Both the position numbers and the translations under genes were made by a program. The notes under the pieces are model-generated. The model made no database searches. It was not told where the DNA came from and saw only the letters and a list, made by a program, of their open reading frames with translations. This document shows, in pieces, positions 1 through 64,000 of a DNA stretch of 64,000 nucleotides; the stretch's first letter is position 1, and every line of letters starts with the position of its first letter. This stretch comes from a virus. Where the stretch lies: positions 1 through 64,000 of IMG/VR virus record IMGVR_UViG_3300034103_001892; one strand, given 5' to 3'.

Positions 1-2344
1 CAACACCTGATTTCAATGCAGCAACAATTAATTGTCTTTGTGCCTGTCTACCTGCATACATGCTACCATCATTACGATTACCGCTGGCAGTTAACCAGGT
101 GCTGGTAACTGTTGGCAATGGATTGGTATCCGGGAAGCGAGCTGTGGTAAAGTAATTGCTTTGGAAGCTCTTAACATTAAAGCCACTTCTACGTGTGTTA
201 AACAACAGTATGCCTTCAGGATACAGTTCCGAATCAGGCGCATCAGGATCAAGGTAATCGCTTACCAATAAACTTTCAATAGTCGGATAAGGATCTGTAA
301 TCGGGTCGGTGCTGCCATTTGGCGCCCAACGAGCATCTGCAAACAACACACCATTTTCTGTGGTTTGATCTGCGGTATCAAGTTGAACCCAACCATCCAA
401 TCCTTCGACGTTTTCCCAGCGATACAATAATGGATAATTTTCTAGGTCGCTGGTGTCAATCCACAGATCACCGTATACCAATGGACTTTCGGCTGCATCT
501 GTTTGTGTGGTTGGTGCCGATGCGCTAAAGATTGGTCCTGTGGCATTGGTCAACGATAAGTTAAACCCACGCACATCATTGGTCACAGTTTGATAACCTT
601 GCCAACCACTGTTGCCTTTAATCATGATATCTGCAACTGTGGCATCACTGTAGTACCATAGACGTCCATCTGCTGGATCCAAGCTTGGTGCGCTTGCAGA
701 AGCTTGATAGTCTAATTGTATCCAATTGCTTAGAATATATCCGCCATCTGGGTTTGGTCTAGCCTGTGCGGAGTCATCAAGACCAGCTGCTGCAATTGGG
801 TCACCAACGGTGCTGTTTACAACAATCACACCACCTTGGCTATGACTCATTACAACTCTGCCATTGCTATCAACAGTTGCACTTACATAAGTTACATTTG
901 CAGCACTAACCGCTGACACAAAATCAGCAGCGGTCGTACCTAGCAAAGTAGCTGACACAGGAGTAGTCAGGTTAGCTGAGCCACTGCCACTTGCGCTGAT
1001 TGTAAACACAGTGTTGGTAATAAACACAGGGTTAACCACATCACCAGTGGCATTCATTGCCCCGCTGGCGTTTCTTTCTAATAATTGAACAGTGTATGTG
1101 TTGTTGCCATCTACGTCGTACTGTGCGTATGTAGATCCAATTGGAATGTTTTTGCCACCACCGCTGGCATCTAGGGCATAGTTTGCAGCCTGATCACTGG
1201 CATACACTGGACATGCCTGAGTAACAAAAGTTCCTAGAGTACTATTATATTTTTCAACTATCAACAATGCACCATTGTTGGTTTGGGTGCTCTTGAACCA
1301 GATACTACCGGTTGGACGAGGGAAATTACTGGTAGTGCGCCACTGAGGCACATTGTAGTTAGGACTGATTTGTAAAGCAGGAGTATAATAACTTCTTTCA
1401 ACAATACCAAGTGTGGTTAGTGGTGTACCAGACACGTTTTCAATTGTGACAATACCACCTTCAGCTGTGGAACCATCGCTGGTAGCATCGCTGTCAGCAT
1501 AGATTGTGAATCTACCACCAACATTCTGAGCTATCACGCCTGCAATACTTGCAGCATTGATTTGAGTTACCAAATTATCAATGGTGTTGTCTGGAGCTCC
1601 TGGAATAGTAAATGCAGTTCCGTTGATACTTAAAACTTGTCCGGGGGTAATTGATGTTGGAGCCTGTGTGCCTTGCACGGTTGGCCAGCTCAACTTCCAT
1701 GCGTCGCTGCCGACTAGTACCCATTCATTTACACTGTTTTTGTAGTAAACTGGATTGTTTACATTTGTTGCGTTAACTGCATAATCACCAATGCTGCCCA
1801 CACTCTGCAGGGGCACTGTACTAGGTGCAGATTCAATCTGTAGAGTTGAAGTTATAACCAACGGTGTTTGCAATGTGAACACGTTTGTGGTGCCATTCCA
1901 CTGGAACACACCCCACTGACTGTCAGATGTGTTCAGCCAATAAGTACCATCAGCCGGAGCACCAACTGGTCGGTTAAGGCTAGCAGATAATTCTGTTAAA
2001 TTGATATCAACACGTTGAACGTACACACGATTAGTCAATCCCAACGCACTGTACGCAGCCAGCAAACCATATTCATTGAGTTCATAACCGTTGATTGGTG
2101 TGCCAGTAGTGGTTTTATAGAAAAACGGCACACCAAACAAATTCACTAGCTCGCGTTGACTGGTAACTGTGTAAAGTTTGTTAGCATTGGCCTTGAGTGT
2201 GCCAACTGCTGTTACACCCTGAGGGTTAGCTTTGTTCTGAGCTGAAGCTACAAGAATAAAAGGAACACTGTTTACTGCTGAAGGTAAGTAATTACTTTCA
2301 TCAATAACTGTTACTGATACGCCCGGTGATGTTAGTAATGCCAT
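1..2344 (-). CDS. 18: Tail sheath protein, gp18-like (partial, C-terminus beyond left edge)
   Basis: Contractile tail sheath subunit that polymerises around the tail tube and shortens during DNA injection. Reading the minus strand from the ATG at 2344 gives an open frame to the window edge (781 codons) starting MALLTSPGVSVTVIDESNY, the usual opening of marine T4-type sheath proteins. The fragment reaching the edge contains SWLTASGNRNDGSMYAGRQA, also sheath-like. T4 gp18 is 659 residues, so this sheath is already longer; the extra length is Gly/Ser/Asn-rich, as expected for surface insertions. A good ribosome site (AAAGGA) and a late promoter core precede it. The 3' end and any gp19 tube gene lie outside the window. 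Family assignment comes from recalled family sequence patterns. Confidence 0.85.
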   Translation of the reverse strand, partial: MALLTSPGVSVTVIDESNYLPSAVNSVPFILVASAQNKANPQGVTAVGTLKANANKLYTVTSQRELVNLFGVPFFYKTTTGTPINGYELNEYGLLAAYSALGLTNRVYVQRVDINLTELSASLNRPVGAPADGTYWLNTSDSQWGVFQWNGTTNVFTLQTPLVITSTLQIESAPSTVPLQSVGSIGDYAVNATNVNNPVYYKNSVNEWVLVGSDAWKLSWPTVQGTQAPTSITPGQVLSINGTAFTIPGAPDNTIDNLVTQINAASIAGVIAQNVGGRFTIYADSDATSDGSTAEGGIVTIENVSGTPLTTLGIVERSYYTPALQISPNYNVPQWRTTSNFPRPTGSIWFKSTQTNNGALLIVEKYNSTLGTFVTQACPVYASDQAANYALDASGGGKNIPIGSTYAQYDVDGNNTYTVQLLERNASGAMNATGDVVNPVFITNTVFTISASGSGSANLTTPVSATLLGTTAADFVSAVSAANVTYVSATVDSNGRVVMSHSQGGVIVVNSTVGDPIAAAGLDDSAQARPNPDGGYILSNWIQLDYQASASAPSLDPADGRLWYYSDATVADIMIKGNSGWQGYQTVTNDVRGFNLSLTNATGPIFSASAPTTQTDAAESPLVYGDLWIDTSDLENYPLLYRWENVEGLDGWVQLDTADQTTENGVLFADARWAPNGSTDPITDPYPTIESLLVSDYLDPDAPDSELYPEGILLFNTRRSGFNVKSFQSNYFTTARFPDTNPLPTVTSTWLTASGNRNDGSMYAGRQAQRQLIVAALKSGV

Positions 2345-2370
2345 TTGACAATCCTTTAAAAAGTTAACAA

Positions 2371-2377
2371 TATTTAT
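2371..2377 (-). promoter_or_regulatory. Late promoter core ATAAATA for gp18
   Basis: Minus strand reads CCCATAAATATTG, 26 bases before the gp18 ATG at 2344, followed by AAAGGA as ribosome site. It matches the T4 late consensus TATAAATA in seven of eight positions. Confidence 0.65.
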
Positions 2378-2428
2378 GGGATTGCCAAAAAAATCCGTTG
2401 TTACGCCTCCCTTTGCAAAGGTTCGTGT

Positions 2429-2435
2429 TTAAATA
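2429..2435 (+). promoter_or_regulatory. Late-type promoter core TTAAATA abutting the start codon at 2441
   Basis: TTAAATA ends five bases before the ATG at 2441 (spacer AAGAA). In T4 the late element covers about -13 to -6, so transcription would start at or next to the A of the ATG. No Shine-Dalgarno fits in the gap. Confidence 0.45.
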
Positions 2436-2440
2436 AAGAA

Positions 2441-2788
2441 ATGAAACGTCCTTTGTGTCCAGTATGCAAGCAACGCCCGCGGGCTATTAACTACTATCGC
2501 GACGAAATAGCTCATTTCCGAACCAAATGTGAACACTGCCTAAGACGTAACAAAAACATTAAACCACCAGTGCCACGATGGTCTTTACGGGGATATCAAA
2601 AAAAATTGCACTGCGACCTGTGCAATTTCAAGGCCAGATACACAAGCCAAACTGTGGTATATCACATGGACGGAAATCTAAACAACGCAGAATTAAGCAA
2701 TTTGCGATCAGTGTGCCGCAACTGCATTGAAGTAGTCACTAGATCTGATTTAACGTGGCGTAGGGGTGATTTGGAGCCGGACGTGTAG
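2441..2788 (+). CDS. Small zinc-ribbon protein, HNH-like
   Basis: 115-residue protein with four Cys pairs: CPVC near residue 7, CEHC near 31, CDLC near 58 and CRNC near 92, suggesting two zinc sites. The segment YHMDGNLNNAELSNLRSVC resembles the core of the HNH nuclease fold, where a His-containing strand precedes an Asn-rich loop and a CxxC knuckle, but I cannot confirm a full catalytic set. Similar small proteins occur in marine T4-type phages. It is transcribed against its neighbours, divergent from gp18, and its last 50 bases overlap the 3' end of the convergent kinase gene. It could be a nuclease or a DNA/RNA-binding regulator; function not established. Confidence 0.6.
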   Translation: MKRPLCPVCKQRPRAINYYRDEIAHFRTKCEHCLRRNKNIKPPVPRWSLRGYQKKLHCDLCNFKARYTSQTVVYHMDGNLNNAELSNLRSVCRNCIEVVTRSDLTWRRGDLEPDV

Positions 2789-3287
2789 TTAACAAGCATT
2801 TCATAAGCTCTACAGTATTACGTCTTAGATCATCAAGTGTGCCATTGTTGTCAATAACATAGTCTGCCATCCAAATTTCTAAATTCATACTGGATCGAGC
2901 TTCTTGGGGTAGATGATCGCTTCTGTCAACCCAAATTGCATAGTCAAAAACACCAGTGTTACGCATGGCATGAAATTCACTTTTGTTTCTGAGCCCGCAG
3001 TATATTGTGTTTTCTGCAAAAATTTCCCTACCCAGTTTTGCAAAGTCATCGCGACAATATTCATGAATCATGTCGTACCATTTTGATCTATGATTGTGCC
3101 TGTCCTCAAAGCACTGTTTGTAACTTGTGTACCCATACTTTGACTTCAATTCATCATAGATAAATTTTTCTGCACAAAAATCAGAGCTTGATCTAAAAGA
3201 ATAGTCAAATTCTTCACACAGGATTTCACACACAGTGTCTTTGCCATGTCGAGCATGGCCAATAATCAGTAGTTTAGGTAAGATCAT
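2739..3287 (-). CDS. P-loop nucleotide kinase, gp1-like (dNMP kinase family)
   Basis: 182 residues opening with a P-loop, GHARHGKDT at residues 10-18, in the arrangement seen in phage deoxynucleoside monophosphate kinases such as T4 gp1 (SGVKRSGKDT type). Enzymes of that group phosphorylate dNMPs to feed phage DNA synthesis. The middle part is rich in aromatic and charged residues; FDYAIWVDRSD at about 114-124 looks like the nucleotide-kinase core strand. It starts four bases inside the upstream dexA gene (ATGA-type overlap) so the two are probably co-translated from the strong promoter before dexA. Its last 50 bases overlap the opposing gene at 2441-2788. Substrate specificity is inferred; other small-molecule P-loop kinases are possible. 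Confidence 0.6.
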   Translation of the reverse strand: MILPKLLIIGHARHGKDTVCEILCEEFDYSFRSSSDFCAEKFIYDELKSKYGYTSYKQCFEDRHNHRSKWYDMIHEYCRDDFAKLGREIFAENTIYCGLRNKSEFHAMRNTGVFDYAIWVDRSDHLPQEARSSMNLEIWMADYVIDNNGTLDDLRRNTVELMKCLLTTRPAPNHPYATLNQI

Positions 3288-3802
3288 ACAAGTTCTTTGA
3301 TTTTTAGGTATTCTAAAGCGTCGTGCAACAAATCAATTTGTCGACGACAGTCTTCTAGCGCATGGTGACTCGCTGGGTACTTGTTTAGACCGGGAACCAA
3401 TCCGTACACTGTACGAGCATCACGTATCTTAAAGTACTGCCAAGGCAAGGGCATGTTATAGCTTTTGTAGGCGTGCTCTAGGATATTAGCATCGTAGGTA
3501 GGACCGTTCATCCACACGCGATTGCATTGCCAGCAAAGTTTGTGTAATTCCTGAAGAGCTTGCTGTAAGGGAATCCTGTTTTCTGGATTAAATGCTTCAA
3601 TTTGTGCTTGAGTTTGAGTTGCCCACCAATCAATGGTACCCTGCTCTATTGCTCTGTGTTCTTGACTTTCCAGTGTGACACGAGCATAGTATTGTTGACG
3701 ATAATACCCTCTAGAGAACGGATCAAAACACTGAGCTGCTATGGTTAAAATAGTAGCATCAGGGCCAGTGGCCAAACCTTCAATGTCAATCATTACGTCC
3801 AT
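3284..3802 (-). CDS. dexA: DexA-like 3'-5' DEDDh exonuclease
   Basis: 172-residue exonuclease of the DEDDh superfamily, the T4 DexA group. Visible catalytic residues: D6 and E8 in MIDIEGLAT (Exo I), D104 in GPTYDANIL (Exo II), H146 and D151 in HHALEDC (Exo III, HxAxxD). TIDWW at 56-60 matches the family's TIEWW feature. T4 DexA degrades DNA 3' to 5' and is an early enzyme, consistent with the consensus sigma70 promoter immediately ahead. With ATG at 3802 the start codon lies five bases from the -10 box, so the mRNA would be leaderless. The in-frame ATG at 3793 (M4) is an alternative start. It overlaps the kinase gene by four bases. Confidence 0.8.
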   Translation of the reverse strand: MDVMIDIEGLATGPDATILTIAAQCFDPFSRGYYRQQYYARVTLESQEHRAIEQGTIDWWATQTQAQIEAFNPENRIPLQQALQELHKLCWQCNRVWMNGPTYDANILEHAYKSYNMPLPWQYFKIRDARTVYGLVPGLNKYPASHHALEDCRRQIDLLHDALEYLKIKELV

Positions 3803-3807
3803 GCTAG

Positions 3808-3836
3808 ATTATAGCAGGACTAAACTGTGATGTCAA
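3808..3836 (-). promoter_or_regulatory. Consensus sigma70 promoter for dexA
   Basis: Minus strand has TTGACA (3836-3831), a 17-base spacer and TATAAT (3813-3808): both hexamers are perfect. The -35 box follows directly on the stop codon of gp13 (3837-3839), and the dexA ATG is five bases from the -10 box. It should be read by unmodified host polymerase, hence early. Confidence 0.8.
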
Positions 3837-4619
3837 TTAGCCTATTACCCAAGTCAGCGGTTGACTTGCATCTACATACATTTTGAGATCTTCAATACAC
3901 TTGTCCATTTCAGCCTGCGCCTGAGTTTTCAAAGCTTGACCGTTGAGTGTGGCTCCGCCCTGTGGACCAGCATATTGAGCAAATTTCTCCCTTGCTTCGC
4001 CAAGCATCATTCTAGATGCTGCCAACATATAATCTCTAATCCATTGGCTGATTTGATAATCGCTGAGCAAATTGATTTCTGGTTTTAGATTGTAGCTCCA
4101 AATCAAAACATCTTCGCCACTGCCCTTGGGATCTCGTATGATCTGAAGTTTTTTAGTTACTGGGTTAAACGTGTAGTTCAAATAGCCACCAAACATTCTA
4201 GCAGCCAATTCTACATATTGTGTGTAAAAATCATAGGTAGCCAATCCACCACTTTGATTAAAGTTCAACAAATACACCTGCATCTGTGCTTGACTAAAGG
4301 GATCAAAGTTGCTGGCAAAGGGACCAGTGGCCAAACCAAACTGGCGTCTAAACAGTTGTCTAACGCTGATTACTTCTTGTGGCAAGGTATAGATATCAAC
4401 GTCTTGTATGAGTTGAAAAAAACTGTAGCTTTCTTCGTAGGCGTTGTTAGCTCGTTGACGATATACCCCTAATGAGCGTTGATACGCAGTTTCGTAGTGT
4501 TCTGGGTCAAGTTCAATATCAATCATTTGATCGCCCAGATTGAATCTAACATAATCTATTAGATTTTGTTTCAGCAACTGTAACGATGTTTGATCGCTTT
4601 GTTGATTTTCAGTAGACAT
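3837..4619 (-). CDS. 13: Neck / head-completion protein, gp13-like
   Basis: 260-residue protein resembling the gp13 neck proteins of marine T4-type phages. The N-terminal half has the family pattern: a helix with DYVRFNLGDQM, then DIELDPEHYETAYQRSLG and YRQRANNAYEESY, then YTLPQEVISVRQLFRRQFG. gp13 and gp14 close the filled head and form the platform where the tail docks. The gene is preceded by a late promoter core and the ribosome site CGGAG, consistent with late virion expression, although the next gene downstream (dexA) has its own early promoter starting right at this gene's stop codon. T4 gp13 is 309 residues. Assignment rests on recalled family patterns and on gp14/gp15 lying nearby. 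Confidence 0.7.
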   Translation of the reverse strand: MSTENQQSDQTSLQLLKQNLIDYVRFNLGDQMIDIELDPEHYETAYQRSLGVYRQRANNAYEESYSFFQLIQDVDIYTLPQEVISVRQLFRRQFGLATGPFASNFDPFSQAQMQVYLLNFNQSGGLATYDFYTQYVELAARMFGGYLNYTFNPVTKKLQIIRDPKGSGEDVLIWSYNLKPEINLLSDYQISQWIRDYMLAASRMMLGEAREKFAQYAGPQGGATLNGQALKTQAQAEMDKCIEDLKMYVDASQPLTWVIG

Positions 4620-4625
4620 AGTGGC

Positions 4626-4651
4626 TCCGGATATAATATTTATTGTCCGGA
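4626..4651 (-). promoter_or_regulatory. Late promoter core inside a TCCGGA inverted repeat (gp13)
   Basis: TCCGGA (4626-4631) and TCCGGA (4646-4651) flank the minus-strand core AATAAATA (4637-4644). The core ends 17 bases before the gp13 ATG. The arms could form a hairpin in read-through RNA from the upstream gene or a cruciform around the promoter. No T-run follows, so it is not a standard terminator. Confidence 0.55.
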
Positions 4652-4657
4652 AGAGCT

Positions 4658-5788
4658 TTACCAGGCTCTTAAAATCACAAGATTTTCAGAACCCCTGCCG
4701 TTCCATGCTGTTTCTGTGGCCTTGATATCTTTGTAGGTTTTTCTGGCAGCTGGTTTCCCACCGTTGATCACTGCTTTTAACTGTTCTGCTGGTTTACGCA
4801 GGGTTTTTTGTTGAGTTTCAGCTAGGCTATATCCAACCACTGTGTTGTTTTTGATGCTAAAAGTTTTAGCGTACTCATCAGCAACCAGGTGTATGATCTT
4901 GCGCTTTTTTGTATCATACAACCAAGCTTCTGTTTTGTCCACAAGTTGACTTGCTGGCAAAGATTTTAAAGATAGTTCTGCAAACTCTGTACAAATCTTA
5001 AACTTAGCAGCTCGCTTTTCAGGAGTGACAGGTTTAACTTTGCGTGGTTTTCTTTCAACTTTTTTAAGTTGGATATAACTACCACAATCAGCTAAAACAA
5101 GTTCACAGAACTTTACACAATTACGCAATTGTATTTTAGAAAGATGACTGTATCCTGCCACAAGATCAGCATCCTTGCCAGCAACAACATCATCAAATTC
5201 TGATAATCTACGTTGCCAGATATCTTTGATATATCCAATCAGTTGCGGCGCTATGTTCATACTACGCAAAACTGACACGGGTTTGAAATCAGCACCAAGC
5301 TTGGCTCCGGCACCAATAAAATCATCAAACAACCCATCTAGTTCACCTGCACACTCAACCACTCGCTCACGTAGTCGGTCTTGAATGTTGGGTTTGGCTG
5401 CGGATTCTGGTTCTTCAACACTTTCAACCACTGGTTGTTTGTAATGCAAAAATGTGTCCAACATAGAGTCTAGTTTTTTCTGCTCGCTGGCGGTTAGCAC
5501 AAGACCTAGATCCACCATGCGGCATAACCAACCCACTGTGGGCACAATTTGACTGTCGCTGAGAGACCTAATTTTTTTAGCGTCCTTGGCCCTGTCATGT
5601 CTGTCAAGGTAACTTATGATCATGTCCTTGGCATCTTTTTTGCTGTAGAAGTAATGATACCAGTTGAATGCATAAGTTAACTTGGACAACCGATCTTCTA
5701 ACGGTTGAACTGCCCAAGTTGGCTCGTTGCCTGTGTATTTTGTATCCGGGCTACGCGGGTTTAACAATTTGATCGCTGCTTGTTTCAT
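4658..5788 (-). CDS. Conserved protein of unknown function, probably early-expressed
   Basis: 376 residues with no catalytic motif that I recognise. The protein is Lys/Ala/Leu-rich and predicted mostly helical: an N-terminal segment with YAFNWYHYFYSKKDAKDMI, a basic stretch KKVERKPRKVKPVTPEKRAAK around residues 243-263, and an Ala/Lys-rich C-terminus. It sits between neck genes, yet upstream is a near-consensus sigma70 promoter (TTGACC-17-TATAAT) and a strong ribosome site AAGGAG, so I infer early or constitutive expression and probably a non-structural role, perhaps nucleic-acid binding given the basic stretch. Similar proteins appear in marine T4-type phages as conserved hypotheticals, from memory. 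A structural role cannot be excluded. Confidence 0.6.
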   Translation of the reverse strand: MKQAAIKLLNPRSPDTKYTGNEPTWAVQPLEDRLSKLTYAFNWYHYFYSKKDAKDMIISYLDRHDRAKDAKKIRSLSDSQIVPTVGWLCRMVDLGLVLTASEQKKLDSMLDTFLHYKQPVVESVEEPESAAKPNIQDRLRERVVECAGELDGLFDDFIGAGAKLGADFKPVSVLRSMNIAPQLIGYIKDIWQRRLSEFDDVVAGKDADLVAGYSHLSKIQLRNCVKFCELVLADCGSYIQLKKVERKPRKVKPVTPEKRAAKFKICTEFAELSLKSLPASQLVDKTEAWLYDTKKRKIIHLVADEYAKTFSIKNNTVVGYSLAETQQKTLRKPAEQLKAVINGGKPAARKTYKDIKATETAWNGRGSENLVILRAW

Positions 5789-5801
5789 ACTGTCTCCTTG
5801 T

Positions 5802-5817
5802 AGTAATTATAATTACT
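5802..5817. promoter_or_regulatory. Perfect 16-bp palindrome in the leader of the 4658-5788 gene
   Basis: AGTAATTATAATTACT is an exact palindrome just downstream of the minus-strand sigma70 promoter and immediately upstream of the ribosome site. It could be a repressor operator or a leader hairpin. Confidence 0.4.
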
Positions 5818-5828
5818 GTATTGCCTGT

Positions 5829-5857
5829 ATTATAACAGGTTGTGAATATTTGGTCAA
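5829..5857 (-). promoter_or_regulatory. Near-consensus sigma70 promoter for the 4658-5788 gene
   Basis: Minus strand TTGACC (5857-5852), 17-base spacer, TATAAT (5834-5829). Its -10 box sits within a small inverted repeat CCTGT/ACAGG (5824-5839). The predicted start near 5822 gives a leader of about 34 bases containing the 16-bp palindrome. Confidence 0.75.
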
Positions 5858-5863
5858 CTGCCC

Positions 5864-5870
5864 ATAAATA
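5864..5870 (+). promoter_or_regulatory. Late promoter core ATAAATA for gp14
   Basis: CCCATAAATA ends seven bases before the ATG at 5878. There is no Shine-Dalgarno between, so the predicted transcript has almost no leader. The flank CCCATAAATA is the same as at the gp18 promoter. Confidence 0.6.
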
Positions 5871-5877
5871 TAGCATT

Positions 5878-7215
5878 ATGCCAAGATTATCCCTTTATCG
5901 CCCAAATCGAACCTGGGACTACCAGTTCTTAGATCGTTCTATCCGCGAAATGTACACAGTGGGTGGGCTGGATATCTTTGTACACAAGTATCTTGGCCCA
6001 AAAACCTACCCCGATGACAGTCAAGAAGATGACAGCGGAATTGGCCCTAATTTTGATGCCACACTGCCAAAATACAATCAAAGTAATCCTTTGTTTATAG
6101 AGGATCTACTGCTGCTTGAAAACCGAGATCGAAAGTACGATCCTGATGTTTACGTTATGCGCGGTGTGTACAAGCATCAAGACATTGATTTTGATTTAAC
6201 ACAATTTGGGCTGTTTTTAAACAATGATACTTTGTTTATAACGTTTCACTACAATGACATGATTGACACTTTTCAACGCAAGTTGATGTCGGGTGACGTT
6301 TTAGAAGTTCCTAATCTCAAAGACTATCATCCCTTGAATCAAAATATCCCAGAGGCCTTGCCCAGATATTACGTGATTCAAGACGCTAACTACGCTAGTG
6401 AAGGTTTTAGTCAAACATGGTTGCCGCATCTATGGCGTGTGAAAGCCACACCCATGGTCAATGCCCAAGAGTTTCAAGACATTTTGAATAAGCCATTTGT
6501 CAAAGACACAGACTGGGATCCGGGAAATTACTATCCATTTGGTAGCATTGTAAATCAAGAGGGCGGTTACTATATTGCTATAAAAAATGTACCTGGTGGA
6601 ACAGAATACACCAACACAGAATATTGGCGTCCATATACTCCGCTGACTGCTGCTGATTTAACTACCACAAGACCAAAAGATTTAGAAATCAATGATGCAA
6701 TTTTGATACAAGCAGAATACGAAGTTCCCAAGAGCGGATATGACACAGTAAAGTTTTACATACTGCCAACCAACCCAAATGGTTCACCAGCAGATCCTTC
6801 TGAATACACAGCGGATTATACCTTCAGTGATGCCAGTAGAACTTTAAGCAACACACAGGATCAACTTACTCCAACCAGTGATGGTTATACCACAGGATAC
6901 CTAACCGGCGACGGTATAGCCCCTAATGGCTTGCCGGTTACACCTGGCATAAGTTTTCCACCAAATCCCACTCTTGGAGATTATGCACTAAGATTAGATT
7001 ACTTTCCTCATAGACTGTTTAGATATGACGGTGCAAGATGGACAAAGATTGAAGAAGTGGTACGCACACAACTAACACCTGGACCAGAAAATCAAACATT
7101 GCGTTCAAGCTTTGTTAACAACACAAATGTTACTCAAACCAACGACCGAGGTCCTATACCACAACGTCAAAGCCTAAGTCAAGCTTTGAAACCAAAAGCT
7201 GATAACGGAGGTTAA
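5878..7215 (+). CDS. 14: Neck protein, gp14-like
   Basis: About 445 residues starting MPRLSLYRPNRTWDYQ. It resembles gp14-type neck proteins of marine T4-type phages: an N-terminal segment with MYTVGGLDIFVHKYLG (compare GVECYYIPREFV in T4 gp14), a middle acidic region FIEDLLLLENRDRKYDPDV, and MSGDVLEVPNLKDY, matching the T4 pattern EGDLIYFP. The C-terminal 200 residues are Pro/Thr-rich beta-type sequence not present in T4 gp14 (256 residues). I chose ATG 5878 because the late promoter lies just upstream; a GTG at 5842 (with AACAGG) would extend the protein by 12 residues but would place the promoter inside the coding sequence. gp15 follows directly, as in T4. Confidence 0.65.
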   Translation: MPRLSLYRPNRTWDYQFLDRSIREMYTVGGLDIFVHKYLGPKTYPDDSQEDDSGIGPNFDATLPKYNQSNPLFIEDLLLLENRDRKYDPDVYVMRGVYKHQDIDFDLTQFGLFLNNDTLFITFHYNDMIDTFQRKLMSGDVLEVPNLKDYHPLNQNIPEALPRYYVIQDANYASEGFSQTWLPHLWRVKATPMVNAQEFQDILNKPFVKDTDWDPGNYYPFGSIVNQEGGYYIAIKNVPGGTEYTNTEYWRPYTPLTAADLTTTRPKDLEINDAILIQAEYEVPKSGYDTVKFYILPTNPNGSPADPSEYTADYTFSDASRTLSNTQDQLTPTSDGYTTGYLTGDGIAPNGLPVTPGISFPPNPTLGDYALRLDYFPHRLFRYDGARWTKIEEVVRTQLTPGPENQTLRSSFVNNTNVTQTNDRGPIPQRQSLSQALKPKADNGG

Positions 7216-7217
7216 TT

Positions 7218-8657
7218 TTGCAACAGTTTTTTTATGATTCACAGATACGTAGGTTTTTGTTGCAATTTACTAGAATGTTGAGCAACTTCCAAGTCGAGTA
7301 CGGTCGTGATGAAGCAGGCAATGTAACTGAAGACACACTGGTTAGAGTACCAATTAGATATGGCGACGCATCGCGCCAGGCGCAAACCATAATTCAACAG
7401 AACTCTGCGAACCAGATGCCAAGCACCCCACTTATGACATATTACGTTGGTGCATTGACATATGACAGAGAAAGAGTTCAAGAACCATACTTTGTTGATC
7501 GTATTAATGTGCGTCAACGTTACTACGATGTTGAGACCAATACCTATGAAGTAACCCAGGGCAATGCTTTCACTGTGGAAAGACTAATGCCAGTGCCTTA
7601 CAAACTGTCTTTGAATCTTGACATCTGGACCAGCAACACCAATCAAAAGATGCAATTGCTTGAACAGATACTTACACTGTTCAACCCTAGTTTAGAAATA
7701 CAAAGCAGTGAAAACTATATTGACTGGACTAGCCTAAGCGTGTGCTATCTTGATGATGTGTCCTGGAGCTCGCGTACCATACCAGTTGGATCAGAAAATC
7801 CCATTGATATCTGTACACTTAAATTCAGTTTACCAATTTGGATAAGTTCGCCAGCAAAGATTAAAAAACTTGGTGTTGTGGAAAGAATCATTGCATCAGT
7901 TTATGATGGCACTGGAGATTTAATCAACGCAATAACCAACAATGATCTACTGCTAGGAACAAGACAAAAATTCACGCCATTTAACTACCAAGTGTTTTTG
8001 CTCAACGGTCAACTACAAATTTTACAACCAGCTGATGTGATCAGCGAACCAATCACTAGTTTGGAACCACCCAATTCACCTGTGGCTGATCAAACTACTT
8101 GGCCAGCTGTGATTAACATGTACGGATTGCTGCGCCCAGGAATAAGTTATATAAGTTTGGACAATCCATGGAATCCTGATACTGAGATTATTGGGTTTGT
8201 CACTGTTAATCCAGCAGATGAAAGATTTTTGCTATTTCAAGTTGATCCAGACACAGCGCCAGCCAACACTCTTGAACCAATCACAGCCATAATCAATCCT
8301 TTGCTAAGTGGTCCTGGCGACGGACTAGACTCTAGTTTATTGGGTCAAAGATATCTGCTGACCGAAGACACAGGAAATGTAAACAACACCGCAAATCCAA
8401 CAGGGTGGCAAGGGCTACAAGGACAACCATTGATTGCCAAGGCCAATGATATCATAGAATACAATGGTTCACGTTGGATAGTGGTTTTTAACAGCGAGCA
8501 AATGCTTGAACCACAATACGTTACAAACATGGTCACTGGCATTCAATACAAATGGATTCCACCTTTGATCGAAGATGGATTTGTAGCAGATCCTGGACAA
8601 TGGGTTAAAAGCTATGATGGACTTTATAAAGGCGGCTCATGGAGTCTAACTCTTTAA
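7218..8657 (+). CDS. 15: Tail completion / sheath stabiliser, gp15-like
   Basis: 479 residues starting at TTG 7218, chosen because GGAGG lies seven bases upstream and the preceding stop is at 7213-7215. The N-terminus FFYDSQIRRFLLQFTRMLSN matches T4 gp15 (FYNSSFRRYATLMGDLFSN), and TLVRVPIRYGDASRQ matches the T4 IRVPITYAS segment; PYKLSLNLDIWTSN and LLEQILTLFNP match the T4 features YELSIFTR and EQILPYFQP. gp15 caps the tail tube and sheath and joins the tail to the neck. T4 gp15 is 272 residues; here the C-terminal 220 residues are an extra Pro/Thr-rich region. It is co-transcribed with gp14 and overlaps the Nudix gene by 19 bases. Confidence 0.8.
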   Translation: MQQFFYDSQIRRFLLQFTRMLSNFQVEYGRDEAGNVTEDTLVRVPIRYGDASRQAQTIIQQNSANQMPSTPLMTYYVGALTYDRERVQEPYFVDRINVRQRYYDVETNTYEVTQGNAFTVERLMPVPYKLSLNLDIWTSNTNQKMQLLEQILTLFNPSLEIQSSENYIDWTSLSVCYLDDVSWSSRTIPVGSENPIDICTLKFSLPIWISSPAKIKKLGVVERIIASVYDGTGDLINAITNNDLLLGTRQKFTPFNYQVFLLNGQLQILQPADVISEPITSLEPPNSPVADQTTWPAVINMYGLLRPGISYISLDNPWNPDTEIIGFVTVNPADERFLLFQVDPDTAPANTLEPITAIINPLLSGPGDGLDSSLLGQRYLLTEDTGNVNNTANPTGWQGLQGQPLIAKANDIIEYNGSRWIVVFNSEQMLEPQYVTNMVTGIQYKWIPPLIEDGFVADPGQWVKSYDGLYKGGSWSLTL

Positions 8658-9121
8658 ACGCAGTAGGAGTTTGGTTTTATTCAATTAGCACACATAGATA
8701 TCTTTATCTAATACGCAATGACACCAAACACCCCGGTTCCTGGGGATTAGCAGGTGGGAAAGTAGAATTCAACGAAAGTTTACTAGACGCTATTCACCGT
8801 GAGTGTAAAGAAGAACTAGGGTTGGATTTTGTGAATGCTAAATTCTTGCCAATTGAAAAATTTACAAGCACTGATCAACAATTTGCATATCACACTTTTT
8901 TCTGTCAGGTAGACAGAGAGTTTACTCCAAAATTAAATCAAGAACACTGTGGTTACGCTTGGATTGAGTCTGGAACTTGGCCTAGGCCTTTACATCCTGG
9001 ACTGTGGAACACCGTGAACATTGACGCCATACAGTCCAAAATTAACTTACTTGAAAAGAGATTAGAATCTACCAATTACTATATTGATGATTCCGCTGGT
9101 CCCGTTAAAATCTTCCAGTGA
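8639..9121 (+). CDS. Nudix hydrolase
   Basis: 160-residue Nudix-fold hydrolase with an intact Nudix box, GX5EX7REUXEEXGU: G40, E46, R54, E55, E58, E59 and G61. Such enzymes cleave nucleoside diphosphates linked to another group; phage members act on dNTPs, NAD-type caps, ADP-ribose or Ap4A, and T4 NudE is a known relative by fold. The substrate cannot be told from sequence. The start overlaps the end of gp15 by 19 bases with AAGGCGG upstream, so it depends on the gp14-gp15 transcript. Its last 60 bases overlap the convergent fibre gene ending at 9062, so both strands are coding there. Confidence 0.85.
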   Translation: MESNSLNAVGVWFYSISTHRYLYLIRNDTKHPGSWGLAGGKVEFNESLLDAIHRECKEELGLDFVNAKFLPIEKFTSTDQQFAYHTFFCQVDREFTPKLNQEHCGYAWIESGTWPRPLHPGLWNTVNIDAIQSKINLLEKRLESTNYYIDDSAGPVKIFQ

Positions 9122-9763
9122 CTTGCCTATAACACTGCCTACTTGTGGATTTTCTTCTGCTCTAGCTGTGCCATCACCATTGCTTACCACCATGTCGCCT
9201 TTGCGAATATTGCCAACTACCTTTGTGGGCACAAGTCCAGTCAATCCCACTGGCGTAGCAAAATCTCCAGGACAGGCTGAATTCATAAGATAACTTGGAT
9301 TTGTACTGACCACACCAGCTACACGCTTGTCATTTACAACCAAACTTTTTGTAATTTGCTTTTCTCCGCCAAAACTAACCACAGTACCTGGCTCGTAGTA
9401 GGCGTCTGCTTCATACATTTCTGCTAAGTCAGAATACAAAGCAGAGGTTGAAGTAGCAAACACACGATTAAAATACGAAGTTGCACTGCCTATATTGCCA
9501 GTGGCATTAGCGCCGCCATTGGCAATCGCTATAGCCGCGTTGCCTGTGATTGTAATAGTTCCAGAAACAGTTGGCGAAGTCAGCGTCTTGTTACTCATGG
9601 TCTGAGTAGCAGACGTATTAATTATTGAAAATCCCCCCGCAGTGCTTCCATCATGTACACGCAAAGTATCAAGATCAGTGTCCACAGTGACTTCACCAAC
9701 AGCTCCAGTAAATGAGTTGTTTTGCGAAGTTGTTCCGCGTCTTAATTGTACTTGAATAGCCAT
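9062..9763 (-). CDS. Short tail fibre protein with Mtd-type N-terminus and G2-like C-terminal domain
   Basis: 233 residues. The N-terminus, MAIQVQLRRGTTSQNNSFTG followed by a segment ending TDLDTLRVHDG, is the repeated domain seen at the start of many phage fibres and of the Mtd tropism protein. A short TGN-type beta stretch follows (residues 75-105). The C-terminal part from SDLAEMYEADAYYEPGTVV resembles the peptidase-G2-like chaperone or trimerisation domain of marine phage fibres and has a close relative in the protein encoded at 26250-27614 (SAQYADLAEIYSAEQNYDPG). It is preceded by the best late promoter of the window and the ribosome site AAGGAAC. Probably a distal or side fibre of the tail; self-cleavage is possible for this domain family but not demonstrable here. 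Confidence 0.7.
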   Translation of the reverse strand: MAIQVQLRRGTTSQNNSFTGAVGEVTVDTDLDTLRVHDGSTAGGFSIINTSATQTMSNKTLTSPTVSGTITITGNAAIAIANGGANATGNIGSATSYFNRVFATSTSALYSDLAEMYEADAYYEPGTVVSFGGEKQITKSLVVNDKRVAGVVSTNPSYLMNSACPGDFATPVGLTGLVPTKVVGNIRKGDMVVSNGDGTARAEENPQVGSVIGKSLEDFNGTSGIINIVIGRF

Positions 9764-9781
9764 ATAGTATGTTCCTTGTTG

Positions 9782-9789
9782 TATTTATA
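9782..9789 (-). promoter_or_regulatory. Perfect T4 late promoter TATAAATA
   Basis: Minus strand AATTATAAATACAAC carries the exact T4 late consensus, 18 bases before the ATG at 9763, with AAGGAAC as ribosome site. It lies in the short gap after the gene ending at 9813. Confidence 0.8.
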
Positions 9790-9812
9790 ATTTTGATCAG
9801 CGAAAAATGCTG

Positions 9813-10136
9813 CTAGGTGTTGGAATCCGCGTTTTGATCTGGTTTAGGAAATTGGTTTTTAATCTCCAAAATACTGGCGTGCCATCCCTCATACCCTTGA
9901 TGAAACAGCGTGTCAAGTTGCTGTTGTATGCTAGGATAGGCTCTGGCTCTGTCCCTAGCGTACTGCACAGAATCATGCTTGGCACGAAGTCTTGCCATTT
10001 CAGCCTTGCATTCTATCTCTGTGGGAGGTGCGTTGTTGGGATCTTGCCAGTTCAATCCTGAATAGTCATCGCCGTTCAAGCTCCAAGATGATCCAGGGCG
10101 CAAACTAACCAATGCTGACGCTAAATCATACCCCAT
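9813..10136 (-). CDS. Small fibre-associated protein, probable tail-fibre assembly chaperone
   Basis: 107 residues. The C-terminal half RARAYPSIQQQLDTLFHQGYEGW matches a short conserved module (YPSIxxQLDxxxHxGxxxW) in small proteins beside phage tail-fibre genes, often annotated as XkdW-like or fibre-assembly chaperones. The N-terminal part contains a DYSGLNWQDPNNAPPT segment. It follows the fibre gene ending at 10138 with almost no gap and has GGAG ahead of the ATG. Role inferred from position and the recalled module. Confidence 0.55.
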   Translation of the reverse strand: MGYDLASALVSLRPGSSWSLNGDDYSGLNWQDPNNAPPTEIECKAEMARLRAKHDSVQYARDRARAYPSIQQQLDTLFHQGYEGWHASILEIKNQFPKPDQNADSNT

Positions 10137-10137
10137 T

Positions 10138-10707
10138 TTAATCTCCTAATCTGTAAATAAAATAATTTACCATACGACCAATATCACCTGTGGTGTTGCC
10201 GCAAAGTGATGCATAGTTAGTCCAACCGGGATTGCCACCGCTGAAATCAGAACTCACAGTTTTACCGGAAGTGGACCAATGTTGAAGTTGATATGTGGCA
10301 GATGTGCTGTCCACTGTGTAGGTCACATAATAGTTCCATGCTGTGTTAGTATCTCCTGATCCGGTTCTAGCACTGACCCCCACGGCTGTGCTATTTCCAG
10401 CTTTGGTTACACCAAACACAGTCCAAAGATCACCACCGCTGGCCTGACGGTATTGACAATTAATAACATAGTTGCCAGTATGGGTGTGTGTCCAAGTGGA
10501 TGTTTGAGTGTTTGCAGTTATGTTTAAACTTGGACCAAGATTGTTAAACAGCATTTGAGTACCGTTGCCGGTGCTGGATATTGTCAAACTGCCGGCTGCA
10601 TCGTTCACTGCATAGTACATGGTTGCATGAGCAAACTTGATGCTGTTGGTGTTGATCTGATAAGTGTTACTGGTATTGGTAATTTGATCTACTCTAACTA
10701 CGCTCAT
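10138..10707 (-). CDS. Putative fibre-tip protein
   Basis: 189 residues, Ser/Thr/Asn/Gly-rich beta-type sequence. The start MSVVRVDQITNTSNTYQINT resembles the starts of its upstream neighbours (MST-x-x-V-x-N-I/L), a short module that probably attaches to a fibre shaft. The rest (WTHTHTGNYVINCQYRQ ... YVTYTVDSTSATYQLQHW) looks like a single C1q- or jelly-roll-like beta-sandwich of the kind that forms trimeric receptor-binding tips. It lacks the DERTAYY/GYNR signature of the three proteins upstream, so it is a distant relative or an independent tip. AAAAGGAA ribosome site precedes it. Last structural member of the tip array before the chaperone-like gene. Confidence 0.5.
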   Translation of the reverse strand: MSVVRVDQITNTSNTYQINTNSIKFAHATMYYAVNDAAGSLTISSTGNGTQMLFNNLGPSLNITANTQTSTWTHTHTGNYVINCQYRQASGGDLWTVFGVTKAGNSTAVGVSARTGSGDTNTAWNYYVTYTVDSTSATYQLQHWSTSGKTVSSDFSGGNPGWTNYASLCGNTTGDIGRMVNYFIYRLGD

Positions 10708-10731
10708 TTTTATTCCTTTTACAATCTAATA

Positions 10732-11289
10732 TTATTGTGCAACTTCAAATGCAGTGATTGTGGATATATACCTTCCTCCTGTTGCACTGTCTAAATCAGA
10801 AGGAGACCTATTGAGGTACACTGTGACAGTATTATCATTATTAATCTGCAGTTTATAGGTAATTGGACTGGTGCTACCTGGACTGTCTAAAAAATTTGAC
10901 GTAGCTGGCACATCCTGGTTGCCATCAACGGTATTAAAAGAACCAAACATACTGCTTTGTCTACTACCAGAGGCAGTACCATTGGCAATAACTGTGTTTG
11001 CACTAGGTATATTACGCAATAAACGGGCTTTTGCTGTTGTTCCGCTGCCACCAATAACTGCAGAGACTATGATCAAAACTCTACTGTTTGTTGTTCTAGG
11101 AGTAATTGTAACAGACATGCCTGTGACGTCAGTCCAGGTACCGTTAGGTGCAGCCGAAAAAGTATTAACCAGAGTAGTGCTTTGTACTTGTATTATGCTA
11201 CCAGGGCTATAAACCACATTGCCAGAACTCACAGTGATGACGCCGTTGGCCTGATTGCTTTGCAAATTGTTGACTAGTAGTGTACTCAT
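10732..11289 (-). CDS. Fibre-tip paralogue 4 (divergent)
   Basis: 185 residues, starting MSTLLVNNLQSNQANGVITV. It shares its architecture with the three upstream paralogues: short N-terminal attachment module, PGSIIQVQ, a pattern SVTITPRTTNSRVLI that parallels LTITPKxSxSLxV, then a divergent beta-rich body ending ISTITAFEVAQ where the others end MIMEIQQ or ALIHEVCNQ. Trimeric beta-sandwich tip is inferred. Its ATG overlaps the stop of the upstream gene by four bases (ATGA), so translation is probably coupled. Confidence 0.6.
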   Translation of the reverse strand: MSTLLVNNLQSNQANGVITVSSGNVVYSPGSIIQVQSTTLVNTFSAAPNGTWTDVTGMSVTITPRTTNSRVLIIVSAVIGGSGTTAKARLLRNIPSANTVIANGTASGSRQSSMFGSFNTVDGNQDVPATSNFLDSPGSTSPITYKLQINNDNTVTVYLNRSPSDLDSATGGRYISTITAFEVAQ

Positions 11290-11858
11290 TGTTGTATTTC
11301 CATTATCATTCCAGTGCTAACGGTGTTTTCATAAACATCCTGACCTTGACTGTCTAACGTTTTATTTAATGTAAACACATAATTTGACCCACTAGAAGAG
11401 CGAACTGCAGGAGCGTAAGTTCTTTGATTAAGATTTATGGCCGGAATAGAATATAACAAATAAAAATTAACCATGGTGCTGGCTTCGTTTGCATCATAAA
11501 ATCCTGAAGCGTATCCACTCCATCTTTGGTTACCTGCTCCGCGATTATAACCTTCATAACCAGCGGTGGTAATTAAATTTCCGTTTTGATGTATCAATAT
11601 AACATTGTCATGATGAACTTCACAATTCATCATCCATTCCATGACTATTAGACTGGAACTAAATTTAGGTGTGATAGTTAAATTAAGTTCACTGATTGTG
11701 GTTCCATTGCCAGAGTTAGAAGAATAATAAGCAGTTCTTTCATCAGTTCTAATAGTGAATACCTGAACAACTTGCCCAGAATATCTTAAGCTGGTTCCGC
11801 CAACAGGCGTTACTGCATTGCCAGTTGTTCGGATATTTCCTACAGTCAAAGTACTCAT
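11286..11858 (-). CDS. Fibre-tip paralogue 3
   Basis: 190 residues, starting MSTLTVGNIRTTGNAVTP. Body motifs shared with the next two proteins upstream: RTDERTAYYSS, GTTISELNLTITPKFSSSL, WMMNCEVHHDN, GYEGYNRGAGNQRWSGYASG, YDANEASTM, RTYAPAVR and FTLNKTL. These define a beta-sandwich tip of about 150 residues. Probably a receptor-binding or decorating element of the tail fibre. ATGA overlaps at both ends couple it to its neighbours. Between paralogues the conserved positions alternate with variable loops such as CEVHHDN/GECNNDN/GELHQDN. Confidence 0.6.
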   Translation of the reverse strand: MSTLTVGNIRTTGNAVTPVGGTSLRYSGQVVQVFTIRTDERTAYYSSNSGNGTTISELNLTITPKFSSSLIVMEWMMNCEVHHDNVILIHQNGNLITTAGYEGYNRGAGNQRWSGYASGFYDANEASTMVNFYLLYSIPAINLNQRTYAPAVRSSSGSNYVFTLNKTLDSQGQDVYENTVSTGMIMEIQQ

Positions 11859-12433
11859 TGATTACATACCTCGTGAATTAAAGCAAAGCTCACCATACTT
11901 TCATAATAATTTTGTGTACCATCGCCTAACGTTCTATTTAGAGCAAATGTGTGAGAACCAGAGCCTGTGGCTCTCACTGCTGGAGCATAGGTTCTCGCTG
12001 TGGTTGATCCTGCTGCACAAGAGTAAAATATGTTCCAATTAATACCAGTAGAATCATCATTTCTGTCATAATACCCTGGTGTATAACAACTCCATCTAAC
12101 ATTACCACCTTGATTATTATAACCTTCCTCACCGGTAGTTGTAATTAAAGCACCGTCTCTATGTATTAAAAATCCATTATCATTATTACATTCGCCGTTT
12201 ATCATCCACTGTACAATTAGTCGGCTTGACGCATAAATTGGAGTGATACTTATGCCTAGCACCGCCACTGTTGTGCCATTGCCAGTGTCAAGAGAACTAT
12301 AGGTTGTTCTAGTATCAACTCTTAGAGTTCTAGTTTGAATAATGGTGCCAGGATATGTGAGCCTAGGCGAAAAATCAACCACGCCATTTGTAAAAGAACT
12401 TGCATCAATGTTACTAACCAGCACTGTGCTCAT
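11855..12433 (-). CDS. Fibre-tip paralogue 2
   Basis: 192 residues, starting MSTVLVSNIDASSFTNGVVD. Same body as its neighbours: RVDTRTTYSSLDTGNGTT, LGISITPIYASSRLIVQWMI, GEEGYNNQGGNVRWSCYTPG, YDRNDDST, RTYAPAVR, FALNRTLG. Within the array it is unusual for several Cys residues (ECNNDN, SCYTPG, SCAAG, HEVCNQ), which might form intratrimer disulfides or bind metal, an inference only. Four-base ATGA overlaps with both neighbours. Confidence 0.6.
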   Translation of the reverse strand: MSTVLVSNIDASSFTNGVVDFSPRLTYPGTIIQTRTLRVDTRTTYSSLDTGNGTTVAVLGISITPIYASSRLIVQWMINGECNNDNGFLIHRDGALITTTGEEGYNNQGGNVRWSCYTPGYYDRNDDSTGINWNIFYSCAAGSTTARTYAPAVRATGSGSHTFALNRTLGDGTQNYYESMVSFALIHEVCNQ

Positions 12434-13992
12434 TGTGCAATCTCCATGATATATCCTGCTGATACACCATTTTCATAAGCATCTTGTCCTAAGCTTCCTA
12501 TAGTTCTATTCAAAGCGAAAGTATATGTCGACGTGCCGCGCACGGCTGGATAATAAGTGCGTGTTGTGGTATCATTTGAAGGTGCTGTAAAAAACAAAAA
12601 CCAGTTGCTCATTGTGGAACTTTCATCTTGATCGTAACGACCACTCATAATACCATTTTGTACCTGATTATTTTGCGTATTGTTAAAACCTTGAAAACCA
12701 GGTTGGCCTATAAGTCCATTATCAGTCCAAATTACAAATGTGTTATCTTGATGTAATTCTCCGTTTATCATCCATTTCATGACTAATAAACTATTAGATT
12801 TTTTTGGTGTAATAGTCAAACCAAGTTCACCGATGGGCGTTCCATCTGACGTTGAAGACGTATAGGTTAATCTTGCATCGGTTCTTCTATACACAGTTTG
12901 TATCACAGATCCGGGCGATGCAAAAGCAGTTGCACTTGTGCCAGTAACGCTCATTGAAGTATCTACCAGTGGATATCTAATAATCACTATACCAGATCCA
13001 CCGTTTCCTCCAGGGTTAGTGGCATTGTAGTGAGAACCGCCGCCTCCACCTCCACCAGTGTTTGGGCCAGCATTGCCTCCACGAGTGTTGGTTTGCGATC
13101 CTGGACTGCCACCGCCGCCTGCATTGCCATTATTAAAACCTGCGCCACCAAATGTTACGCCAACTGCACCACCGCCACCGCCGCCAATACCTCCATCACC
13201 GCCAAACCCATAGCTGTAAGCAGCACCACCTCCGCCACCGCCCCAATAAAATACATTGCCTAAAATGTCATTTCTAATACCAGGCCCACCAGTTGCATTT
13301 CTTCCGGTTTCCCCACTACTGATACCTGGGCCGCCTGCTCCACCGCCACCGCCACCGTAGTATTGACCGCCGCCATTGCCGCCACGATAGCCTTGCCCGG
13401 CTATGCCATTTCCACCTGATCTAGTGCTACCATCTGAATATGCACTGGCACCACCACCACTACCCCCATCAGAACCTATCGCACCAGGAGTATAAGGATA
13501 ATAACTGCTACCACCAAAACCACCACCACCAGCCATTATGGCATTAGCGTTGCTTAGATTAGGTCCAGAAAAAATACTGTTACCACCGTTGGTAGCAGGA
13601 ATTGTAAATTGATGAGCGCCTGGTTGTGGACCTACTCCATCACCTCTAAATTGACTTCCCCCTGGTGCACCCCAACCCCCTGCGCCCACTGTGATAGTAT
13701 AGGTACCTCGTATTAAATTGGTAGTTCCTGCTAGTACGCCACCACCACCGCCACCACCACCCATGTCCATGCCACCACCTCCGCCGCCGGCCACCACTAG
13801 ATAATCTACTGTACCGCTGCTGTTGGCAGATGTTACAACCAAATTTCCGTTAGAAGTAAAGGTGTGAATTCTATAGGATATACCATTGATTGAAACGTTG
13901 GAAACGTTACCGCCTGTGGCTACAATTGGTTGAAAGGTTGATGTGTAAGAAGAAATTGAAGAAATTGAGTTTACTATTAGTGTCGTGGTCAT
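12430..13992 (-). CDS. Glycine-rich fibre adhesin with tip domain (paralogue 1)
   Basis: About 520 residues from ATG 13992 (MTTTLIVNSISSIS). I prefer this start because it makes the same ATGA overlap with the giant fibre's stop as the other genes of the array; an ATG at 14004 would add four residues. Residues about 65-340 form a polyglycine region opening DYLVVAGGGGGG and closing GGSGIVIIRYPL, as in the glycine-rich domains of marine phage and bacterial surface proteins. Such runs can fold as packed polyglycine-II helices, as in the gp38-type adhesin of T4-like phage S16. The C-terminal 160 residues are the same tip domain as in the next two genes. Likely receptor-binding. Confidence 0.65.
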   Translation of the reverse strand: MTTTLIVNSISSISSYTSTFQPIVATGGNVSNVSINGISYRIHTFTSNGNLVVTSANSSGTVDYLVVAGGGGGGMDMGGGGGGGGVLAGTTNLIRGTYTITVGAGGWGAPGGSQFRGDGVGPQPGAHQFTIPATNGGNSIFSGPNLSNANAIMAGGGGFGGSSYYPYTPGAIGSDGGSGGGASAYSDGSTRSGGNGIAGQGYRGGNGGGQYYGGGGGGAGGPGISSGETGRNATGGPGIRNDILGNVFYWGGGGGGAAYSYGFGGDGGIGGGGGGAVGVTFGGAGFNNGNAGGGGSPGSQTNTRGGNAGPNTGGGGGGGSHYNATNPGGNGGSGIVIIRYPLVDTSMSVTGTSATAFASPGSVIQTVYRRTDARLTYTSSTSDGTPIGELGLTITPKKSNSLLVMKWMINGELHQDNTFVIWTDNGLIGQPGFQGFNNTQNNQVQNGIMSGRYDQDESSTMSNWFLFFTAPSNDTTTRTYYPAVRGTSTYTFALNRTIGSLGQDAYENGVSAGYIMEIAQ

Positions 13993-16900
13993 ACAATCGT
14001 CCAAAAAGCGCCACTATTTACCGTGATGGTTACCTCACTGTTAATAGTTATAGGACCGCTGCTTAAAGCGTTGAATGCGTTGCTGACATTACCTGATGCA
14101 CTTAAATTGGCACTGTTATATCCATATGCTAAAGTGTTTATGAACTGAGCCTTGACATTAGCTGGAGTAGTTCCGTTGCTGGTGTACACACTGAAATCTG
14201 TGGCGTTGTCATCGTTTAGTACAATATTGCCTAGAGTTATGGTGTTGCCGGAGATCCACAAATTGGTCCAGCGCAGAGTGCTTGAACCCAATGAGTAAAT
14301 ATTTGAGGCATCCGGTACCAAGTTACCTTTGAATGTGGTTAAACCTGGTGCGAATACCACTGCATTAGAATTTCCTGTAACAGACAATGCAATATTGCCA
14401 TTGGCAGCGGTCACTGACACATTTGAATTACCAGATCTAATGTTAGAACCGCTTACATTGCTCAGTGCAGAGCCATCGCCAGAGAAAAATGCGGCTGTGA
14501 TGTTGCCTGTTGCTGAAACATTTTTAGTGGTAGTTATGTTTCCAGTTGAATTAATGTCAGCAACGCTGAGCGACAAGAAAGGAAAACTAGTGTTGCCTAG
14601 TGTATAAACAAACGGATTATCAGGTATTAAATTAGCAGATATAATTGAGCTGGTACCGTATTCTAAAGGGCCTAAATCATAACTATTGGAAATAGTAGAA
14701 TCAGTGACCAATCCGTTATCAACATTTGGTGCATCTATTGAGTCACTGACCAATCCAGCACTGTTATTGCCAGCCCAGAAAATGCCATCATTTAGACTAT
14801 CCAAAACACTAATGGTAATAACACCGGTTGTGGCATTTCCAACCATGCCTATGCCATTGCCTGCTCTTGGAATCAGTGTACCACTGACATTGCCTGCGTT
14901 AATAGTTACATTACCAGCAGAATTGCCTGCAACATTGCCCTGTAAACTGATCACCGAATAAACAGATGAAGCGTTGGCTATGCCTGTAAGCTGCGATCCA
15001 TTGCCTATAAAGAAGTTGCCTGTAATGTTACCAGATGCGCTTACCACCCCAGTGACAAAAGCACCAGTGTTTGCCAAAACTAGAACATTGGCAGTTCCGC
15101 CTACATTGGCTGCAACATTGCCTCCGGAGGAGTCAATTCTTACATTGCTGTTGCCATTGTTGATATTGGCAACAGAAGTAATAATACCTGATAACTGACT
15201 ACCATTACCAAAGAAGAAGTTGCCAGTGATATTGCCTGATGCACTGATCTCACCACTGACGTATTCGCCTGTGCTGGCCAAGGTCCAAACATTGGCTGTG
15301 CCACCAACATTGGCTTGAATATTTCCGCCAGAAGTTTCAATTCTAATATTACTGGTACCGTTATTGATGTTGGCTACTGAAGTAATGATGCCAGACAGTT
15401 GACTACCATTACCAAAGAAGTAGTTGCCAGTTATATTTCCAGTTGCAGAGATAAATCCACCAGTGATTATGTTTCCACCTGTGACATTACCTGACACACT
15501 GGCACTGGCTCCTTGAAGTTGCCCAACTGCAATTATGTTGCCATTGGAGTCAACTCTACCTACCGCTGACCCACCCGCTTCATCAAGATTCTTAACAAAT
15601 CGTAAGGTGCCTGCTTCTACATCAATACCAAAGTTGTCGTTGTTGCCTTGATAGAAATGCAAACCAGGAGTATCACCGGCACCGTTGTTGAGTATGATGT
15701 TACCGCCACTGAGTGTTGCAGTATTATAAGGTGTGCCTCCAGTAAGGTTTAACACGCCAGAAGTTAATAAATTTCCACCAGTGACATTGGCTGTGGTTAC
15801 AATATTTCCAGCTGCGCTTACTCTACCATCAGAATTAACATTGCCGCCGGTGACGTTGCCCAGTGCAATCACTGCCCCATTTGAAGTAATGTTTGCACCA
15901 GTAACATTTCCTGCTGCGCTTATCAACAAACTTGACAGAATATTTCCACCACTGACATTGGCCACTGACACAACGTTGCCTGTTGCTGAAACTACGCCTG
16001 CGGTGTTGATGTTCCCACCAATTACATTGCCCTGTGCTGATACAGTGCCGTTACTGATCAAATTGGCTGCTGTAACATTGCCATCAACTGTGACAACACC
16101 ATTTGCAGTAATATTTCCAGATACGCTTAAGACGCCAATGTTTGTAACGTTGCTAATTGATAAATTATTTGCAGACGCATTTCCAGAGGTTTGAATTCCG
16201 CTTGCGTTTATTGTGAATATGTTTGCAGTACCTGCAACATTGGCCTGAATATTACCACCAGCGGTATCAATTCGTAAATTACTAGTGCCGTTATTGATGT
16301 TTGCAACTGAAGTAATAATACCAGAAAGCAATGATCCGTTGCCTAAAAAGTAGGTACCTGAGATATTACCTGAGGCTGAAATATTGCCGCCAGAAATGTT
16401 GCCTGTAATCGCAGCATTGCTAGTCACATTCAGCGTTGAACCAACATCAACATTGCCTGTAGCAGAAATTAAACCAGTGGCGTATAAACCAGTATTGGCA
16501 AACACCGCAGGAATCGTGCCATATGTTCCAACACTGACATTACCGTTGGCAGCAACTCTTACATTACTGTTGCCATTTTCAATTGCAGAACCAGCTGCTA
16601 TTGACACATTTGTAAGTTGACTTCCGTCGCCAATAAAATAACCAGCTGTGATATTACCAGTTGTTGATAAGTTATTGCCCAGCGTTATGTTGTTGCCAGA
16701 AATGTTTCCTGACACAGAAATGCCAACTGCGTTAAGATTACCGCCTTGCCCAGTGATTTGATTTATATTGATGTTGCCGCCATTGGCTGTGATTCCACCT
16801 ATGGTGTCAACTAAAATACTGTCTGCTGTTATACTGTTGGCAACATCAAGTATGCCAGTGATGCTTGCGTTCCCATTGACATTGAGATTGCTTAAAACAT

Positions 16901-19900
16901 TCCCTGTTAAACTAATATTACCCGTGTTTACATTACCTGCAATAACATTTGCTGATAAATTAGCACCAAGTGCGTTTAGATAACCACCTTGGCCTGTGAT
17001 TTGATTAATAACAATGTTACCACCATTGGCTGTAATACCGCCCGCGGTGTCAACCAAAATGCTGTCTGCTGTAAAGCTGTTAGCAACTCCAACTGTGCCG
17101 GCAATGTCTACATTCCCGTTAACATTGAGATCGCTTAAAACGTTGCCAGTTAGGCTAATGTTGCCGGTGTTTACATTTCCAGCAACAATATTTGCTGATA
17201 AATTAGCACCAACTGCGTTTAGATAACCACCTTGGCCTGTGATTTGGTTGATAGTGATGTTGCCTGAGTTAGCAGTGATGCCACCTACAGTGTCAACCAA
17301 CAAACTGTCAGCAGTTAGGCTGTTGGCAATATCTACTACGCCAGAAACATTAACATTACCATTTACTCTTAAATTACTTAGAACGTTGCCAGTTAAACTA
17401 ATATTAGTTGCATTAAGATTAGCACCAGAAATGTTTCCTTGGGCTGATACAGCACCGCCTGCTCCAGTTACTTCTGTCAAGATTAAATTACCACCAGTGA
17501 TATTCGCTCCAGCACTGGTGTTTACCAACAAGTAACCTGTGTTAACATTGGCAGCAACTATATTACCTGTAGATACATTTCCACTTATTACATTACCCGC
17601 AGCAGATATCAACCCATTGGTATTGATATTTGCTCCTGTAACATTACCTGATGCGCTGACACTATTGCCAGTTACAATGTTACCAGATACAGTACCAGTT
17701 GCAAAAACATTACTGGATAATATATTGCCACTTGCACTAATTGCACCAACAGTGTTAAAATTGCCTGCTGTGACATTGCCAGTTACAGACAAACTTGTAC
17801 CAGTGGCAGCACCAATATTTGGTGTTGTAAGATTAGCACCTGCCTTGACTGAAATATTGCCACCGCCGTCAAACGCTGTAGTGTTGTTGTCCACCTTGGC
17901 GGAAAATACAGTGCCTACAAGGCTGATACCAGCTTGTGTGTTGGCCGAGTAGACCTGGCTGGTGCTGAACAAGTCAAACACGATGTTGCTGGTGCCAAAC
18001 GTAATGGTACCTTGCGGCTCAGCAACCACGTAGGCCGAGCCTTTGTTCACATTGCCAGATTCAGTGAAGAAGTAGGAGTTCAGACTCAAGGCATGGGCAC
18101 TGTCGGTGCCGTATTCGTCAGCATCCGTGCTTCGCGTGATCGCTGTTGCGTTGCTCCAAGTATACACACCGTTGAGCACAGCATTGCCTTCGTTCTTGAC
18201 CAGGATCCTGGTACCAATGGTCTGCACGTTGGCCGTGTCAATGAGATTGAACGAACCAGTGGTGGTGATGGTGGCACCTATGCCGTTGCCAGCTCCGTTG
18301 GGCTGTGCGTAGGTGATGGTACCACCTGTGGTTGTGGCCAAGTTGGCCGTGGTAGATACAAATACCTGCTCGTGATAAGTAAGTCCCGTAGCCACCAAGT
18401 TATCAACATAGATCTTGGTAGCCGCATCTTGATTCTGCATAGGATCAAGAAGATTGTTGATGTAGTTGCTGTCAGCGTTGATGTTACCGGCTGCATTAAG
18501 AGTGATGTCACTGGATCCACCGCTGGCGATAGTGATGCCACCAGTGCTGGCTACTTTTGCTGTGTTTACATTACCACTATTGACATTGCCCGTGGCTGAC
18601 ACTATGCCTGTATTAACATTAACACCATTTAGGTTTCCTGGTGCAGTCAATGCGCCATCTTGGCCAAATATCCAGTTTTGCGATGTTCCTCCAGTATTGG
18701 CCCTAATGCTAACATCCGTATTAGCATATAACTCAGCAGTTACCGCCCCCATAAACAACGCGGTAGTATCATCAGCAGTAGTTGTTAGATATGCGGAGTT
18801 GGCTCCGTAAGTAGTAAAGTCTAGTTTAGAAAATCCTAATCCGCTAATTGGTCCTGGTACTGTTAAGTTGCCGTTCGTGCCAAAGGTCCAGGTGTTTCCA
18901 CCAGCTACAACACTTACGTTGCCACTGTTGTTCAGCGTAGGTGAATTTAAATTACCGCTTGTGATGTTGCCAGCAACACTTATGGTATTGCCATATGTGA
19001 TTTCTTTGCTGGTGGTATTGTAGAACATGACCTGGGCTGTGTTGGCCACATCATTTCTAACTGGAGCCACAGTGAATGTGTTAGCGGTGGTTTGATCCAA
19101 GTTGGCGCCGGTGGCATTCAATATGATTGAATTATTGCCTTGGTTTGTATAACCAGCACTTGCTCCAATGGCCACGGCATACTGACCTTGTGTGCCTGCT
19201 CCAGCACTGGCTCCAATAGCCACCGAATTGATGCGTTGATTGGCTGCCCCCGCACCGCCGCCAATGGCCACTGCGGCATTGCCTTGAACAGTTGATCCAG
19301 CACCTGCACCAATGGCCACTGATTCTTCACCCTGTGTTTGTTGACCAGCACCGCCGCCAATGGCCACTGAAAATTGACCCTGGTCTTCTTGGCCAGCAAA
19401 CAAACCAACGGCCACTGCCTGGGTGCCTTGTGAGTTATTGCCAGCAAGACCGCCAATGGCCACTGCATTGTCACCTTGTAAATTATAGCCAGCAAGGCCG
19501 CCAACAGCCACTGCACCAGAGCCTTGATTGGTTGATCCAGCACTTTGGCCAATGGCCACAGCTTCATCGCCTTGACTACCAGTAAAGGTCAATGTTCCAC
19601 TTGGGGTAAAACCAGCTGACGCCGATATTTCTAATGTTGTTGAGTTGGTCACGGTGACCACAGTTATGTTTCCGAAGAATCCAGTGCCGCTTATGATCAT
19701 GCCTGGTCCAATACCAGTGGTACTGGTAACTACCAGGGTGGTAGATGGAGATTCTGCACCCGAAACATAGTTGGTTGAGACGCTGCCACCGGCTCCGGCT
19801 GTGTTGCCAATGGCCACTGAGTTGTTGCCTTGTCTGTTGTTGCCGGCCAGCGATCCAATGGCCACTGCGGCATTGCCTTGACTAATTTGTCCAGCATTTA

Positions 19901-22900
19901 GGCCAAAGGCAATTGAGTTGCCCACAGTGCCTTTGATTTTAATATTGCCCAGGGGCAATGTCAATGCACCACTTGAGTCAAATCTCCATATATTACCATT
20001 GATATTACCGTATCTATCACCTGTCACTATGTTTACATTGCCTGCACCGTGACTGATACCGTTGTAGCCCACGCCTGTAGACAGATACAGATCTCCGCCT
20101 GGCACTGAACAGCCATCGGTATTGCCTGCACTGATGCGAAGATCAAAGCCTTTCTCACTGGCAAGGGTGGTTTGCGTTGAGATCCGTCCCGGAACACTAT
20201 TGGTTGCTGGAACAGTCAAGTTGCCAGTTGAGCCAAATGTCCAGGTATTGCCACTGGCCACAACACTTATGTTGCCACTGTTGTTCAGTGTGGCTGAAAT
20301 GAGATTACCGCCTGAAATGTTGGCAGTGGTTGTGATATTACCTGTGCCACCGATAGTATTGCTACCTAAATTGCTCAACAAAGTAGTTACATTACTATTT
20401 CCGTAAGAACTTACAATACCAGTAAGTTGTGAGCCATTACCAATAAAATAATTGCCTGTGACATTGCCAGTTGCACTAATCAATCCACCTGTCAACACAT
20501 TGCCAGCAGTGATGTTGCCCGTGGCTGATACTAAGCCGCTGGTAATTAGGTTGCCGCCGGTGACGTTGCCAGTGACAGTAGCAGCACCGGTGACCGCCAA
20601 AGTCCCAATATTGGCCGTGCCCGTGGTGGTTATGTTTCCGCCAGTGATGTTGCCGGTAGCAGAGATCAAGCCACCAGTAGTCAAATTGCCACCAGTGACA
20701 TTGCCAGTTGCGGTGATAAAGGAACTGGCGCTGATAGAACTTGACACTGCAATGCTACCAGCAACTGTGGCACTACCAGTCAATGCCAATGTTGCAATGT
20801 TGGCTGTGCCTGTGGTGGTTAAGTTGCCACCTGTGATGTTGCCAGTGGCATCAACTCTGCCGCCAGTGGTAATATTTCCGCCAATCACGTTACTGGTTGC
20901 TGATACTATTCCAGTTGAAAGTAAATTTCCACCAGATATATTAGCAGATGAAACAATGTTACCTGTAGCAGTCACACGACCACTAGTGGTTAAGTTACCA
21001 CCAACAACGTTGCCCACTGCAACCACTGATTCAGTGACGTTTAGATTTGCTGCATTGACGTTTGCGCTGGTTACAATGTTGCCAACTGCTGTGACCAAAC
21101 CTTGAGAAACTATGTTGCCTGCTGCTACATTTGAGGTAGACGTTATATTACCAACAGCAGTGATCAATCCGTTAGTGGTTATGTTGGCACCAGTTACGTT
21201 CCCAGATGCGTTTACTAAATTTGTTACAGATAAATTATTGCCTTGTAAATTACCAGTGGCTGAAATATTGCCTGTGGAACTTATTGTTCCAGTTGCATTT
21301 ATATTTCCGGCATTTACGTTTGCAGTGGTGTTTACGTTTCCAACGGCAGATATCAAACCAGATGAGTTTAAGGTAGACGCAGAAACATTTCCTGTTGCGC
21401 TGATGTTTTGTGCAGCGGTAATAGATCCGGTTGTGGTAATGTTTCCTGAATTGACATTTCCAACTGCGCTGATGTTGCCAGATGAATTTACATTGGCTGC
21501 GTTGACATTACCGGCAGAAATTACATTGCCTGTAGCTGTGATCACGCCAGCTGTGGCAATGTTTCCACCAACAATATTACCAGTGGCAGTTACTAGTCCA
21601 GCGGTGCTAATGTTTCCACCAACTACGTTGCCACTAGCAGTGAGCACACCGGCTGTGGTTATATTACCACCAATGACATTACCAGCCGCAGAAACTACCT
21701 GTGATGAATTTAGATTATTTGCATTTACATTACCACTTACACTTAGTTGACTGAGTGTGCCAACTGCGGTCAAACTTGATATCAATACATTTGAACTTAA
21801 AGTATCGCCAGTTACTAAACCAGCAGGCGCATTAATTGACGCGGTAGTTGCGTTTGTTATTTGGCCTCGTGGATCAACTGTTAACACTGGGATTGATGAA
21901 CTACTACCATAGGTGTTGGCTGTCACACCTGTGTTAGATATAAAAAATTGTGTTCCGTTTAAACTTAGACCAATGCCAGCAGTGTAACTACCAGCGCCGC
22001 TGAACTGTTGCCAAACAATGTTGGTTGTGCCAATTGTAACCGGCGAATTGGTTATACAAACATAACCAGTGTCGGCGTTGGTTGCTCCAGTTTCTATAAA
22101 TGTAAAGGCACTGGGTATTTCAGATGGCAAATCAAAATCTGTTGATCGTGTTAAAACAAACTGTGCTGTAGCGTTACCAGTGTTAGTAACAATGTAGATA
22201 CCGTTGTAGGGTTGGTTTAGCCCAACTTCGTTTTTGACCAAAACTCTTGCGTTTGCAGAAACAGCAGTGCTGTCAATTGACAGCAACCCATTGGTTGTGG
22301 CTGTGATTGTTGCACCTACACCATCAGTGCCATTGTTGTAGACATAGGTTGGCAATGTTGTGGCAGTTGCCAGCAACACTGACGCTTTTACATCTAAGCC
22401 TTGAGCTACACTGTCAACATAAAATTTTGTAGCAGCATCTTGCGCCTGCACAGGATTGGCCAACCAGTTAACCACTGCGTTGCTGAAAACCAAGTTCCCG
22501 CCAGGCGCAAAGGTAATGTTACCAGTTGAGTTAACAGTGTTTGCAGTTACTGAGCCAACCACTGATAGGTTACCAGTGGTGGTGTTTGCAGAAACAGCAA
22601 GACCAGCAGCAGCCACTGTGGTTGCTGAGATACCCACAGCATTTACATTAGCAGCCGAAGTGATATTGCCAGAAGTTGAAACAGTGCTGTTGCTGACAAT
22701 AGGACGGAAAAAGATTGTTTGAGCGGCGCCAACTTCAAGACTTTGAATATTATTGACTGTAAAGACAACATTGGCATTAGCGGATGGTATGTTTACCGTG
22801 GTACCACCAAACTGAATGTTTGGCGCTGCTGCGGCAAGTACACCACTTAAAAATCTACCATTACCAAAATAATAATCAACGTTTAAATTACCAGCAAGTT

Positions 22901-23210
22901 CCAGTCCACCGCTGCCAAGATATATGGTATTAAATCTTGCACTGGGGCTACCTAGGTCATACACATTGTCCACTGCCGGAACAATCGAACTTTTAACCTG
23001 TGTAATACCTATACCTGACGGTGCCAGCACCAAATTACCGTTTATATTGGTAGTGGTGATAGAATTATTAGCAATTCTGACGTTACTGTTGACCGGACCA
23101 TTTGACCAAATTTGATCAAAGTTTTCGTTGATTGCTATAAAAGCATTGCGTAACGGATCGCCGGTGCCATCATTGGGTGCTGCCCCAACATCAATGATAT
23201 TTTGTGACAT
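13989..23210 (-). CDS. Giant tail fibre protein, repeat-rich
   Basis: 3,073 residues, the largest gene in the window. The N-terminus MSQNIIDVGAAPNDGTGDPL...AFIAINENFDQIW is the usual start of marine T4-type fibres and probably joins the baseplate or a proximal fibre. Most of the chain is xSGN/xTGN repeats (GNISATGNVxGGNI), predicted to form a long trimeric beta-helical shaft. Distinct modules: a globular insert starting DAATKFYVDS (residues about 262-440) and a second copy starting DAATKIYVDN (about 1585-1775), twelve 16-residue YadA-head-like repeats (about 1093-1365), three 81-residue repeats (about 1917-2158), and 68-residue GNGSxLxGI repeats (about 2590-2742). Late promoter upstream. The stop overlaps the next adhesin gene by four bases. 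Confidence 0.8.
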   Translation of the reverse strand: MSQNIIDVGAAPNDGTGDPLRNAFIAINENFDQIWSNGPVNSNVRIANNSITTTNINGNLVLAPSGIGITQVKSSIVPAVDNVYDLGSPSARFNTIYLGSGGLELAGNLNVDYYFGNGRFLSGVLAAAAPNIQFGGTTVNIPSANANVVFTVNNIQSLEVGAAQTIFFRPIVSNSTVSTSGNITSAANVNAVGISATTVAAAGLAVSANTTTGNLSVVGSVTANTVNSTGNITFAPGGNLVFSNAVVNWLANPVQAQDAATKFYVDSVAQGLDVKASVLLATATTLPTYVYNNGTDGVGATITATTNGLLSIDSTAVSANARVLVKNEVGLNQPYNGIYIVTNTGNATAQFVLTRSTDFDLPSEIPSAFTFIETGATNADTGYVCITNSPVTIGTTNIVWQQFSGAGSYTAGIGLSLNGTQFFISNTGVTANTYGSSSSIPVLTVDPRGQITNATTASINAPAGLVTGDTLSSNVLISSLTAVGTLSQLSVSGNVNANNLNSSQVVSAAGNVIGGNITTAGVLTASGNVVGGNISTAGLVTATGNIVGGNIATAGVITATGNVISAGNVNAANVNSSGNISAVGNVNSGNITTTGSITAAQNISATGNVSASTLNSSGLISAVGNVNTTANVNAGNINATGTISSTGNISATGNLQGNNLSVTNLVNASGNVTGANITTNGLITAVGNITSTSNVAAGNIVSQGLVTAVGNIVTSANVNAANLNVTESVVAVGNVVGGNLTTSGRVTATGNIVSSANISGGNLLSTGIVSATSNVIGGNITTGGRVDATGNITGGNLTTTGTANIATLALTGSATVAGSIAVSSSISASSFITATGNVTGGNLTTGGLISATGNITGGNITTTGTANIGTLAVTGAATVTGNVTGGNLITSGLVSATGNITAGNVLTGGLISATGNVTGNYFIGNGSQLTGIVSSYGNSNVTTLLSNLGSNTIGGTGNITTTANISGGNLISATLNNSGNISVVASGNTWTFGSTGNLTVPATNSVPGRISTQTTLASEKGFDLRISAGNTDGCSVPGGDLYLSTGVGYNGISHGAGNVNIVTGDRYGNINGNIWRFDSSGALTLPLGNIKIKGTVGNSIAFGLNAGQISQGNAAVAIGSLAGNNRQGNNSVAIGNTAGAGGSVSTNYVSGAESPSTTLVVTSTTGIGPGMIISGTGFFGNITVVTVTNSTTLEISASAGFTPSGTLTFTGSQGDEAVAIGQSAGSTNQGSGAVAVGGLAGYNLQGDNAVAIGGLAGNNSQGTQAVAVGLFAGQEDQGQFSVAIGGGAGQQTQGEESVAIGAGAGSTVQGNAAVAIGGGAGAANQRINSVAIGASAGAGTQGQYAVAIGASAGYTNQGNNSIILNATGANLDQTTANTFTVAPVRNDVANTAQVMFYNTTSKEITYGNTISVAGNITSGNLNSPTLNNSGNVSVVAGGNTWTFGTNGNLTVPGPISGLGFSKLDFTTYGANSAYLTTTADDTTALFMGAVTAELYANTDVSIRANTGGTSQNWIFGQDGALTAPGNLNGVNVNTGIVSATGNVNSGNVNTAKVASTGGITIASGGSSDITLNAAGNINADSNYINNLLDPMQNQDAATKIYVDNLVATGLTYHEQVFVSTTANLATTTGGTITYAQPNGAGNGIGATITTTGSFNLIDTANVQTIGTRILVKNEGNAVLNGVYTWSNATAITRSTDADEYGTDSAHALSLNSYFFTESGNVNKGSAYVVAEPQGTITFGTSNIVFDLFSTSQVYSANTQAGISLVGTVFSAKVDNNTTAFDGGGNISVKAGANLTTPNIGAATGTSLSVTGNVTAGNFNTVGAISASGNILSSNVFATGTVSGNIVTGNSVSASGNVTGANINTNGLISAAGNVISGNVSTGNIVAANVNTGYLLVNTSAGANITGGNLILTEVTGAGGAVSAQGNISGANLNATNISLTGNVLSNLRVNGNVNVSGVVDIANSLTADSLLVDTVGGITANSGNITINQITGQGGYLNAVGANLSANIVAGNVNTGNISLTGNVLSDLNVNGNVDIAGTVGVANSFTADSILVDTAGGITANGGNIVINQITGQGGYLNALGANLSANVIAGNVNTGNISLTGNVLSNLNVNGNASITGILDVANSITADSILVDTIGGITANGGNININQITGQGGNLNAVGISVSGNISGNNITLGNNLSTTGNITAGYFIGDGSQLTNVSIAAGSAIENGNSNVRVAANGNVSVGTYGTIPAVFANTGLYATGLISATGNVDVGSTLNVTSNAAITGNISGGNISASGNISGTYFLGNGSLLSGIITSVANINNGTSNLRIDTAGGNIQANVAGTANIFTINASGIQTSGNASANNLSISNVTNIGVLSVSGNITANGVVTVDGNVTAANLISNGTVSAQGNVIGGNINTAGVVSATGNVVSVANVSGGNILSSLLISAAGNVTGANITSNGAVIALGNVTGGNVNSDGRVSAAGNIVTTANVTGGNLLTSGVLNLTGGTPYNTATLSGGNIILNNGAGDTPGLHFYQGNNDNFGIDVEAGTLRFVKNLDEAGGSAVGRVDSNGNIIAVGQLQGASASVSGNVTGGNIITGGFISATGNITGNYFFGNGSQLSGIITSVANINNGTSNIRIETSGGNIQANVGGTANVWTLASTGEYVSGEISASGNITGNFFFGNGSQLSGIITSVANINNGNSNVRIDSSGGNVAANVGGTANVLVLANTGAFVTGVVSASGNITGNFFIGNGSQLTGIANASSVYSVISLQGNVAGNSAGNVTINAGNVSGTLIPRAGNGIGMVGNATTGVITISVLDSLNDGIFWAGNNSAGLVSDSIDAPNVDNGLVTDSTISNSYDLGPLEYGTSSIISANLIPDNPFVYTLGNTSFPFLSLSVADINSTGNITTTKNVSATGNITAAFFSGDGSALSNVSGSNIRSGNSNVSVTAANGNIALSVTGNSNAVVFAPGLTTFKGNLVPDASNIYSLGSSTLRWTNLWISGNTITLGNIVLNDDNATDFSVYTSNGTTPANVKAQFINTLAYGYNSANLSASGNVSNAFNALSSGPITINSEVTITVNSGAFWTIV
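14985..15440 (-). repeat. 68-residue repeats in the giant fibre
   Basis: At least two full tandem units of about 204 bases, each reading FFGNGSQLSGIITSVANI, then NNGTSNIRI, GGNIxANVxGTANV, and SASGNITGN. A further diverged unit lies at about 16200-16350. Confidence 0.65.
16735..17460 (-). repeat. Three tandem 243-base repeats in the giant fibre
   Basis: Three 81-residue units, each with LxVNGN, DIANSxTADS, LVDTxGGITANxGNI, INQITGQGGxLNA and NTGNISLTGN. The DNA match ATAACCACCTTGGCCTGTG recurs exactly 243 bases apart (16981 and 17224), pointing to fairly recent duplication. Confidence 0.75.
17890..18510 (-). other. GC-richer module in the giant fibre
   Basis: Second copy of the DAATKxYVDN globular module. 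Lines counted by hand within it give about 52-55% G+C against about 33% in a neighbouring repeat line, and codon choice shifts with it. This looks like a recombined fibre module. Confidence 0.5.
19115..19930 (-). repeat. Twelve 48-base YadA-head-like repeats
   Basis: Encodes 16-residue units of the form xAVAIGxxAGxxxQGx, like the SVAIG left-handed beta-roll repeats of YadA-type trimeric adhesin heads. CCAATGGCCAC recurs about every 48 bases. One unit is interrupted by a roughly 75-residue insert (about 19580-19800). Confidence 0.75.
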
Positions 23211-23223
23211 TATTTTGAGTTTC

Positions 23224-23239
23224 CCGATATATTTATCGG
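23224..23239 (-). promoter_or_regulatory. Late promoter core within an inverted repeat (giant fibre)
   Basis: Minus strand CCGATAAATATATCGG: core ATAAATA (23236-23230) inside CCGATA/TATCGG arms. It ends 19 bases before the ATG at 23210. Confidence 0.65.
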
Positions 23240-23245
23240 AAAAGT

Positions 23246-25174
23246 TTATTGCACCGGACGGTATTGCTGATTAGTACGAGGGTATGTTGATCCTGAAGTT
23301 GGACGCAACCACATTTTTTGTGGGGGCCAAGCATTGCCAGTTATGGGTCTAGTTGGTACGTATCTTAGATAATTGTTGCCTGCCTCACGAAGTCCTCTAT
23401 AACTAACCGGTCCTGGCGGCAGTGGTATACTGTTGTCTGTAATTGCCCCAGTTTGTTGATAAGCAGCTAGATATTGTAATGCTTGGTTTTGTGTTAGATT
23501 TGGATAGTTTTCTGCCACAGTGGCGAAATATCCTGACACTTGTGGACTGGCCATACTGGTTCCACCAAGCTTGGCTAGGAAATAGGCTGGATTTCTAGGA
23601 TCTGCTACACCTGCTGCATTGTATGAGCTCATGATGTTAGACCCTGGCGCAAAAACATTTACAGCACTGCCTGCACTGCTGGTATCATCTAACTGTTCTA
23701 CTGGTAAAGACCCAATGTTACCAACCACCGCGATGCTTTCATAATTAGCAGCGCCAAATATTCCTCTATTTGCATGCGCTGGTGCTGGTAATCTATTGTG
23801 ATACTTTGGCGTATATAAAGCAAATGTGCCAATGGTTGCGAATATTAAATTCAAATAATTATTGTATCTATCGCTGTTGTTGACCATGCCGGCTTCATTG
23901 TATTGATTCCCAGCTGCTGCACACCATATGATTCCTTCTTTAGCCCCATCAAGTATTGCTGCTTCCGCTGCTGCATCTTGATTGGTATAGAAAAACAAAA
24001 TAACACCATATATGTCTATGTAATCTTTATACAATTGTACACCTGCATTGTACCATTGTTGTGGAATCCAATTTCCATTGTACGCAGCTTGCAACGAAGT
24101 TTGTCCTGCCGGTGCTGTTGCTGGATAATTCTGTGTGGTGTTTGTTGGATTATAAAACAGTTGATTACTCTGTATTGATCCATTGCTGGGATTTCTAGGA
24201 AAGGTATTGGCAATTAGTCCAAAACTCATGTTTACCACTGTGGGATTTTTCCTACCAGTTCGTGGATTCACTGTTTTTATATTATTATGCCAATAACGAA
24301 TATAGTTAACTAACTGAGTCAAACTTGGTGTGCTGGTGCCATTGGTTTGTTCGCTGTATGGACTAATGTTATAGATGTTGGCATTTTGTGCCCAACCGCA
24401 GGTATTGCCCGCCATGATTCCAGCAACGTGCATGCCATGCCCATTGTTGCCTGCTGAGCCTGCACTGTAGTTATATGTGCCTGCCGGTTGTCCTGTGACC
24501 TGCGGATTCAAACCCCACCAATTAAATTGCACAACTCTACTGCCACCGGTGCCATCAGGATTTACTGCATATTCTGGATGGTCAGGTAGAATGTTTCCAT
24601 CAAATACCACACAGTCAACATTAAGCCCAGATGCAGTGGTGGTTATACCCGCAGTTTGATTTGCTGTACCACCAGGCCATCCCCAATTTGAAATTTGTTG
24701 ACCGTTGGTGCAACGCAGTAATCCCCAATTTTTCATGTTGGCTGCATTGGTATCACTTTTATCCCAACCATCGGAAAACTCATATCCAAGCGGAACTGGC
24801 TTAACACCTGTTAAATGCGGAGCTAGCTCAACTGCCAACACTCTTGGATCGGTTTGAAGTTTTGTTGCTTCTTCTACACTGAGTTGATATTGAGTGCTTC
24901 TGCAAGTTGGCATTCTGTCAGAACATGCAACTATTCTTGTTGGAGCAAACCCACGGGATCCGTTGGACTCCATTTCATCGTAAAAATTTTCTTGATCTTC
25001 ATAGCTGTGCAGAGTAACCACGTAATCCAAAGCACCCAAGGACGAAGATTGCAATTCTGGCACTGGAAGATCTGTAAAATAAACATTTTGTTTTGTGTAT
25101 TCGTACAAAGCTTCCACGCTTGGATTTGGGCCAAGTTCTCTAAGTATTTTTTCTGCAATGTTACTGTAAATCAT
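23246..25174 (-). CDS. Subtilisin-like serine protease (S8) in the fibre locus
   Basis: 642 residues with a complete subtilase triad: D192 in VVFDGNILPDHPEY, H246 in GHGMHVAGIMAGN, S540 in GGTSMASPQVSG; an oxyanion Asn is likely in WCAAAGNQYN. The first 130 residues (LDYVVTLHSYEDQENFYDEM ... TDPRVLAVELAPHL) resemble an I9-type inhibitor propeptide, so the enzyme may mature by self-cleavage. There is no clear signal peptide or membrane segment, and the tail is Pro/Arg-rich. It sits between fibre genes in one minus-strand run, sharing TAATG with the upstream fibre gene, so I infer a virion- or fibre-associated protease. It could process fibres, act on host surface proteins, or be an independent enzyme carried with the locus. 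Confidence 0.85.
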   Translation of the reverse strand: MIYSNIAEKILRELGPNPSVEALYEYTKQNVYFTDLPVPELQSSSLGALDYVVTLHSYEDQENFYDEMESNGSRGFAPTRIVACSDRMPTCRSTQYQLSVEEATKLQTDPRVLAVELAPHLTGVKPVPLGYEFSDGWDKSDTNAANMKNWGLLRCTNGQQISNWGWPGGTANQTAGITTTASGLNVDCVVFDGNILPDHPEYAVNPDGTGGSRVVQFNWWGLNPQVTGQPAGTYNYSAGSAGNNGHGMHVAGIMAGNTCGWAQNANIYNISPYSEQTNGTSTPSLTQLVNYIRYWHNNIKTVNPRTGRKNPTVVNMSFGLIANTFPRNPSNGSIQSNQLFYNPTNTTQNYPATAPAGQTSLQAAYNGNWIPQQWYNAGVQLYKDYIDIYGVILFFYTNQDAAAEAAILDGAKEGIIWCAAAGNQYNEAGMVNNSDRYNNYLNLIFATIGTFALYTPKYHNRLPAPAHANRGIFGAANYESIAVVGNIGSLPVEQLDDTSSAGSAVNVFAPGSNIMSSYNAAGVADPRNPAYFLAKLGGTSMASPQVSGYFATVAENYPNLTQNQALQYLAAYQQTGAITDNSIPLPPGPVSYRGLREAGNNYLRYVPTRPITGNAWPPQKMWLRPTSGSTYPRTNQQYRPVQ

Positions 25175-26250
25175 TAGATTTCTAACCCTAGATAAGTTAT
25201 TGTAACACCTATGTTTGCAGATGCGTTAGCCAAGTTTGTCACGCTGATTGGTATAATATTACTGGCAGGATTATCATTCCAACCAATTGTACCTGGACTA
25301 ACCAAAACTATGTTTGCACCTGTGCTGATGGTTTCAACCATTACGCCAGCACCAGGCTGTGGATCATTTGTGATCAGTCTTGTTGAATCTGCTGTTTGTG
25401 TAGCTGCATTGGCATATAATCTTACCCAGGCCGCGTCAGTGGTTGTGACCTTGTACACCGCGTAGCCTTTTGCCAAAGATATGTTACCTGTAAATGTAGC
25501 GGCATTTGCCAAAGAACCTGTAAACACAGTGGCATTGGCTCTGTTGCCTGCGCCGCCGCCGCCGGTGACCACACCCGTTAGCAATGCACCATTACCTAAA
25601 ATGTATGTGCCTGCTACATTACCACTGGCACTGACATTACTTGACACAATTAAATTACCGCCAGAAATATTTCCACCGGTTATGCCACCGCTGACACTTA
25701 GGCTTGCACCTGTGATAGCACCAACCGCTGTGAAAGAACCTGCGTTGACTGCACCTGACACATTGGCTATTCCTCCAACAGCAATACTGTTATTGACATT
25801 TAGATTAGTATCGGTTGTTATATTACCAGTGACACTCACTGTCGCGCCCAAAAAAGAGGACGAAGTCACTGTGCCTGTGGTTGACCATGGCCCATTGCCA
25901 TAAATTCGTGTGGTGTAAAGGTTAGGTGAAACAAGATTGCCGGTGGCTAAAATATTACCAGTTGCATTTACATTGCCGCTGTTGACATTGCCACTGTACA
26001 CACCGCTCACTGCCACAACACTGGATGACGAAACTATGTTTGATAAGGATATTAGATTGCCAGTGAATTGACTTGCACCTGCACCAGTAACCAACAAGTT
26101 ACCTGTGATAGTTACTAATGCTCCATCAACTAACTGAACAACAGTTGTACCAACTCTGTTCCATACGTTTGATGTTGCATTCCATTGATAAACAATATTT
26201 CCTACATTTGCCTGCTGTCCATTTGTAGGACTGGCTGGAAAAAATGCCAT
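25174..26250 (-). CDS. Tail fibre protein
   Basis: 358 residues. The N-terminus MAFFPASPTNGQQANVGNIV is a fibre attachment module common in marine phages (the xFPxxPTNGQ type). The middle is a SGN/TGN repeat shaft (residues about 60-235). The C-terminal domain (SLAKGYAVYKVTTTDAAWVR ... DPQPGAGVMVE) is a recurring beta-rich fibre tip in marine T4-type phages, from memory. It overlaps both neighbours by one base (TAATG), so the whole run 23246-27614 is probably one transcript. Likely a side or intermediate fibre. Confidence 0.65.
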   Translation of the reverse strand: MAFFPASPTNGQQANVGNIVYQWNATSNVWNRVGTTVVQLVDGALVTITGNLLVTGAGASQFTGNLISLSNIVSSSSVVAVSGVYSGNVNSGNVNATGNILATGNLVSPNLYTTRIYGNGPWSTTGTVTSSSFLGATVSVTGNITTDTNLNVNNSIAVGGIANVSGAVNAGSFTAVGAITGASLSVSGGITGGNISGGNLIVSSNVSASGNVAGTYILGNGALLTGVVTGGGGAGNRANATVFTGSLANAATFTGNISLAKGYAVYKVTTTDAAWVRLYANAATQTADSTRLITNDPQPGAGVMVETISTGANIVLVSPGTIGWNDNPASNIIPISVTNLANASANIGVTITYLGLEI

Positions 26251-27614
26251 TAATACCTCCCAACAGCGACTTCAATTAGTTTAATTGAATCGTCCGTAAT
26301 ATCTTCTAAAGATTTTCCAAGTGTGCAACCTGGTACCCATGATGCAGCAACACAAGCCTGGGCTATACCAGGTTTATTACTAGTAACCAATAAGTCTCCT
26401 TTGCTTATAGGACCTTGCACATAACAAGGAACTCTACCAGTAAGTGCAACAGCCACACCTTGATTAGTGCTGTTCATTAAATGCGCTGGATTGGTACTTA
26501 CAACACCAGCGGCTTTGGGATTATGATCAACATTGGTTGTGGTTACTTCATGAGATCCACCAAATACTAGAACAGTGCCTGGGTCATAATTTTGTTCTGC
26601 TGAATATATTTCAGCCAAGTCTGCGTACTGAGCTGATGTAGACTTAGCAAACACAGTGTTAAAGTAACTAAAGCTATTGCCTATGTTTCCTATGCCATTG
26701 CCAAGATTGTTAATTATTCCATCACTGGTAATGCCTAAAATTGGCACACCATTTACGTTGGCTAGTATATTTCCACCAGAACTTGGTATAGCCATTGATG
26801 TTGGGCCGTTGAAAATACTGTCAACGCTGGTGGCAACACCTGTTAAGAAGGAACCATTACCAATAAAGTATCCTGCGCTTGTGGTGATATTACCAGTGGT
26901 GATAACCTGAGCCCCATACATGATGTTGGCTGTTGTGCTGGCATTTGTATCTCTTTGAACCACAGAGTTAGCAACTGCTGAAATTTCAGTGCCTGGTGTG
27001 CCAATACCGCTTACATCAATCCACTGATTAGTATCTCCATCATTGTTGTATTGATAGGTGATACCATTGCTGGTGTTAAACCAAAAGTCACCAGGACTGG
27101 GTCCACCTGGTGGAATTGATTGTGCGTTGTATTTTACTGATCCAGTAAGTGGTTGTCCATTTGCCCAGTAGTATGCACCTCCAACCACATTCGCTCCAGA
27201 TAAATTACCTGTGGCGTTAACAAAACCTGCTACATTGGCTCCACCCCCGCTGAACACAGCGATGTTGCTTACACCAGCTACGTTTACAAAAACATTGCCT
27301 GATAATTGTGGAATGGCAACTTGTGAAGTACCAAAACTAATGATGTTGCCTAATGCGTTACCAGCGGCAATACCTGTAAGACCAGATCCGTCACCAATAA
27401 ACAAAGCGCCTGTGACATTGCCAGTGGATGAAACAGTGGCTCCAACCACATTGCCTGCGGCAGTGATATTCTGCACATTTAGATTTGCAGAAGCTAAAGA
27501 TGCACTACCAGTTAATTCAAGATTACCATTTATTTTAAACGTTTGTGAGGTAACAGAGACGTTACTTGTAGCAGAAAGCGAATAATTACCGGTGACTGTT
27601 TTGCCTGCACTCAT
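26250..27614 (-). CDS. Tail fibre protein with G2-like C-terminal domain
   Basis: 454 residues: SGN/TGN shaft repeats at residues 1-150, a central segment with PPGGPSPGDFWFNTSNGITY and YNNDGDTNQWIDVSG (phage fibre carbohydrate-domain-like), a second GNGSFLTGV repeat, then a C-terminal domain from SAQYADLAEIYSAEQNYDPG that matches the C-terminus of the protein at 9062-9763. That domain type in marine phages is related to peptidase G2 and may act as an intramolecular chaperone. Late promoter core and AAAGGA ribosome site lie upstream, so this gene starts the fibre transcript running to 23246. Confidence 0.65.
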   Translation of the reverse strand: MSAGKTVTGNYSLSATSNVSVTSQTFKINGNLELTGSASLASANLNVQNITAAGNVVGATVSSTGNVTGALFIGDGSGLTGIAAGNALGNIISFGTSQVAIPQLSGNVFVNVAGVSNIAVFSGGGANVAGFVNATGNLSGANVVGGAYYWANGQPLTGSVKYNAQSIPPGGPSPGDFWFNTSNGITYQYNNDGDTNQWIDVSGIGTPGTEISAVANSVVQRDTNASTTANIMYGAQVITTGNITTSAGYFIGNGSFLTGVATSVDSIFNGPTSMAIPSSGGNILANVNGVPILGITSDGIINNLGNGIGNIGNSFSYFNTVFAKSTSAQYADLAEIYSAEQNYDPGTVLVFGGSHEVTTTNVDHNPKAAGVVSTNPAHLMNSTNQGVAVALTGRVPCYVQGPISKGDLLVTSNKPGIAQACVAASWVPGCTLGKSLEDITDDSIKLIEVAVGRY

Positions 27615-28202
27615 TTAGATGTCCTTTTTATTATTTATGTGTTCTAGGAACTGTGCAAGGGGCAGACTTTCAAAGTTGGCTAAACCTTCAAATTCTGTGA
27701 TATTTGCAGTGGTTTCTCCCATGATTCTAACAAATCTTGTGAGTGGAAAATCTTTGGTGATAGTAACTATTTGCTTGATCCAGTTTCCTGTATAGGTTGG
27801 CTGATCTGTGTGTTTTTTGTAGTGCTGTTCATTGGCGTATACATTGTTGAATTTGCCTGTTGGGCTTGGGCCCATGTCAAAACCAAGCATATAGATCAGA
27901 TTGGCTCCGTCCAGAGCAGCCAGCGCAACCGCTATAGGTCCAGAACTATTGCCATGGTATTTTTTTGGTACTCGCTGAGCACCAAATCCTTCAATTGGAT
28001 TTCTTGTATGAAATCGCGCTCTGCCACTGTAACCTGATTCTTGAATTTCAGTTGCAATGGGCCTGTCTGTGGCCACAAGTGCAGTTGGGGTAAATTCTTT
28101 GTACAATAAATTGCAACCATATATTGGTGCAAATTGAGACAACATTTGCACCCCTATACCTCGACGGCTTAGCCCATTACCTAATACAATAGCAGTAGTC
28201 AT
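27615..28202 (-). CDS. MptE/DUF115-like Rossmann protein
   Basis: 195 residues. It opens with a nucleotide-binding-like TTAIVLGNGLSRRGI, and the middle GNSSGPIAVALAALDGANLI followed by YMLGFDM matches the Gx-x-A-x-x-LA-GA-xx-I-x-x-x-G-xD pattern of DUF115/MptE-like and some sialyltransferase-like proteins. MptE is a pterin pyrophosphokinase; phage members have no established function, and a role in sugar or nucleotide-sugar transfer is possible. The ATG follows a 12-bp terminator-type hairpin whose 3' arm contains the ribosome site, so translation may be controlled. The late promoter of the fibre run lies inside its last codons. Confidence 0.5.
   Translation of the reverse strand: MTTAIVLGNGLSRRGIGVQMLSQFAPIYGCNLLYKEFTPTALVATDRPIATEIQESGYSGRARFHTRNPIEGFGAQRVPKKYHGNSSGPIAVALAALDGANLIYMLGFDMGPSPTGKFNNVYANEQHYKKHTDQPTYTGNWIKQIVTITKDFPLTRFVRIMGETTANITEFEGLANFESLPLAQFLEHINNKKDI
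27632..27638 (-). promoter_or_regulatory. Late promoter core ATAAATA for the fibre run 27614-23246
   Basis: Minus strand ACATAAATAATAAAAAGGAC, 17 bases before the ATG at 27614, with AAAGGA as ribosome site. It lies within the end of the 27615-28202 gene. Confidence 0.65.
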
Positions 28203-28205
28203 AAA

Positions 28206-28238
28206 AAATCCTCCCTGTATGTATTCCAGGGAGGATTT
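28206..28238 (-). terminator. 12-bp terminator hairpin that also contains the next gene's Shine-Dalgarno
   Basis: Perfect arms AAATCCTCCCTG (28206-28217) and CAGGGAGGATTT (28227-28238) with a nine-base loop. On the minus strand the 3' arm runs into six Ts and then the ATG of the next gene. GGGAGGA in that arm is the only ribosome site for 27615-28202. Read-through RNA therefore hides its own ribosome site. Confidence 0.8.
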
Positions 28239-28239
28239 G

Positions 28240-28260
28240 GTTAATATTTAAAATATTAAC
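28240..28260 (-). promoter_or_regulatory. Perfect inverted repeat holding a late-type core
   Basis: GTTAATATTT-A-AAATATTAAC, a 10-bp exact inverted repeat with a one-base centre. It covers the stop codon of 28256-29002 and contains TAAATA on the minus strand (28250-28245). A transcript from it would begin at the adjoining hairpin. Promoter activity uncertain. Confidence 0.4.
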
Positions 28261-29002
28261 TAGTCCACTTTTCAACTTGCCCAGGAATAACTGTCTGCTG
28301 TGCTGTACCAGACTTGATAACTGTACCTTCGTCAGTGAAGAAGTTGGTTACGTATCTAGTATCACCGGTGATACTGCTGTAGCTATAGTTACTGCCGCCA
28401 GTCCAGTCAAGCAACCACTTGTTGGTTAACTTACTGATATAGGTAATTGAAGAATCACCTACGCTGAATCCAATTGCCATGAATCCGGCTGCTGGAGTAG
28501 CATCATTGTCTAGAACACATACACCAACTTCTTGACAGGTACCAGTAGTACCTGCGCCAGCCGCGGCGCTAACTTGGAAAATTGTTCCAACTGCAGCACC
28601 AACTGGCGCACCCATGGACAACCAGTTGGTGTCGCCTAACGCTGCAATGCGAACGCTTACTCCTACCACAGCAGTGGCAGGATCAATAGCGGTATTGGTG
28701 GCCACTAAAAACTTGTGTGCCCCTTTTTGACGCAAAATAATACCATCATCTACCCCTGTGACACTGTTGGTAATATTAACAATACATTTGACAATAGGGT
28801 TGGTTGCTGACGTTGCAGTGGTTCTAAGACCACCAACTACACCTAGGTAATCTGCATTGCTGAGTGTGGTAGGATTGACATTGAATTCTGGATCAGTTAA
28901 CGAACCAAAGTTTGGAAAACCAATGTCTATACCTACTGCTGCACCAGGTGAATTAATGCCCGAATTGGTTGAATATTTTTGAATTTTGAGAGGACGTCCC
29001 AT
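28256..29002 (-). CDS. Conserved virion structural protein
   Basis: 248 residues starting MGRPLKIQKYSTNSG, an opening I recall from a widespread protein family in marine T4-type phages, with IDIGFPNFG, LGVVGG, and IILRQKGAHKFLV also conserved. The composition is Gly/Ala/Thr-rich, beta-type, without membrane segments or catalytic motifs. The exact virion location (head decoration, neck or fibre base) is unknown to me. Strong ribosome site AAGGAG; a late promoter core lies 88 bases upstream; a strong terminator follows, so this is a high-expression unit ending right after the gene, fitting an abundant virion protein. Confidence 0.6.
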   Translation of the reverse strand: MGRPLKIQKYSTNSGINSPGAAVGIDIGFPNFGSLTDPEFNVNPTTLSNADYLGVVGGLRTTATSATNPIVKCIVNITNSVTGVDDGIILRQKGAHKFLVATNTAIDPATAVVGVSVRIAALGDTNWLSMGAPVGAAVGTIFQVSAAAGAGTTGTCQEVGVCVLDNDATPAAGFMAIGFSVGDSSITYISKLTNKWLLDWTGGSNYSYSSITGDTRYVTNFFTDEGTVIKSGTAQQTVIPGQVEKWTS

Positions 29003-29090
29003 TTTGTTTTCTCCTTAAAGAAGTCCAATGTGGGTTCTAGCCACTACGCGGGTGGTGTCCCGCATAAGACGCACCATTGCGTTCATATGT

Positions 29091-29097
29091 TATTTAT
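29091..29097 (-). promoter_or_regulatory. Late promoter core ATAAATA for 28256-29002
   Basis: Minus strand AACATAAATAAC. It is divergent from the plus-strand late core at 29121 and leaves a leader of about 80 bases containing GCGGGTGG/CCCGC self-complementary stretches (29048-29063). Confidence 0.55.
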
Positions 29098-29120
29098 GTT
29101 ATAGTACTTTAAATTACCCG

Positions 29121-29126
29121 TAAATA
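29121..29126 (+). promoter_or_regulatory. Late-type core TAAATA five bases from the ATG at 29132
   Basis: CCGTAAATA then TCAAC then ATG. No Shine-Dalgarno; the predicted transcript begins at the start codon. Confidence 0.5.
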
Positions 29127-29131
29127 TCAAC

Positions 29132-30280
29132 ATGGATACACATCAATTAGTGGTACAAGGAAATCAACATCGTGATCAAGATTATTATCACGAAGCTTTG
29201 CGTTGTTATGCTGAATCTTTTTTATTAGATCATACAAACAAACATGCCTGGAACAATTATGGTAACGTGCTTCGTGAAATAGGTGAACCCACAAGAGCCG
29301 TACCTTTTTTGGAACATGCCACAGCAATTGATCCAGATTTTGTCACAGCGCATTTTAATCTAGCCATAACTCATCTGCTGGCCGGCAACTACAAACAAGG
29401 TTGGGAAAAATATGAATGGCGCTGGAGATACGAGCATCTTGACGGCACGTTGCCTAATCTGTCTAAACCCAGATGGACAGGCCAGGATCTCAAGGATAAA
29501 ACCATATTGGTTTTACAAGAACAGGGATTTGGCGACATTATCATGATGAGTAGGTTTTTGCACGACCTGTATCTTAGAGGATGCAAAATAAAACTACAGG
29601 TGTTACCAGGACTGGTGAGGTTGTACAAACCCAGTTTTGTATTAGACACTGTGTCAGATAGCCTTGATGACATGGGAGACTATGATTATTGGACACCAAT
29701 AATGAGTTTACCTGGTGTGCTTGGAGTAACTTTAGAAAACATGCGCCATGATCTACAGTATCTTGATCCAATGAAACCCGAGTTTGATCGTTGGTTAGAC
29801 ATACTTGGTCCAAAAAAACACATGCGTATTGGGCTTTGTTGGAGTGGTAGAAGAGACAGTTGGCTCAACAGATACAAATCCATGCCTGTGGAAACCATGC
29901 TGAATCTAGTGCGCCAAAATCCCAATCATGAATACTTTTGTTTACAACTTGACGCCAGCGACGATGAACTCAACTCTGTACGAAGTCAAGGTGTTAAGAT
30001 TCCACACAATCATATTCAAGATTGGTTAAACACCGCAGGCTTAATGTGTCACTTGGATCTTGTGATCAGTGTTGACACTGCTGTTGCACACATGGCTGGT
30101 TCTCTAGGCAAACCACTTTGGGTGCCCTTGAACAAGTTTGCTCAAGATTGGAGATGGTTATTGCATCGCAACGACAGTCCTTGGTACCCCAGTGCTAGAC
30201 TGTTCAGGCAACCAAGCCATGGAAATTGGCAAGAAGTAATTCAAGAAATGTCAAAATTCTTAACATATTTTAAAATTTGA
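29132..30280 (+). CDS. TPR-glycosyltransferase (GT9/GT41-like)
   Basis: 382 residues. Residues 1-100 are tetratricopeptide repeats (EALRCYAESFLLDHTNKHAW, NYGNVLREIGEPTRAVPFLE, FNLAITHLLAGNYKQGWEKY). The C-terminal part has the glycosyltransferase pattern found behind TPRs: EQGFGDIIMMSRFL near residue 130, IGLCWSGRRDSWLNRYKSM near 235, and the donor-site region SVDTAVAHMAGSLGKP with WRWLLHRNDSPWYPSARLF. Such enzymes transfer a sugar from a nucleotide-sugar to protein or glycan. The target could be a virion protein, phage DNA via hydroxymethylated bases, or host surface glycan; nothing here decides. Late-type promoter abuts the ATG. The DnaE-like polymerase follows 47 bases later. Confidence 0.75.
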   Translation: MDTHQLVVQGNQHRDQDYYHEALRCYAESFLLDHTNKHAWNNYGNVLREIGEPTRAVPFLEHATAIDPDFVTAHFNLAITHLLAGNYKQGWEKYEWRWRYEHLDGTLPNLSKPRWTGQDLKDKTILVLQEQGFGDIIMMSRFLHDLYLRGCKIKLQVLPGLVRLYKPSFVLDTVSDSLDDMGDYDYWTPIMSLPGVLGVTLENMRHDLQYLDPMKPEFDRWLDILGPKKHMRIGLCWSGRRDSWLNRYKSMPVETMLNLVRQNPNHEYFCLQLDASDDELNSVRSQGVKIPHNHIQDWLNTAGLMCHLDLVISVDTAVAHMAGSLGKPLWVPLNKFAQDWRWLLHRNDSPWYPSARLFRQPSHGNWQEVIQEMSKFLTYFKI

Positions 30281-30296
30281 GCAAATCATAGTTTGG

Positions 30297-30302
30297 TAAA
30301 TA
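30297..30302 (+). promoter_or_regulatory. Late-type core TAAATA ahead of the DnaE-like polymerase
   Basis: GGTAAATATC, 25 bases before the ATG at 30328, with a weak AGG ribosome site. A polymerase would be expected to be early, so this element may be incidental or add late expression. Confidence 0.35.
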
Positions 30303-30327
30303 TCTTCCCAAATACTTTTATAGGCAC

Positions 30328-32001
30328 ATGAACAGCAGATTTGATGAACTAGAAATCCTAATATCAAAGTTTACCAGGCAACTACCAGAAGACACAAAAT
30401 ACGCACACAGACTAGAAGAAGAACTTGAACTAATAGCTAAACTAAACTTTGCCAAGCACTTTTTACGTGTTAGAGAAATACTGGATCTAACAAGAGACAT
30501 ACCACACATCACACGTGGCTCAGCAGGGTCAAGCTTGATATGTTGGATGATGGGCATCAGTGATGTTGATCCCATTGTTGAAAACATACCGCTGAGCCGA
30601 TTCATGAACCCCCGTCGGGATGATCTTCCTGACATTGATCTTGACTTTCCCCATTGGCAGCAACAAGAAGTAATGAACAGGATTTTTCGTAAATGGCCTG
30701 GACAAAGTGCAAGGGTCAGCAACTATGTTACCTATAAAGAAAAATCAGCTCGCAGAGAAGCAGCCAAGAGATTAGGAGCCAAAGGAAAGTTAAAACGTAA
30801 CTTTGATTTTTCAGACGTCGTGCCTGACTATGTTGAAGATGCTGAAAGGTTAACCAACAAACTACTGGGCAAGAAACGTTGTATCAGCAAACACTGCGGT
30901 GGCATATTGATATTTGATCGTGCGGTGCCCAAAAGCTTGATCAATGGCGAAAATCAAATCTTGTTAGACAAGTACGAAATCGAAGACCTAGAACATTTCA
31001 AGATTGATGTTTTGGCCAATCGCGGATTGAGTCAACTATGGGAAATAGAACAACGAGATTTGCTTGATTATCCTGAACAAGACGAAGCAACTGCTGAGCT
31101 TTTACGTCAAGGCAATGTACTGGGCGTAACACAGGCAGAATCTCCTGCAATGCGTCGTTTGTTTAGAGCAATACAACCTCGTAGTCGTGCCGATTGTGTG
31201 TTGGCTACTGCACTGGTTAGGCCAGTGGCCACTCAAGGACGCAGACGTGCCAGTTTTTTTCAAGACTGGAGCAAAGATGGTTTTCAGGATACCATAGTGT
31301 TTGAAGATGACGCCATTGAACTGATTGGCGAGATACTAGGCTGCGACCAATACGAAGCTGACATGTGGCGTCGAGCTTTTGCTAAAAAGAACGAAGAAAA
31401 AATGTTTGAGTTCATGCAAAAGATAGGCACTCATCCTAGAAAGGATGATGTATTGTTGGCACTGCGAGAACTCAGTCATTTTGGTTTGTGTAGAGCTCAT
31501 GCAATTAACCTAGGTAGACTGATCTGGGCATTGGCATATCAAAAGGCACACAATCCTGTAAACTTTTGGAAGGCTGCGCTAAAACACTGCCAAGGCAGTT
31601 ATGCTCGTTGGGTATATTGGCAGGAAGCCAAATTAGCAGGTGCTGTGCCTGCATTGATTGAAGGCAACGAAGTTGAGGACCTGGCTGTCAATGGCAAATG
31701 GCACTCTCCAAAGTTTATACCAGTTTGTCAAGAAATAAGACATCCTGGCGAAATAGAATTCTGTGGTCTAGTAGCCAATTATCGTGTGTTTAAATCAAAA
31801 CCCAAAGAGTACATAACCTTTGTTACCTTGGGCACTGGCAATGGACGCTACCTTGATGTGGTTGTTCCTCATGCATTGAGTTTACACGAACATCCAATTC
31901 TCTGGGGAAAAGGCAAACTTGGTTACAAAAACAACACAGAATATGTTACAGTAAACAAAGTTCGTAAATTAAAACTCAGTGAGATTGCTGCTGTAAAATG
32001 A
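30328..32001 (+). CDS. Compact C-family (DnaE-like) DNA polymerase lacking the PHP domain
   Basis: 557 residues collinear with the palm-to-OB part of bacterial polymerase III alpha. Visible: RGSAGSSLICWMMGISDVDP at 63-82 (E. coli GRGSGAGSLV...ITDLDP), PDIDLDF at 101-107 giving catalytic D102 and D104, HCGGILIF at 189-196, third catalytic Asp D227 in FKIDVLANRGL (E. coli FDFLGLRTL), GVTQAESPAMRRL at about 266-278 (GVFQLES), ATALVRPV (ALFRPG), SHFGLCRAHAINLG (GYGFNKSHA), and a C-terminal OB-fold from EFCGLVANYRVF. The usual N-terminal PHP domain (about 270 residues in E. coli) is absent: the frame starts just before the palm and the preceding gene is unrelated. T4-like phages normally use B-family gp43. 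It could replicate the genome, act as an auxiliary polymerase, or pair with a separate N-terminal subunit elsewhere. Confidence 0.85.
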   Translation: MNSRFDELEILISKFTRQLPEDTKYAHRLEEELELIAKLNFAKHFLRVREILDLTRDIPHITRGSAGSSLICWMMGISDVDPIVENIPLSRFMNPRRDDLPDIDLDFPHWQQQEVMNRIFRKWPGQSARVSNYVTYKEKSARREAAKRLGAKGKLKRNFDFSDVVPDYVEDAERLTNKLLGKKRCISKHCGGILIFDRAVPKSLINGENQILLDKYEIEDLEHFKIDVLANRGLSQLWEIEQRDLLDYPEQDEATAELLRQGNVLGVTQAESPAMRRLFRAIQPRSRADCVLATALVRPVATQGRRRASFFQDWSKDGFQDTIVFEDDAIELIGEILGCDQYEADMWRRAFAKKNEEKMFEFMQKIGTHPRKDDVLLALRELSHFGLCRAHAINLGRLIWALAYQKAHNPVNFWKAALKHCQGSYARWVYWQEAKLAGAVPALIEGNEVEDLAVNGKWHSPKFIPVCQEIRHPGEIEFCGLVANYRVFKSKPKEYITFVTLGTGNGRYLDVVVPHALSLHEHPILWGKGKLGYKNNTEYVTVNKVRKLKLSEIAAVK

Positions 32002-32312
32002 AAGTATATTCAAGACTACACTTATACCCGCACAACAAACCAAATGGTCACGCCTATATAGTAGGTGATCCACTTGCGTTACGACGACTAGGTGATCTAC
32101 TGAAAACAGCATCCACTAGCATGGTAGGGATTGAGATCGCTGGTTTTTTTGGCAGCGACGGTCATGAATACGAACTAAGAATTGTTTCTCAAGTTGATGA
32201 CATTGAGTGGCAACAACTACAGTTACCTGGTGTTGATCTGTGTGGTACCGGCAATCTAAACACTGTGAAAACTTTTAATGAACTGCTAGACAAAAACAAA
32301 AGGGCCGCTTAG
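31998..32312 (+). CDS. Small protein coupled to the DnaE-like polymerase, function unknown
   Basis: 104 residues, not recognised. The start overlaps the polymerase stop in ATGA, so the two are probably translated together. The sequence has an N-terminal beta/aromatic segment (YSRLHLYPHNKPNGHAYIVG), a central amphipathic helix (ALRRLGDLLKTAS) and a mixed alpha/beta remainder (GHEYELRIVSQVDDIEW). Coupling suggests a partner or accessory factor of the polymerase, but this is inference only. A bidirectional terminator overlaps its last codons. Confidence 0.6.
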   Translation: MKVYSRLHLYPHNKPNGHAYIVGDPLALRRLGDLLKTASTSMVGIEIAGFFGSDGHEYELRIVSQVDDIEWQQLQLPGVDLCGTGNLNTVKTFNELLDKNKRAA

Positions 32313-32320
32313 GCCCTTTT
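32298..32320. terminator. Bidirectional terminator between polymerase unit and major capsid gene
   Basis: AAAAGGGCC-GCTTA-GGCCCTTTT, a 9-bp stem with A/T runs at both ends. It serves the plus-strand polymerase unit ending at 32312 and the minus-strand capsid unit ending at 32345. Confidence 0.85.
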
Positions 32321-32344
32321 GCGTCTTCCCATCCCGAGGAATGA

Positions 32345-33541
32345 TTAGCTGAAGCTAAGGTTCGAAACAGCGATCTCACCCAGATAGTCAGCTGCGTTAC
32401 CAAAGCTGCTGGCTGTGTTAGTAAGTTCGATGTAGCCGTAACGTGTCATGAACGATACGACTGGTTCGAATGTGCTTGGATCCAGAACAACACCAGAACT
32501 CATTAATGGGATATATGGGCAGTAGAACGCGGCTGCATCAGCCTCGCTTGAACCCTTATAACCAACTAGAACTGGAGTGCTGTCGCTAGCATAGCTATCA
32601 ACAAACACACGCATTGAACCGTTTAGAGTACCAACAAACTTGGTGTTTGTAGGTGCTTCAAAGGTACCTTCAGTTGTACGTGCAAATGCTGAAGTTGTTG
32701 CTGATTGCAGAACAGTCAATGATGCTGAACTTACAACTGCCCAGTTACCAGCGCCACGACGTGTACGCTGAGCGATCAGGTTAGCAACACGGTTGATCAG
32801 AACAGCTAAAGCAGCGTGTTCGTCACCAACGAATGTAGCAGTACCAGATACAGTAGCTTGGTTGTATGTAAACTCAGTTGCTGCAAGAGTACGCAGGCTC
32901 AGCAGGATCTCTTGATCAATTTCAGCAGTGATTTCTTGAGCCAGTGCGGCCATGATTTCTGCTTCAACGTCAATACCGTGCATTGCTTGTGCATCTTGTG
33001 CAGCTTCAAATGTCCAACGAGCTTGTAACTTACGTGTCTTGGCTTCAACAGCTTGCTTCAAGATCTGTACGGAAATATTCTTACCGCCGTTGCCTTCAAG
33101 AGTTGCTGTAGGAGCACCAGTATAGTTACTAGCTGTTGCTGCATTTGATGCAACTGTTGAGTAAGCAGTAGCAATTTTGAATGGGCTAAGTGCTTCTTCG
33201 CCAGCTACAACAGAAGTTGCTGCTGCGCTGTTGTCAGTTAGGTTACTTGCGTAACGAACACGCAGAGTATGAATCTGACCAACTGGACCAGTCATAGGCT
33301 GAACACCTACGAGCTCGTTAGCGATAACTGTTGGCATCACACGACGAATAACTGGTAGAATCACACGGTTTAATGTAGCGATGTTACCAGCTGCTGTGGA
33401 ACCAGCTGTTGCATTTTCTTTCAAATACTTTCGAGTGTTTTCTAAAATAACACCCATAGTGTTGCGACGATTACCTTTAAGGCCTTCCATTAAAGCGTCT
33501 TTGGTTTCGCCCCAACGACTTTCAAGTAGTTCTTGTGACAT
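32345..33541 (-). CDS. 23: Major capsid protein, gp23-like
   Basis: 398 residues with the gp23 landmarks VILPVIRRVMPTVIANELVG, VQPMTGPVGQIHTLRVRY, EAKTRKLQARWTFEAAQDAQ and the C-terminal FYCPYIPLMSSGVVLDPSTF...RYGY. It builds the HK97-fold head lattice. The N-terminal 50 or so residues (ESRWGETKDALMEGL... to about KENAT) correspond to the delta segment removed by the gp21 protease in T4. Length is shorter than T4 gp23 (521) but normal for marine relatives. Ribosome site AAGGAG. Downstream is a bidirectional terminator; upstream are gp22 and gp21, the T4 order read on the minus strand. Confidence 0.9.
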   Translation of the reverse strand: MSQELLESRWGETKDALMEGLKGNRRNTMGVILENTRKYLKENATAGSTAAGNIATLNRVILPVIRRVMPTVIANELVGVQPMTGPVGQIHTLRVRYASNLTDNSAAATSVVAGEEALSPFKIATAYSTVASNAATASNYTGAPTATLEGNGGKNISVQILKQAVEAKTRKLQARWTFEAAQDAQAMHGIDVEAEIMAALAQEITAEIDQEILLSLRTLAATEFTYNQATVSGTATFVGDEHAALAVLINRVANLIAQRTRRGAGNWAVVSSASLTVLQSATTSAFARTTEGTFEAPTNTKFVGTLNGSMRVFVDSYASDSTPVLVGYKGSSEADAAAFYCPYIPLMSSGVVLDPSTFEPVVSFMTRYGYIELTNTASSFGNAADYLGEIAVSNLSFS

Positions 33542-33556
33542 TTAAGTCTCCTTCTT

Positions 33557-33571
33557 GTTTATAGTTTATAG
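33557..33571 (-). promoter_or_regulatory. Possible late promoter variant before gp23
   Basis: Minus strand CTATAAACTATAAAC, a tandem TATAAAC about 15 bases before the capsid ATG, overlapping the gp22 stop. It resembles but does not match TATAAATA. Confidence 0.3.
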
Positions 33572-34651
33572 CCCGGCCAGTCGCTTGAGGTCGATCACGT
33601 TACTGCGATCTGGCTCCTGAGTCGAGGCAACTTTATCTCCAGTTACTTCTACCACGCTTTCTGTAATCACTGGTTTGGCTTTTACAGAGCGATCTTCAAG
33701 TACGGCTGGAAGATACTTTTCAAAAGCATTCTTTAACCTGTTGGTTTGAACACTTTCAAGTAGATTTTGCATTACTTCGCGTTTTTCTGCGTTTAGTGGA
33801 CGCAGTAAGTCAGACATGATATCATTTCTTTCATTTGACTCGCGAATCATGCGTATCTCTTGTTCTTTGCTTTCTGCTAAAACTCTTGCGTTTTTCGCAG
33901 TATTGATGGATTCAGCAAGCTTCCTGTCCTTATCTGCAATCACAGCATGAAGTTGTTTGACTTCTGCTTTTTCATTCAGATACGAACTACCAAATTCCGC
34001 AGCATAAGCTTCGAAAATACGGCGACCAAAATTGTTCTCGCGAGCAACTTTGATGTCTTCGTGAAGTTGGCTGATTTCAGCTTTTAGATGATTTGTAACA
34101 GCTAGAGTCATCTTGGCAGCACTTTCTTTTACAAAGCGTGACTTGAGTTCTTCTAGTTTGCGACGGGCTTCACTTACCAAGCGTACTTGTGTTTCCACAA
34201 CTTTTTGCTTGTCTTGTGCAAACTCTGCAATTTCTTCTGCAAGGGCACGAACAATGAATTTTTCTAGTTTTTCAAGTCCTTCATTGTGCACCTTGCGATC
34301 TTTACGCAGTTCGCTGATCTCTTCAGCAAGTTTAGCTACCATAAAGTTGTTGAACTTAGTGGCATTCTCTTTTAACTTGTGTTGAGCAGCAACACGATCT
34401 TCTGCCAATTGACGCTTTTCAGCGTTCAAGGCTTCGAGTTCTGCGGTTAGACCTTCTGTTACCATTTTATCTAGGGCTTCAACCATCGTATTTTTATCAT
34501 GCTCGTAGCGTTGTGCAAATTCCTCGCGGAGTGTTGCACTGATTTGATCACGTGCTTCGTTAAGTTTTGATTCCCAAACAATATTGAGTTCGCGACTTAC
34601 GTCTTCGTTGATCAATCCGCTGTCAAGCAAAGGTTTGATGGCATCTAACAT
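33566..34651 (-). CDS. 22: Prohead scaffold protein, gp22-like
   Basis: 361 residues, strongly charged and predicted almost wholly helical with coiled-coil character (EELKSRFVKESAAKMTLAV, EKREVMQNLLESVQTNRLKN). Position between gp21 and gp23 and the closing EVTGDKVASTQEPDRSNVID...LAGL segment fit the T4 internal scaffold, which is degraded by gp21 during head maturation. The repeated motif LAEEI(S/A)E at about 110, 136 suggests internal duplication. Ribosome site AAGGAG before the ATG. No catalytic motif. Confidence 0.8.
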   Translation of the reverse strand: MLDAIKPLLDSGLINEDVSRELNIVWESKLNEARDQISATLREEFAQRYEHDKNTMVEALDKMVTEGLTAELEALNAEKRQLAEDRVAAQHKLKENATKFNNFMVAKLAEEISELRKDRKVHNEGLEKLEKFIVRALAEEIAEFAQDKQKVVETQVRLVSEARRKLEELKSRFVKESAAKMTLAVTNHLKAEISQLHEDIKVARENNFGRRIFEAYAAEFGSSYLNEKAEVKQLHAVIADKDRKLAESINTAKNARVLAESKEQEIRMIRESNERNDIMSDLLRPLNAEKREVMQNLLESVQTNRLKNAFEKYLPAVLEDRSVKAKPVITESVVEVTGDKVASTQEPDRSNVIDLKRLAGL

Positions 34652-34664
34652 TAGTAGATTCTCC

Positions 34665-35303
34665 TTAGATCTTTAGATCCTTGATAAGGCGTACTACTTC
34701 CTCTTTCAAGTATCTTTGCACTTTGTTGTCCTGCCCAACTTCTCTTGCTATCTCAATGGCCTTATGTCCATATTTCATGTTCATAAGTCCTTCATAAATT
34801 GCCATTGGATAAGCGTTTGGTGCGCTGGGCTGAGCAACCACATCAACAGTGACTATTTCAAAATCACTGACATGTCCATTGTGATCGTTAACATTACCGC
34901 TTCCGCGGCTGCTAACGCCTAACTTCACACCGCTGTCCAACATGGTTTTCACCAGGTTGCCCATTGGCGTGGGTAAAATTCTTAATTTGCCGTAACCATC
35001 TGAACCGTCCATCCACATACCGTCAATCATGTGGCTTACACGGTCCAGATTGATTTTCAAATCATCAGGGTGATCAACTTCTCCAAGCACACTTTGGCCT
35101 CCGCGTATTTGTTCGTTGACAGTATCAACCGCTTTGGCAATTTCACGAGTAGGATAAATCCTATCGTTGGCGTTGCGCTGGTCTCCCTGAATGCAAATAC
35201 CCTTCATGTACAATTTTTTACCAGTACCGTCATTGGAATCCTCGGTTATGAGTTCTACTCTGGCCTGATTGTAAGTGAGTGTTTCTTTTAGGTATTTGCT
35301 CAT
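34665..35303 (-). CDS. 21: Prohead maturation protease, gp21-like
   Basis: 212 residues of the U9/S78-type prohead protease family. Likely catalytic residues are H78 in GEVDHPDD and the Ser pair S131/S132 in KLGVSSRGSG; the context GICIQGDQRNANDRIYP and DVVAQPSAPNAYP is typical of gp21 in T4-type phages. It cleaves scaffold and capsid precursors inside the prohead. It lies between the acidic core protein and gp22, as in T4. Self-cleavage of the C-terminus is known in the family. Confidence 0.88.
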   Translation of the reverse strand: MSKYLKETLTYNQARVELITEDSNDGTGKKLYMKGICIQGDQRNANDRIYPTREIAKAVDTVNEQIRGGQSVLGEVDHPDDLKINLDRVSHMIDGMWMDGSDGYGKLRILPTPMGNLVKTMLDSGVKLGVSSRGSGNVNDHNGHVSDFEIVTVDVVAQPSAPNAYPMAIYEGLMNMKYGHKAIEIAREVGQDNKVQRYLKEEVVRLIKDLKI

Positions 35304-35310
35304 GATTTAA

Positions 35311-36180
35311 TTAGGCCTTTGCCAGCGGGCTCTTGGTGTTAACTCCAGTTGCTTGTGCTAGATGAGGCTTTGGAGCGGCTTTTTGATCTTTCATGCTGCT
35401 ACCAGCTTTGTTCTGGAAGTCGCTGATTAGATCTTTGCTTTTGTTGCTATAGGCCGGAGTATCATGCTTGCCTCCTGTGCTGTCACCGCCGGTGATGTGT
35501 ACTGGCTTGGACGCCATGCCTGCTGCACCACTGTTGGCTGCATATACTGCCTTTTTGTTAATTCCGCCTTCTTCAGAAGTAACTGGCTTTGGAGCAGCTT
35601 TTAAACTAACAGCTTCCATAAACTCTTCTTCATCGTCGCCCATGTCACCGCCCATGTCGTCCATGCCGTCGTCCATGCCGTCGTCCATGCCATCCATTTC
35701 GTCTTGATTCATGAGTTCTTCAAATTCAGCCATGAGTTCGTCGAGCTTGTCTTCAAGATCAACCACACGATCTTCTAGATCACCTGGGGCATCTTCGCTG
35801 CCTTCGGCATCGTCAAATCCAGTTTCATCGGCGAAGTCATTCATTTCTTCGTCATCTTCGCTCATGCCCATTTCTTCGCTTTCAACGTCGCTCATGAGCT
35901 GGTCGCTGGCATCACCTTCATAGGTGCCCATTTCGTCCATCATGCCTTCGTTCATTTCGTCATCGTGCATTGCTTCGTTGACTTCTTCGTCGTCATCTTC
36001 TGCCGCTTCGTTGACTTCTTCGTCATCATCTTCTGCTGCTTCATATACATCTTCTTCGTCCATCATTTCTTCATAGATGGCGCGACTTTTTTCTACGACA
36101 ATATCATGAAACAGCTCACGAGCTTTTTCAGTTTCGTCGTTAATCACATACTCAATTAGTTGCTCAAAACGAGTTGACAT
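35311..36180 (-). CDS. 67: Acidic prohead core protein, gp67-like
   Basis: 289 residues, extremely Asp/Glu/Met-rich. The N-terminus (FEQLIEYVINDETEKARELF...DIVVEKSRAIYEEMMDEED) matches the start of gp67-type core proteins, and the position before gp21 fits. Internal tandem repeats: EAAEDDDEEVN twice (about 47-70) and DGMDD three times (about 165-180). T4 gp67 is 80 residues, so this is greatly expanded, with a more basic, Ala/Lys-rich C-terminus (KAAPKPVTSEEGG ... NTKSPLAKA) containing two APKP copies. The acidic block may become internal head peptides after gp21 cleavage. Own transcription unit: terminator, promoter core, leader hairpin, AAGGAG. Confidence 0.65.
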   Translation of the reverse strand: MSTRFEQLIEYVINDETEKARELFHDIVVEKSRAIYEEMMDEEDVYEAAEDDDEEVNEAAEDDDEEVNEAMHDDEMNEGMMDEMGTYEGDASDQLMSDVESEEMGMSEDDEEMNDFADETGFDDAEGSEDAPGDLEDRVVDLEDKLDELMAEFEELMNQDEMDGMDDGMDDGMDDMGGDMGDDEEEFMEAVSLKAAPKPVTSEEGGINKKAVYAANSGAAGMASKPVHITGGDSTGGKHDTPAYSNKSKDLISDFQNKAGSSMKDQKAAPKPHLAQATGVNTKSPLAKA

Positions 36181-36201
36181 TTTAATCTTTCTCCTTAGTT
36201 T

Positions 36202-36222
36202 GGGGTAAATTTCATTTACCCC
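36202..36222 (-). promoter_or_regulatory. Leader hairpin of the gp67-like gene
   Basis: GGGGTAAAT-TTC-ATTTACCCC, a 9-bp perfect stem with a GAA triloop on the minus strand, just upstream of the AAGGAG ribosome site. It may stabilise the mRNA 5' end. Confidence 0.5.
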
Positions 36223-36241
36223 AAGGGTAAATGTTATAATT

Positions 36242-36248
36242 TATTTAC
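36242..36248 (-). promoter_or_regulatory. Late-type core GTAAATA for the gp67-like gene
   Basis: Minus strand CTGTAAATAAATTAT between the terminator (36259-36287) and the leader hairpin. Confidence 0.45.
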
Positions 36249-36258
36249 AGATAATGAA

Positions 36259-36287
36259 AAAAAACCACCGTTTAACGGTGGTTTTTT
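36259..36287 (-). terminator. Strong rho-independent terminator
   Basis: AAAAAACCACCG-TTTAA-CGGTGGTTTTTT: 12-bp stem, five-base loop. On the minus strand it is followed by eight Ts and ends the small core-protein gene (36306-36527). Confidence 0.88.
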
Positions 36288-36305
36288 ACTAAAAAATTAC
36301 AAAAA

Positions 36306-36527
36306 TCATGCCATAGGTGCTGCTGGCGGTGGTGCATACATTTCTTTTACTTTTTTCATTTTTTCTGCAAATTCATATGTTCTAAGATCATTCATCTGTC
36401 TTAGTTTGTTCAATTGCTTTAAAGTTAATCTAGTTTTACGTAATTGGCCAAACCTAGGCTGGCTGTTGTCTTGGGCAACATCTTGATATTGTTTGGGATT
36501 CCTTTCCCATAATTCTTTAATAATCAT
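36306..36527 (-). CDS. Small basic prohead core protein (gp68-like position)
   Basis: 73 residues: MIIKELWERNPKQYQ, then a basic core LRKTRLTLKQLNKLRQMNDLRTYEFAEKM split over residues 29-57, and a Pro/Ala tail. Similar short proteins sit between portal and gp67 in marine T4-type phages; in T4 this place holds gp67/gp68 core proteins. Basic charge complements the acidic neighbour. The late core CATAAATA lies five bases before the ATG and overlaps the gp20 stop codon, with no ribosome site, so the mRNA is probably leaderless. Confidence 0.6.
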   Translation of the reverse strand: MIIKELWERNPKQYQDVAQDNSQPRFGQLRKTRLTLKQLNKLRQMNDLRTYEFAEKMKKVKEMYAPPPAAPMA

Positions 36528-36532
36528 AACAA

Positions 36533-36539
36533 TATTTAT
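36533..36539 (-). promoter_or_regulatory. Late promoter core ATAAATA five bases from the ATG at 36527
   Basis: Minus strand GCATAAATA-TTGTT-ATG. The TAA within the core is the stop codon of gp20. Confidence 0.6.
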
Positions 36540-38302
36540 GCACCTGGAGGCGGTGTTGCTGCTGGCTGTCCAGCAGGGGGAGCTGCTCCTGGAGGTTGCC
36601 CAGCAGCCTGTAGCTCTACACCAGTGGCAATTTCTTCACCAGTTTGAATATCACTTTCTAGTCCCGCTGGTGTTACTCCAATGGCTCGTAAGTCCTGACC
36701 TTGAGTGGTTTCAAGTTCTGCTGAGCCACGTTCTTCGCGCCACATTTCTTCATTTTCAGTGATTTCTTCTTCGGTCAATCCTAGGAATCTTTTCAATGCA
36801 AAACGTTTGCTCATGTATGGAAATGCTTCCATGACTTGAAACGTTGCAACCCTGTCTTTGTCTAGTTCGCTTTGACGATAACTAGCAAAGTTCTGCGGAG
36901 GGCAAAATGTAATATTGAACAATCCATTGTCAATATTAAAGCCACGCCAGCGCATGAACATTTTGAATTCGTCATCTAGTTTTTGAATAACAACGTTTTG
37001 TAAACGCTCGCAGTATTGATTAAATCTATACTCTTGAATCAAAGCTGTGCCAACTTTGCCATCTGTTAATGAACGATCGCTGTCATCCGGGCCAGTGGGC
37101 AAATAGCTACTAGGCACACGTAACCCACGTGCCATTTTGTTATTGAAGTATTTTAAATCGTCAATTTCGCCAAGATTTTGCCCACCTTGCAATGTATCTA
37201 CACTGGACCCGCGACCGTTTTCTCCCACAGGGAAGAAATAATCCTCGCCTACGCTCAACGGATTATAGCTTGAATCCATCATGTTGTTACCGCCACCGTT
37301 GATAGTAGGAATACGACGTTGATGCATTTCATTCTTGATGCGCTCAACAAACTGCATGGCAAGATGACTGGGCATATTACCAACGTCAATCTTAAAGATT
37401 CTACGTTCTGGTGCACGTTGAACTCTATAGATCAAGATTGAATCCTCTAGCAGTTCTTTTTGCTTATAAACTTTGAAAATGTTTTCTAGTACACTCTGCC
37501 CAAAAGGCCAGAAAAAGTCTAATCCTTCATTCAAACTCAAATGCACCACATGCTTTGCATCAATAGTGGTTTCATTTACAGCTTTCATGAATCTGCTGCT
37601 GCCGCTACTGGGAGCGTTTGGCATGGTATAAGCAATAGGGGCGGTCGCGCCACCTGTGCCAGGATTCAACATGTAATCACTGACAGTTTTTGTTGCAACA
37701 CTGAGATTTTGAAAGTTAGGATTAATATCACGAATCACGTATTGCTCTGGACGTTTGCCATCACTTTCATTTACAATCACTCGGCTGACCTTGGTCATGT
37801 CAACCCAATACATTTCAAATGTCTGGGGATCTCTTACAAAAACTTGATCACCGTATTTGATTGTGTTACGGAAAAGTTTGAATATTCTCTGATCCAATTG
37901 ATTGAGTTTAACCCATTGCTGAAGCTGTTTTTTAATGATCTCTGTTTCGTGATCAGTGGGTCTGTCTCTAAACTTGATTTCAAACGGAGTTTCATTGTTT
38001 TCGTTGCGCTGAGTGCTAAACTCTGCAAGAATGTCCAAACACGCATTGATTTCGCTATCACAATCCATGTTTTCATATTGATTGTAGCGTTCAATTCTGT
38101 TGGGGTGTCCGGTATAAACTTCGGGTAATCTGCTGGCATAATTTTTATAACTAAAATCTGCTTCTGCATTGCCATACGCATCGTAGCCAGTTCCGTAGCT
38201 AGGACCCCTCCAATTGCGTCCGTTTATAGGACTCATGGTGCCGCCGGTGTCAACCACCTTGAAGTATTTTTTCCAACCGCCTTGAGACTTTGGTTCAGCC
38301 AT
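36536..38302 (-). CDS. 20: Portal vertex protein, gp20-like
   Basis: 588 residues, close to the T4 portal length (524). Family landmarks: PEVYTGHPNRIERYNQYENM, DCDSEINACLDILAEFSTQ, TIKYGDQVFVRDP, LNEGLDFFWPFGQSVLE, SILIYRVQRAPERRIFKIDV, GRGSSVDTLQGGQNLGEIDD, and MARGLRVPSSYLP. The dodecameric portal initiates head assembly and is the DNA channel bound by the terminase. The C-terminal 40 residues are a Pro/Ala/Gly-rich tail. A late core lies six bases from the ATG without a ribosome site. Confidence 0.92.
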   Translation of the reverse strand: MAEPKSQGGWKKYFKVVDTGGTMSPINGRNWRGPSYGTGYDAYGNAEADFSYKNYASRLPEVYTGHPNRIERYNQYENMDCDSEINACLDILAEFSTQRNENNETPFEIKFRDRPTDHETEIIKKQLQQWVKLNQLDQRIFKLFRNTIKYGDQVFVRDPQTFEMYWVDMTKVSRVIVNESDGKRPEQYVIRDINPNFQNLSVATKTVSDYMLNPGTGGATAPIAYTMPNAPSSGSSRFMKAVNETTIDAKHVVHLSLNEGLDFFWPFGQSVLENIFKVYKQKELLEDSILIYRVQRAPERRIFKIDVGNMPSHLAMQFVERIKNEMHQRRIPTINGGGNNMMDSSYNPLSVGEDYFFPVGENGRGSSVDTLQGGQNLGEIDDLKYFNNKMARGLRVPSSYLPTGPDDSDRSLTDGKVGTALIQEYRFNQYCERLQNVVIQKLDDEFKMFMRWRGFNIDNGLFNITFCPPQNFASYRQSELDKDRVATFQVMEAFPYMSKRFALKRFLGLTEEEITENEEMWREERGSAELETTQGQDLRAIGVTPAGLESDIQTGEEIATGVELQAAGQPPGAAPPAGQPAATPPPGA

Positions 38303-38308
38303 AATTGA

Positions 38309-38315
38309 TATTTAT
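38309..38315 (-). promoter_or_regulatory. Late promoter core ATAAATA six bases from the gp20 ATG
   Basis: Minus strand CGATAAATA-TCAATT-ATG, placed directly after the stop of the tape-measure gene (38318). No Shine-Dalgarno. Confidence 0.6.
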
Positions 38316-38317
38316 CG

Positions 38318-40681
38318 TTAGTTACGTTGCAGTTGCAACATCTTGGTCATGGTCAATTTCTGATCATTTTGTACAGTTAGCATTTGACGCAGAACTCCGG
38401 CCATGTTATTCAGTGCATCTGCTGTTTTATCTTGCATAGCTGGTGTGGCTTGATTTGCAGCAGTGGTCACAGTGTTCATCATGCCTTTTGTAGCCTGATC
38501 AAGACCAAATCCTTCTGGCATCAAATTGTTTTGTTTGAACATATCCTGCCCAATCTGTGGCATTGATATCTGCGGCATTTTGATTTGAACGGGTATCTTT
38601 TTGTTGTCCGGCAATGGTATGACTGCTTCGGCGCCATGAAGTTTGGCAAAATAACCACTCATTGGGCCATCTGCTATACCGCCCTTGGCAAATTCGGCAT
38701 GAATATGCGGTGCCCAAGATTTAGCCGCTGCTGGATTTGCTGGTGCACGAGTTTCGTTTAGAACTTTTTTAGCACCAATTTCTTGTAGATATTTGGTCAA
38801 AGCTTCAACTTCATTTGGGGCTACTACAATGTCCATGGCCCGGCCTTGATTATGAGCACTGGTAGCAGAACGTCCTTTTATTGGATCATTTAATGAAGTA
38901 ATTCTAGCATTTGGAAAGCTTTTTAAAACATCTTTGGCTGCATTAATAACCTGAGCCGACAGCTTTGCTCCAGATTCACTGAATGCACCACGTTTGATAT
39001 TCAATCCTTCTAGTTCTGAAGCTGCATTAACTTCACCTGCTGGAGGAGTAGCTGGTCCAGATAGATTTCTTGTGTTGCCTGGTGGTGGCATATTTTGCAG
39101 TCTCCCACCGCCCCCTGGAGGTGCTGCTGCCGGTGGTCCTGCTGGAGGTCTAGCACCGCCTGGTGCTGCTGCCGATGCTGGGGGTGGCATGTTTTCTAAT
39201 CTTGGACCTGGCGGTCTTGTGTCACCGCCAGTGATTTTATCGCTTAGTTTCTTGCTTAAATTCACTGCATACTTTAAAGCATCACTAAAACTTCTAATTT
39301 CTGTGGTTGCTTTGACAATTTCGGCTGTGAAGTCAACAACCGCTTGTCCAATTTCTGGCGCCGCACCGGCCATCTCTTGTGCCAATTTTGATGTTTGATT
39401 TAAAACCTCTCGTCGTGCAGGATCCAGTGCTTTTTCACCTACCTGTTGAGCCACACGCAGGCTGTTCATGGCTTTGTTGGTTTGAGCAACTTCACCTTCT
39501 AAATCTTTTTCTTGTTTGATGCGTTTTTCTTGTGCGTCTGCTGCTTGTTTGGCTATGTTGTTGTCTGCAAGTTGACGGATTTTTTGAGCTTCGGTTATAC
39601 TGGTAAAGTTTTTGGAATACGCATCACTGGTGGCCGCAAGTGGTGCCATTCTGTCCACAGTCTGTCCTGTGGCCTGACCCAGTCTCTGTAGTGCTTCTTG
39701 ACTGGATATGGTGCCTTTCTTTAAATCCTGCATGATTTGCATGCCCATGCCACCAGTCATTTGTATGGCTTTTTTGGCTTCTGGGCTTGTGGTTACACCC
39801 GCTGCCATGTCACGCATGCCTTTGGCCAGTTCAGGCGACATGTTGGCCACCACACTGTTGAATTGCTGCATGTTTTCCATACCATCACGCAGTGTTTTAG
39901 CTTCTGCTCTTCTACCAGCACGTTCAAGTTCCTGAGCCTTTTGCTCTTGCATGATCATCACAGCACCAAACCTTTGTTCGTTCAATGCTTGTTCACGAGC
40001 AGCTTTTTGTTCTTTGGTGTTCACACCAGTGACTGCTGCTAGATCATTCATGGATCTTAGATAGTTGGCTGCACCTTGTGCCAACTCGTCGTTGGTCATG
40101 CGTTGAGCGCGACCAGTCTGTGCCATTTGTTTGGTGTAGTCTGCTAAACCTTCAACTTGATCTTCATAGCTAATGCCTAGATTTTGTAGTTGCAGTCTTA
40201 CACCAGACATGGCCTCACTGCTCTTGGCCAGTCTGTTGGTACCGTCGGTTACATTACCACCAAATCGTGCTAAATCTTTGCTGTTTTGTCCAACAATTTT
40301 TGCGTACTGCTGTGCCATTTGTTCGTTTGAACCAATGGCTTGCCCAAACTTAGAAGCCTGGTCGCGCATGGTTGAAAAGTTCTGTCCCAGTGCACCGCCA
40401 GAAGCTCCTATGGTGTTAAAGGTACGATTTAATCTGTCGCTTTGATCGTTCAGTGCTCCAACAGCAGCAGCACCGGTTTTTAGAGCAGTGCCCGCAGCAG
40501 CACCAGCTGGACCAAGTGCGTTAAGTCCAGAAGCAGCAGTGTTTGCAGCACCTTTTAATAGGTCGTTGGCTGTTTGTAAGCTGGCATTGCCTTTTGATAA
40601 AGTACCGTATAATCCCGCAAGACCATCAGATGCATTGCGTGCCTGAGTGGCTAAAGTATCAAGTTCATCACTAGCTGCCAT
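38318..40681 (-). CDS. Tail tape-measure protein with embedded M15-type peptidase domain
   Basis: 787 residues. Residues 1-480 are Ala/Gln/Lys-rich helix of tape-measure type (RTFNTIGASGGALGQNFSTM, EQKAAREQALNEQRFGAVMI). A Pro/Gly-rich linker (486-550) leads to a VanY/M15-like peptidase: SAHNQGRAMDI places H610 and D617, and SWAPHIHAEF places H659 and H661, the SxHxxGxAxD...HxH zinc pattern of D-Ala-D-Ala peptidases and related endolysins. After it comes GGIADGPMSGYFAKLHGAEA, a common tape-measure C-terminal motif, then a helical end. The protein sets tail length and probably opens peptidoglycan during DNA entry. T4 gp29 has no such domain that I know of. The late core lies 51 bases upstream. 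Confidence 0.75.
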   Translation of the reverse strand: MAASDELDTLATQARNASDGLAGLYGTLSKGNASLQTANDLLKGAANTAASGLNALGPAGAAAGTALKTGAAAVGALNDQSDRLNRTFNTIGASGGALGQNFSTMRDQASKFGQAIGSNEQMAQQYAKIVGQNSKDLARFGGNVTDGTNRLAKSSEAMSGVRLQLQNLGISYEDQVEGLADYTKQMAQTGRAQRMTNDELAQGAANYLRSMNDLAAVTGVNTKEQKAAREQALNEQRFGAVMIMQEQKAQELERAGRRAEAKTLRDGMENMQQFNSVVANMSPELAKGMRDMAAGVTTSPEAKKAIQMTGGMGMQIMQDLKKGTISSQEALQRLGQATGQTVDRMAPLAATSDAYSKNFTSITEAQKIRQLADNNIAKQAADAQEKRIKQEKDLEGEVAQTNKAMNSLRVAQQVGEKALDPARREVLNQTSKLAQEMAGAAPEIGQAVVDFTAEIVKATTEIRSFSDALKYAVNLSKKLSDKITGGDTRPPGPRLENMPPPASAAAPGGARPPAGPPAAAPPGGGGRLQNMPPPGNTRNLSGPATPPAGEVNAASELEGLNIKRGAFSESGAKLSAQVINAAKDVLKSFPNARITSLNDPIKGRSATSAHNQGRAMDIVVAPNEVEALTKYLQEIGAKKVLNETRAPANPAAAKSWAPHIHAEFAKGGIADGPMSGYFAKLHGAEAVIPLPDNKKIPVQIKMPQISMPQIGQDMFKQNNLMPEGFGLDQATKGMMNTVTTAANQATPAMQDKTADALNNMAGVLRQMLTVQNDQKLTMTKMLQLQRN

Positions 40682-40732
40682 GTATTTTGCCTTTTAAAAT
40701 TCTTGAAAAACTGCATAGATAAGTATTCAACA

Positions 40733-40739
40733 TATTTAT
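40733..40739 (-). promoter_or_regulatory. Late promoter core ATAAATA for the tape-measure gene
   Basis: Minus strand CATAAATATG, 51 bases before the ATG at 40681, with AAAAGGC as ribosome site. It lies in the divergent gap with gp26. Confidence 0.6.
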
Positions 40740-40748
40740 GGACCACAA

Positions 40749-41591
40749 ATGACCCAAACCAGTAACCCTTTACGTCAGTTTTTCCGACAACCTGCAATTT
40801 ACATAAAACTGCCTTCTAATGGACAATATTGGGCACCAAACACACTGGAAATGCCAGAATCTGGAGAGCTTCCTGTTTTTCCCATGACTGCCATAGACGA
40901 AATCACCTACAGAACTCCAGATGCATTGTACAACGGGGAAGCAGTGATCAGTGTAATTCAGAGTTGTGTACCAAATATCAAAGATGCTTGGGCCATGCCT
41001 GGTGTTGACATAGACACACTGTTGATTTCTATTAGAATTGCCAGTTATGGACATGAGATGGAAGTTGATACCATTTGTCCTAACTGCACTGAAAGCCAAG
41101 AAATTAACTTGGATCTACGCAAGGTAATGGAACGTTTGAAAGCAGGTGACTTCACCAAACCAGTGGTGTACAACGAACTTGAAATACACTTCAAGCCATT
41201 GACTTATAGACAGATTACCAAAAATAATGTAAGACAATTTGAAGAACAAAAAACCATAAACATTCTTCCTGATTCCACACTCAGTGAAGAAGAAAAAATT
41301 GCACACTTAAACAAAGCAATAAAAAACTTAACCGAGCTTACAATTCAAACCATGGCAGCTTGTATCAACATGGTCAGAACTCAAGGCGTACTGGTAACAG
41401 AATATGATTATATTTTAGAATGGTTACAAAACTGTGACAGTGTGCTGTTTGCAAAGATCCGTGATCATATTGCAAGTTTGCGTGAACAAACTGACATGAA
41501 ACCTCTAGAACTTACCTGTCCAGCTTGTCAGCACCAATATCTACAGCCTGTGAGCCTGGATCAATCAAATTTTTTCGGGGACGCCTCCTGA
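40749..41591 (+). CDS. 26: Baseplate hub protein, gp26-like
   Basis: 280 residues. Pattern of gp26-type hub proteins in marine T4-type phages: IYIKLPSNGQYW, VFPMTAIDEITYRTPDALYN, GEAVISVIQSCVPNI, DIDTLLISIRIASYG. Two CxxC pairs, CPNC (about 117-120) and CPAC (about 258-261), suggest a zinc site joining the ends of the protein; the region between them is helical. gp26 belongs to the central hub of the T4 baseplate. gp51 follows as in T4. I see no promoter core or clear ribosome site on the plus strand in the short divergent gap upstream, so expression control is unclear. Confidence 0.75.
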   Translation: MTQTSNPLRQFFRQPAIYIKLPSNGQYWAPNTLEMPESGELPVFPMTAIDEITYRTPDALYNGEAVISVIQSCVPNIKDAWAMPGVDIDTLLISIRIASYGHEMEVDTICPNCTESQEINLDLRKVMERLKAGDFTKPVVYNELEIHFKPLTYRQITKNNVRQFEEQKTINILPDSTLSEEEKIAHLNKAIKNLTELTIQTMAACINMVRTQGVLVTEYDYILEWLQNCDSVLFAKIRDHIASLREQTDMKPLELTCPACQHQYLQPVSLDQSNFFGDAS

Positions 41592-41602
41592 TAAGTGATG
41601 CT

Positions 41603-41806
41603 GTGTCCATTGAAGCTTTGATTGATCAAATGGACAAAGAAAGTATTGGACTAAAGCAGGAGGCTTTGAAACTAGCTTGGTACATGCGAGGTGGCATTAC
41701 CTACAGCGAAGTATTGCAACTTAGCTTTGCTGAACGTCAGTATATTACCAAGATGGTAAATGAAAACTTAGAAACCACAAAGAAAACCGGACTGCCTTTT
41801 TTCTAA
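41603..41806 (+). CDS. 51: Baseplate hub assembly protein, gp51-like
   Basis: Short protein with the gp51-type end KQEALKLAWYMRGGITYSEV and ENLETTKKTGLPFF. T4 gp51 acts catalytically in hub assembly. The start is uncertain: GTG 41603, 11 bases after the gp26 stop, gives 68 residues; ATG 41630 gives 59; a TTG at 41525 inside gp26 would give 93, but its extra residues look like out-of-frame gp26. I give the GTG. The stop overlaps the next ATG (TAATG). T4's gp51 is much longer (about 250), so this is a core version as in other marine relatives. Confidence 0.6.
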   Translation: MSIEALIDQMDKESIGLKQEALKLAWYMRGGITYSEVLQLSFAERQYITKMVNENLETTKKTGLPFF

Positions 41807-42309
41807 TGGACCTAGAACAAGCACGTTTAGATATTTTAAATTGGATTGCTGACTTCGTTGAGCAGCCACATCCAAAACTAAACAACTGGAGTCCTTGTCC
41901 TTTTGCAAGGAAAGCCAGGCTTGACAACAAGATCAAAATACGTCGAGGCCGAGATCCCTATGCTGATCTAATGAACTTTGTAAAACTTGAACCGTATGAC
42001 GTTGTGGTTTTTGTATACGATGCAGCTAAAATATCAGCACAAGAATTTGAACGTCAGGTTAATTCTGTTAATAAAACTTTTTTATCCACAAGAAACTTAA
42101 TTGCACTAAGCGACCATCCTGATTCACCAGAAATCGTTAATGGTGTGTCAATGAACCAGGGTACATATGCATTGATATTCATTCAAGATTGTGAAAAATT
42201 AAATCACAGCGCGGAAAGTCTAGCAGCCAAAGGTTATTATCAAGATTGGCCTGAAGATTACTTGCAAAATTTGTTTAGTTTTCGTAAGGATCCGCGCAAT
42301 GCACAATGA
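41806..42309 (+). CDS. Conserved phage protein, function unknown
   Basis: 167 residues. The N-terminal half has ILNWIADFVEQPHPKLNNWS followed by PCPFARKA, a W-x-P-C-P-F-A pattern faintly like the LCPFA motif of DUF1415, not enough for assignment. The rest is alternating beta/alpha (YDVVVFVYDAAKIS, YALIFIQDCEKLN), suggesting a small Rossmann-like or ferredoxin-like fold. Translationally linked to gp51 (TAATG) and to the methyltransferase gene that starts inside its last codons, so it belongs to the same plus-strand run. Confidence 0.5.
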   Translation: MDLEQARLDILNWIADFVEQPHPKLNNWSPCPFARKARLDNKIKIRRGRDPYADLMNFVKLEPYDVVVFVYDAAKISAQEFERQVNSVNKTFLSTRNLIALSDHPDSPEIVNGVSMNQGTYALIFIQDCEKLNHSAESLAAKGYYQDWPEDYLQNLFSFRKDPRNAQ

Positions 42310-43198
42310 ATTGTTTTTACAGAATTTTAACTGGCAGCGAGATCAAGGCATTCAGTTAAGCATGATCAACAATGTTGCTCCAATAGGAAGAAATCAATTC
42401 TACGATCAAATGCTGCAAAAGTATGTAGCAAACCAATTGTGTATTGACATTGGATTTGGCACAGGTTTACTTTCAATGTTGGCTATCAAGCACGGAGCCA
42501 GACATGTCACAGCTTGGGAACAAGATGAAAATCGCTATCTGCTTGGTAGATATATTATACAAAAGCTAGGCCTACAAAATCAAATAACATTGTATCACGG
42601 TGTTTTTCATAGCGATAACTGTGCCAATCCTGACGCAGTGGTATTTCATGAAATCATAGGACCAAACGTTTGGAACGAAGGACTTAGAACAGCTTTGCCA
42701 TTACAGGCAAAAACTATACTACCTAGAAAAATCAAAGTAGATTTTGATGTAGTACAAATTTCTAAACAAGATTACACACAGGCTTTTTTCCCTGAACGAA
42801 AATTTTCCCCTGAGGTAGAATGTTTGCCTAGTTTTGAATCTTTGCTGCAAGAACTCATAGACTCAACACCACAGAAAAATCATCTAAGAGAAACATTTAT
42901 CAATGGGCTAATATCAAATCAATTCTTGGCTGTGGAAAATTTTTACACAATAGATTTCACTCAACAACAAATTGACCAAGAAACATTTGAAGTTATACCT
43001 GAAGCATTTGAAAAAACCTATAGATTTGATTTACATCCACAACAGGTTTGGCTGCTGTTTCCTTGTACATCTATCCTGCAGGATGAACAAAAACTACACT
43101 GGGGCTGGTATCATCCTATCATAGTTGAATCATCTGGAAGTTACGACATATTTCAAAACTTTACAACAGGTGAGTTTAATATTGCAAGACACCAGTGA
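42299..43198 (+). CDS. PRMT-like SAM-dependent methyltransferase
   Basis: 299 residues. SAM-binding motif I, CIDIGFGTGLLS at 48-59, then HGARHVTAWEQD with acidic E74 at the end of strand 2. FHEIIGPNVWNEG at 116-128 gives two glutamates, E118 and E127, nine residues apart, the spacing of the double-E loop (SExMGxxLxxEx) that holds the substrate arginine in protein arginine methyltransferases. The C-terminal half is beta-rich, fitting the PRMT barrel. The THW loop is not evident. Such enzymes are typical of eukaryotes and rarer in bacteria. The target may be a host or virion protein, inferred. Overlaps neighbours at both ends (ATG inside the previous gene, GTGA with the next). Confidence 0.65.
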   Translation: MHNELFLQNFNWQRDQGIQLSMINNVAPIGRNQFYDQMLQKYVANQLCIDIGFGTGLLSMLAIKHGARHVTAWEQDENRYLLGRYIIQKLGLQNQITLYHGVFHSDNCANPDAVVFHEIIGPNVWNEGLRTALPLQAKTILPRKIKVDFDVVQISKQDYTQAFFPERKFSPEVECLPSFESLLQELIDSTPQKNHLRETFINGLISNQFLAVENFYTIDFTQQQIDQETFEVIPEAFEKTYRFDLHPQQVWLLFPCTSILQDEQKLHWGWYHPIIVESSGSYDIFQNFTTGEFNIARHQ

Positions 43199-43635
43199 GT
43201 TATCAGTTTGCACGTATAAATTTAGAGCGCACAGATTATGGTCACTCAGTGAGTTGGAACTATTTACAACCCACAACTGATGTGATCAATTCATTACAGC
43301 AAATCTATCGCCAATACTGCATTTACAAAAAGTTTATCAGTGTGATGCCATTGTTTGACAGCAGATTTCAAGATCCACAAACAGATATCATTGGCTACTA
43401 TGATAATCAAGATCTTGTGGCATTTAGTTTAATAAAAAGGTATGATCAGTACAATGCGCTGTGTGATCAATTTGCATGGACTTATCATAAACCAAAACAA
43501 CGGCTAGGCATAGAAAGCCTTAAAACAGAGTGTGCTATCTACAAAGATCGTAATTTTAAATATCTTTATCTTGATCAAGCACACATGTACAAAAGTCAAA
43601 TCAAAGGATTTGAAATACTAGGACCAATGACATAA
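43195..43635 (+). CDS. Possible GNAT-like acyltransferase
   Basis: 146 residues from GTG 43195, overlapping the methyltransferase stop (GTGA). The order of segments, beta strand DIIGYYDNQDLVAFSLIKRY, a helix with GIESLKTECAIYKDRN, and a strand-helix end FKYLYLDQAHMYKSQIKGF then EILGP, is like the later half of the GNAT fold, but the acyl-CoA binding loop (Q/RxxGxG/A) is weak (KQRLGIES). Unrecognised otherwise. It lies in a run of enzymes that may act on a common target. Confidence 0.35.
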   Translation: MSYQFARINLERTDYGHSVSWNYLQPTTDVINSLQQIYRQYCIYKKFISVMPLFDSRFQDPQTDIIGYYDNQDLVAFSLIKRYDQYNALCDQFAWTYHKPKQRLGIESLKTECAIYKDRNFKYLYLDQAHMYKSQIKGFEILGPMT

Positions 43636-43967
43636 TGGACATTTATCATATCTGGGCAGACAAAGCCGGAGACATCAGTGACTCAGACTGGGTCTCTAAC
43701 ATGACAAGTTTTCTCCAACATCTAGTTGACGAAAACAAGATGGTATCATATCGTATCACACGATGCAAAATGGGATTTAGAAGTATTCAGGATCTGCCTG
43801 AGTGGCACATCATGATGGAGTTCACAGACATGGCTCAAATGGATCAGGCTTTTCGGAGAGTAGCACCCCTAGAGGGCGAGCTAGAAACCAAACATCGCAG
43901 TTTCAATCAATTTGTATCTGGTAACATTCAACACGCACTGTATAGAGATTGGCCTGATCAACTATGA
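43635..43967 (+). CDS. DUF6614-like small alpha/beta protein
   Basis: 110 residues, MDIYHIWADKAGDISDSDWV, then YRITRCKMGFRSIQDLPEWH and MMEFTDMAQMDQAFRRVAP, ending NIQHALYRDWPDQL. This matches my memory of a small family in marine Alphaproteobacteria (DUF6614) of dimeric ferredoxin-like fold. No known reaction. Overlaps the gene before (TAATG) and after (ATGA), so it is co-translated in the accessory run. Its presence could reflect transfer from a host. Confidence 0.45.
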   Translation: MDIYHIWADKAGDISDSDWVSNMTSFLQHLVDENKMVSYRITRCKMGFRSIQDLPEWHIMMEFTDMAQMDQAFRRVAPLEGELETKHRSFNQFVSGNIQHALYRDWPDQL

Positions 43968-44962
43968 TTGTTTGTGTAACCAGTGCTAGATCATCTGGCT
44001 GCACTTTCCTTGAGTGGAGCCTGCACTGGTTATCTGGACAAGATCAATATTATCTAGTTGACGGTGATAAGCTAGAACCTTTGATAACAAATCCCATTGC
44101 TGTCGGCGGTGACAACAAGGTCACTGCTCATCAGCATACTAAAAATCATCCTCGAGGCCTAATACAAACACAAAAAACAATTACAGCGTTACAAAGTCAA
44201 CCCAGCAACGGCTTGTATTCCTTTTATCCAATTGCCAACGAAACTGATTATTGGTGCCTCCAACTTAGACTTGATGCATCAAATCTTCGCAGTGATCATT
44301 GGCAAAGCATTTTTCATGCACAGCAACAGGAATTAATCAGTATTGGTAACCTGTGTTATCAACACAATATTAAAACAGTATATCTAACTGAATCACCAGA
44401 AACCATACCATACTATATTGCCACGAGACATGTACCACCGTGGACAAATAGTATAAGTGAAATAGAATATGTGAAACTGTTAACTGGTATCACCCAAGAT
44501 TTACCAGTGTGGGATCTGCGTGAACGTTTGGCATTGAGTTTGAGACCAATAGCTGAATCTCCATTCTGTGATTACATCAACCCACACCAGGCTCACTTTA
44601 GAATCAGTAATCAAAGCCTGTGGTATGACGGCATTTACACTGTGCCAAAGATACTGGATTGGTTAAACTTAAATTTAGTGGACTCAAGATTTGCACAATG
44701 GCAAGAGATATATCATCATTGGCAACAGTCACAACTAGACTACGCACGAATGACTTGGCAGTTGCCTGCAATTGTTGATGCAATTGTTCACAATCACTAT
44801 TATCTAATACCACCAATGACGCTGGTATACGAAGCTGCTGTGCAACATTGCCTAATATACCAACATGGATTGAATTTAAAGACATGGAATCTACAACAGT
44901 TTCCATCAAATACACAAGACCTACATAAATTACTAGAACCAAACTTTCACAATATCACTTGA
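43964..44962 (+). CDS. Unknown protein with a P-loop-like N-terminus
   Basis: 332 residues. The first residues MIVCVTSARSSGCTFLEWSL resemble the nucleotide/PAPS-binding start of P-loop sulfotransferase-like proteins, but no full motif is present. The remainder is rich in Trp, Tyr, His and Gln with no recognised domain. It shares ATGA with the preceding gene. Its last eight bases overlap the convergent methyltransferase-like gene ending at 44955, with no terminator between. Function unassigned. Confidence 0.4.
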   Translation: MIVCVTSARSSGCTFLEWSLHWLSGQDQYYLVDGDKLEPLITNPIAVGGDNKVTAHQHTKNHPRGLIQTQKTITALQSQPSNGLYSFYPIANETDYWCLQLRLDASNLRSDHWQSIFHAQQQELISIGNLCYQHNIKTVYLTESPETIPYYIATRHVPPWTNSISEIEYVKLLTGITQDLPVWDLRERLALSLRPIAESPFCDYINPHQAHFRISNQSLWYDGIYTVPKILDWLNLNLVDSRFAQWQEIYHHWQQSQLDYARMTWQLPAIVDAIVHNHYYLIPPMTLVYEAAVQHCLIYQHGLNLKTWNLQQFPSNTQDLHKLLEPNFHNIT

Positions 44963-45584
44963 TGCCAATCACAGTGAATCTTTGATAATCACCGTATACA
45001 AATTCATCAGCAAGTAGTAATTTACGCATAGGCCAAGTTTGCACCAATGCATTGAGATCTTGATATGTACGCAAGCTATCCTCTTGATCTCCAGCATTAA
45101 GCACCACCAGTGTGCCCAGGGGAATACGATCAAACCAGCTGGATCCAGCTATGTCATTACAACTGGCATTGATTATCACGCTGGGTTTACGAGCTTGACG
45201 ATAGTCTAGTTTGTTTACGTCTTGAATCATGTGTTGAGCTCTTGCATCCAATCTTTGCATAAACTCTTTGCTTAATTTGATATAGTTTGGTTCTATATCC
45301 ACGTTTATAATTTTTTTAACTGGAAAATTGTCAAGAGCCATCAATATGCCAAGATTACCATACCAACTGCCAAGGATATAAGCAACATTAAGCATTGGCA
45401 CATCAAGTTCATCTAGCACGTAGCGCAGTTGTTGCAGCAAATCTAACTTACCAAGCATGAGCTCACGGCTAAAGCTACCATCTAAGGTTTCAGGACTGGT
45501 TTCATTTTCAGCAAAGTGATTCATAGTAGTATTTACTTCAAGAACTTCTTCGAAGTTCTGTTGATTCACTTCGTTCATCAACAT
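44955..45584 (-). CDS. Class I methyltransferase-like protein
   Basis: 209 residues. Rossmann-like segment VAYILGSWYGNLGILMAL, then KIINVDIEPNYIKLSKEF (acidic end of strand 2), IQDVNKLDY, and IINASCNDIAGSSWFDRIP with LGTLVVLNAGDQ. The latter pattern (I-N-x-S-C ... WFxxIPxGTLVVL) recurs in marine phage methyltransferase-like proteins in my memory. The usual GxGxG is changed to GSWYGN, so SAM binding is likely but not certain. An in-frame ATG 20 codons downstream (M21) is an alternative start. Upstream is the 339-base gene-free structured stretch; no ribosome site better than the A-rich CTTAAAAACA is visible. Confidence 0.55.
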   Translation of the reverse strand: MLMNEVNQQNFEEVLEVNTTMNHFAENETSPETLDGSFSRELMLGKLDLLQQLRYVLDELDVPMLNVAYILGSWYGNLGILMALDNFPVKKIINVDIEPNYIKLSKEFMQRLDARAQHMIQDVNKLDYRQARKPSVIINASCNDIAGSSWFDRIPLGTLVVLNAGDQEDSLRTYQDLNALVQTWPMRKLLLADEFVYGDYQRFTVIGIK

Positions 45585-45923
45585 TGTTTTTAAGAGATAT
45601 CATCCAGATATTTTGGTCATACTTGCCCGTGTTACCGGGCAAGGTTGAAGACATCATCCGAGTACGAACGGTCATGTGTATAAAGAGATTGTGTTGCCAC
45701 GCGGAGGCGGTTGTGCTGTACCTCCTACTCTAGCCTTGACTCACAACGGAACGCAGGTTATCCCATACACACGAAACACCTTGCGCCGCGGTTGTATCTT
45801 TTTATCACAGAGCCGCGATCATTTAGCCTAAGTTAGCCTATACTTTGACGCCCAAGATCCGCTGGCAACGAGCCTTACCTCGGCTAGCTCAATGGGGCTG
45901 AGTCACTACACTCAGCACAGAGT
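45585..45923. other. Gene-free, GC-richer stretch with many inverted repeats; candidate structured RNA
   Basis: 339 bases between the nuclease and methyltransferase genes, both on minus. No convincing protein is encoded. Hairpins: CTTGCCCG/CGGGCAAG (45622-45643, six-base loop), GGAGG/CCTCC (45703-45725), CGCGG/CCGCG (45787-45817), GCTGAGT/ACTCAGC (45897-45916). Near-complementary CATGTGTAT (45673-45681) and ATACACACG (45765-45773) could close a larger domain. TTAGCCTA occurs twice ten bases apart (45823-45840). None of the hairpins has a U-run, so they are not ordinary terminators. I tried tRNA, tmRNA, RNase P, hammerhead and group I intron signatures by eye without a match. Confidence 0.5.
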
Positions 45924-46439
45924 CTATTGGCAGAGCAGTTTTACTTGATCTGCATTTAATTCCCAGAACAAATCATAGTCCATGATAAACCAATGTCCAT
46001 GTTTGCCTGTTGCGTAGTTAAAATGTCTTGTGAAAAAAAGTTGAGAGTGATTTGGCTGTGCCTGTACTGCTACGTATGTGCCTTTGCGATTGAATTTCAT
46101 GAAAATGATATTGAAGTCACCCTCATCAGCGACATCCATACATTGTTCAATCCATATATCAAGTGTTTTACATGAGCCTTGAAAGAGTTGGTGAAATGGA
46201 AAATCTTTATAGCTTTTACATTCTGCATTAAAGCGCGGAAAACTTTGTCCAGGAATGATATCGCCCTTGAAACTGCGTATCTGCCCTTCATGCAAGATCT
46301 CTTTGCGATGCTGATTACTGCCCCCAATATAAGCGCCAGAATGCGGAACACGTATAAAACTTTCACCGTAAAGTTCGGTTAAATGTTTTGCCACGGTGTT
46401 CTCCCATGCGTTGCCTTTGGCTTTTTGAGAACTGGTCAT
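45924..46439 (-). CDS. PD-(D/E)XK nuclease, possible Holliday-junction resolvase
   Basis: 171 residues with the order of a PD-(D/E)XK nuclease: GNAWENTVAKHL with E13 in helix 1, VPHSGAYIGG, then KGDIIPG with D60 and AECKSYK with E73-x-K75. The pattern (GxxxE, S/H-G, GDI, ECK) is close to archaeal Hjc-type and phage resolvase-like enzymes. It may resolve recombination or replication intermediates, in place of T4 gp49, or be a free-standing nuclease. It lies directly beside the structured non-coding stretch, which recalls the pairing of small nucleases with introns, though I found no split gene here. Only 13 bases separate it from the upstream methyltransferase gene. Confidence 0.65.
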   Translation of the reverse strand: MTSSQKAKGNAWENTVAKHLTELYGESFIRVPHSGAYIGGSNQHRKEILHEGQIRSFKGDIIPGQSFPRFNAECKSYKDFPFHQLFQGSCKTLDIWIEQCMDVADEGDFNIIFMKFNRKGTYVAVQAQPNHSQLFFTRHFNYATGKHGHWFIMDYDLFWELNADQVKLLCQ

Positions 46440-46452
46440 GCAGAATTGTTTA

Positions 46453-47259
46453 TCATCTTTGTACCACTAGCCTAATATTTCCGTCAACCTCATTACCTAT
46501 GATCAGTTGTCCATAATCTCTTTGAACAAAGTAATTTTGATCAACAATATGAAAATTGTAGGGCATGGCTTGTATACAGCTTTCTAAATAAGTTACAACA
46601 TCTATTAAGTTTGTTTGATCTGGATGTTTATTAAAAATTGTATTCCAACCGGAATCTGAGGTCAGTGCTACCATGTTTGCTAAACTAAATGTAACATATC
46701 CAACGCCTCCTGGTTTTAACATACTGTAGAAGTCATCAACGGTGCTGCTGAATTTGTCTAAAGCACAAAAGTGTAGACTGTTGATTGCAATTAGTCTATC
46801 AAAATAGTTTTGATGCCCTGCTACAAACCCCTCGTCACATATATCGCCTATGTCAGCATCAGGGTGAAAAGGATCTATGCCAATAATGTTGTCCACAAAT
46901 GGTTTCAGCAAATTTCCGCCACACCCAAGGTCGTATATTGGGCCGTCAAATTTCAATAAATCTTCAATATAATAAAATGTATTAAAAGTCCAATAGCTGT
47001 TGAGTTGGTTTTCTCTTGGAGTTGGAGTGTTGCCTGGTTGCCCACTGGATGTCCAAATTTCTTTTGTTGTTGGTGCTAGCTTAGACTTGATGTGTTTGTA
47101 TAGGTCTGTGGTTGGAAAGTATTTGTGCCAATAATCTTCGTGGTATGGATTCTTGAGTTTTAAAGTTTTGAAAAAGGTTCTAAATTGTTCAACATCAATG
47201 GCTTTTAACCAAGATGGATCGCGGACATATTTATCATATAACATTATAGTTTGCACCAC
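46453..47259 (-). CDS. SAM-dependent methyltransferase A
   Basis: 268 residues, class I methyltransferase: motif I PIYDLGCGGNLLKPF (about 105-119), NIIGIDPFHPDADIGDI with acidic D at strand 2, and LKPGGVGYVTFS as strand 5-7 region. The stretch NIIGxDP...AD...D.GFxxGH...D...SxHF is shared with the protein encoded at 52692-53351, so the two are paralogues. Substrate unknown. Its ATG lies inside the end of the SDR gene (16-base overlap), placing it in the run 46453-50941 with two radical-SAM enzymes. A GATAAATATG inside its first codons mimics a late promoter but encodes DKYV. Confidence 0.7.
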   Translation of the reverse strand: MVQTIMLYDKYVRDPSWLKAIDVEQFRTFFKTLKLKNPYHEDYWHKYFPTTDLYKHIKSKLAPTTKEIWTSSGQPGNTPTPRENQLNSYWTFNTFYYIEDLLKFDGPIYDLGCGGNLLKPFVDNIIGIDPFHPDADIGDICDEGFVAGHQNYFDRLIAINSLHFCALDKFSSTVDDFYSMLKPGGVGYVTFSLANMVALTSDSGWNTIFNKHPDQTNLIDVVTYLESCIQAMPYNFHIVDQNYFVQRDYGQLIIGNEVDGNIRLVVQR

Positions 47260-47816
47260 ATAACTATTTCACCAACGCAAGTATTGTCTGGCGAATCTAA
47301 AATCAAATCCACATAATCGCATATGTTTTCTAAATCAAGCCCGTTACCAGTCCAATTACTTCGACTCTGACTCAAGGGGGTATCTAATCTATCAATAGTA
47401 AGCAGTGTGGTTTTAAATGCTACAATACCGGTTTTAAAACTTTCTGTCCACTGCAAGCTATGTGCTTTTAAACTGGCTTTTGACACTCTATAGGTTTCAA
47501 ATTCAGGATCAACTGCAACAGTGCGTTCAGTGCCCACTGACCCAATGTTGATGATATGTCCACGTTTGCCTAGTTCTTTCCAGGCCTTTGCTACTGAAAA
47601 CAAAAGTTTTGTTTGAGCAAAATTTGCCCAGGATTCATGAAAAGGTCCATCAAATGCATTGTTTACAAAGACATCATATTTTTCACTGAGTTCAACAATT
47701 TGTTTCACATTCTTGGTAATATCAAATCCTACTTCGCGACTAATACTAACTCCGTTGAAGCGATTACAAATAGCCTCACCAAGACCTCGATTGCCACCTG
47801 TTACCAGCATTTTCAT
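47244..47816 (-). CDS. Short-chain dehydrogenase/reductase
   Basis: About 190 residues from ATG 47816 (MKMLVTGGNRGLGEAI), chosen for the ATGA overlap with the radical-SAM gene and GGAGCTC upstream. SDR features: TGGNRGLG cofactor loop, VNNAFDG (NNAG-like), INIGSVG with the catalytic Ser, and YRVSKASL with Tyr and Lys four apart (YxxxK). The fold is a bit shorter than usual (about 250). It would oxidise or reduce a carbonyl/alcohol using NAD(P)H, or act as an epimerase-like enzyme. Placed between a methyltransferase and a SPASM-type radical-SAM enzyme; likely part of one pathway. Confidence 0.8.
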   Translation of the reverse strand: MKMLVTGGNRGLGEAICNRFNGVSISREVGFDITKNVKQIVELSEKYDVFVNNAFDGPFHESWANFAQTKLLFSVAKAWKELGKRGHIINIGSVGTERTVAVDPEFETYRVSKASLKAHSLQWTESFKTGIVAFKTTLLTIDRLDTPLSQSRSNWTGNGLDLENICDYVDLILDSPDNTCVGEIVMWCKL

Positions 47817-48937
47817 TCTTGAGCTCCTTGATCCCATACTTTAGTAAATTTGTCACCACAAGTCATAGCACATTCAAACAGGCGTCCTTGATCAAGAGAC
47901 TTGTTCCAGCTGTCTACTAAGTCTTGCCACATTGGCACTGCAAATATATTTTCTAAACTATGATTGTGTATATTCAATTTTTGTAGTCCATAATGCTGTA
48001 AAAATTTTCTAATATGATTGTTTTTACCGATACCGCTGAGTTCGTTGGCTTCAGGCAACTGCCCGGGTTCGTTGAATCTAGCATCATATAAATTATGATT
48101 AAAAAAGTTACAGGGCAACACCAATCCTTCGCAATTGATTGCAACTTTACCACCTTGTAATGCGTCACAGGTAATTGTAGTACTATCAAAGTAATCACGC
48201 CAGCTTGTGTATTCAGCTTGTAGTTTTGGTAAACGCTTGATACTGCGATTTTGATATTCAGCCAATGATGTAGGTCGCAAATATCTTATGGTTTTACCAT
48301 TGCGATTTTGCACAGGCCACTGGTCTATTGCTGTCATTGTTTTATGATTAAAAAACCTTCCAGTGCTACGAAATTGTACGTTACAAAATCCCATTTCAAA
48401 AGACAGTTCACGTATCTTTTCTAACTCTTCTTGATTGTGTTCAAACACAATACAATTCCATTGTGCGCGACCGCCTGCGTTTATAAAAGCTTCTGCATTT
48501 TTTAAAACAGTTTTGAATTTTACATTTTGTCTGTACACATGATTGGTTGATGATAATCCGTCAATACCAAAATCAACTTTTCCTAGCCCATTTATGATAC
48601 GAGCCATGCGTGTCCAATAAGCAGATCCGTGAACTCCGCCATTGGTATGAATATACAACCAAACGTTGGGATTTTTAGCGCGAAAGTCTTCTAATATGTC
48701 TAAAAATTCTGGATGCATGATAGGATCGCCGTAGCTACCACAGAAGAAAATCTGTTTGCACTTTGACACTATGTCTTTGGTAAAAGCTTTGGATATCACT
48801 GCACGATCTAGATGTTTCAACGGCATGTGAGGATTGACACCAGCGCCGTTGATATTTCTTGGACACTGCGGGCAAGCAGCGTTACAATAACTGGTTATTT
48901 CTAGTTGGTATTCAGTTATGCTATCAAGATTAAACAT
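47813..48937 (-). CDS. Radical-SAM enzyme with SPASM-like C-terminus
   Basis: 374 residues. The CxxxCxxC cluster for the SAM-binding 4Fe-4S is C18, C22, C25 (SYCNAACPQC), then FCGSYGDPIMHPEF as the GGEP-like motif and YIHTNGGVHG. A C-terminal group of cysteines (ITCDALQ, INCEGLVLPCNFFNH, FECAMTCG) resembles the SPASM/twitch auxiliary cluster region of enzymes that modify peptides or sugars. Radical-SAM enzymes of this type act in RiPP maturation, protein modification, or aminocyclitol and heme-type pathways. No obvious precursor peptide is nearby. Overlaps the downstream SDR (ATGA) and the upstream gene by eight bases. Confidence 0.8.
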   Translation of the reverse strand: MFNLDSITEYQLEITSYCNAACPQCPRNINGAGVNPHMPLKHLDRAVISKAFTKDIVSKCKQIFFCGSYGDPIMHPEFLDILEDFRAKNPNVWLYIHTNGGVHGSAYWTRMARIINGLGKVDFGIDGLSSTNHVYRQNVKFKTVLKNAEAFINAGGRAQWNCIVFEHNQEELEKIRELSFEMGFCNVQFRSTGRFFNHKTMTAIDQWPVQNRNGKTIRYLRPTSLAEYQNRSIKRLPKLQAEYTSWRDYFDSTTITCDALQGGKVAINCEGLVLPCNFFNHNLYDARFNEPGQLPEANELSGIGKNNHIRKFLQHYGLQKLNIHNHSLENIFAVPMWQDLVDSWNKSLDQGRLFECAMTCGDKFTKVWDQGAQE

Positions 48938-49442
48938 CAGGTAAATCTCTAAAAAAATCTTTGGCTTCTTTTAATATTTCTTGATTGGATTTGAAAATTG
49001 TACGTTCTAATTGTGGACCAGATTTTCTGCGTTGTATCAACCAGTCAGTGGTTGGAACCACAAAGTTCAAACTCCAGGTTCCGTTGTAGCCAAGATATAG
49101 ATTTGGTTTGATGCAGGAAGGACCTGAGTCATGAGCCCAGTACACAGGATAAAACTTTCCATCCCATAGTTCAGATCTAAGTTGGATGTTATCAAACGCA
49201 ATCTCTTGTATCAACACATGTTTGTCTATAGCAATGTTTCCGACTTCATCATAGGCATGATCAGTTACTTGTTTGCCATAGTGACAAATTTTCAAGGTAT
49301 GAGGTCCAGGACTAACCAAAAAATCAAAACTATGATTGTCCTGTGCCGCACCCTCGTACAGGGTTTGATAATCGTCAATGGAAATTTTTAGTTGAGGGTC
49401 GCCTAATCTACGTTCAACAAATAGTTTTACGTCAAGTTTCAA
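48930..49442 (-). CDS. Unknown beta-rich protein between two radical-SAM genes
   Basis: 170 residues, not firmly recognised. The pattern of short beta strands, KLFVERRLGDPQLKISIDDY with SPGPHTLKICHYGK, suggests an immunoglobulin-like or carbohydrate-binding sandwich (the PGxHxLxI turn is common in such modules). A second part has VYWAHDSGPSCIKPNLYLG and WSLNFVVPTTDWLIQRRK. It overlaps the two radical-SAM genes (eight bases downstream, four upstream), so it is expressed together with them. It could be the substrate-binding partner or the substrate itself. Function unknown. Confidence 0.4.
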   Translation of the reverse strand: MKLDVKLFVERRLGDPQLKISIDDYQTLYEGAAQDNHSFDFLVSPGPHTLKICHYGKQVTDHAYDEVGNIAIDKHVLIQEIAFDNIQLRSELWDGKFYPVYWAHDSGPSCIKPNLYLGYNGTWSLNFVVPTTDWLIQRRKSGPQLERTIFKSNQEILKEAKDFFRDLPDV

Positions 49443-50941
49443 TGTATGACCCCTGCATATCTTGACAATCTATCTTTGTAGCGTTCCATGAGTATTTTCA
49501 TTTGATCGTCGCCTTTCCAGAACGTGTAGCCTAGATTAACAGCGTGTTCCTGTGCTTGTATTCTACGCATTATACGTTTTTTATACGTTAGATCAGGATT
49601 GTCCAAGCTTTGCCATTCTGCACCCAGGGGTTGATCTTGATTTAGACCTTTGATGTGAAATTTTTTATACTCACGATGTATTGTTGTACCATGTTCAACT
49701 GTGAACGTTGTGTTAAAGTTAACGCCAATTATGGTCCCATCGGCAACATAGGGTTGATATTTGGTCAGCATGTCCAAAGTCTGTTGAAAATCTTCATCAG
49801 TTTCTGTTGGAAAACCCACAATCATCAACAGGTACATTTTTATATTGTACTTGCTGTACATTTTTAAAGTAAAATCTAAATCACGATTGGTAAAGCCCTT
49901 ACGCATGGCTGTGCGTACTTTGTCACTGCCGGTTTCTACTCCAATGGCCATTGCATCAGCACCGGCTCGACCCATTAACTCAAAGTCATGTTCAGTGAAA
50001 TTTTTAACATGGTGAATCACAGCATGACTACTGTAACTCAAATAACGATCTGGTAAGTTATGTTGTTTGTAGTAATCTAACAATGTTTGATTAAACTCTC
50101 TGAATACCGGAATGTCCCCATTGCACAAAGCATCATGAAAAAAGAAGTTACGCACGCCATAGGTTTCATAGTAGTGTATGAGTTCATTGGCAAGTTTGCG
50201 ACCTTGCTTTACTCTATATCCGCCTGCCATGGTGGGAATATCGCAAAACACGCATTTCCTAAAACACCCTCTACTGCTTTCCATTGGTAAAACACCGTGA
50301 TCAAAACCGCTTTGATATTGATCAATTTGATAATCACTGAAATCCATGTAGGCATGATCAGAAACCTCTGTGGTCAACGCCATGGTATCTGTGTTAATAC
50401 CTTGCACGTTGTAATTGCCTTTGATAAGCTCTGGGATGGTACTTTCTGCTTCACCGCGAATCCAATGATCAATCAAACCTAGATCTTTGAGTTCGTGTGC
50501 AAAATCTGGGCGACCGCTGTAACTGCCGTGTTCTGCATAGATCAATCCTTGTCCACCAATTATGATTTCAGCTTGACATTGACTGCGAAGTGTTTTTAAA
50601 AACTCTCGTGTGAATCTTTGTGCTTGCCAAGTAAACACACTGAGAAAAATTTTTTCTGGTTTGTGTTCTAATACTTGTTCAGCACATGCTTGTAAAAACT
50701 TTGAAAAACATTGTTGAGCTGGTTGGCCAAGATTTCTATTAGGCAAGAACAAATGATCATCAATCTCAGCAAATACTTCGGGGCTAACTTGTTGGTTAAA
50801 GTCTGAAAAGTATTTTAGATTTAGATCAATTACTGTGCTGCTTTTGCCGTGTTGGTTAAGGATACTTTTTATAATCGCAGGAGCCGCTGCTGGTCTAACC
50901 GGCGCTACTCTTGGTACACTAAGTATCACAGCATAGGTCAT
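49439..50941 (-). CDS. B12-binding-type radical-SAM enzyme
   Basis: 500 residues. The N-terminal 190 residues have the layout of a cobalamin-binding domain (SVPRVAPVRPAAAPAIIKSI, FLSVFTWQAQRF, EIIIGGQG, DHWIRGEAEST), though a DxHxxG cobalamin-ligand motif is not evident. The radical-SAM cluster is C226, C230, C233 in SSRGCFRKCVFCDIP. Later FFHDALCNGD, GRAGADAMAIGVETGSDKVR and YLLMIVGFPTETDEDFQQ are class features. Members methylate or rearrange unactivated carbons. Begins the run of accessory genes downstream of gp46 (four-base overlap). In a phage, DNA-base, RNA or peptide modification is conceivable; none is demonstrated. Confidence 0.8.
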   Translation of the reverse strand: MTYAVILSVPRVAPVRPAAAPAIIKSILNQHGKSSTVIDLNLKYFSDFNQQVSPEVFAEIDDHLFLPNRNLGQPAQQCFSKFLQACAEQVLEHKPEKIFLSVFTWQAQRFTREFLKTLRSQCQAEIIIGGQGLIYAEHGSYSGRPDFAHELKDLGLIDHWIRGEAESTIPELIKGNYNVQGINTDTMALTTEVSDHAYMDFSDYQIDQYQSGFDHGVLPMESSRGCFRKCVFCDIPTMAGGYRVKQGRKLANELIHYYETYGVRNFFFHDALCNGDIPVFREFNQTLLDYYKQHNLPDRYLSYSSHAVIHHVKNFTEHDFELMGRAGADAMAIGVETGSDKVRTAMRKGFTNRDLDFTLKMYSKYNIKMYLLMIVGFPTETDEDFQQTLDMLTKYQPYVADGTIIGVNFNTTFTVEHGTTIHREYKKFHIKGLNQDQPLGAEWQSLDNPDLTYKKRIMRRIQAQEHAVNLGYTFWKGDDQMKILMERYKDRLSRYAGVIH

Positions 50942-52695
50942 AACAAATCGTTGTTGTAATTGGTGAATCCATTTTCTTTAACAACTTTGAGAGTGTTTTC
51001 TACACGACTTGCCAAATCATCTTTGTGACTCACTAACCAGATTGACTTGTTGCGTTCACGACTCATCTTTTTCAACAGCGCCAATCCGTTTTCAACACCC
51101 TGTGTGTCTAGGCCATTGTCCATGAGCTCGTCTATGAACAGTAGATTAATGGGTTGATACAAACTTTCCCATACATCGCGAAATGCCCAACTCATGCTTA
51201 GAATAAGTCTATTACGTTCGCCTCTTGACAGATTGTCAAAGTCAAGATCTCTTCCTAGTTCTGTGATTTCTACACTGAGATCATTTTGGAAAACCACTGT
51301 GTGCGGCAAACCAATGCGATCTAGATAGTAGGTCAAACGTTGATTAAGATAACTTAGATTTTGATTTATAATTTTCTTTCGTACAAAACTGTCTTTGTTG
51401 GTCAGTAGCTTGATTATAAAATCTTGGTGATCTTGTAATCTTGTGAGTTCATTGAGATGATTATAGTCAACTGTTTGCAATGCTTGATGTTTCATGTCAT
51501 CAATTTGTTCTTGATAAGGATCCTTTTCTGTGGATCTAGCCGCATGATCTCGGCGCAAACCTTCAAGACTGTTGCGATGATTCAGTGCTTGCTCCAGTGA
51601 GTCATAAAACACAGTTGGTGCTACGCCCAGCTCACCTTGATCGTCAAGTTCGTTTTGATGTTCGTTTTTCTGTGTGTCGTTGGTCAACAGTTGTAGTGCT
51701 AGTTCTTGTAATTCTTTTTGTTTCTTTTCTTTGACTGTGTCAAGACTGTTGTCGTGTATTTCTGTGCCACAAGCAAAGCAACGATGTTCGCTGATTTCTT
51801 CAATTTCTTTTTGAAGCTGTTTTACTTGTCGATCTAGTTTGACGTTGTCTGCCTCAATACTTTTGATCCAACGATTACACTCGTCAATGATTTTTTTCTT
51901 GCTATGAAATTCTTCAAGATCTCTATGTGCCTGTACTTCTTGATCGATGTCTATGTGCTCAAGGCTGTCAATAGCTGTTTGAAGTTGATCACAATCTTCT
52001 TTTTGTTTTTTGAGCCACAGTGTCTGTCTCTTTTGTAAACTGACAATTTGTTCTTCAATTCTACGATTGGCTTCTTGCACAGCTCGAATTCGTAGTTCTT
52101 CACTTTGTATTTCTTCTTTGGTGGTTCGGTTTAGTTCTTTGATACGATCAGCACGTTCACTGAGCAAAGTTATACCCAACAGTTGCTCAATCATCAATCG
52201 TTGATCATTGGCTTTCATGCTCAAAAAGGGCTCGGTGTAGGTATTCAATGCAAGTATATGCTTGAACATGTCATGGCTGATGTTCAGTAGATGCTCGATT
52301 GCTTCTTGTGTTTCTCTACTGTCGCCCTGTGCGTCATCAGTTATCGCTTGTTCTTCGTTGTTGACATAAAATTTTAGAATGTTGGGTTTACGCCCACGTT
52401 CAATTTTGTAGTCTTTGCCGTTTACAGCAAATTCTAATGAAACCAACATGTTCTTAGCGTTGGTTTTGTTCACTAGATTGTCTTTGCGTATGTTTGACAA
52501 GGCATTGCCATACAATGCATAACTCAACGCATTTATGATGGTGGTTTTACCAGTGCCATTACGACTACCATCGCCTCCAAGATCTAGGTTTTCTCCCAGT
52601 ACCAGGGTGAGGTCACGACGATCAAAGTTTATGGCTTGGGTAGCATTGCCCACGCTCATGAAGTTTTTTACGGTAAGTGTTTTAATATTAATCAT
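50938..52695 (-). CDS. 46: Recombination nuclease subunit, gp46-like (SbcC/Rad50)
   Basis: 585 residues, SMC-like ATPase. Walker A GENLDLGG...NGTGKTT at 34-52 (with the small insertion usual in marine T4-type gp46), coiled coils at about 180-300 and 310-430 around a zinc hook CFAC (C306, C309), signature LSRGERNRLILS and Walker B NLLFIDELMDNGLD, then the H-loop WLVSHKDD. With gp47 it resects DNA ends for recombination-dependent replication. T4 gp46 has 560 residues. Unusually, two other genes separate it from gp47. Overlaps 49439-50941 (four bases) and the methyltransferase upstream (four bases). Confidence 0.9.
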   Translation of the reverse strand: MINIKTLTVKNFMSVGNATQAINFDRRDLTLVLGENLDLGGDGSRNGTGKTTIINALSYALYGNALSNIRKDNLVNKTNAKNMLVSLEFAVNGKDYKIERGRKPNILKFYVNNEEQAITDDAQGDSRETQEAIEHLLNISHDMFKHILALNTYTEPFLSMKANDQRLMIEQLLGITLLSERADRIKELNRTTKEEIQSEELRIRAVQEANRRIEEQIVSLQKRQTLWLKKQKEDCDQLQTAIDSLEHIDIDQEVQAHRDLEEFHSKKKIIDECNRWIKSIEADNVKLDRQVKQLQKEIEEISEHRCFACGTEIHDNSLDTVKEKKQKELQELALQLLTNDTQKNEHQNELDDQGELGVAPTVFYDSLEQALNHRNSLEGLRRDHAARSTEKDPYQEQIDDMKHQALQTVDYNHLNELTRLQDHQDFIIKLLTNKDSFVRKKIINQNLSYLNQRLTYYLDRIGLPHTVVFQNDLSVEITELGRDLDFDNLSRGERNRLILSMSWAFRDVWESLYQPINLLFIDELMDNGLDTQGVENGLALLKKMSRERNKSIWLVSHKDDLASRVENTLKVVKENGFTNYNNDLL

Positions 52696-53351
52696 TTATG
52701 TGCAAGCATGAAACGAACAGTGCCATTGAGATAGAACCAATGAGTTACTTGTTCAAGTGGTTCCCCACGTTTGGTAGGTACGTCAAAAATCAGTATTTTG
52801 TATGGAGTACTTTCAATCATTTCATAAAATTGATCAAGCAACGTGTCAAAATCAGTGTCTGGTTTGTTACGAAGTTGATCAAAGTTAAACGTAAACAGAA
52901 ATCTATCTTTTACAATGTTCATTGCAAGTTCAACTTGTTGCGGAACAAATTGCCAATCAATGAAATGAATTGAACACAATGCCATGCCAACATCATATTG
53001 TGCTGTGTGTCCTTCACTAAAGCCTGCGTCAAAAAAGTCTATGAAATCAGCTTCACTGTATACGTTGGGGTTAGGATCAAATCCAATTATGTTTGGAAAC
53101 CAACGTTTCCAGGTACATTCGCCACAACCAACATCAATCACTGATTTTGGATCATTGTCGTATAAACGGTCAATGTAATAAAAAATGTCTTTGAATCCTA
53201 TTCGTTTGCCATGTTCATAAACCAAACGCGGAGTGATTATCCAGGGAATAACAGAATCAAACACTAGATCATAATATGATTCAATTCTAGAATCTAGATC
53301 AGGAAAGTTTGTGAACTTTACTTCATTATAGTACGGATTAATTTGTTGCAT
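52692..53351 (-). CDS. SAM-dependent methyltransferase B
   Basis: 219 residues. SVIDVGCGECTWKRWFP is motif I, IIGFDPNPNVYSEADFIDF holds the acidic strand-2 end, and GHTAQYDVGMALCSIHFIDW the post-I region. Paralogue of the 46453-47259 protein (shared NIIGxDP, D-x-GF-x-x-GH, S-x-HF). It lies between gp46 and a gene of unknown function, splitting the gp46/gp47 pair. Substrate unknown. An ATGA overlap with gp46 suggests coupled translation. Confidence 0.65.
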   Translation of the reverse strand: MQQINPYYNEVKFTNFPDLDSRIESYYDLVFDSVIPWIITPRLVYEHGKRIGFKDIFYYIDRLYDNDPKSVIDVGCGECTWKRWFPNIIGFDPNPNVYSEADFIDFFDAGFSEGHTAQYDVGMALCSIHFIDWQFVPQQVELAMNIVKDRFLFTFNFDQLRNKPDTDFDTLLDQFYEMIESTPYKILIFDVPTKRGEPLEQVTHWFYLNGTVRFMLAHK

Positions 53352-53359
53352 ACTAGATT

Positions 53360-54070
53360 TTACCCTATTGTAAAAGTTTTGTCTACCACAAAGTTTGCGT
53401 AATCATCTGAGTACCAATTCAGCCAACTTTTGTCAATCATGATTCCAAACATATTGTAAATATCTTGGAATACCTTGTCATGATTAAAAAACAGATCTTC
53501 GTATGCAATGATCAAATCATAATCAATGTCAGGTTCAGGCACGTGATCGTTTCTAAAATTATTTAAATATTCTTTCCTGTTGTCTTGGTTTGGCTCAACA
53601 CCAAATGCGATAAGCCACATGGTAAGGTAATCATCGTCTGCCGAAGTTGATTCTAACACAGCTGGATTGCCTGTTAGATTATAAAGTTGTTCAGCGGCGC
53701 CTTGATAATGCTCCTTAGACGGTTGTGTTGACAGCCAGACCTTTTTTTCTAATTGGGTTGCCATGTAGTCCCATAAGTTTTCGCTTTTTGGGCTGGCAAT
53801 TCTAATGGCTTTCAAATCATTCAAAGTATTTCTAGCGCGATCTGTGCTGCGATGGCACGGCACAATTTCCCATAGCACAGGATCGGCCGCAATAGCCTTT
53901 GGTGTATTGTGCGGGATGAGCCAACCTTGATTAAATCTGTCTTGAATTTTGGTTCTAGAGTTTGATCCTATGCTGTATTGTAGTGGAACACATCCCGGGC
54001 TTTTACTCAATTCTGCACAAAAACGTTCACCACCGGCACCTGCGTCGTAGTCAACCATTAACCAGGGCAT
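53360..54070 (-). CDS. Unknown protein, possibly sulfotransferase-like
   Basis: 236 residues. The start MPWLMVDYDAGAGGERFCAE has a Gly-rich loop after a strand, in the position of a P-loop (GAGGERF), and late in the protein DLIIAYEDLFFNHDKVFQDI resembles the helix following the second strand of sulfotransferase-like proteins (xxYEDL). This is the same kind of hint as in the 43964-44962 protein. I would not assign a reaction. It begins at the last base of gp47's stop, between gp47 and methyltransferase B. Confidence 0.35.
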   Translation of the reverse strand: MPWLMVDYDAGAGGERFCAELSKSPGCVPLQYSIGSNSRTKIQDRFNQGWLIPHNTPKAIAADPVLWEIVPCHRSTDRARNTLNDLKAIRIASPKSENLWDYMATQLEKKVWLSTQPSKEHYQGAAEQLYNLTGNPAVLESTSADDDYLTMWLIAFGVEPNQDNRKEYLNNFRNDHVPEPDIDYDLIIAYEDLFFNHDKVFQDIYNMFGIMIDKSWLNWYSDDYANFVVDKTFTIG

Positions 54071-55086
54071 TATAGTGTGTTATAGATTTGCAACAACAAA
54101 CCTCGATCATAAATGTCACTTTCAATATTGGTAATTTGATCGGTGACTATTTGGTCCACACTTTCAAACACAATATCTCCAGGAGAGAGATCTTGTTCAA
54201 AGGCATTGTTCTTGTTCGGAATCAGTGCCATTTCACTGAGTTGATAATCTCTTATAAATGTTTCTTTGATAAAGTTGGCTTCTTCGTAGCTGATATCAAT
54301 GTCTAGTTCCACACGTACATGCATCTTGGGTTTAAGTATACTTGGTGCATGATCGATTAAGTGTGCAAGCCCTAGCACACGATAAGTTGGTTGATCTGGC
54401 CATGCATGATACTCTGGTTCTTTGCCCCATTCCAATATCATCATACCGCGCTCGTCGTCACCTGCGTCTGCAAAATTATGTGGAAAACAATTTCCTATAT
54501 AGGTTACGTTTTTCTTGGTTTGACGCTTGTGAAAATGACCTGTGAATACATGCTCAAAGCCCCCAAGATCATCTCTACGAATTGATCCGTGATCTGGCAT
54601 TTCAACCATGGCATTCATTAGATAACCTGGCAATTCAAAATGCCCAAACAAATATTTGCTTTTAAGTTTTGCTAATTTTTTATGATCATCGTTTACCAAC
54701 CATGGAGCAATAACGACATCACCACTGTGTAACCAATCATTACATATGACCACATTTGGCAGATAACGAGCCCACTCCACACTCTGAACATCGCGGCGGT
54801 CGCGATAATATAGATCATGATTGCCGGGAATAAAGTACACACTAGAAAAGTTACTGCTGAGGTGCTCCAGTGCCCGGAGGCTATAGTTAAGAGTGACAAT
54901 ATTAATACTAGCCCGGTGATTGTGCCAATCTCCGAGAAATAACGCTGTTTCACACCCCTCCTCCTTTGCTTTTTGAGTGAACCATTTTATAAAATTCAAA
55001 CAATCATCATTGTGGGCTTGACTATTGCTTTTCAAGCCAAAATGGATGTCTGTGCAAACTGCTGCTTTTCGAAATAGATTAGTCAT
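54070..55086 (-). CDS. 47: Recombination nuclease subunit, gp47-like (SbcD/Mre11)
   Basis: 338 residues, calcineurin-like metallophosphoesterase: D13xH15 (CTDIHFG), GD at 52-53 (LGDWHNHR), GNHD at 88-91, then LFGHFELPG and the HxH metal site in FTGHFHKRQT. Partner of gp46 in DNA end processing. T4 gp47 is 339 residues, the same length. Upstream is a sigma70-like promoter inside the end of gp55. The ATG lies eight bases after its -10 box, leaving little or no leader. Confidence 0.9.
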   Translation of the reverse strand: MTNLFRKAAVCTDIHFGLKSNSQAHNDDCLNFIKWFTQKAKEEGCETALFLGDWHNHRASINIVTLNYSLRALEHLSSNFSSVYFIPGNHDLYYRDRRDVQSVEWARYLPNVVICNDWLHSGDVVIAPWLVNDDHKKLAKLKSKYLFGHFELPGYLMNAMVEMPDHGSIRRDDLGGFEHVFTGHFHKRQTKKNVTYIGNCFPHNFADAGDDERGMMILEWGKEPEYHAWPDQPTYRVLGLAHLIDHAPSILKPKMHVRVELDIDISYEEANFIKETFIRDYQLSEMALIPNKNNAFEQDLSPGDIVFESVDQIVTDQITNIESDIYDRGLLLQIYNTL

Positions 55087-55094
55087 AGTACAAC

Positions 55095-55123
55095 ATTATA
55101 CTAGTCATCGCTGTAGTTTACAA
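55095..55123 (-). promoter_or_regulatory. Sigma70-like promoter for gp47
   Basis: Minus strand TTGTAA (55123-55118), 17-base spacer, perfect TATAAT (55100-55095), then GTTGTACT and the gp47 ATG. Fits early or middle expression of recombination genes. The -35 is only four of six. Confidence 0.5.
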
Positions 55124-55994
55124 CAGTAACTGGCATACTATTATAGTTGCCTCCGCCAGAATTCTGGCGTGTCCAACTCGGATTCAACCCGTTCATTTCA
55201 AGAATATCATCACGTATGTTTTGCATCTTCTTTTCTATGTTTAGGATTCTAGTAAAACTGTTGGTAATTGCAGCGGTATAGTATGCAAAAGGATTCTGCG
55301 ATTTTGATTCATCAAATTGCAAGCCAATTTGTGATAGCTGCAACAGAGCTTGCCCACGCATTTCTTCGTTGTAGGTGTATCCACGCCAGTTGCTTCTTGT
55401 GGCATAACGTTCGCACAGCTTCATGAGCATCAATGCTAATTTTTTTGTCATCTGCCCGTGTTCTTTACAGAATTCACCTTTGTCCACATCACCGCGCCAG
55501 TGACTTTTACCCACTAGATATGGAACTTTGTGGTCTGTGATTCTGTATTGAAAAAACGGAGGAAAGTTTACTCTTATATGCACATGATCTATAGGAGCAT
55601 CCTCAATGATATCAGCCAATCCATCATCAATTTCTTCCTCAACACTGAGCAAATCTTCTATGTTTGATTTCTTCAATGAGCTTTTGGTTGGCTTTTTTGG
55701 CGCCTTGGGTATGTGTTCCCAGGTCATGATTCTAAAGACCAAATCTGTGTTTGGTATTTTCTTTGGATCAACTACTTCGCCGGTTTCGCGTTTGATTCTG
55801 TCTGCACGATTTCTTCTGGCTTCGGCTATGGTTTTTTGATTGATTTTTGCCACACTGGGCAAAATGATATCAAATTGATGATCATTGTCTGGGTCAACAA
55901 AAGCACAGTATGTGTTCTTGCTTAGATGTATTTCTTTTAATATGTCTCGGTTGTTTAGATAATTGGTTTTTGGTGCAGGTTTTGCGAGTGACAA
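55101..55994 (-). CDS. 55: Late-transcription sigma factor, gp55-like
   Basis: 297 residues from TTG 55994, chosen because AGGAG lies eight bases upstream. The start KTNYLNNRDILKEI matches T4 gp55 (KYNYVNNKELLQAI). The core GQMTKKLALMLMKLCERYAT and YTYNEEMRGQALLQLSQIGL, then DESKSQNPFAYYTAAITNSF correspond to the sigma region-2-like part that reads the TATAAATA element. T4 gp55 is 185 residues; here an insertion of about 120 residues (about 40-160) with FDIILPSVAKINQKTIAEAR and acidic VEEEIDDGLADIIEDA is added, and the tail ends Gly/Asn-rich. It would explain the TAAATA promoters across the window. Itself preceded by a late core, so it may autoregulate. Confidence 0.85.
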   Translation of the reverse strand: MSLAKPAPKTNYLNNRDILKEIHLSKNTYCAFVDPDNDHQFDIILPSVAKINQKTIAEARRNRADRIKRETGEVVDPKKIPNTDLVFRIMTWEHIPKAPKKPTKSSLKKSNIEDLLSVEEEIDDGLADIIEDAPIDHVHIRVNFPPFFQYRITDHKVPYLVGKSHWRGDVDKGEFCKEHGQMTKKLALMLMKLCERYATRSNWRGYTYNEEMRGQALLQLSQIGLQFDESKSQNPFAYYTAAITNSFTRILNIEKKMQNIRDDILEMNGLNPSWTRQNSGGGNYNSMPVTVVNYSDD

Positions 55995-56013
55995 TTTTGT
56001 CTCCTAAGAAGTA

Positions 56014-56020
56014 TATTTAT
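56014..56020 (-). promoter_or_regulatory. Late promoter core ATAAATA for gp55
   Basis: Minus strand ACAATAAATATAC, 19 bases before the TTG at 55994, with TTAGGAG between. Suggests positive feedback of gp55 on its own gene, by inference. Confidence 0.55.
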
Positions 56021-56078
56021 TGTACATTTTTTAACAGATTTGTCAACCGGACCTATGTAAATCAGCTGATTTTGGGTG

Positions 56079-56086
56079 AATAAATA
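56079..56086 (+). promoter_or_regulatory. Late promoter core AATAAATA for the baseplate run
   Basis: GTGAATAAATATTG, 18 bases before the ATG at 56105, with AAGGAAC as ribosome site. Heads the plus-strand run gp48 to gp25. Confidence 0.65.
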
Positions 56087-56104
56087 TTGTGTCAAGGAAC
56101 ATAT

Positions 56105-57949
56105 ATGCCAGCACCATTTGACCCGGCCAAGGCCGCAGTAGTCAACGATTTACTGCAACAAGGATTAACATTAGAGTCTGCAATTCAGCAAGCTGGAATT
56201 GCCGCGGATGATGCCTCACAGTATCAGTTAGATGTTTTACCTGGATCTGGGGAAGTAGGAAAAGTGATTCAACGCGGCAGTAACACGCCATTTGCAGGAG
56301 ATACCACCGCAGATGTCCCGGTCACACTTAACACTACTCAGGGTTCGCAAGCTGATATCAGCGGAGATATCATAGCCACTGATCCAAACTTGATCATAGT
56401 TCCGCCCCCGGCACGTATAGAATCAACTGAGCCAGTGGGCGTTGGTGACGCTGTGAATTATGGAACAGCATACGGTGAACCTGTTGTTTTGCCCACAGTT
56501 CCGCAGACAGCCTTAAGCGATCAACAACTTAGACAAATCTATCCTGCCCCCGAACCAGATCCAGCAGGGCCGGTGGTAACAGAAGCACAGGCTCTTCAGC
56601 AAAATGCACAAAACATTGTGTTAGATCCGCAAGCAGAAGCCACGCGATTATTGGTGGCTCAGGCTTCAAATCCGGATACCGCTATAGCAGTGCCAGCAGA
56701 TATCAACACACAATTATCTGATCAAGATGTATCAATATTTTACACTGCTCCACCACTGGTACCTGAGGCAGAGAGAGTTGATCAACCTGCACCAAGCCAA
56801 GATCCATTCACTCGACCAACGGAAACTGTTCCACCACCAGCCGAGGTAATCACACAGGCAGACAATCCATTTAGACCCCCTGCCCCACCTGTGGAAGTTA
56901 CTCCTGTTGATTCGCCGGCAAATAATGATACCGATCCATTAGCGCAGAATCAAGTGCCTGCAGAACCTGCTGTAAGGCCTACCAGTACCACAGTGTCCAG
57001 CGGCATAGACCCCACGGTGTTTTTACTAGGTGCTGCCACGCTGATTGGCCCATCTGTGATTCCATTGCCAGTAAGAGACGGACTGGCACTGGCAGGCACA
57101 AACAATGCAAGAAGTCAACAGGTTATCAACACACAACGCAGAGCCACTAACTCAAGAGATTGGCGTGTTAAATTAAAACTTGGACCCAATGCAGACTATC
57201 TATACAATGCGGCACAACCTGGTGATTTGTTGTTTCCTTTACGCAGCAATGGCGGCACTGATGGAGTTATATTTCCTTACACACCAAGTATTCAAACCAC
57301 TTATGCCACAACCTATCAAAAGGTGCCGTTGACACACAGCAATCATCAAGGTTTGTTTTATAAAAACAGTTCGGCACAAGTTGTCCAAATCACTGCTACA
57401 TTCACAGCACAGGACACACAAGAAGCTGACTATCTACTGGCAGTGATACACTTTTTACGCAGTGCTGGTAAAATGTTTTATGGACAAGATGCCAATAATG
57501 GAGCACCACCACCGGTGTTGTTCTTAAGTGGATTTGGTGAATTTCAATTCAATAATCATCCGCTGGTACTGGAAAATTTTACCTATAATTTGCCTAACAA
57601 AGTGGATTACATACGAGCAAGAAGCTCAAACGATGTAAACTTGAATCTTCTTCAAAGACAAAATCGTGGTGGCAGCGCATACAATGGACTCAGTGGTGTG
57701 CTCACAAGACTGAACACCTTGGTTGAAGTTACTCAACGTGTGTTAAAAATAAAACCTGGTGCCAATCCAAATATCATTCCCACGGTGCAAAATACTTTTG
57801 AACTAGGTGGCAACAATCCAACCTATGTGCCCACTGAAATGGAGATATCAATAACATTGATACCAATACAAAGCAGAGAACAAGTCAGCAAACAATTTAG
57901 TTTGACAAAGTTTGCTCAAGGCAATTTACAACGAGGAGGATTCTGGTAA
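56105..57949 (+). CDS. 48: Baseplate tail-tube cap, gp48-like, with long Pro-rich N-terminus
   Basis: About 614 residues from ATG 56105 (MPAPFDPAKAAVVNDLLQQG), which has AAGGAAC ahead. The C-terminal 240 residues carry the gp48-type sequence: DWRVKLKLGPNADYLYNA, GVIFPYTPSIQTTYATTYQK, TAQDTQEADYLLAVIHFLRS, GEFQFNNHPLVLENFTYNLP and VPTEMEISITLIPIQSREQV. The first 350 residues are Pro/Gln/Asp-rich low-complexity sequence absent from T4 gp48 (364 residues in total), probably disordered or forming baseplate extensions. gp48 and gp54 start tail-tube growth on the baseplate. gp53 follows by TAATG overlap. Confidence 0.7.
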   Translation: MPAPFDPAKAAVVNDLLQQGLTLESAIQQAGIAADDASQYQLDVLPGSGEVGKVIQRGSNTPFAGDTTADVPVTLNTTQGSQADISGDIIATDPNLIIVPPPARIESTEPVGVGDAVNYGTAYGEPVVLPTVPQTALSDQQLRQIYPAPEPDPAGPVVTEAQALQQNAQNIVLDPQAEATRLLVAQASNPDTAIAVPADINTQLSDQDVSIFYTAPPLVPEAERVDQPAPSQDPFTRPTETVPPPAEVITQADNPFRPPAPPVEVTPVDSPANNDTDPLAQNQVPAEPAVRPTSTTVSSGIDPTVFLLGAATLIGPSVIPLPVRDGLALAGTNNARSQQVINTQRRATNSRDWRVKLKLGPNADYLYNAAQPGDLLFPLRSNGGTDGVIFPYTPSIQTTYATTYQKVPLTHSNHQGLFYKNSSAQVVQITATFTAQDTQEADYLLAVIHFLRSAGKMFYGQDANNGAPPPVLFLSGFGEFQFNNHPLVLENFTYNLPNKVDYIRARSSNDVNLNLLQRQNRGGSAYNGLSGVLTRLNTLVEVTQRVLKIKPGANPNIIPTVQNTFELGGNNPTYVPTEMEISITLIPIQSREQVSKQFSLTKFAQGNLQRGGFW

Positions 57950-58248
57950 TGGCAGTTTACAGCACAACCAGTCCGTATTTTAACACTGGCGTTACACAGT
58001 TTTATCTTGATCTCATGGTCAATAGACCTGTGCCACGCAGTTCAGACGATTTACTGATAATCATAAATTCAACCTACCAGTACAGACCAGATTTATTGGC
58101 ATTTGACTTGTATGGTGATGCGTCGCTTTGGTGGGTGTTTTATCAAAGAAACCCAAACACACTACAAGCACCTCCACTGGATTTCAAAGCCGGCGTTAAC
58201 ATTTATCTCCCACAAGAATCACTGTTACGCACAGAACTAGGATTCTAA
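57949..58248 (+). CDS. 53: Baseplate wedge protein, gp53-like
   Basis: 99 residues with the gp53 core YQYRPDLLAFDLYGDASLWW and VFYQRNPNTLQAPPLDFKAG then NIYLPQ, a LysM-like fold. T4 gp53 is 196 residues; short forms are usual in marine relatives. It joins baseplate wedges around the hub. GAGGAGG upstream is a strong ribosome site. As in T4, it precedes gp5, although here one large gene is inserted. Confidence 0.85.
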   Translation: MAVYSTTSPYFNTGVTQFYLDLMVNRPVPRSSDDLLIIINSTYQYRPDLLAFDLYGDASLWWVFYQRNPNTLQAPPLDFKAGVNIYLPQESLLRTELGF

Positions 58249-58251
58249 TAC

Positions 58252-61164
58252 ATGGCTCTACAACCATCCAGTTTTTATCAAGCTAGAATTCAAGCAAACA
58301 ATGAAGAAATTTTACGTTTAAGAAATCTGCTGGCCAGCGGTGATCTGACTGCACAGGAAACAGCAGAAATAACTGCACGTATTCCTGTGATTGAAGCTGA
58401 CAATGTACGATTGCAAAGTTTGTCTAGACAGGCATTGTTGGCCGAACAAGCTTCTGGTCAAACTGGAGGACCCAGCAGTTCGGGACAAATTGTTGTTGAC
58501 GATGGTGGCACAGTTGGCGCAGACAGCGCAATAAATGCTCTTGGTGCAATTGTTCCAATCAACGCAGTGAGTCAAAGTGGTACCAATGCAATACCAGTTG
58601 ATACTTCCGCTTATTTTACTCCAAGCATTAATAGTTTGCCAATAAGAGGTTTATCAACCACCCAGGCCACAAGTGGTCCAAATGGGGTTGGTGCTGCTAG
58701 ATCACTGTCTGACAGCATAGGGTTTGCTTCAAGACCTGGCGTTGGCAGCGGTAATGACAATGCTGAGCCGCCAATAGCACAACGTGCAGAAGCCACGCGA
58801 GCAGCCATTGGCCAAGCTTTTTCTGAACCAATTCAGCCACAGCCCAATGTTTTAGACAAGTATTTGAGTTACAGCTATGTGGCTGAACTAAGGCTGATCA
58901 AAAGTGAAGCTTTTGCACAGTCCATGCGTAACCGCAGAATCAACTATGACAACGCAGGGTTGTTGATACGCAGTGGTGGTGCAAATGGGGTAGCGTCCAC
59001 AAATGACAATCAAAGACGCAACAGATTTTTTGATCTTGATTTTTATTTAGACAATATAAAAATTACCAATCATTGTCAAGGTACCGGCACAGGTTCAGCT
59101 CACAGTTATCAAAATCTAAGTTTTACTGTCACCGAACCTAATGGCATTAGTTTTCTAGATAGATTGTACATGGCAACCAAAGACTATGTTGGAATTGAAA
59201 ATTATTCCAGTGCAATTTATCTAATGATCATAAAGTTTTATGCTTATGATCAAGGAGGCAAAATTGTTAAAGCCAACAATCAAAACAGTGGAGCCTACAA
59301 CGATCCCAGCGCGGTTGTGATAAAAACCATACCTTTTACTATCAACGACATTGCATTTACCATTGACAGCAATCTTGTTACTTACAATGTAACAGGGTCA
59401 TGCATCGCCTATGAAGGGTCAATGACAAACCGAGGCACTATACCAAGAAACATTGAAGTATCTGGTGACACCGTTGATAAACTTTTACGTGGTGTGACAA
59501 TCACAAATATTGATGCTGAGATTGCAGCAGACCTAGGAACCTTTCAAGGACAAAGTTTTCCATTGGGCGGGAACTTTGGCAGCACAGTAACCGCCACTCC
59601 CAGCGTGAATGCGCCCAACGACGCAGGAGCTAGTCAAACACAGGACAAGTACCAAGTGGTGTCTCTACAGGATGCTTTGAACTATGAAGAAAAGAAACAT
59701 GTTGCACAAGGACTTTTTGAAATTGCCAATCAGTATGTTATAGAAATAGCCAGTCCAGTGATAGCCAATGCACAAGTTGGCAACGACAAGGGTTTTCCTG
59801 ATCTTAGTAATAGTCCTATGACAGATGGCAGCAATCCGCGAAACAGCACAGATGAAACGCAGAGCACAGATAGGAAAAAAAGAGTTCTAGGTATAGCAGC
59901 AGGCACGCCAATTATTCATGCCATAGAAATGATCATTAGACAAAGCACTTTTATCACTGATCAGGCTGACATTGTTTATGATCAAACCACTGACCAACCG
60001 TTGCCTATACCTAGCACAAAAGATAGACCGTTTGCCTGGTTCAAGGTCAGCATGAAAAGCGAACAGTTGCAATACGATAAAAAACGCAATGACTATGCTT
60101 ATAAAATTACCTATATAGTAAGTTTGTACAACATCGCAGGCATGGATAGTCCTTACTTTCCAACAGGTCAATTCCGTGGGGTACACAAAAGTTATCCTTA
60201 CTGGTTTACAGGACAGAACACCGCAGTTTTAGATTACAAAGCTACCTTTAATTACGCATGGACAAGTTTGATCAGCGGATCAGCTGATCAACAGGCCGCT
60301 GGCGGTGCTTTTAGTTTAAGCCAAATTCGCAAAAAAGTATTTGCTCCTAGAAGTGCAGAAAGTTCTCAAGGTTTTAAAAACCGCGGCGGTGAAGTAGCAG
60401 CCAGCGCAGCAGCATATCTTTATGATCAGGGCGCACTGGGTGAAGTCAATTTGAAAATAATTGGTGATCCAGCATGGATGGCACAAGGAGAACTTTGGCC
60501 AGGCGTGAGTGCAACAAATTTTGATTACAAACCTTTTTTACCTGATGGCACAATTAACTTTGATGCCAGTCAACCGATGTTTGAAATCAGGTACGTCAAA
60601 CCCAGTGATTATAATCTTGCAACTGGTTTAATAGAACCAGACCCAAATAGACTAGGCCCTGAAAATCAAAATCTAATAAGTTATGTTTACAGAGCGACCA
60701 CGGTTGATAGTTTGTTTTCTGATGGACAGTTTACTCAGCAATTACAAGGTACTCTGTACTACTATCCAACACCAGCAACAGTCAAAGGCACTGGATTGAC
60801 TTTTGACGGGGATACCCAAACCATTGCGTCAAACATTTTACGCACGCCTAGTCCAGATAACAACATACCATTGATTCCCAATTTACCATCAAGTATTGGA
60901 CAGTTACCCACTGGATTTAATTTAAACTTTCCTCTTAATGACGTCAACGTAGCCACTCCACCGTTTAATGCCAATCCATTACCGTGGAGTTCACCTACTG
61001 CACCAAGCAGTACCGGAGGAATAAGACCATCAGTACTCAACGATTCAAGTTTTAGAACACTTACCCAAAACCTTTCTAGATTTGGCGGCGGCAGTGGCAT
61101 TGATAGGCTAACTACGCTGGGTGTTACCAACGCCAGATCACAGTTAATTAGGAAGGATCCATAA
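58252..61164 (+). CDS. Large baseplate/hub structural protein
   Basis: 970 residues with no close T4 counterpart by sequence. N-terminal 200 residues: a helical start (ARIQANNEEILRLRNLLASG) and Ser/Gly/Asn-rich linkers. A structured part begins NVLDKYLSYSYVAELRLIKS and FFDLDFYLDNIKITNHCQGT, NLSFTVTEPNGISFLDRLYM, with tail-tube-like beta pattern, so a gp27-type hub role fits its place between gp53 and the gp5-like spike. C-terminal 150 residues are Pro/Asn/Thr-rich. Ends TAATG with gp5. Other possibilities: arm or wedge extension of the baseplate. Confidence 0.5.
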   Translation: MALQPSSFYQARIQANNEEILRLRNLLASGDLTAQETAEITARIPVIEADNVRLQSLSRQALLAEQASGQTGGPSSSGQIVVDDGGTVGADSAINALGAIVPINAVSQSGTNAIPVDTSAYFTPSINSLPIRGLSTTQATSGPNGVGAARSLSDSIGFASRPGVGSGNDNAEPPIAQRAEATRAAIGQAFSEPIQPQPNVLDKYLSYSYVAELRLIKSEAFAQSMRNRRINYDNAGLLIRSGGANGVASTNDNQRRNRFFDLDFYLDNIKITNHCQGTGTGSAHSYQNLSFTVTEPNGISFLDRLYMATKDYVGIENYSSAIYLMIIKFYAYDQGGKIVKANNQNSGAYNDPSAVVIKTIPFTINDIAFTIDSNLVTYNVTGSCIAYEGSMTNRGTIPRNIEVSGDTVDKLLRGVTITNIDAEIAADLGTFQGQSFPLGGNFGSTVTATPSVNAPNDAGASQTQDKYQVVSLQDALNYEEKKHVAQGLFEIANQYVIEIASPVIANAQVGNDKGFPDLSNSPMTDGSNPRNSTDETQSTDRKKRVLGIAAGTPIIHAIEMIIRQSTFITDQADIVYDQTTDQPLPIPSTKDRPFAWFKVSMKSEQLQYDKKRNDYAYKITYIVSLYNIAGMDSPYFPTGQFRGVHKSYPYWFTGQNTAVLDYKATFNYAWTSLISGSADQQAAGGAFSLSQIRKKVFAPRSAESSQGFKNRGGEVAASAAAYLYDQGALGEVNLKIIGDPAWMAQGELWPGVSATNFDYKPFLPDGTINFDASQPMFEIRYVKPSDYNLATGLIEPDPNRLGPENQNLISYVYRATTVDSLFSDGQFTQQLQGTLYYYPTPATVKGTGLTFDGDTQTIASNILRTPSPDNNIPLIPNLPSSIGQLPTGFNLNFPLNDVNVATPPFNANPLPWSSPTAPSSTGGIRPSVLNDSSFRTLTQNLSRFGGGSGIDRLTTLGVTNARSQLIRKDP

Positions 61165-62597
61165 TGGCAGAAAATATACAACGTAGTGGCGGAAGACAAG
61201 AACAATACAAATTAGATCGAGGCGGTGCTATTGCCGACGCCGGACCTTTCATTGGGGAGATCATGAACAACATTGATCCAACCTTTACTGGTCGTGTTCA
61301 AGTGTACATTGAAGCTTTTGGACAAGGCGATCCCACAGATGAAAGATTATGGCGTACTGTAAGGTATATGACACCATTCTATGGTAGAACCAACCCCAGA
61401 GCCAGCAATGATTTTACGCCAGGCACAGGATTTGGCACTTATCTAACCAATCCGCAAAGTTATGGCATGTGGTTTACACCTCCAGACATTGGGGTTGAGG
61501 TATTGTGTTTTTTTGTAGAAGGTGACCCATCTCGAGGCTTTTATGTAGGGTGCATTCCGCAACCAGCTTCAACTAGAATGATTCCAGCAATTGGTGCAGT
61601 TCGTGACGTGGAGTACACCGCGGAAGAAAAACAATATTTTAGTAGTTCACCTCAGATGCCTGTGACAGAAGTGAATTCTTGGAACCAAGGCATCATGAGT
61701 AATCCCAAGGTCACAACTGTTAAAAAACCTTTGCACAGCTATGTGGCTGCTGCAATGTTTCAGCAAGGCATCAACACCGATCCGCAACGAGGTCCTATTA
61801 CTTCAAGTTCACAACGTGAAACTCCTAGTAATGCTTATGGTATTATCACACCTGGGCGACCTATCTACAACGGTGGACTACAACCTGAAACCATAGAACA
61901 ACAATTGAACAGTGGTGCGTTGAAGCCAGTGGATGTCAAAGTCATAGGGCGACAAGGCGGCCACAGCTTGGTCATGGATGATGGTGACCTAACAGGCAAC
62001 GATGCTTTAATCCGAATAAGAACTGCCAAGGGACATCAGATAATGATGAATGACCAAGGCAACTTTATACAAATTTTGACTGCGAACGGTCAGGCCTGGA
62101 TTGAACTTGGTGTAGAAGGCACAGTTGATGTGTATGCTACCAACTCAGTGAATGTGAGAACCAAGGGAACTTTGAATTTACATGCTGATAAAAATATCAA
62201 CATCTATGCTGGCGGTACATTCAATGTTAAATCTAAAGAAAATATGAATTTAGAAACTGAAGCAGCCATGGCGTTGACAGGAACCAAGAATTTTCAAATC
62301 TACAGTCAGGCCACTCTTGATGTAAAATCAGATGGCAGTCTGGCAATACAAAGCGCGGATGGCGCATGGTCAGCCAGTAGTTTAAAATTACAAGCAGGTC
62401 GTATTGATCTCAACAGCGGCGGTGGCAGAAAACCAGGAAAGCCAGCACCAATAAAGAAAACCACATTAGATGATACAAAATTCAATGATCAAAAGGGTTG
62501 GCAAGTACAGAAAAATGCATTGAACAGCATAGTAACAAGGGCACCTACTCATGAGCCGTATCCATGGCATGGGTTTGGCACCAACGACGCAGGTTAA
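61164..62597 (+). CDS. 5: Baseplate central spike, gp5-like without lysozyme domain
   Basis: 477 residues. An OB-fold-type N-terminal region (NNIDPTFTGRVQVYIEAFGQ, PPDIGVEVLCFFVEGDPSRG, FYVGCIPQP), then a linker and a beta-helix end with DVKVIGRQGGHSLVMDDGDL, IRTAKGHQIMMNDQGNF, and repeats NVRTKGTLNLHADKNINIYA, as in gp5/VgrG spikes. In T4 a lysozyme lies between the two; here the intervening region (about 140-250) shows no ExxxxxxxxTxxD-like lysozyme pattern. The cell-puncturing muralytic role may have moved to the tape-measure peptidase. Follows the hub-like gene by TAATG overlap. Confidence 0.8.
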   Translation: MAENIQRSGGRQEQYKLDRGGAIADAGPFIGEIMNNIDPTFTGRVQVYIEAFGQGDPTDERLWRTVRYMTPFYGRTNPRASNDFTPGTGFGTYLTNPQSYGMWFTPPDIGVEVLCFFVEGDPSRGFYVGCIPQPASTRMIPAIGAVRDVEYTAEEKQYFSSSPQMPVTEVNSWNQGIMSNPKVTTVKKPLHSYVAAAMFQQGINTDPQRGPITSSSQRETPSNAYGIITPGRPIYNGGLQPETIEQQLNSGALKPVDVKVIGRQGGHSLVMDDGDLTGNDALIRIRTAKGHQIMMNDQGNFIQILTANGQAWIELGVEGTVDVYATNSVNVRTKGTLNLHADKNINIYAGGTFNVKSKENMNLETEAAMALTGTKNFQIYSQATLDVKSDGSLAIQSADGAWSASSLKLQAGRIDLNSGGGRKPGKPAPIKKTTLDDTKFNDQKGWQVQKNALNSIVTRAPTHEPYPWHGFGTNDAG

Positions 62598-62602
62598 ACA
62601 GT

Positions 62603-63340
62603 ATGACAAGTCAAGTTGATACACAGTTAGCAAAACTCATAGGTGCACCAGTGCAAAATGCTGTGACTATCTCTGACTTTATAAAACAATCATTGGTGCC
62701 ACCAACTGTGGGACCTCTTAGCAGCGCAGAAATCAAAGCCATGCTTGGACAACTTCAGGCCAGCAGCCAGCAAACTCTTACCACAGTGACAGCTCAGGCC
62801 ATAGGAATTTATGGAATACCGCCTGCACAAATAGAACAAGCAGGTTATCTAAAACCGGGTACTACAGAATCCTATCTTAAAAATAGTGCCAATGTGGTGT
62901 CAGTGCTGAATTCGCCAGCGGTTTGGACTGGCAAAAACAATGTGTTTAATATCAAGCTGTTTTTAGCCAGTCAGGCAGTTCAAGCCAACGCAGCCATAGA
63001 CGTTTTTAACGCTGCCTATTCAACCTTGGCCAAACAAGGTATCTTAACTGGTGCCAGCGTGAATGGAGTGGGGGCTATGCTACAAGGATCATTGAGATTT
63101 GGCACAGAAGCAATGAGTGCCTGGAGCAAAGGTCAGTCTCCAGGAATTATTGTTGCACAAATAAATCAGGTTGCAAAACAAGGATCTTATGCGGTGACTT
63201 TTGCTAGAGATTTACCCGCCGGCATATCAGGCACAGGACCAGCTGTGGGATTTCAGAAAAGAGTAAATCGTAGTCTGTTGGATTCTGTTGTACTAAGAAT
63301 TTTAGGCAGCAAGAAGATTCCGCCACCAAATTATGGATAA
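62603..63340 (+). CDS. Conserved structural protein of the baseplate cluster, unknown
   Basis: About 245 residues from ATG 62603 (MTSQVDTQLAKLIGAPVQNA), preferred over an upstream ATG at 62564 that lies within gp5 and would add 13 atypical residues. Ala/Gln/Val-rich with predicted long helices (SSAEIKAMLGQLQASSQQTL, ASQAVQANAAIDVFNAAYST), no motif known to me. Position between gp5 and gp25 suggests a hub or wedge component or an assembly factor such as a spike chaperone. Confidence 0.5.
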   Translation: MTSQVDTQLAKLIGAPVQNAVTISDFIKQSLVPPTVGPLSSAEIKAMLGQLQASSQQTLTTVTAQAIGIYGIPPAQIEQAGYLKPGTTESYLKNSANVVSVLNSPAVWTGKNNVFNIKLFLASQAVQANAAIDVFNAAYSTLAKQGILTGASVNGVGAMLQGSLRFGTEAMSAWSKGQSPGIIVAQINQVAKQGSYAVTFARDLPAGISGTGPAVGFQKRVNRSLLDSVVLRILGSKKIPPPNYG

Positions 63341-63348
63341 TTAATAGT

Positions 63349-63723
63349 ATGACTACTTTTATTGGATTCAACACCGTGGATCAGTTTAAGAAATTTACTC
63401 TCACTGATCAAGCCTTGATTAAACAAGATCTAAAGAATGCTTTTAATATCCGTCAAGGCAGTCTGCCAGGGCGCCCAGACTACGGCACAAGAATTTGGGA
63501 TTATGTGTTTGAAAACATGACTGATCAGATGTTGGATTCAATGAACACAGAAATTCAAAGAACCGTTGCTCAAGATCCTAGACTCCAAGTAAATTCAGTT
63601 TTGGCTTTTCCGCGAGACAATGGGTTACTGATAGAACTAGAAATTCAATTTGTAACTTCAACTGATGCCGAGCGCCTGAGTGTGTTTTTTGATTTACAAA
63701 CACGTTCTGCTAGTTGGCTCTAA
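63349..63723 (+). CDS. 25: Baseplate wedge protein, gp25-like
   Basis: 124 residues of the gp25 family: DQALIKQDLKNAFNIRQGSL, PGRPDYGTRIWDYVFE, DSMNTEIQRTVAQDPRLQV. T4 gp25 is 132 residues. It lies at the wedge core next to the sheath and is part of the trigger for contraction; homologues occur in type VI secretion (TssE). gp6 follows with its own late promoter. Confidence 0.88.
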   Translation: MTTFIGFNTVDQFKKFTLTDQALIKQDLKNAFNIRQGSLPGRPDYGTRIWDYVFENMTDQMLDSMNTEIQRTVAQDPRLQVNSVLAFPRDNGLLIELEIQFVTSTDAERLSVFFDLQTRSASWL

Positions 63724-63744
63724 AAACCACCATTTTTTGCTTCA

Positions 63745-63751
63745 CTAAATA
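63745..63751 (+). promoter_or_regulatory. Late promoter core CTAAATA for gp6
   Basis: CACTAAATATAGG, 17 bases before the ATG at 63769, with AAGGTGA as a near-perfect ribosome site. Confidence 0.6.
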
Positions 63752-63768
63752 TAGGAACAAGGTGAAGC

Positions 63769-64000
63769 ATGGCTACTACTCAAAGACAAACAGCTATTTT
63801 TGGTATTGAAGACTGGAAACAGATCTATCAAACCTATCGTGAAGCGGATTTTCAAAGTTATGATTTTGAAACATTACGCAAGAGTTTTATTGATTATCTG
63901 CGTCTTTACTATCCAGAAACTTTCAACGATTACGTAGAATCCAGTGAATTTATTGCACTGTTGGATGTAATGGCCTTCATGGGCCAGGCGCTGGCTTTTA
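63769..64000 (+). CDS. 6: Baseplate wedge protein, gp6-like (partial, N-terminal 77 codons)
   Basis: Open to the window edge. It begins MATTQRQTAIFGIEDWKQIY and contains LRKSFIDYLRLYYPETFNDY and ESSEFIALLDVMAFMGQALA, the N-terminal pattern of gp6 in marine T4-type phages. gp6 dimers form the ring linking the six wedges. Position after gp25 supports the call. The rest lies outside. Confidence 0.8.
   Translation, partial: MATTQRQTAIFGIEDWKQIYQTYREADFQSYDFETLRKSFIDYLRLYYPETFNDYVESSEFIALLDVMAFMGQALAF

Follow-up and report, generated by a model that had tools for sequence, protein, structure and literature searches.

We found that one open reading frame (positions 30328-32001, + strand) of a 64,000-nucleotide stretch of viral DNA, here called the window, encodes a C-family (DnaE) DNA polymerase core that lacks a PHP domain, which we refer to as mini-DnaE. 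An earlier note on this DNA had proposed a compact polymerase of this kind, and the proposal is borne out by Pfam, by residue mapping onto E. coli DnaE, by the position of the RGS motif, and by Foldseek. The phage is T4-like, as had also been surmised, given the presence of gp23, gp20, gp21, and late-sigma homologues. Our preferred reading, which we consider probable, is that mini-DnaE is a catalytically complete, minimal C-family polymerase that acts as an accessory beside a gp43-type replicase, that a small protein encoded immediately downstream is its accessory subunit, and that the two genes form a relocating unit.

Identity, catalytic residues, and fold of mini-DnaE

The reading frame is uninterrupted and comprises 557 codons. 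The Pfam family DNA_pol3_alpha matches residues 21-230 (E 2.6e-39), up to the end of the profile, the DnaE finger-domain family is matched with an E value of 5e-16, and the nearest PDB entries by sequence are the DnaEs of Mycobacterium, Thermus aquaticus, and E. coli. Based on the alignment with E. coli DnaE, residues D102 and D104 (motif PDIDLDF; codons at 30631-30639, +) and D227 (motif FKIDVL; codon at 31006-31008, +), which had been named as the palm aspartates of Pol III alpha, correspond to D401, D403, and D555. The three palm carboxylates lie in PDxD and KxD motifs, as is typical of the C-family. Further equivalent residues are R63-G64-S65 (R362-G363-S364 in E. coli), K225 (K553), and R348/R349 (R709/R710). 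An ORF on the minus strand (30318-30722) was taken to be a shadow of the conserved mini-DnaE gene.

The chain consists of a palm (residues 1-135 and 187-240), a reduced thumb (~136-186), fingers (~241-420), and an OB-fold (~467-548). Structure prediction had been suggested as a check, and the AlphaFold2 model (pLDDT 82.8, pTM 0.82) matches only DnaE and PolC in the PDB at E ≤ 0.001 (19 of 19 Foldseek matches), with OB folds next in order; both the Pol-beta-like palm and the DnaE fingers are present in the model. The C-terminal OB-fold that had been claimed is seen as a beta barrel at residues 468-548. It is encoded almost directly 3′ of the fingers (31726-31971, +) and aligns, at a low score, with residues 991-1075 of the E. 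coli protein. An OB-fold located C-terminal to the fingers is a trait of DnaE and not of PolC.

Domains missing from mini-DnaE

The N-terminal PHP domain, which is standard in the architectures of bacterial DnaE and PolC, is absent. The RGS motif lies at residue 62 of mini-DnaE, whereas the DnaEs of phages and bacteria that do have PHP carry it at residue 295 or later. The gene upstream encodes a TPR protein, not a PHP domain, and the search for a free PHP domain that the earlier note had called for gave none in 18 related records of up to 484 kb (E ≤ 0.1). In E. coli Pol III alpha, the PHP domain is generally considered necessary for the stability of the enzyme, and for this reason the activity of the PHP-less mini-DnaE is stated here as a prediction.

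Also absent is the clamp-binding region by which DnaE1 replicases are recognized: residues ~790-990 of E. coli DnaE (the clamp-binding/HhH region, ~200 residues) are cut to ~46 amino acids in the alignment. The C-terminal tau-binding domain is likewise missing. A Pfam search for a T4 gp45 clamp returned a single weak, sub-threshold match, and divergent clamps are easily missed by Pfam. No DnaQ-type exonuclease was found in the related records G000-G006, and LR756508.1 gave one RNase_T match. The earlier note had placed a DexA-type exonuclease near the polymerase; the window does contain an exonuclease gene (3284-3802), but it lies 26.5 kb away and carries an Rv2179c-like DEDD domain (PF16473).

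Conservation and selection

There are 436 mini-DnaE relatives in the viral contigs scanned, and from each scan we retained the 80 best. More than 100 viral relatives agree in length and start, the complete ones being near-identical in both (~555 amino acids in a single chain), and the palm aspartates are invariant across 44 aligned relatives. With a median dN/dS of 0.048 and a maximum of 0.071, mini-DnaE is under very strong purifying selection; the gene for its partner, described below, evolves faster (median 0.10). The closest match among annotated phage records is in the 484-kb LR756508.1, which is 36.6% identical over 98% of mini-DnaE. A bacterial origin was rejected, as bacterial genomes yielded only ordinary DnaEs that are at most 29% identical.

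A coupled partner gene

The stop codon of mini-DnaE overlaps, in the sequence ATGA, the start codon of a 104-amino-acid ORF (31998-32312, +) with the conserved motifs RLHxYPH, SDGHxYEL, and EEEWQ. This partner, which the earlier note had overlooked along with the mobility of the pair and a published precedent (Iyer 2021, PMC7824862), adjoins mini-DnaE, at a median distance of -3 bp, in 69 of the 74 non-redundant loci and is its sole constant neighbor, the next commonest being present in 18. Its start lies inside the last mini-DnaE codons in most relatives, and the overlap is four bases in 51. It is missing beside mini-DnaE in the deeper relatives L075-L078 (58%) and LR756508.1. Judging from the coupling and co-retention of the two genes, the partner is probably an accessory subunit of mini-DnaE, with which it would form a complex.

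The model of the partner is a small alpha/beta protein (pLDDT 87.8) with no fold match in the PDB. Weak similarity to Imm32 was seen in 6 of 24 partners; since the best score shown (23.5 bits) falls below the curated Pfam cut-off of 27 and no PDB fold matches, we did not assign the partner to Imm32.

Endonuclease III-like glycosylase genes lie between mini-DnaE and the partner in three loci (L019, L038, and L064; confirmed by Pfam in L019 and L038), which probably represent two independent insertion events. In two other loci, the intervening gene is glutamine-amidotransferase-like (L011:11662-12306, Pfam BPL_N; L045:9863-10510), and a cluster homologous to it is found near the cassette in 13 loci.

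Coexistence with a gp43-type polymerase

The earlier note had raised the possibility that a mini-DnaE substitutes for gp43. Relatives whose mini-DnaE is 84% identical contradict this, since an intact gp43-type PolB is encoded there as well. The record to which the window belongs is a fragment of 65 kb, and PolB does not lie within it. However, the gene order of the window is collinear over 50 kb with the 337-kb record G001 (mini-DnaE 84% and gp23 88% identical), and the search for gp43 that had been proposed found a B-family PolB of this type in G001, G002 (320 kb), G006, and LR756508.1. The G001 PolB is intact, with exonuclease and palm motifs (DNA_pol_B, E 2.7e-38; exonuclease domain, E 9e-19). 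All three of the longest mini-DnaE records (320, 337, and 484 kb) encode PolB, and in a relative of 303 kb PolB occurs without mini-DnaE. In this family of giant water-borne phages, mini-DnaE is thus additional to the T4-type phage polymerase, and its most likely part is that of a second polymerase that helps in DNA repair, not that of the main copying enzyme.

Y-family polymerase/ImuB (PF00817), the mutasome partner of DnaE2/ImuC, had no match in eight records. An A-family polymerase was not found in G000-G006, and LR756508.1 gave one sub-threshold PolA-like match. The PolB of LR756508.1 (L083 and L084, ~260.6-267 kb) is spread over two ORFs that are apparently broken up by a pair of intein-like insertions, the YGDTDS region being the site of one. 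Just 3′ of mini-DnaE in the same phage is an elongation factor G-like gene of 681 amino acids (L082:14232-16277), as judged from its sequence.

Borders and genomic positions of the cassette

In the window, the pair is flanked on the left by a TPR-repeat gene (29132-30280, +), which adjoins gp23 in relatives without the cassette, and on the right by the gene for the gp23-type major capsid protein (32345-33541, -), whose 3′ flank is an insertion hotspot. A promoter-like motif resembling TATAAATA, with two mismatches, is located at 30295-30302 (+). The motif occurs with no more than one mismatch upstream of 54 of 71 mini-DnaEs, compared with 23% in shuffled sequences and 19% for other ORFs. A T4 late promoter was considered, but in G001 the motif is found ahead of PolB as well, and it shows no clear concentration in the virion block; we therefore do not claim that the cassette is expressed late. 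The cassette is closed by a terminator-like hairpin, read from the sequence as AAAAGGGCC-GCTTA-GGCCCTTTT (32298-32320, +), which overlaps the stop codon of the partner.

Relative to the gene order of G001, the pair is found at ~10 or more positions. At the gp23 site of 80 relatives (gp23 80-92% identical), an HNH endonuclease-like gene is present in 22, the TPR gene is directly adjacent in seven, and the cassette is present in none, many of these flanks being short or holding other sequence. The HNH endonuclease-like gene at the gp23 3′ flank is located at 292938-293720 in G001, and also occurs in flanks among L186-L265. Mini-DnaE is encoded in one of 12 long gp23-bearing records. As the records are fragments that may be incomplete, such absences point to a patchy distribution but do not prove it. 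No conserved terminal sequence was noticed at the ends of the cassette. Genes for gp32, UvsX, or PolB lie within a few kb of it in 8-10 loci each.

Elsewhere in the window, a 3073-amino-acid ORF lies in the tail-fiber region (13989-23210, -) and is in part similar to a 1785-amino-acid protein of G001; a subtilisin-family protease gene lies in the tail region (23246-25174, -); and a pair of radical-SAM-like genes separated by a small gene (47813-50941, -) is located amid SbcCD and sigma-factor genes.

Proposed role and alternative explanations

The most likely role of mini-DnaE is that of a predicted non-proofreading accessory polymerase for gap-filling and repair, or for translesion synthesis. 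The palm, thumb, and fingers would hold the primer-template, whilst the OB-fold would bind the single-stranded template, and the enzyme, which would not proofread, would close short gaps or continue synthesis beyond damaged sites. The partner would be a stabilizer, or an adaptor to the phage replication and repair machinery, and the two genes would constitute a transcription unit that relocates within jumbo phages and is gained or lost by them. We favor repair and gap-filling on the grounds that mini-DnaE has no proofreading or clamp-binding domain, coexists with a high-fidelity PolB, has endonuclease III genes inserted beside it in three loci, and is found in the neighborhood of gp32, UvsX, or PolB in 8-10 loci each.

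Of the two branches of the earlier interpretation, that of a special repair or primer role is the one that stands and is favored; the replacement of gp43 by mini-DnaE is contradicted by the relatives. We give hardly any credence to a main replicase working with a separate proofreader: the intact catalytic residues, the exonuclease gene at 3284-3802, and the lack of PolB in the window's fragment would suit such an enzyme, yet PolB is encoded in each of the three longest records, the 303-kb relative manages with PolB and no mini-DnaE, and the clamp-binding region has been deleted. Primer extension, in which mini-DnaE would resemble Bacillus DnaE3 beside PolC by extending RNA primers over a short distance and then handing over to gp43, draws support from the coexisting high-fidelity replicase, the lack of a proofreading domain, the retained OB-fold, and the proximity of gp32 and UvsX to the cassette in some relatives. 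We nevertheless think it unlikely, given that patchiness among close relatives and repeated relocation are a poor fit to a function required each time an Okazaki fragment is made, and that no linkage to primase or helicase was seen.

Two further explanations concern the pair as a genetic element. It could be a largely selfish cassette, spread by gene conversion of the homing-endonuclease type at hotspots such as gp23, with the polymerase mainly serving its own transfer; the hotspot shared with the HNH gene, the many sites, the cassette's own terminator-like hairpin, and a promoter-like motif that travels with it all fit. With no nuclease inside, no conserved terminal sequence noticed, and very strong purifying selection on mini-DnaE, however, we judge this improbable. 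That the pair acts in counter-defense or superinfection, with the polymerase as the harmful component and the partner as its immunity-like protein, is more doubtful still. The weak similarity that 6 of 24 partners show to Imm32 and the faster evolution of the partner point that way, but the Imm32 scores shown are below the cut-off, the partner has no PDB match, and deeper relatives carry the polymerase without it.

Bacterial C-family polymerases are described as a PHP domain plus a core, and the mini-DnaE lineage is an abundant natural minimal version in which the purpose of PHP, and whether a small subunit takes its place, can be tested. It also shows that a jumbo phage can combine more than one DNA polymerase system and that one such system can be moved around as a cassette, a point of relevance to the assembly and exchange of replisomes.

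Comparison with known C-family polymerases

The only direct precedent that our literature search returned is that of Iyer 2021 (PMC7824862), in which gp23-type jumbo phages of group 2.2 were described as encoding PolB plus a minimal Pol III alpha that lacks PHP and is divided between two distant genes. Like mini-DnaE, the split enzyme is a C-family polymerase that is phage-specific, has no PHP domain, and occurs alongside a gp43-type PolB in jumbo phages of the gp23 type, although for mini-DnaE the PolB was seen in the records of relatives and not in the window's 65-kb fragment. The split enzyme consists of two proteins (~170-190 and 190-210 amino acids) with no OB-fold seen, whereas mini-DnaE is one 557-amino-acid chain that includes a thumb, fingers, and an OB-fold and has a coupled partner. 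We located both split units in four phages (Atu_ph07, 121Q, RAS14, and Slicko01); the N-unit was also present in further ones. G002 has matches to both units, and G001 encodes an N-unit (117041-117598) and a C-unit (17469-18053); together with its PolB and mini-DnaE, three polymerase systems are thus present in one record. In a maximum-likelihood tree, the phylogenetic check that had been suggested, single-chain mini-DnaEs (100/100) and split pairs (100/100) form separate clades, with long branches that make their exact placement unsure. In view of these separate clades, long branches aside, we rejected the idea that mini-DnaE is a fusion of the split pair.

Mini-DnaE shares the palm-thumb-fingers core and the OB-fold C-terminal to the fingers with bacterial DnaE1, DnaE2, and DnaE3, and it resembles DnaE2 and DnaE3 in being, by prediction, a non-proofreading accessory enzyme. 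It differs from all three in having no PHP, clamp-binding, or C-terminal domain, and is no more than 29% identical to the bacterial DnaEs found. Full-length phage DnaEs (those of PB1-like, Streptomyces Stanwilliamsviridae, and Rhizobium N1_10 phages) are also C-family enzymes, 23-29% identical to mini-DnaE, but are 967-1172 amino acids long, with a complete N-terminal (PHP) region ahead of the palm. A long region of this kind was present in every other phage DnaE examined except gp66 of Gordonia phage Beyoncage (811 amino acids), whose palm-bearing chain starts just ahead of the palm, as in mini-DnaE. Two genes upstream of gp66, however, Beyoncage has a second DnaE-like gene, gp64 (318 amino acids), which is presumed to supply the PHP part, whereas no PHP gene was found in the mini-DnaE phages. 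What is new is a single-chain, PHP-less lineage distinct from the split pair, its translationally coupled partner of ~100 amino acids, and the occurrence of the pair at many genome sites. We tentatively suggest, as a possibility that falls short of being probable, that it represents a third C-family polymerase type, in which a single chain without PHP functions by way of a dedicated ~100-amino-acid subunit and moves as a mobile repair-polymerase cassette, in some phages as one of three polymerase systems.
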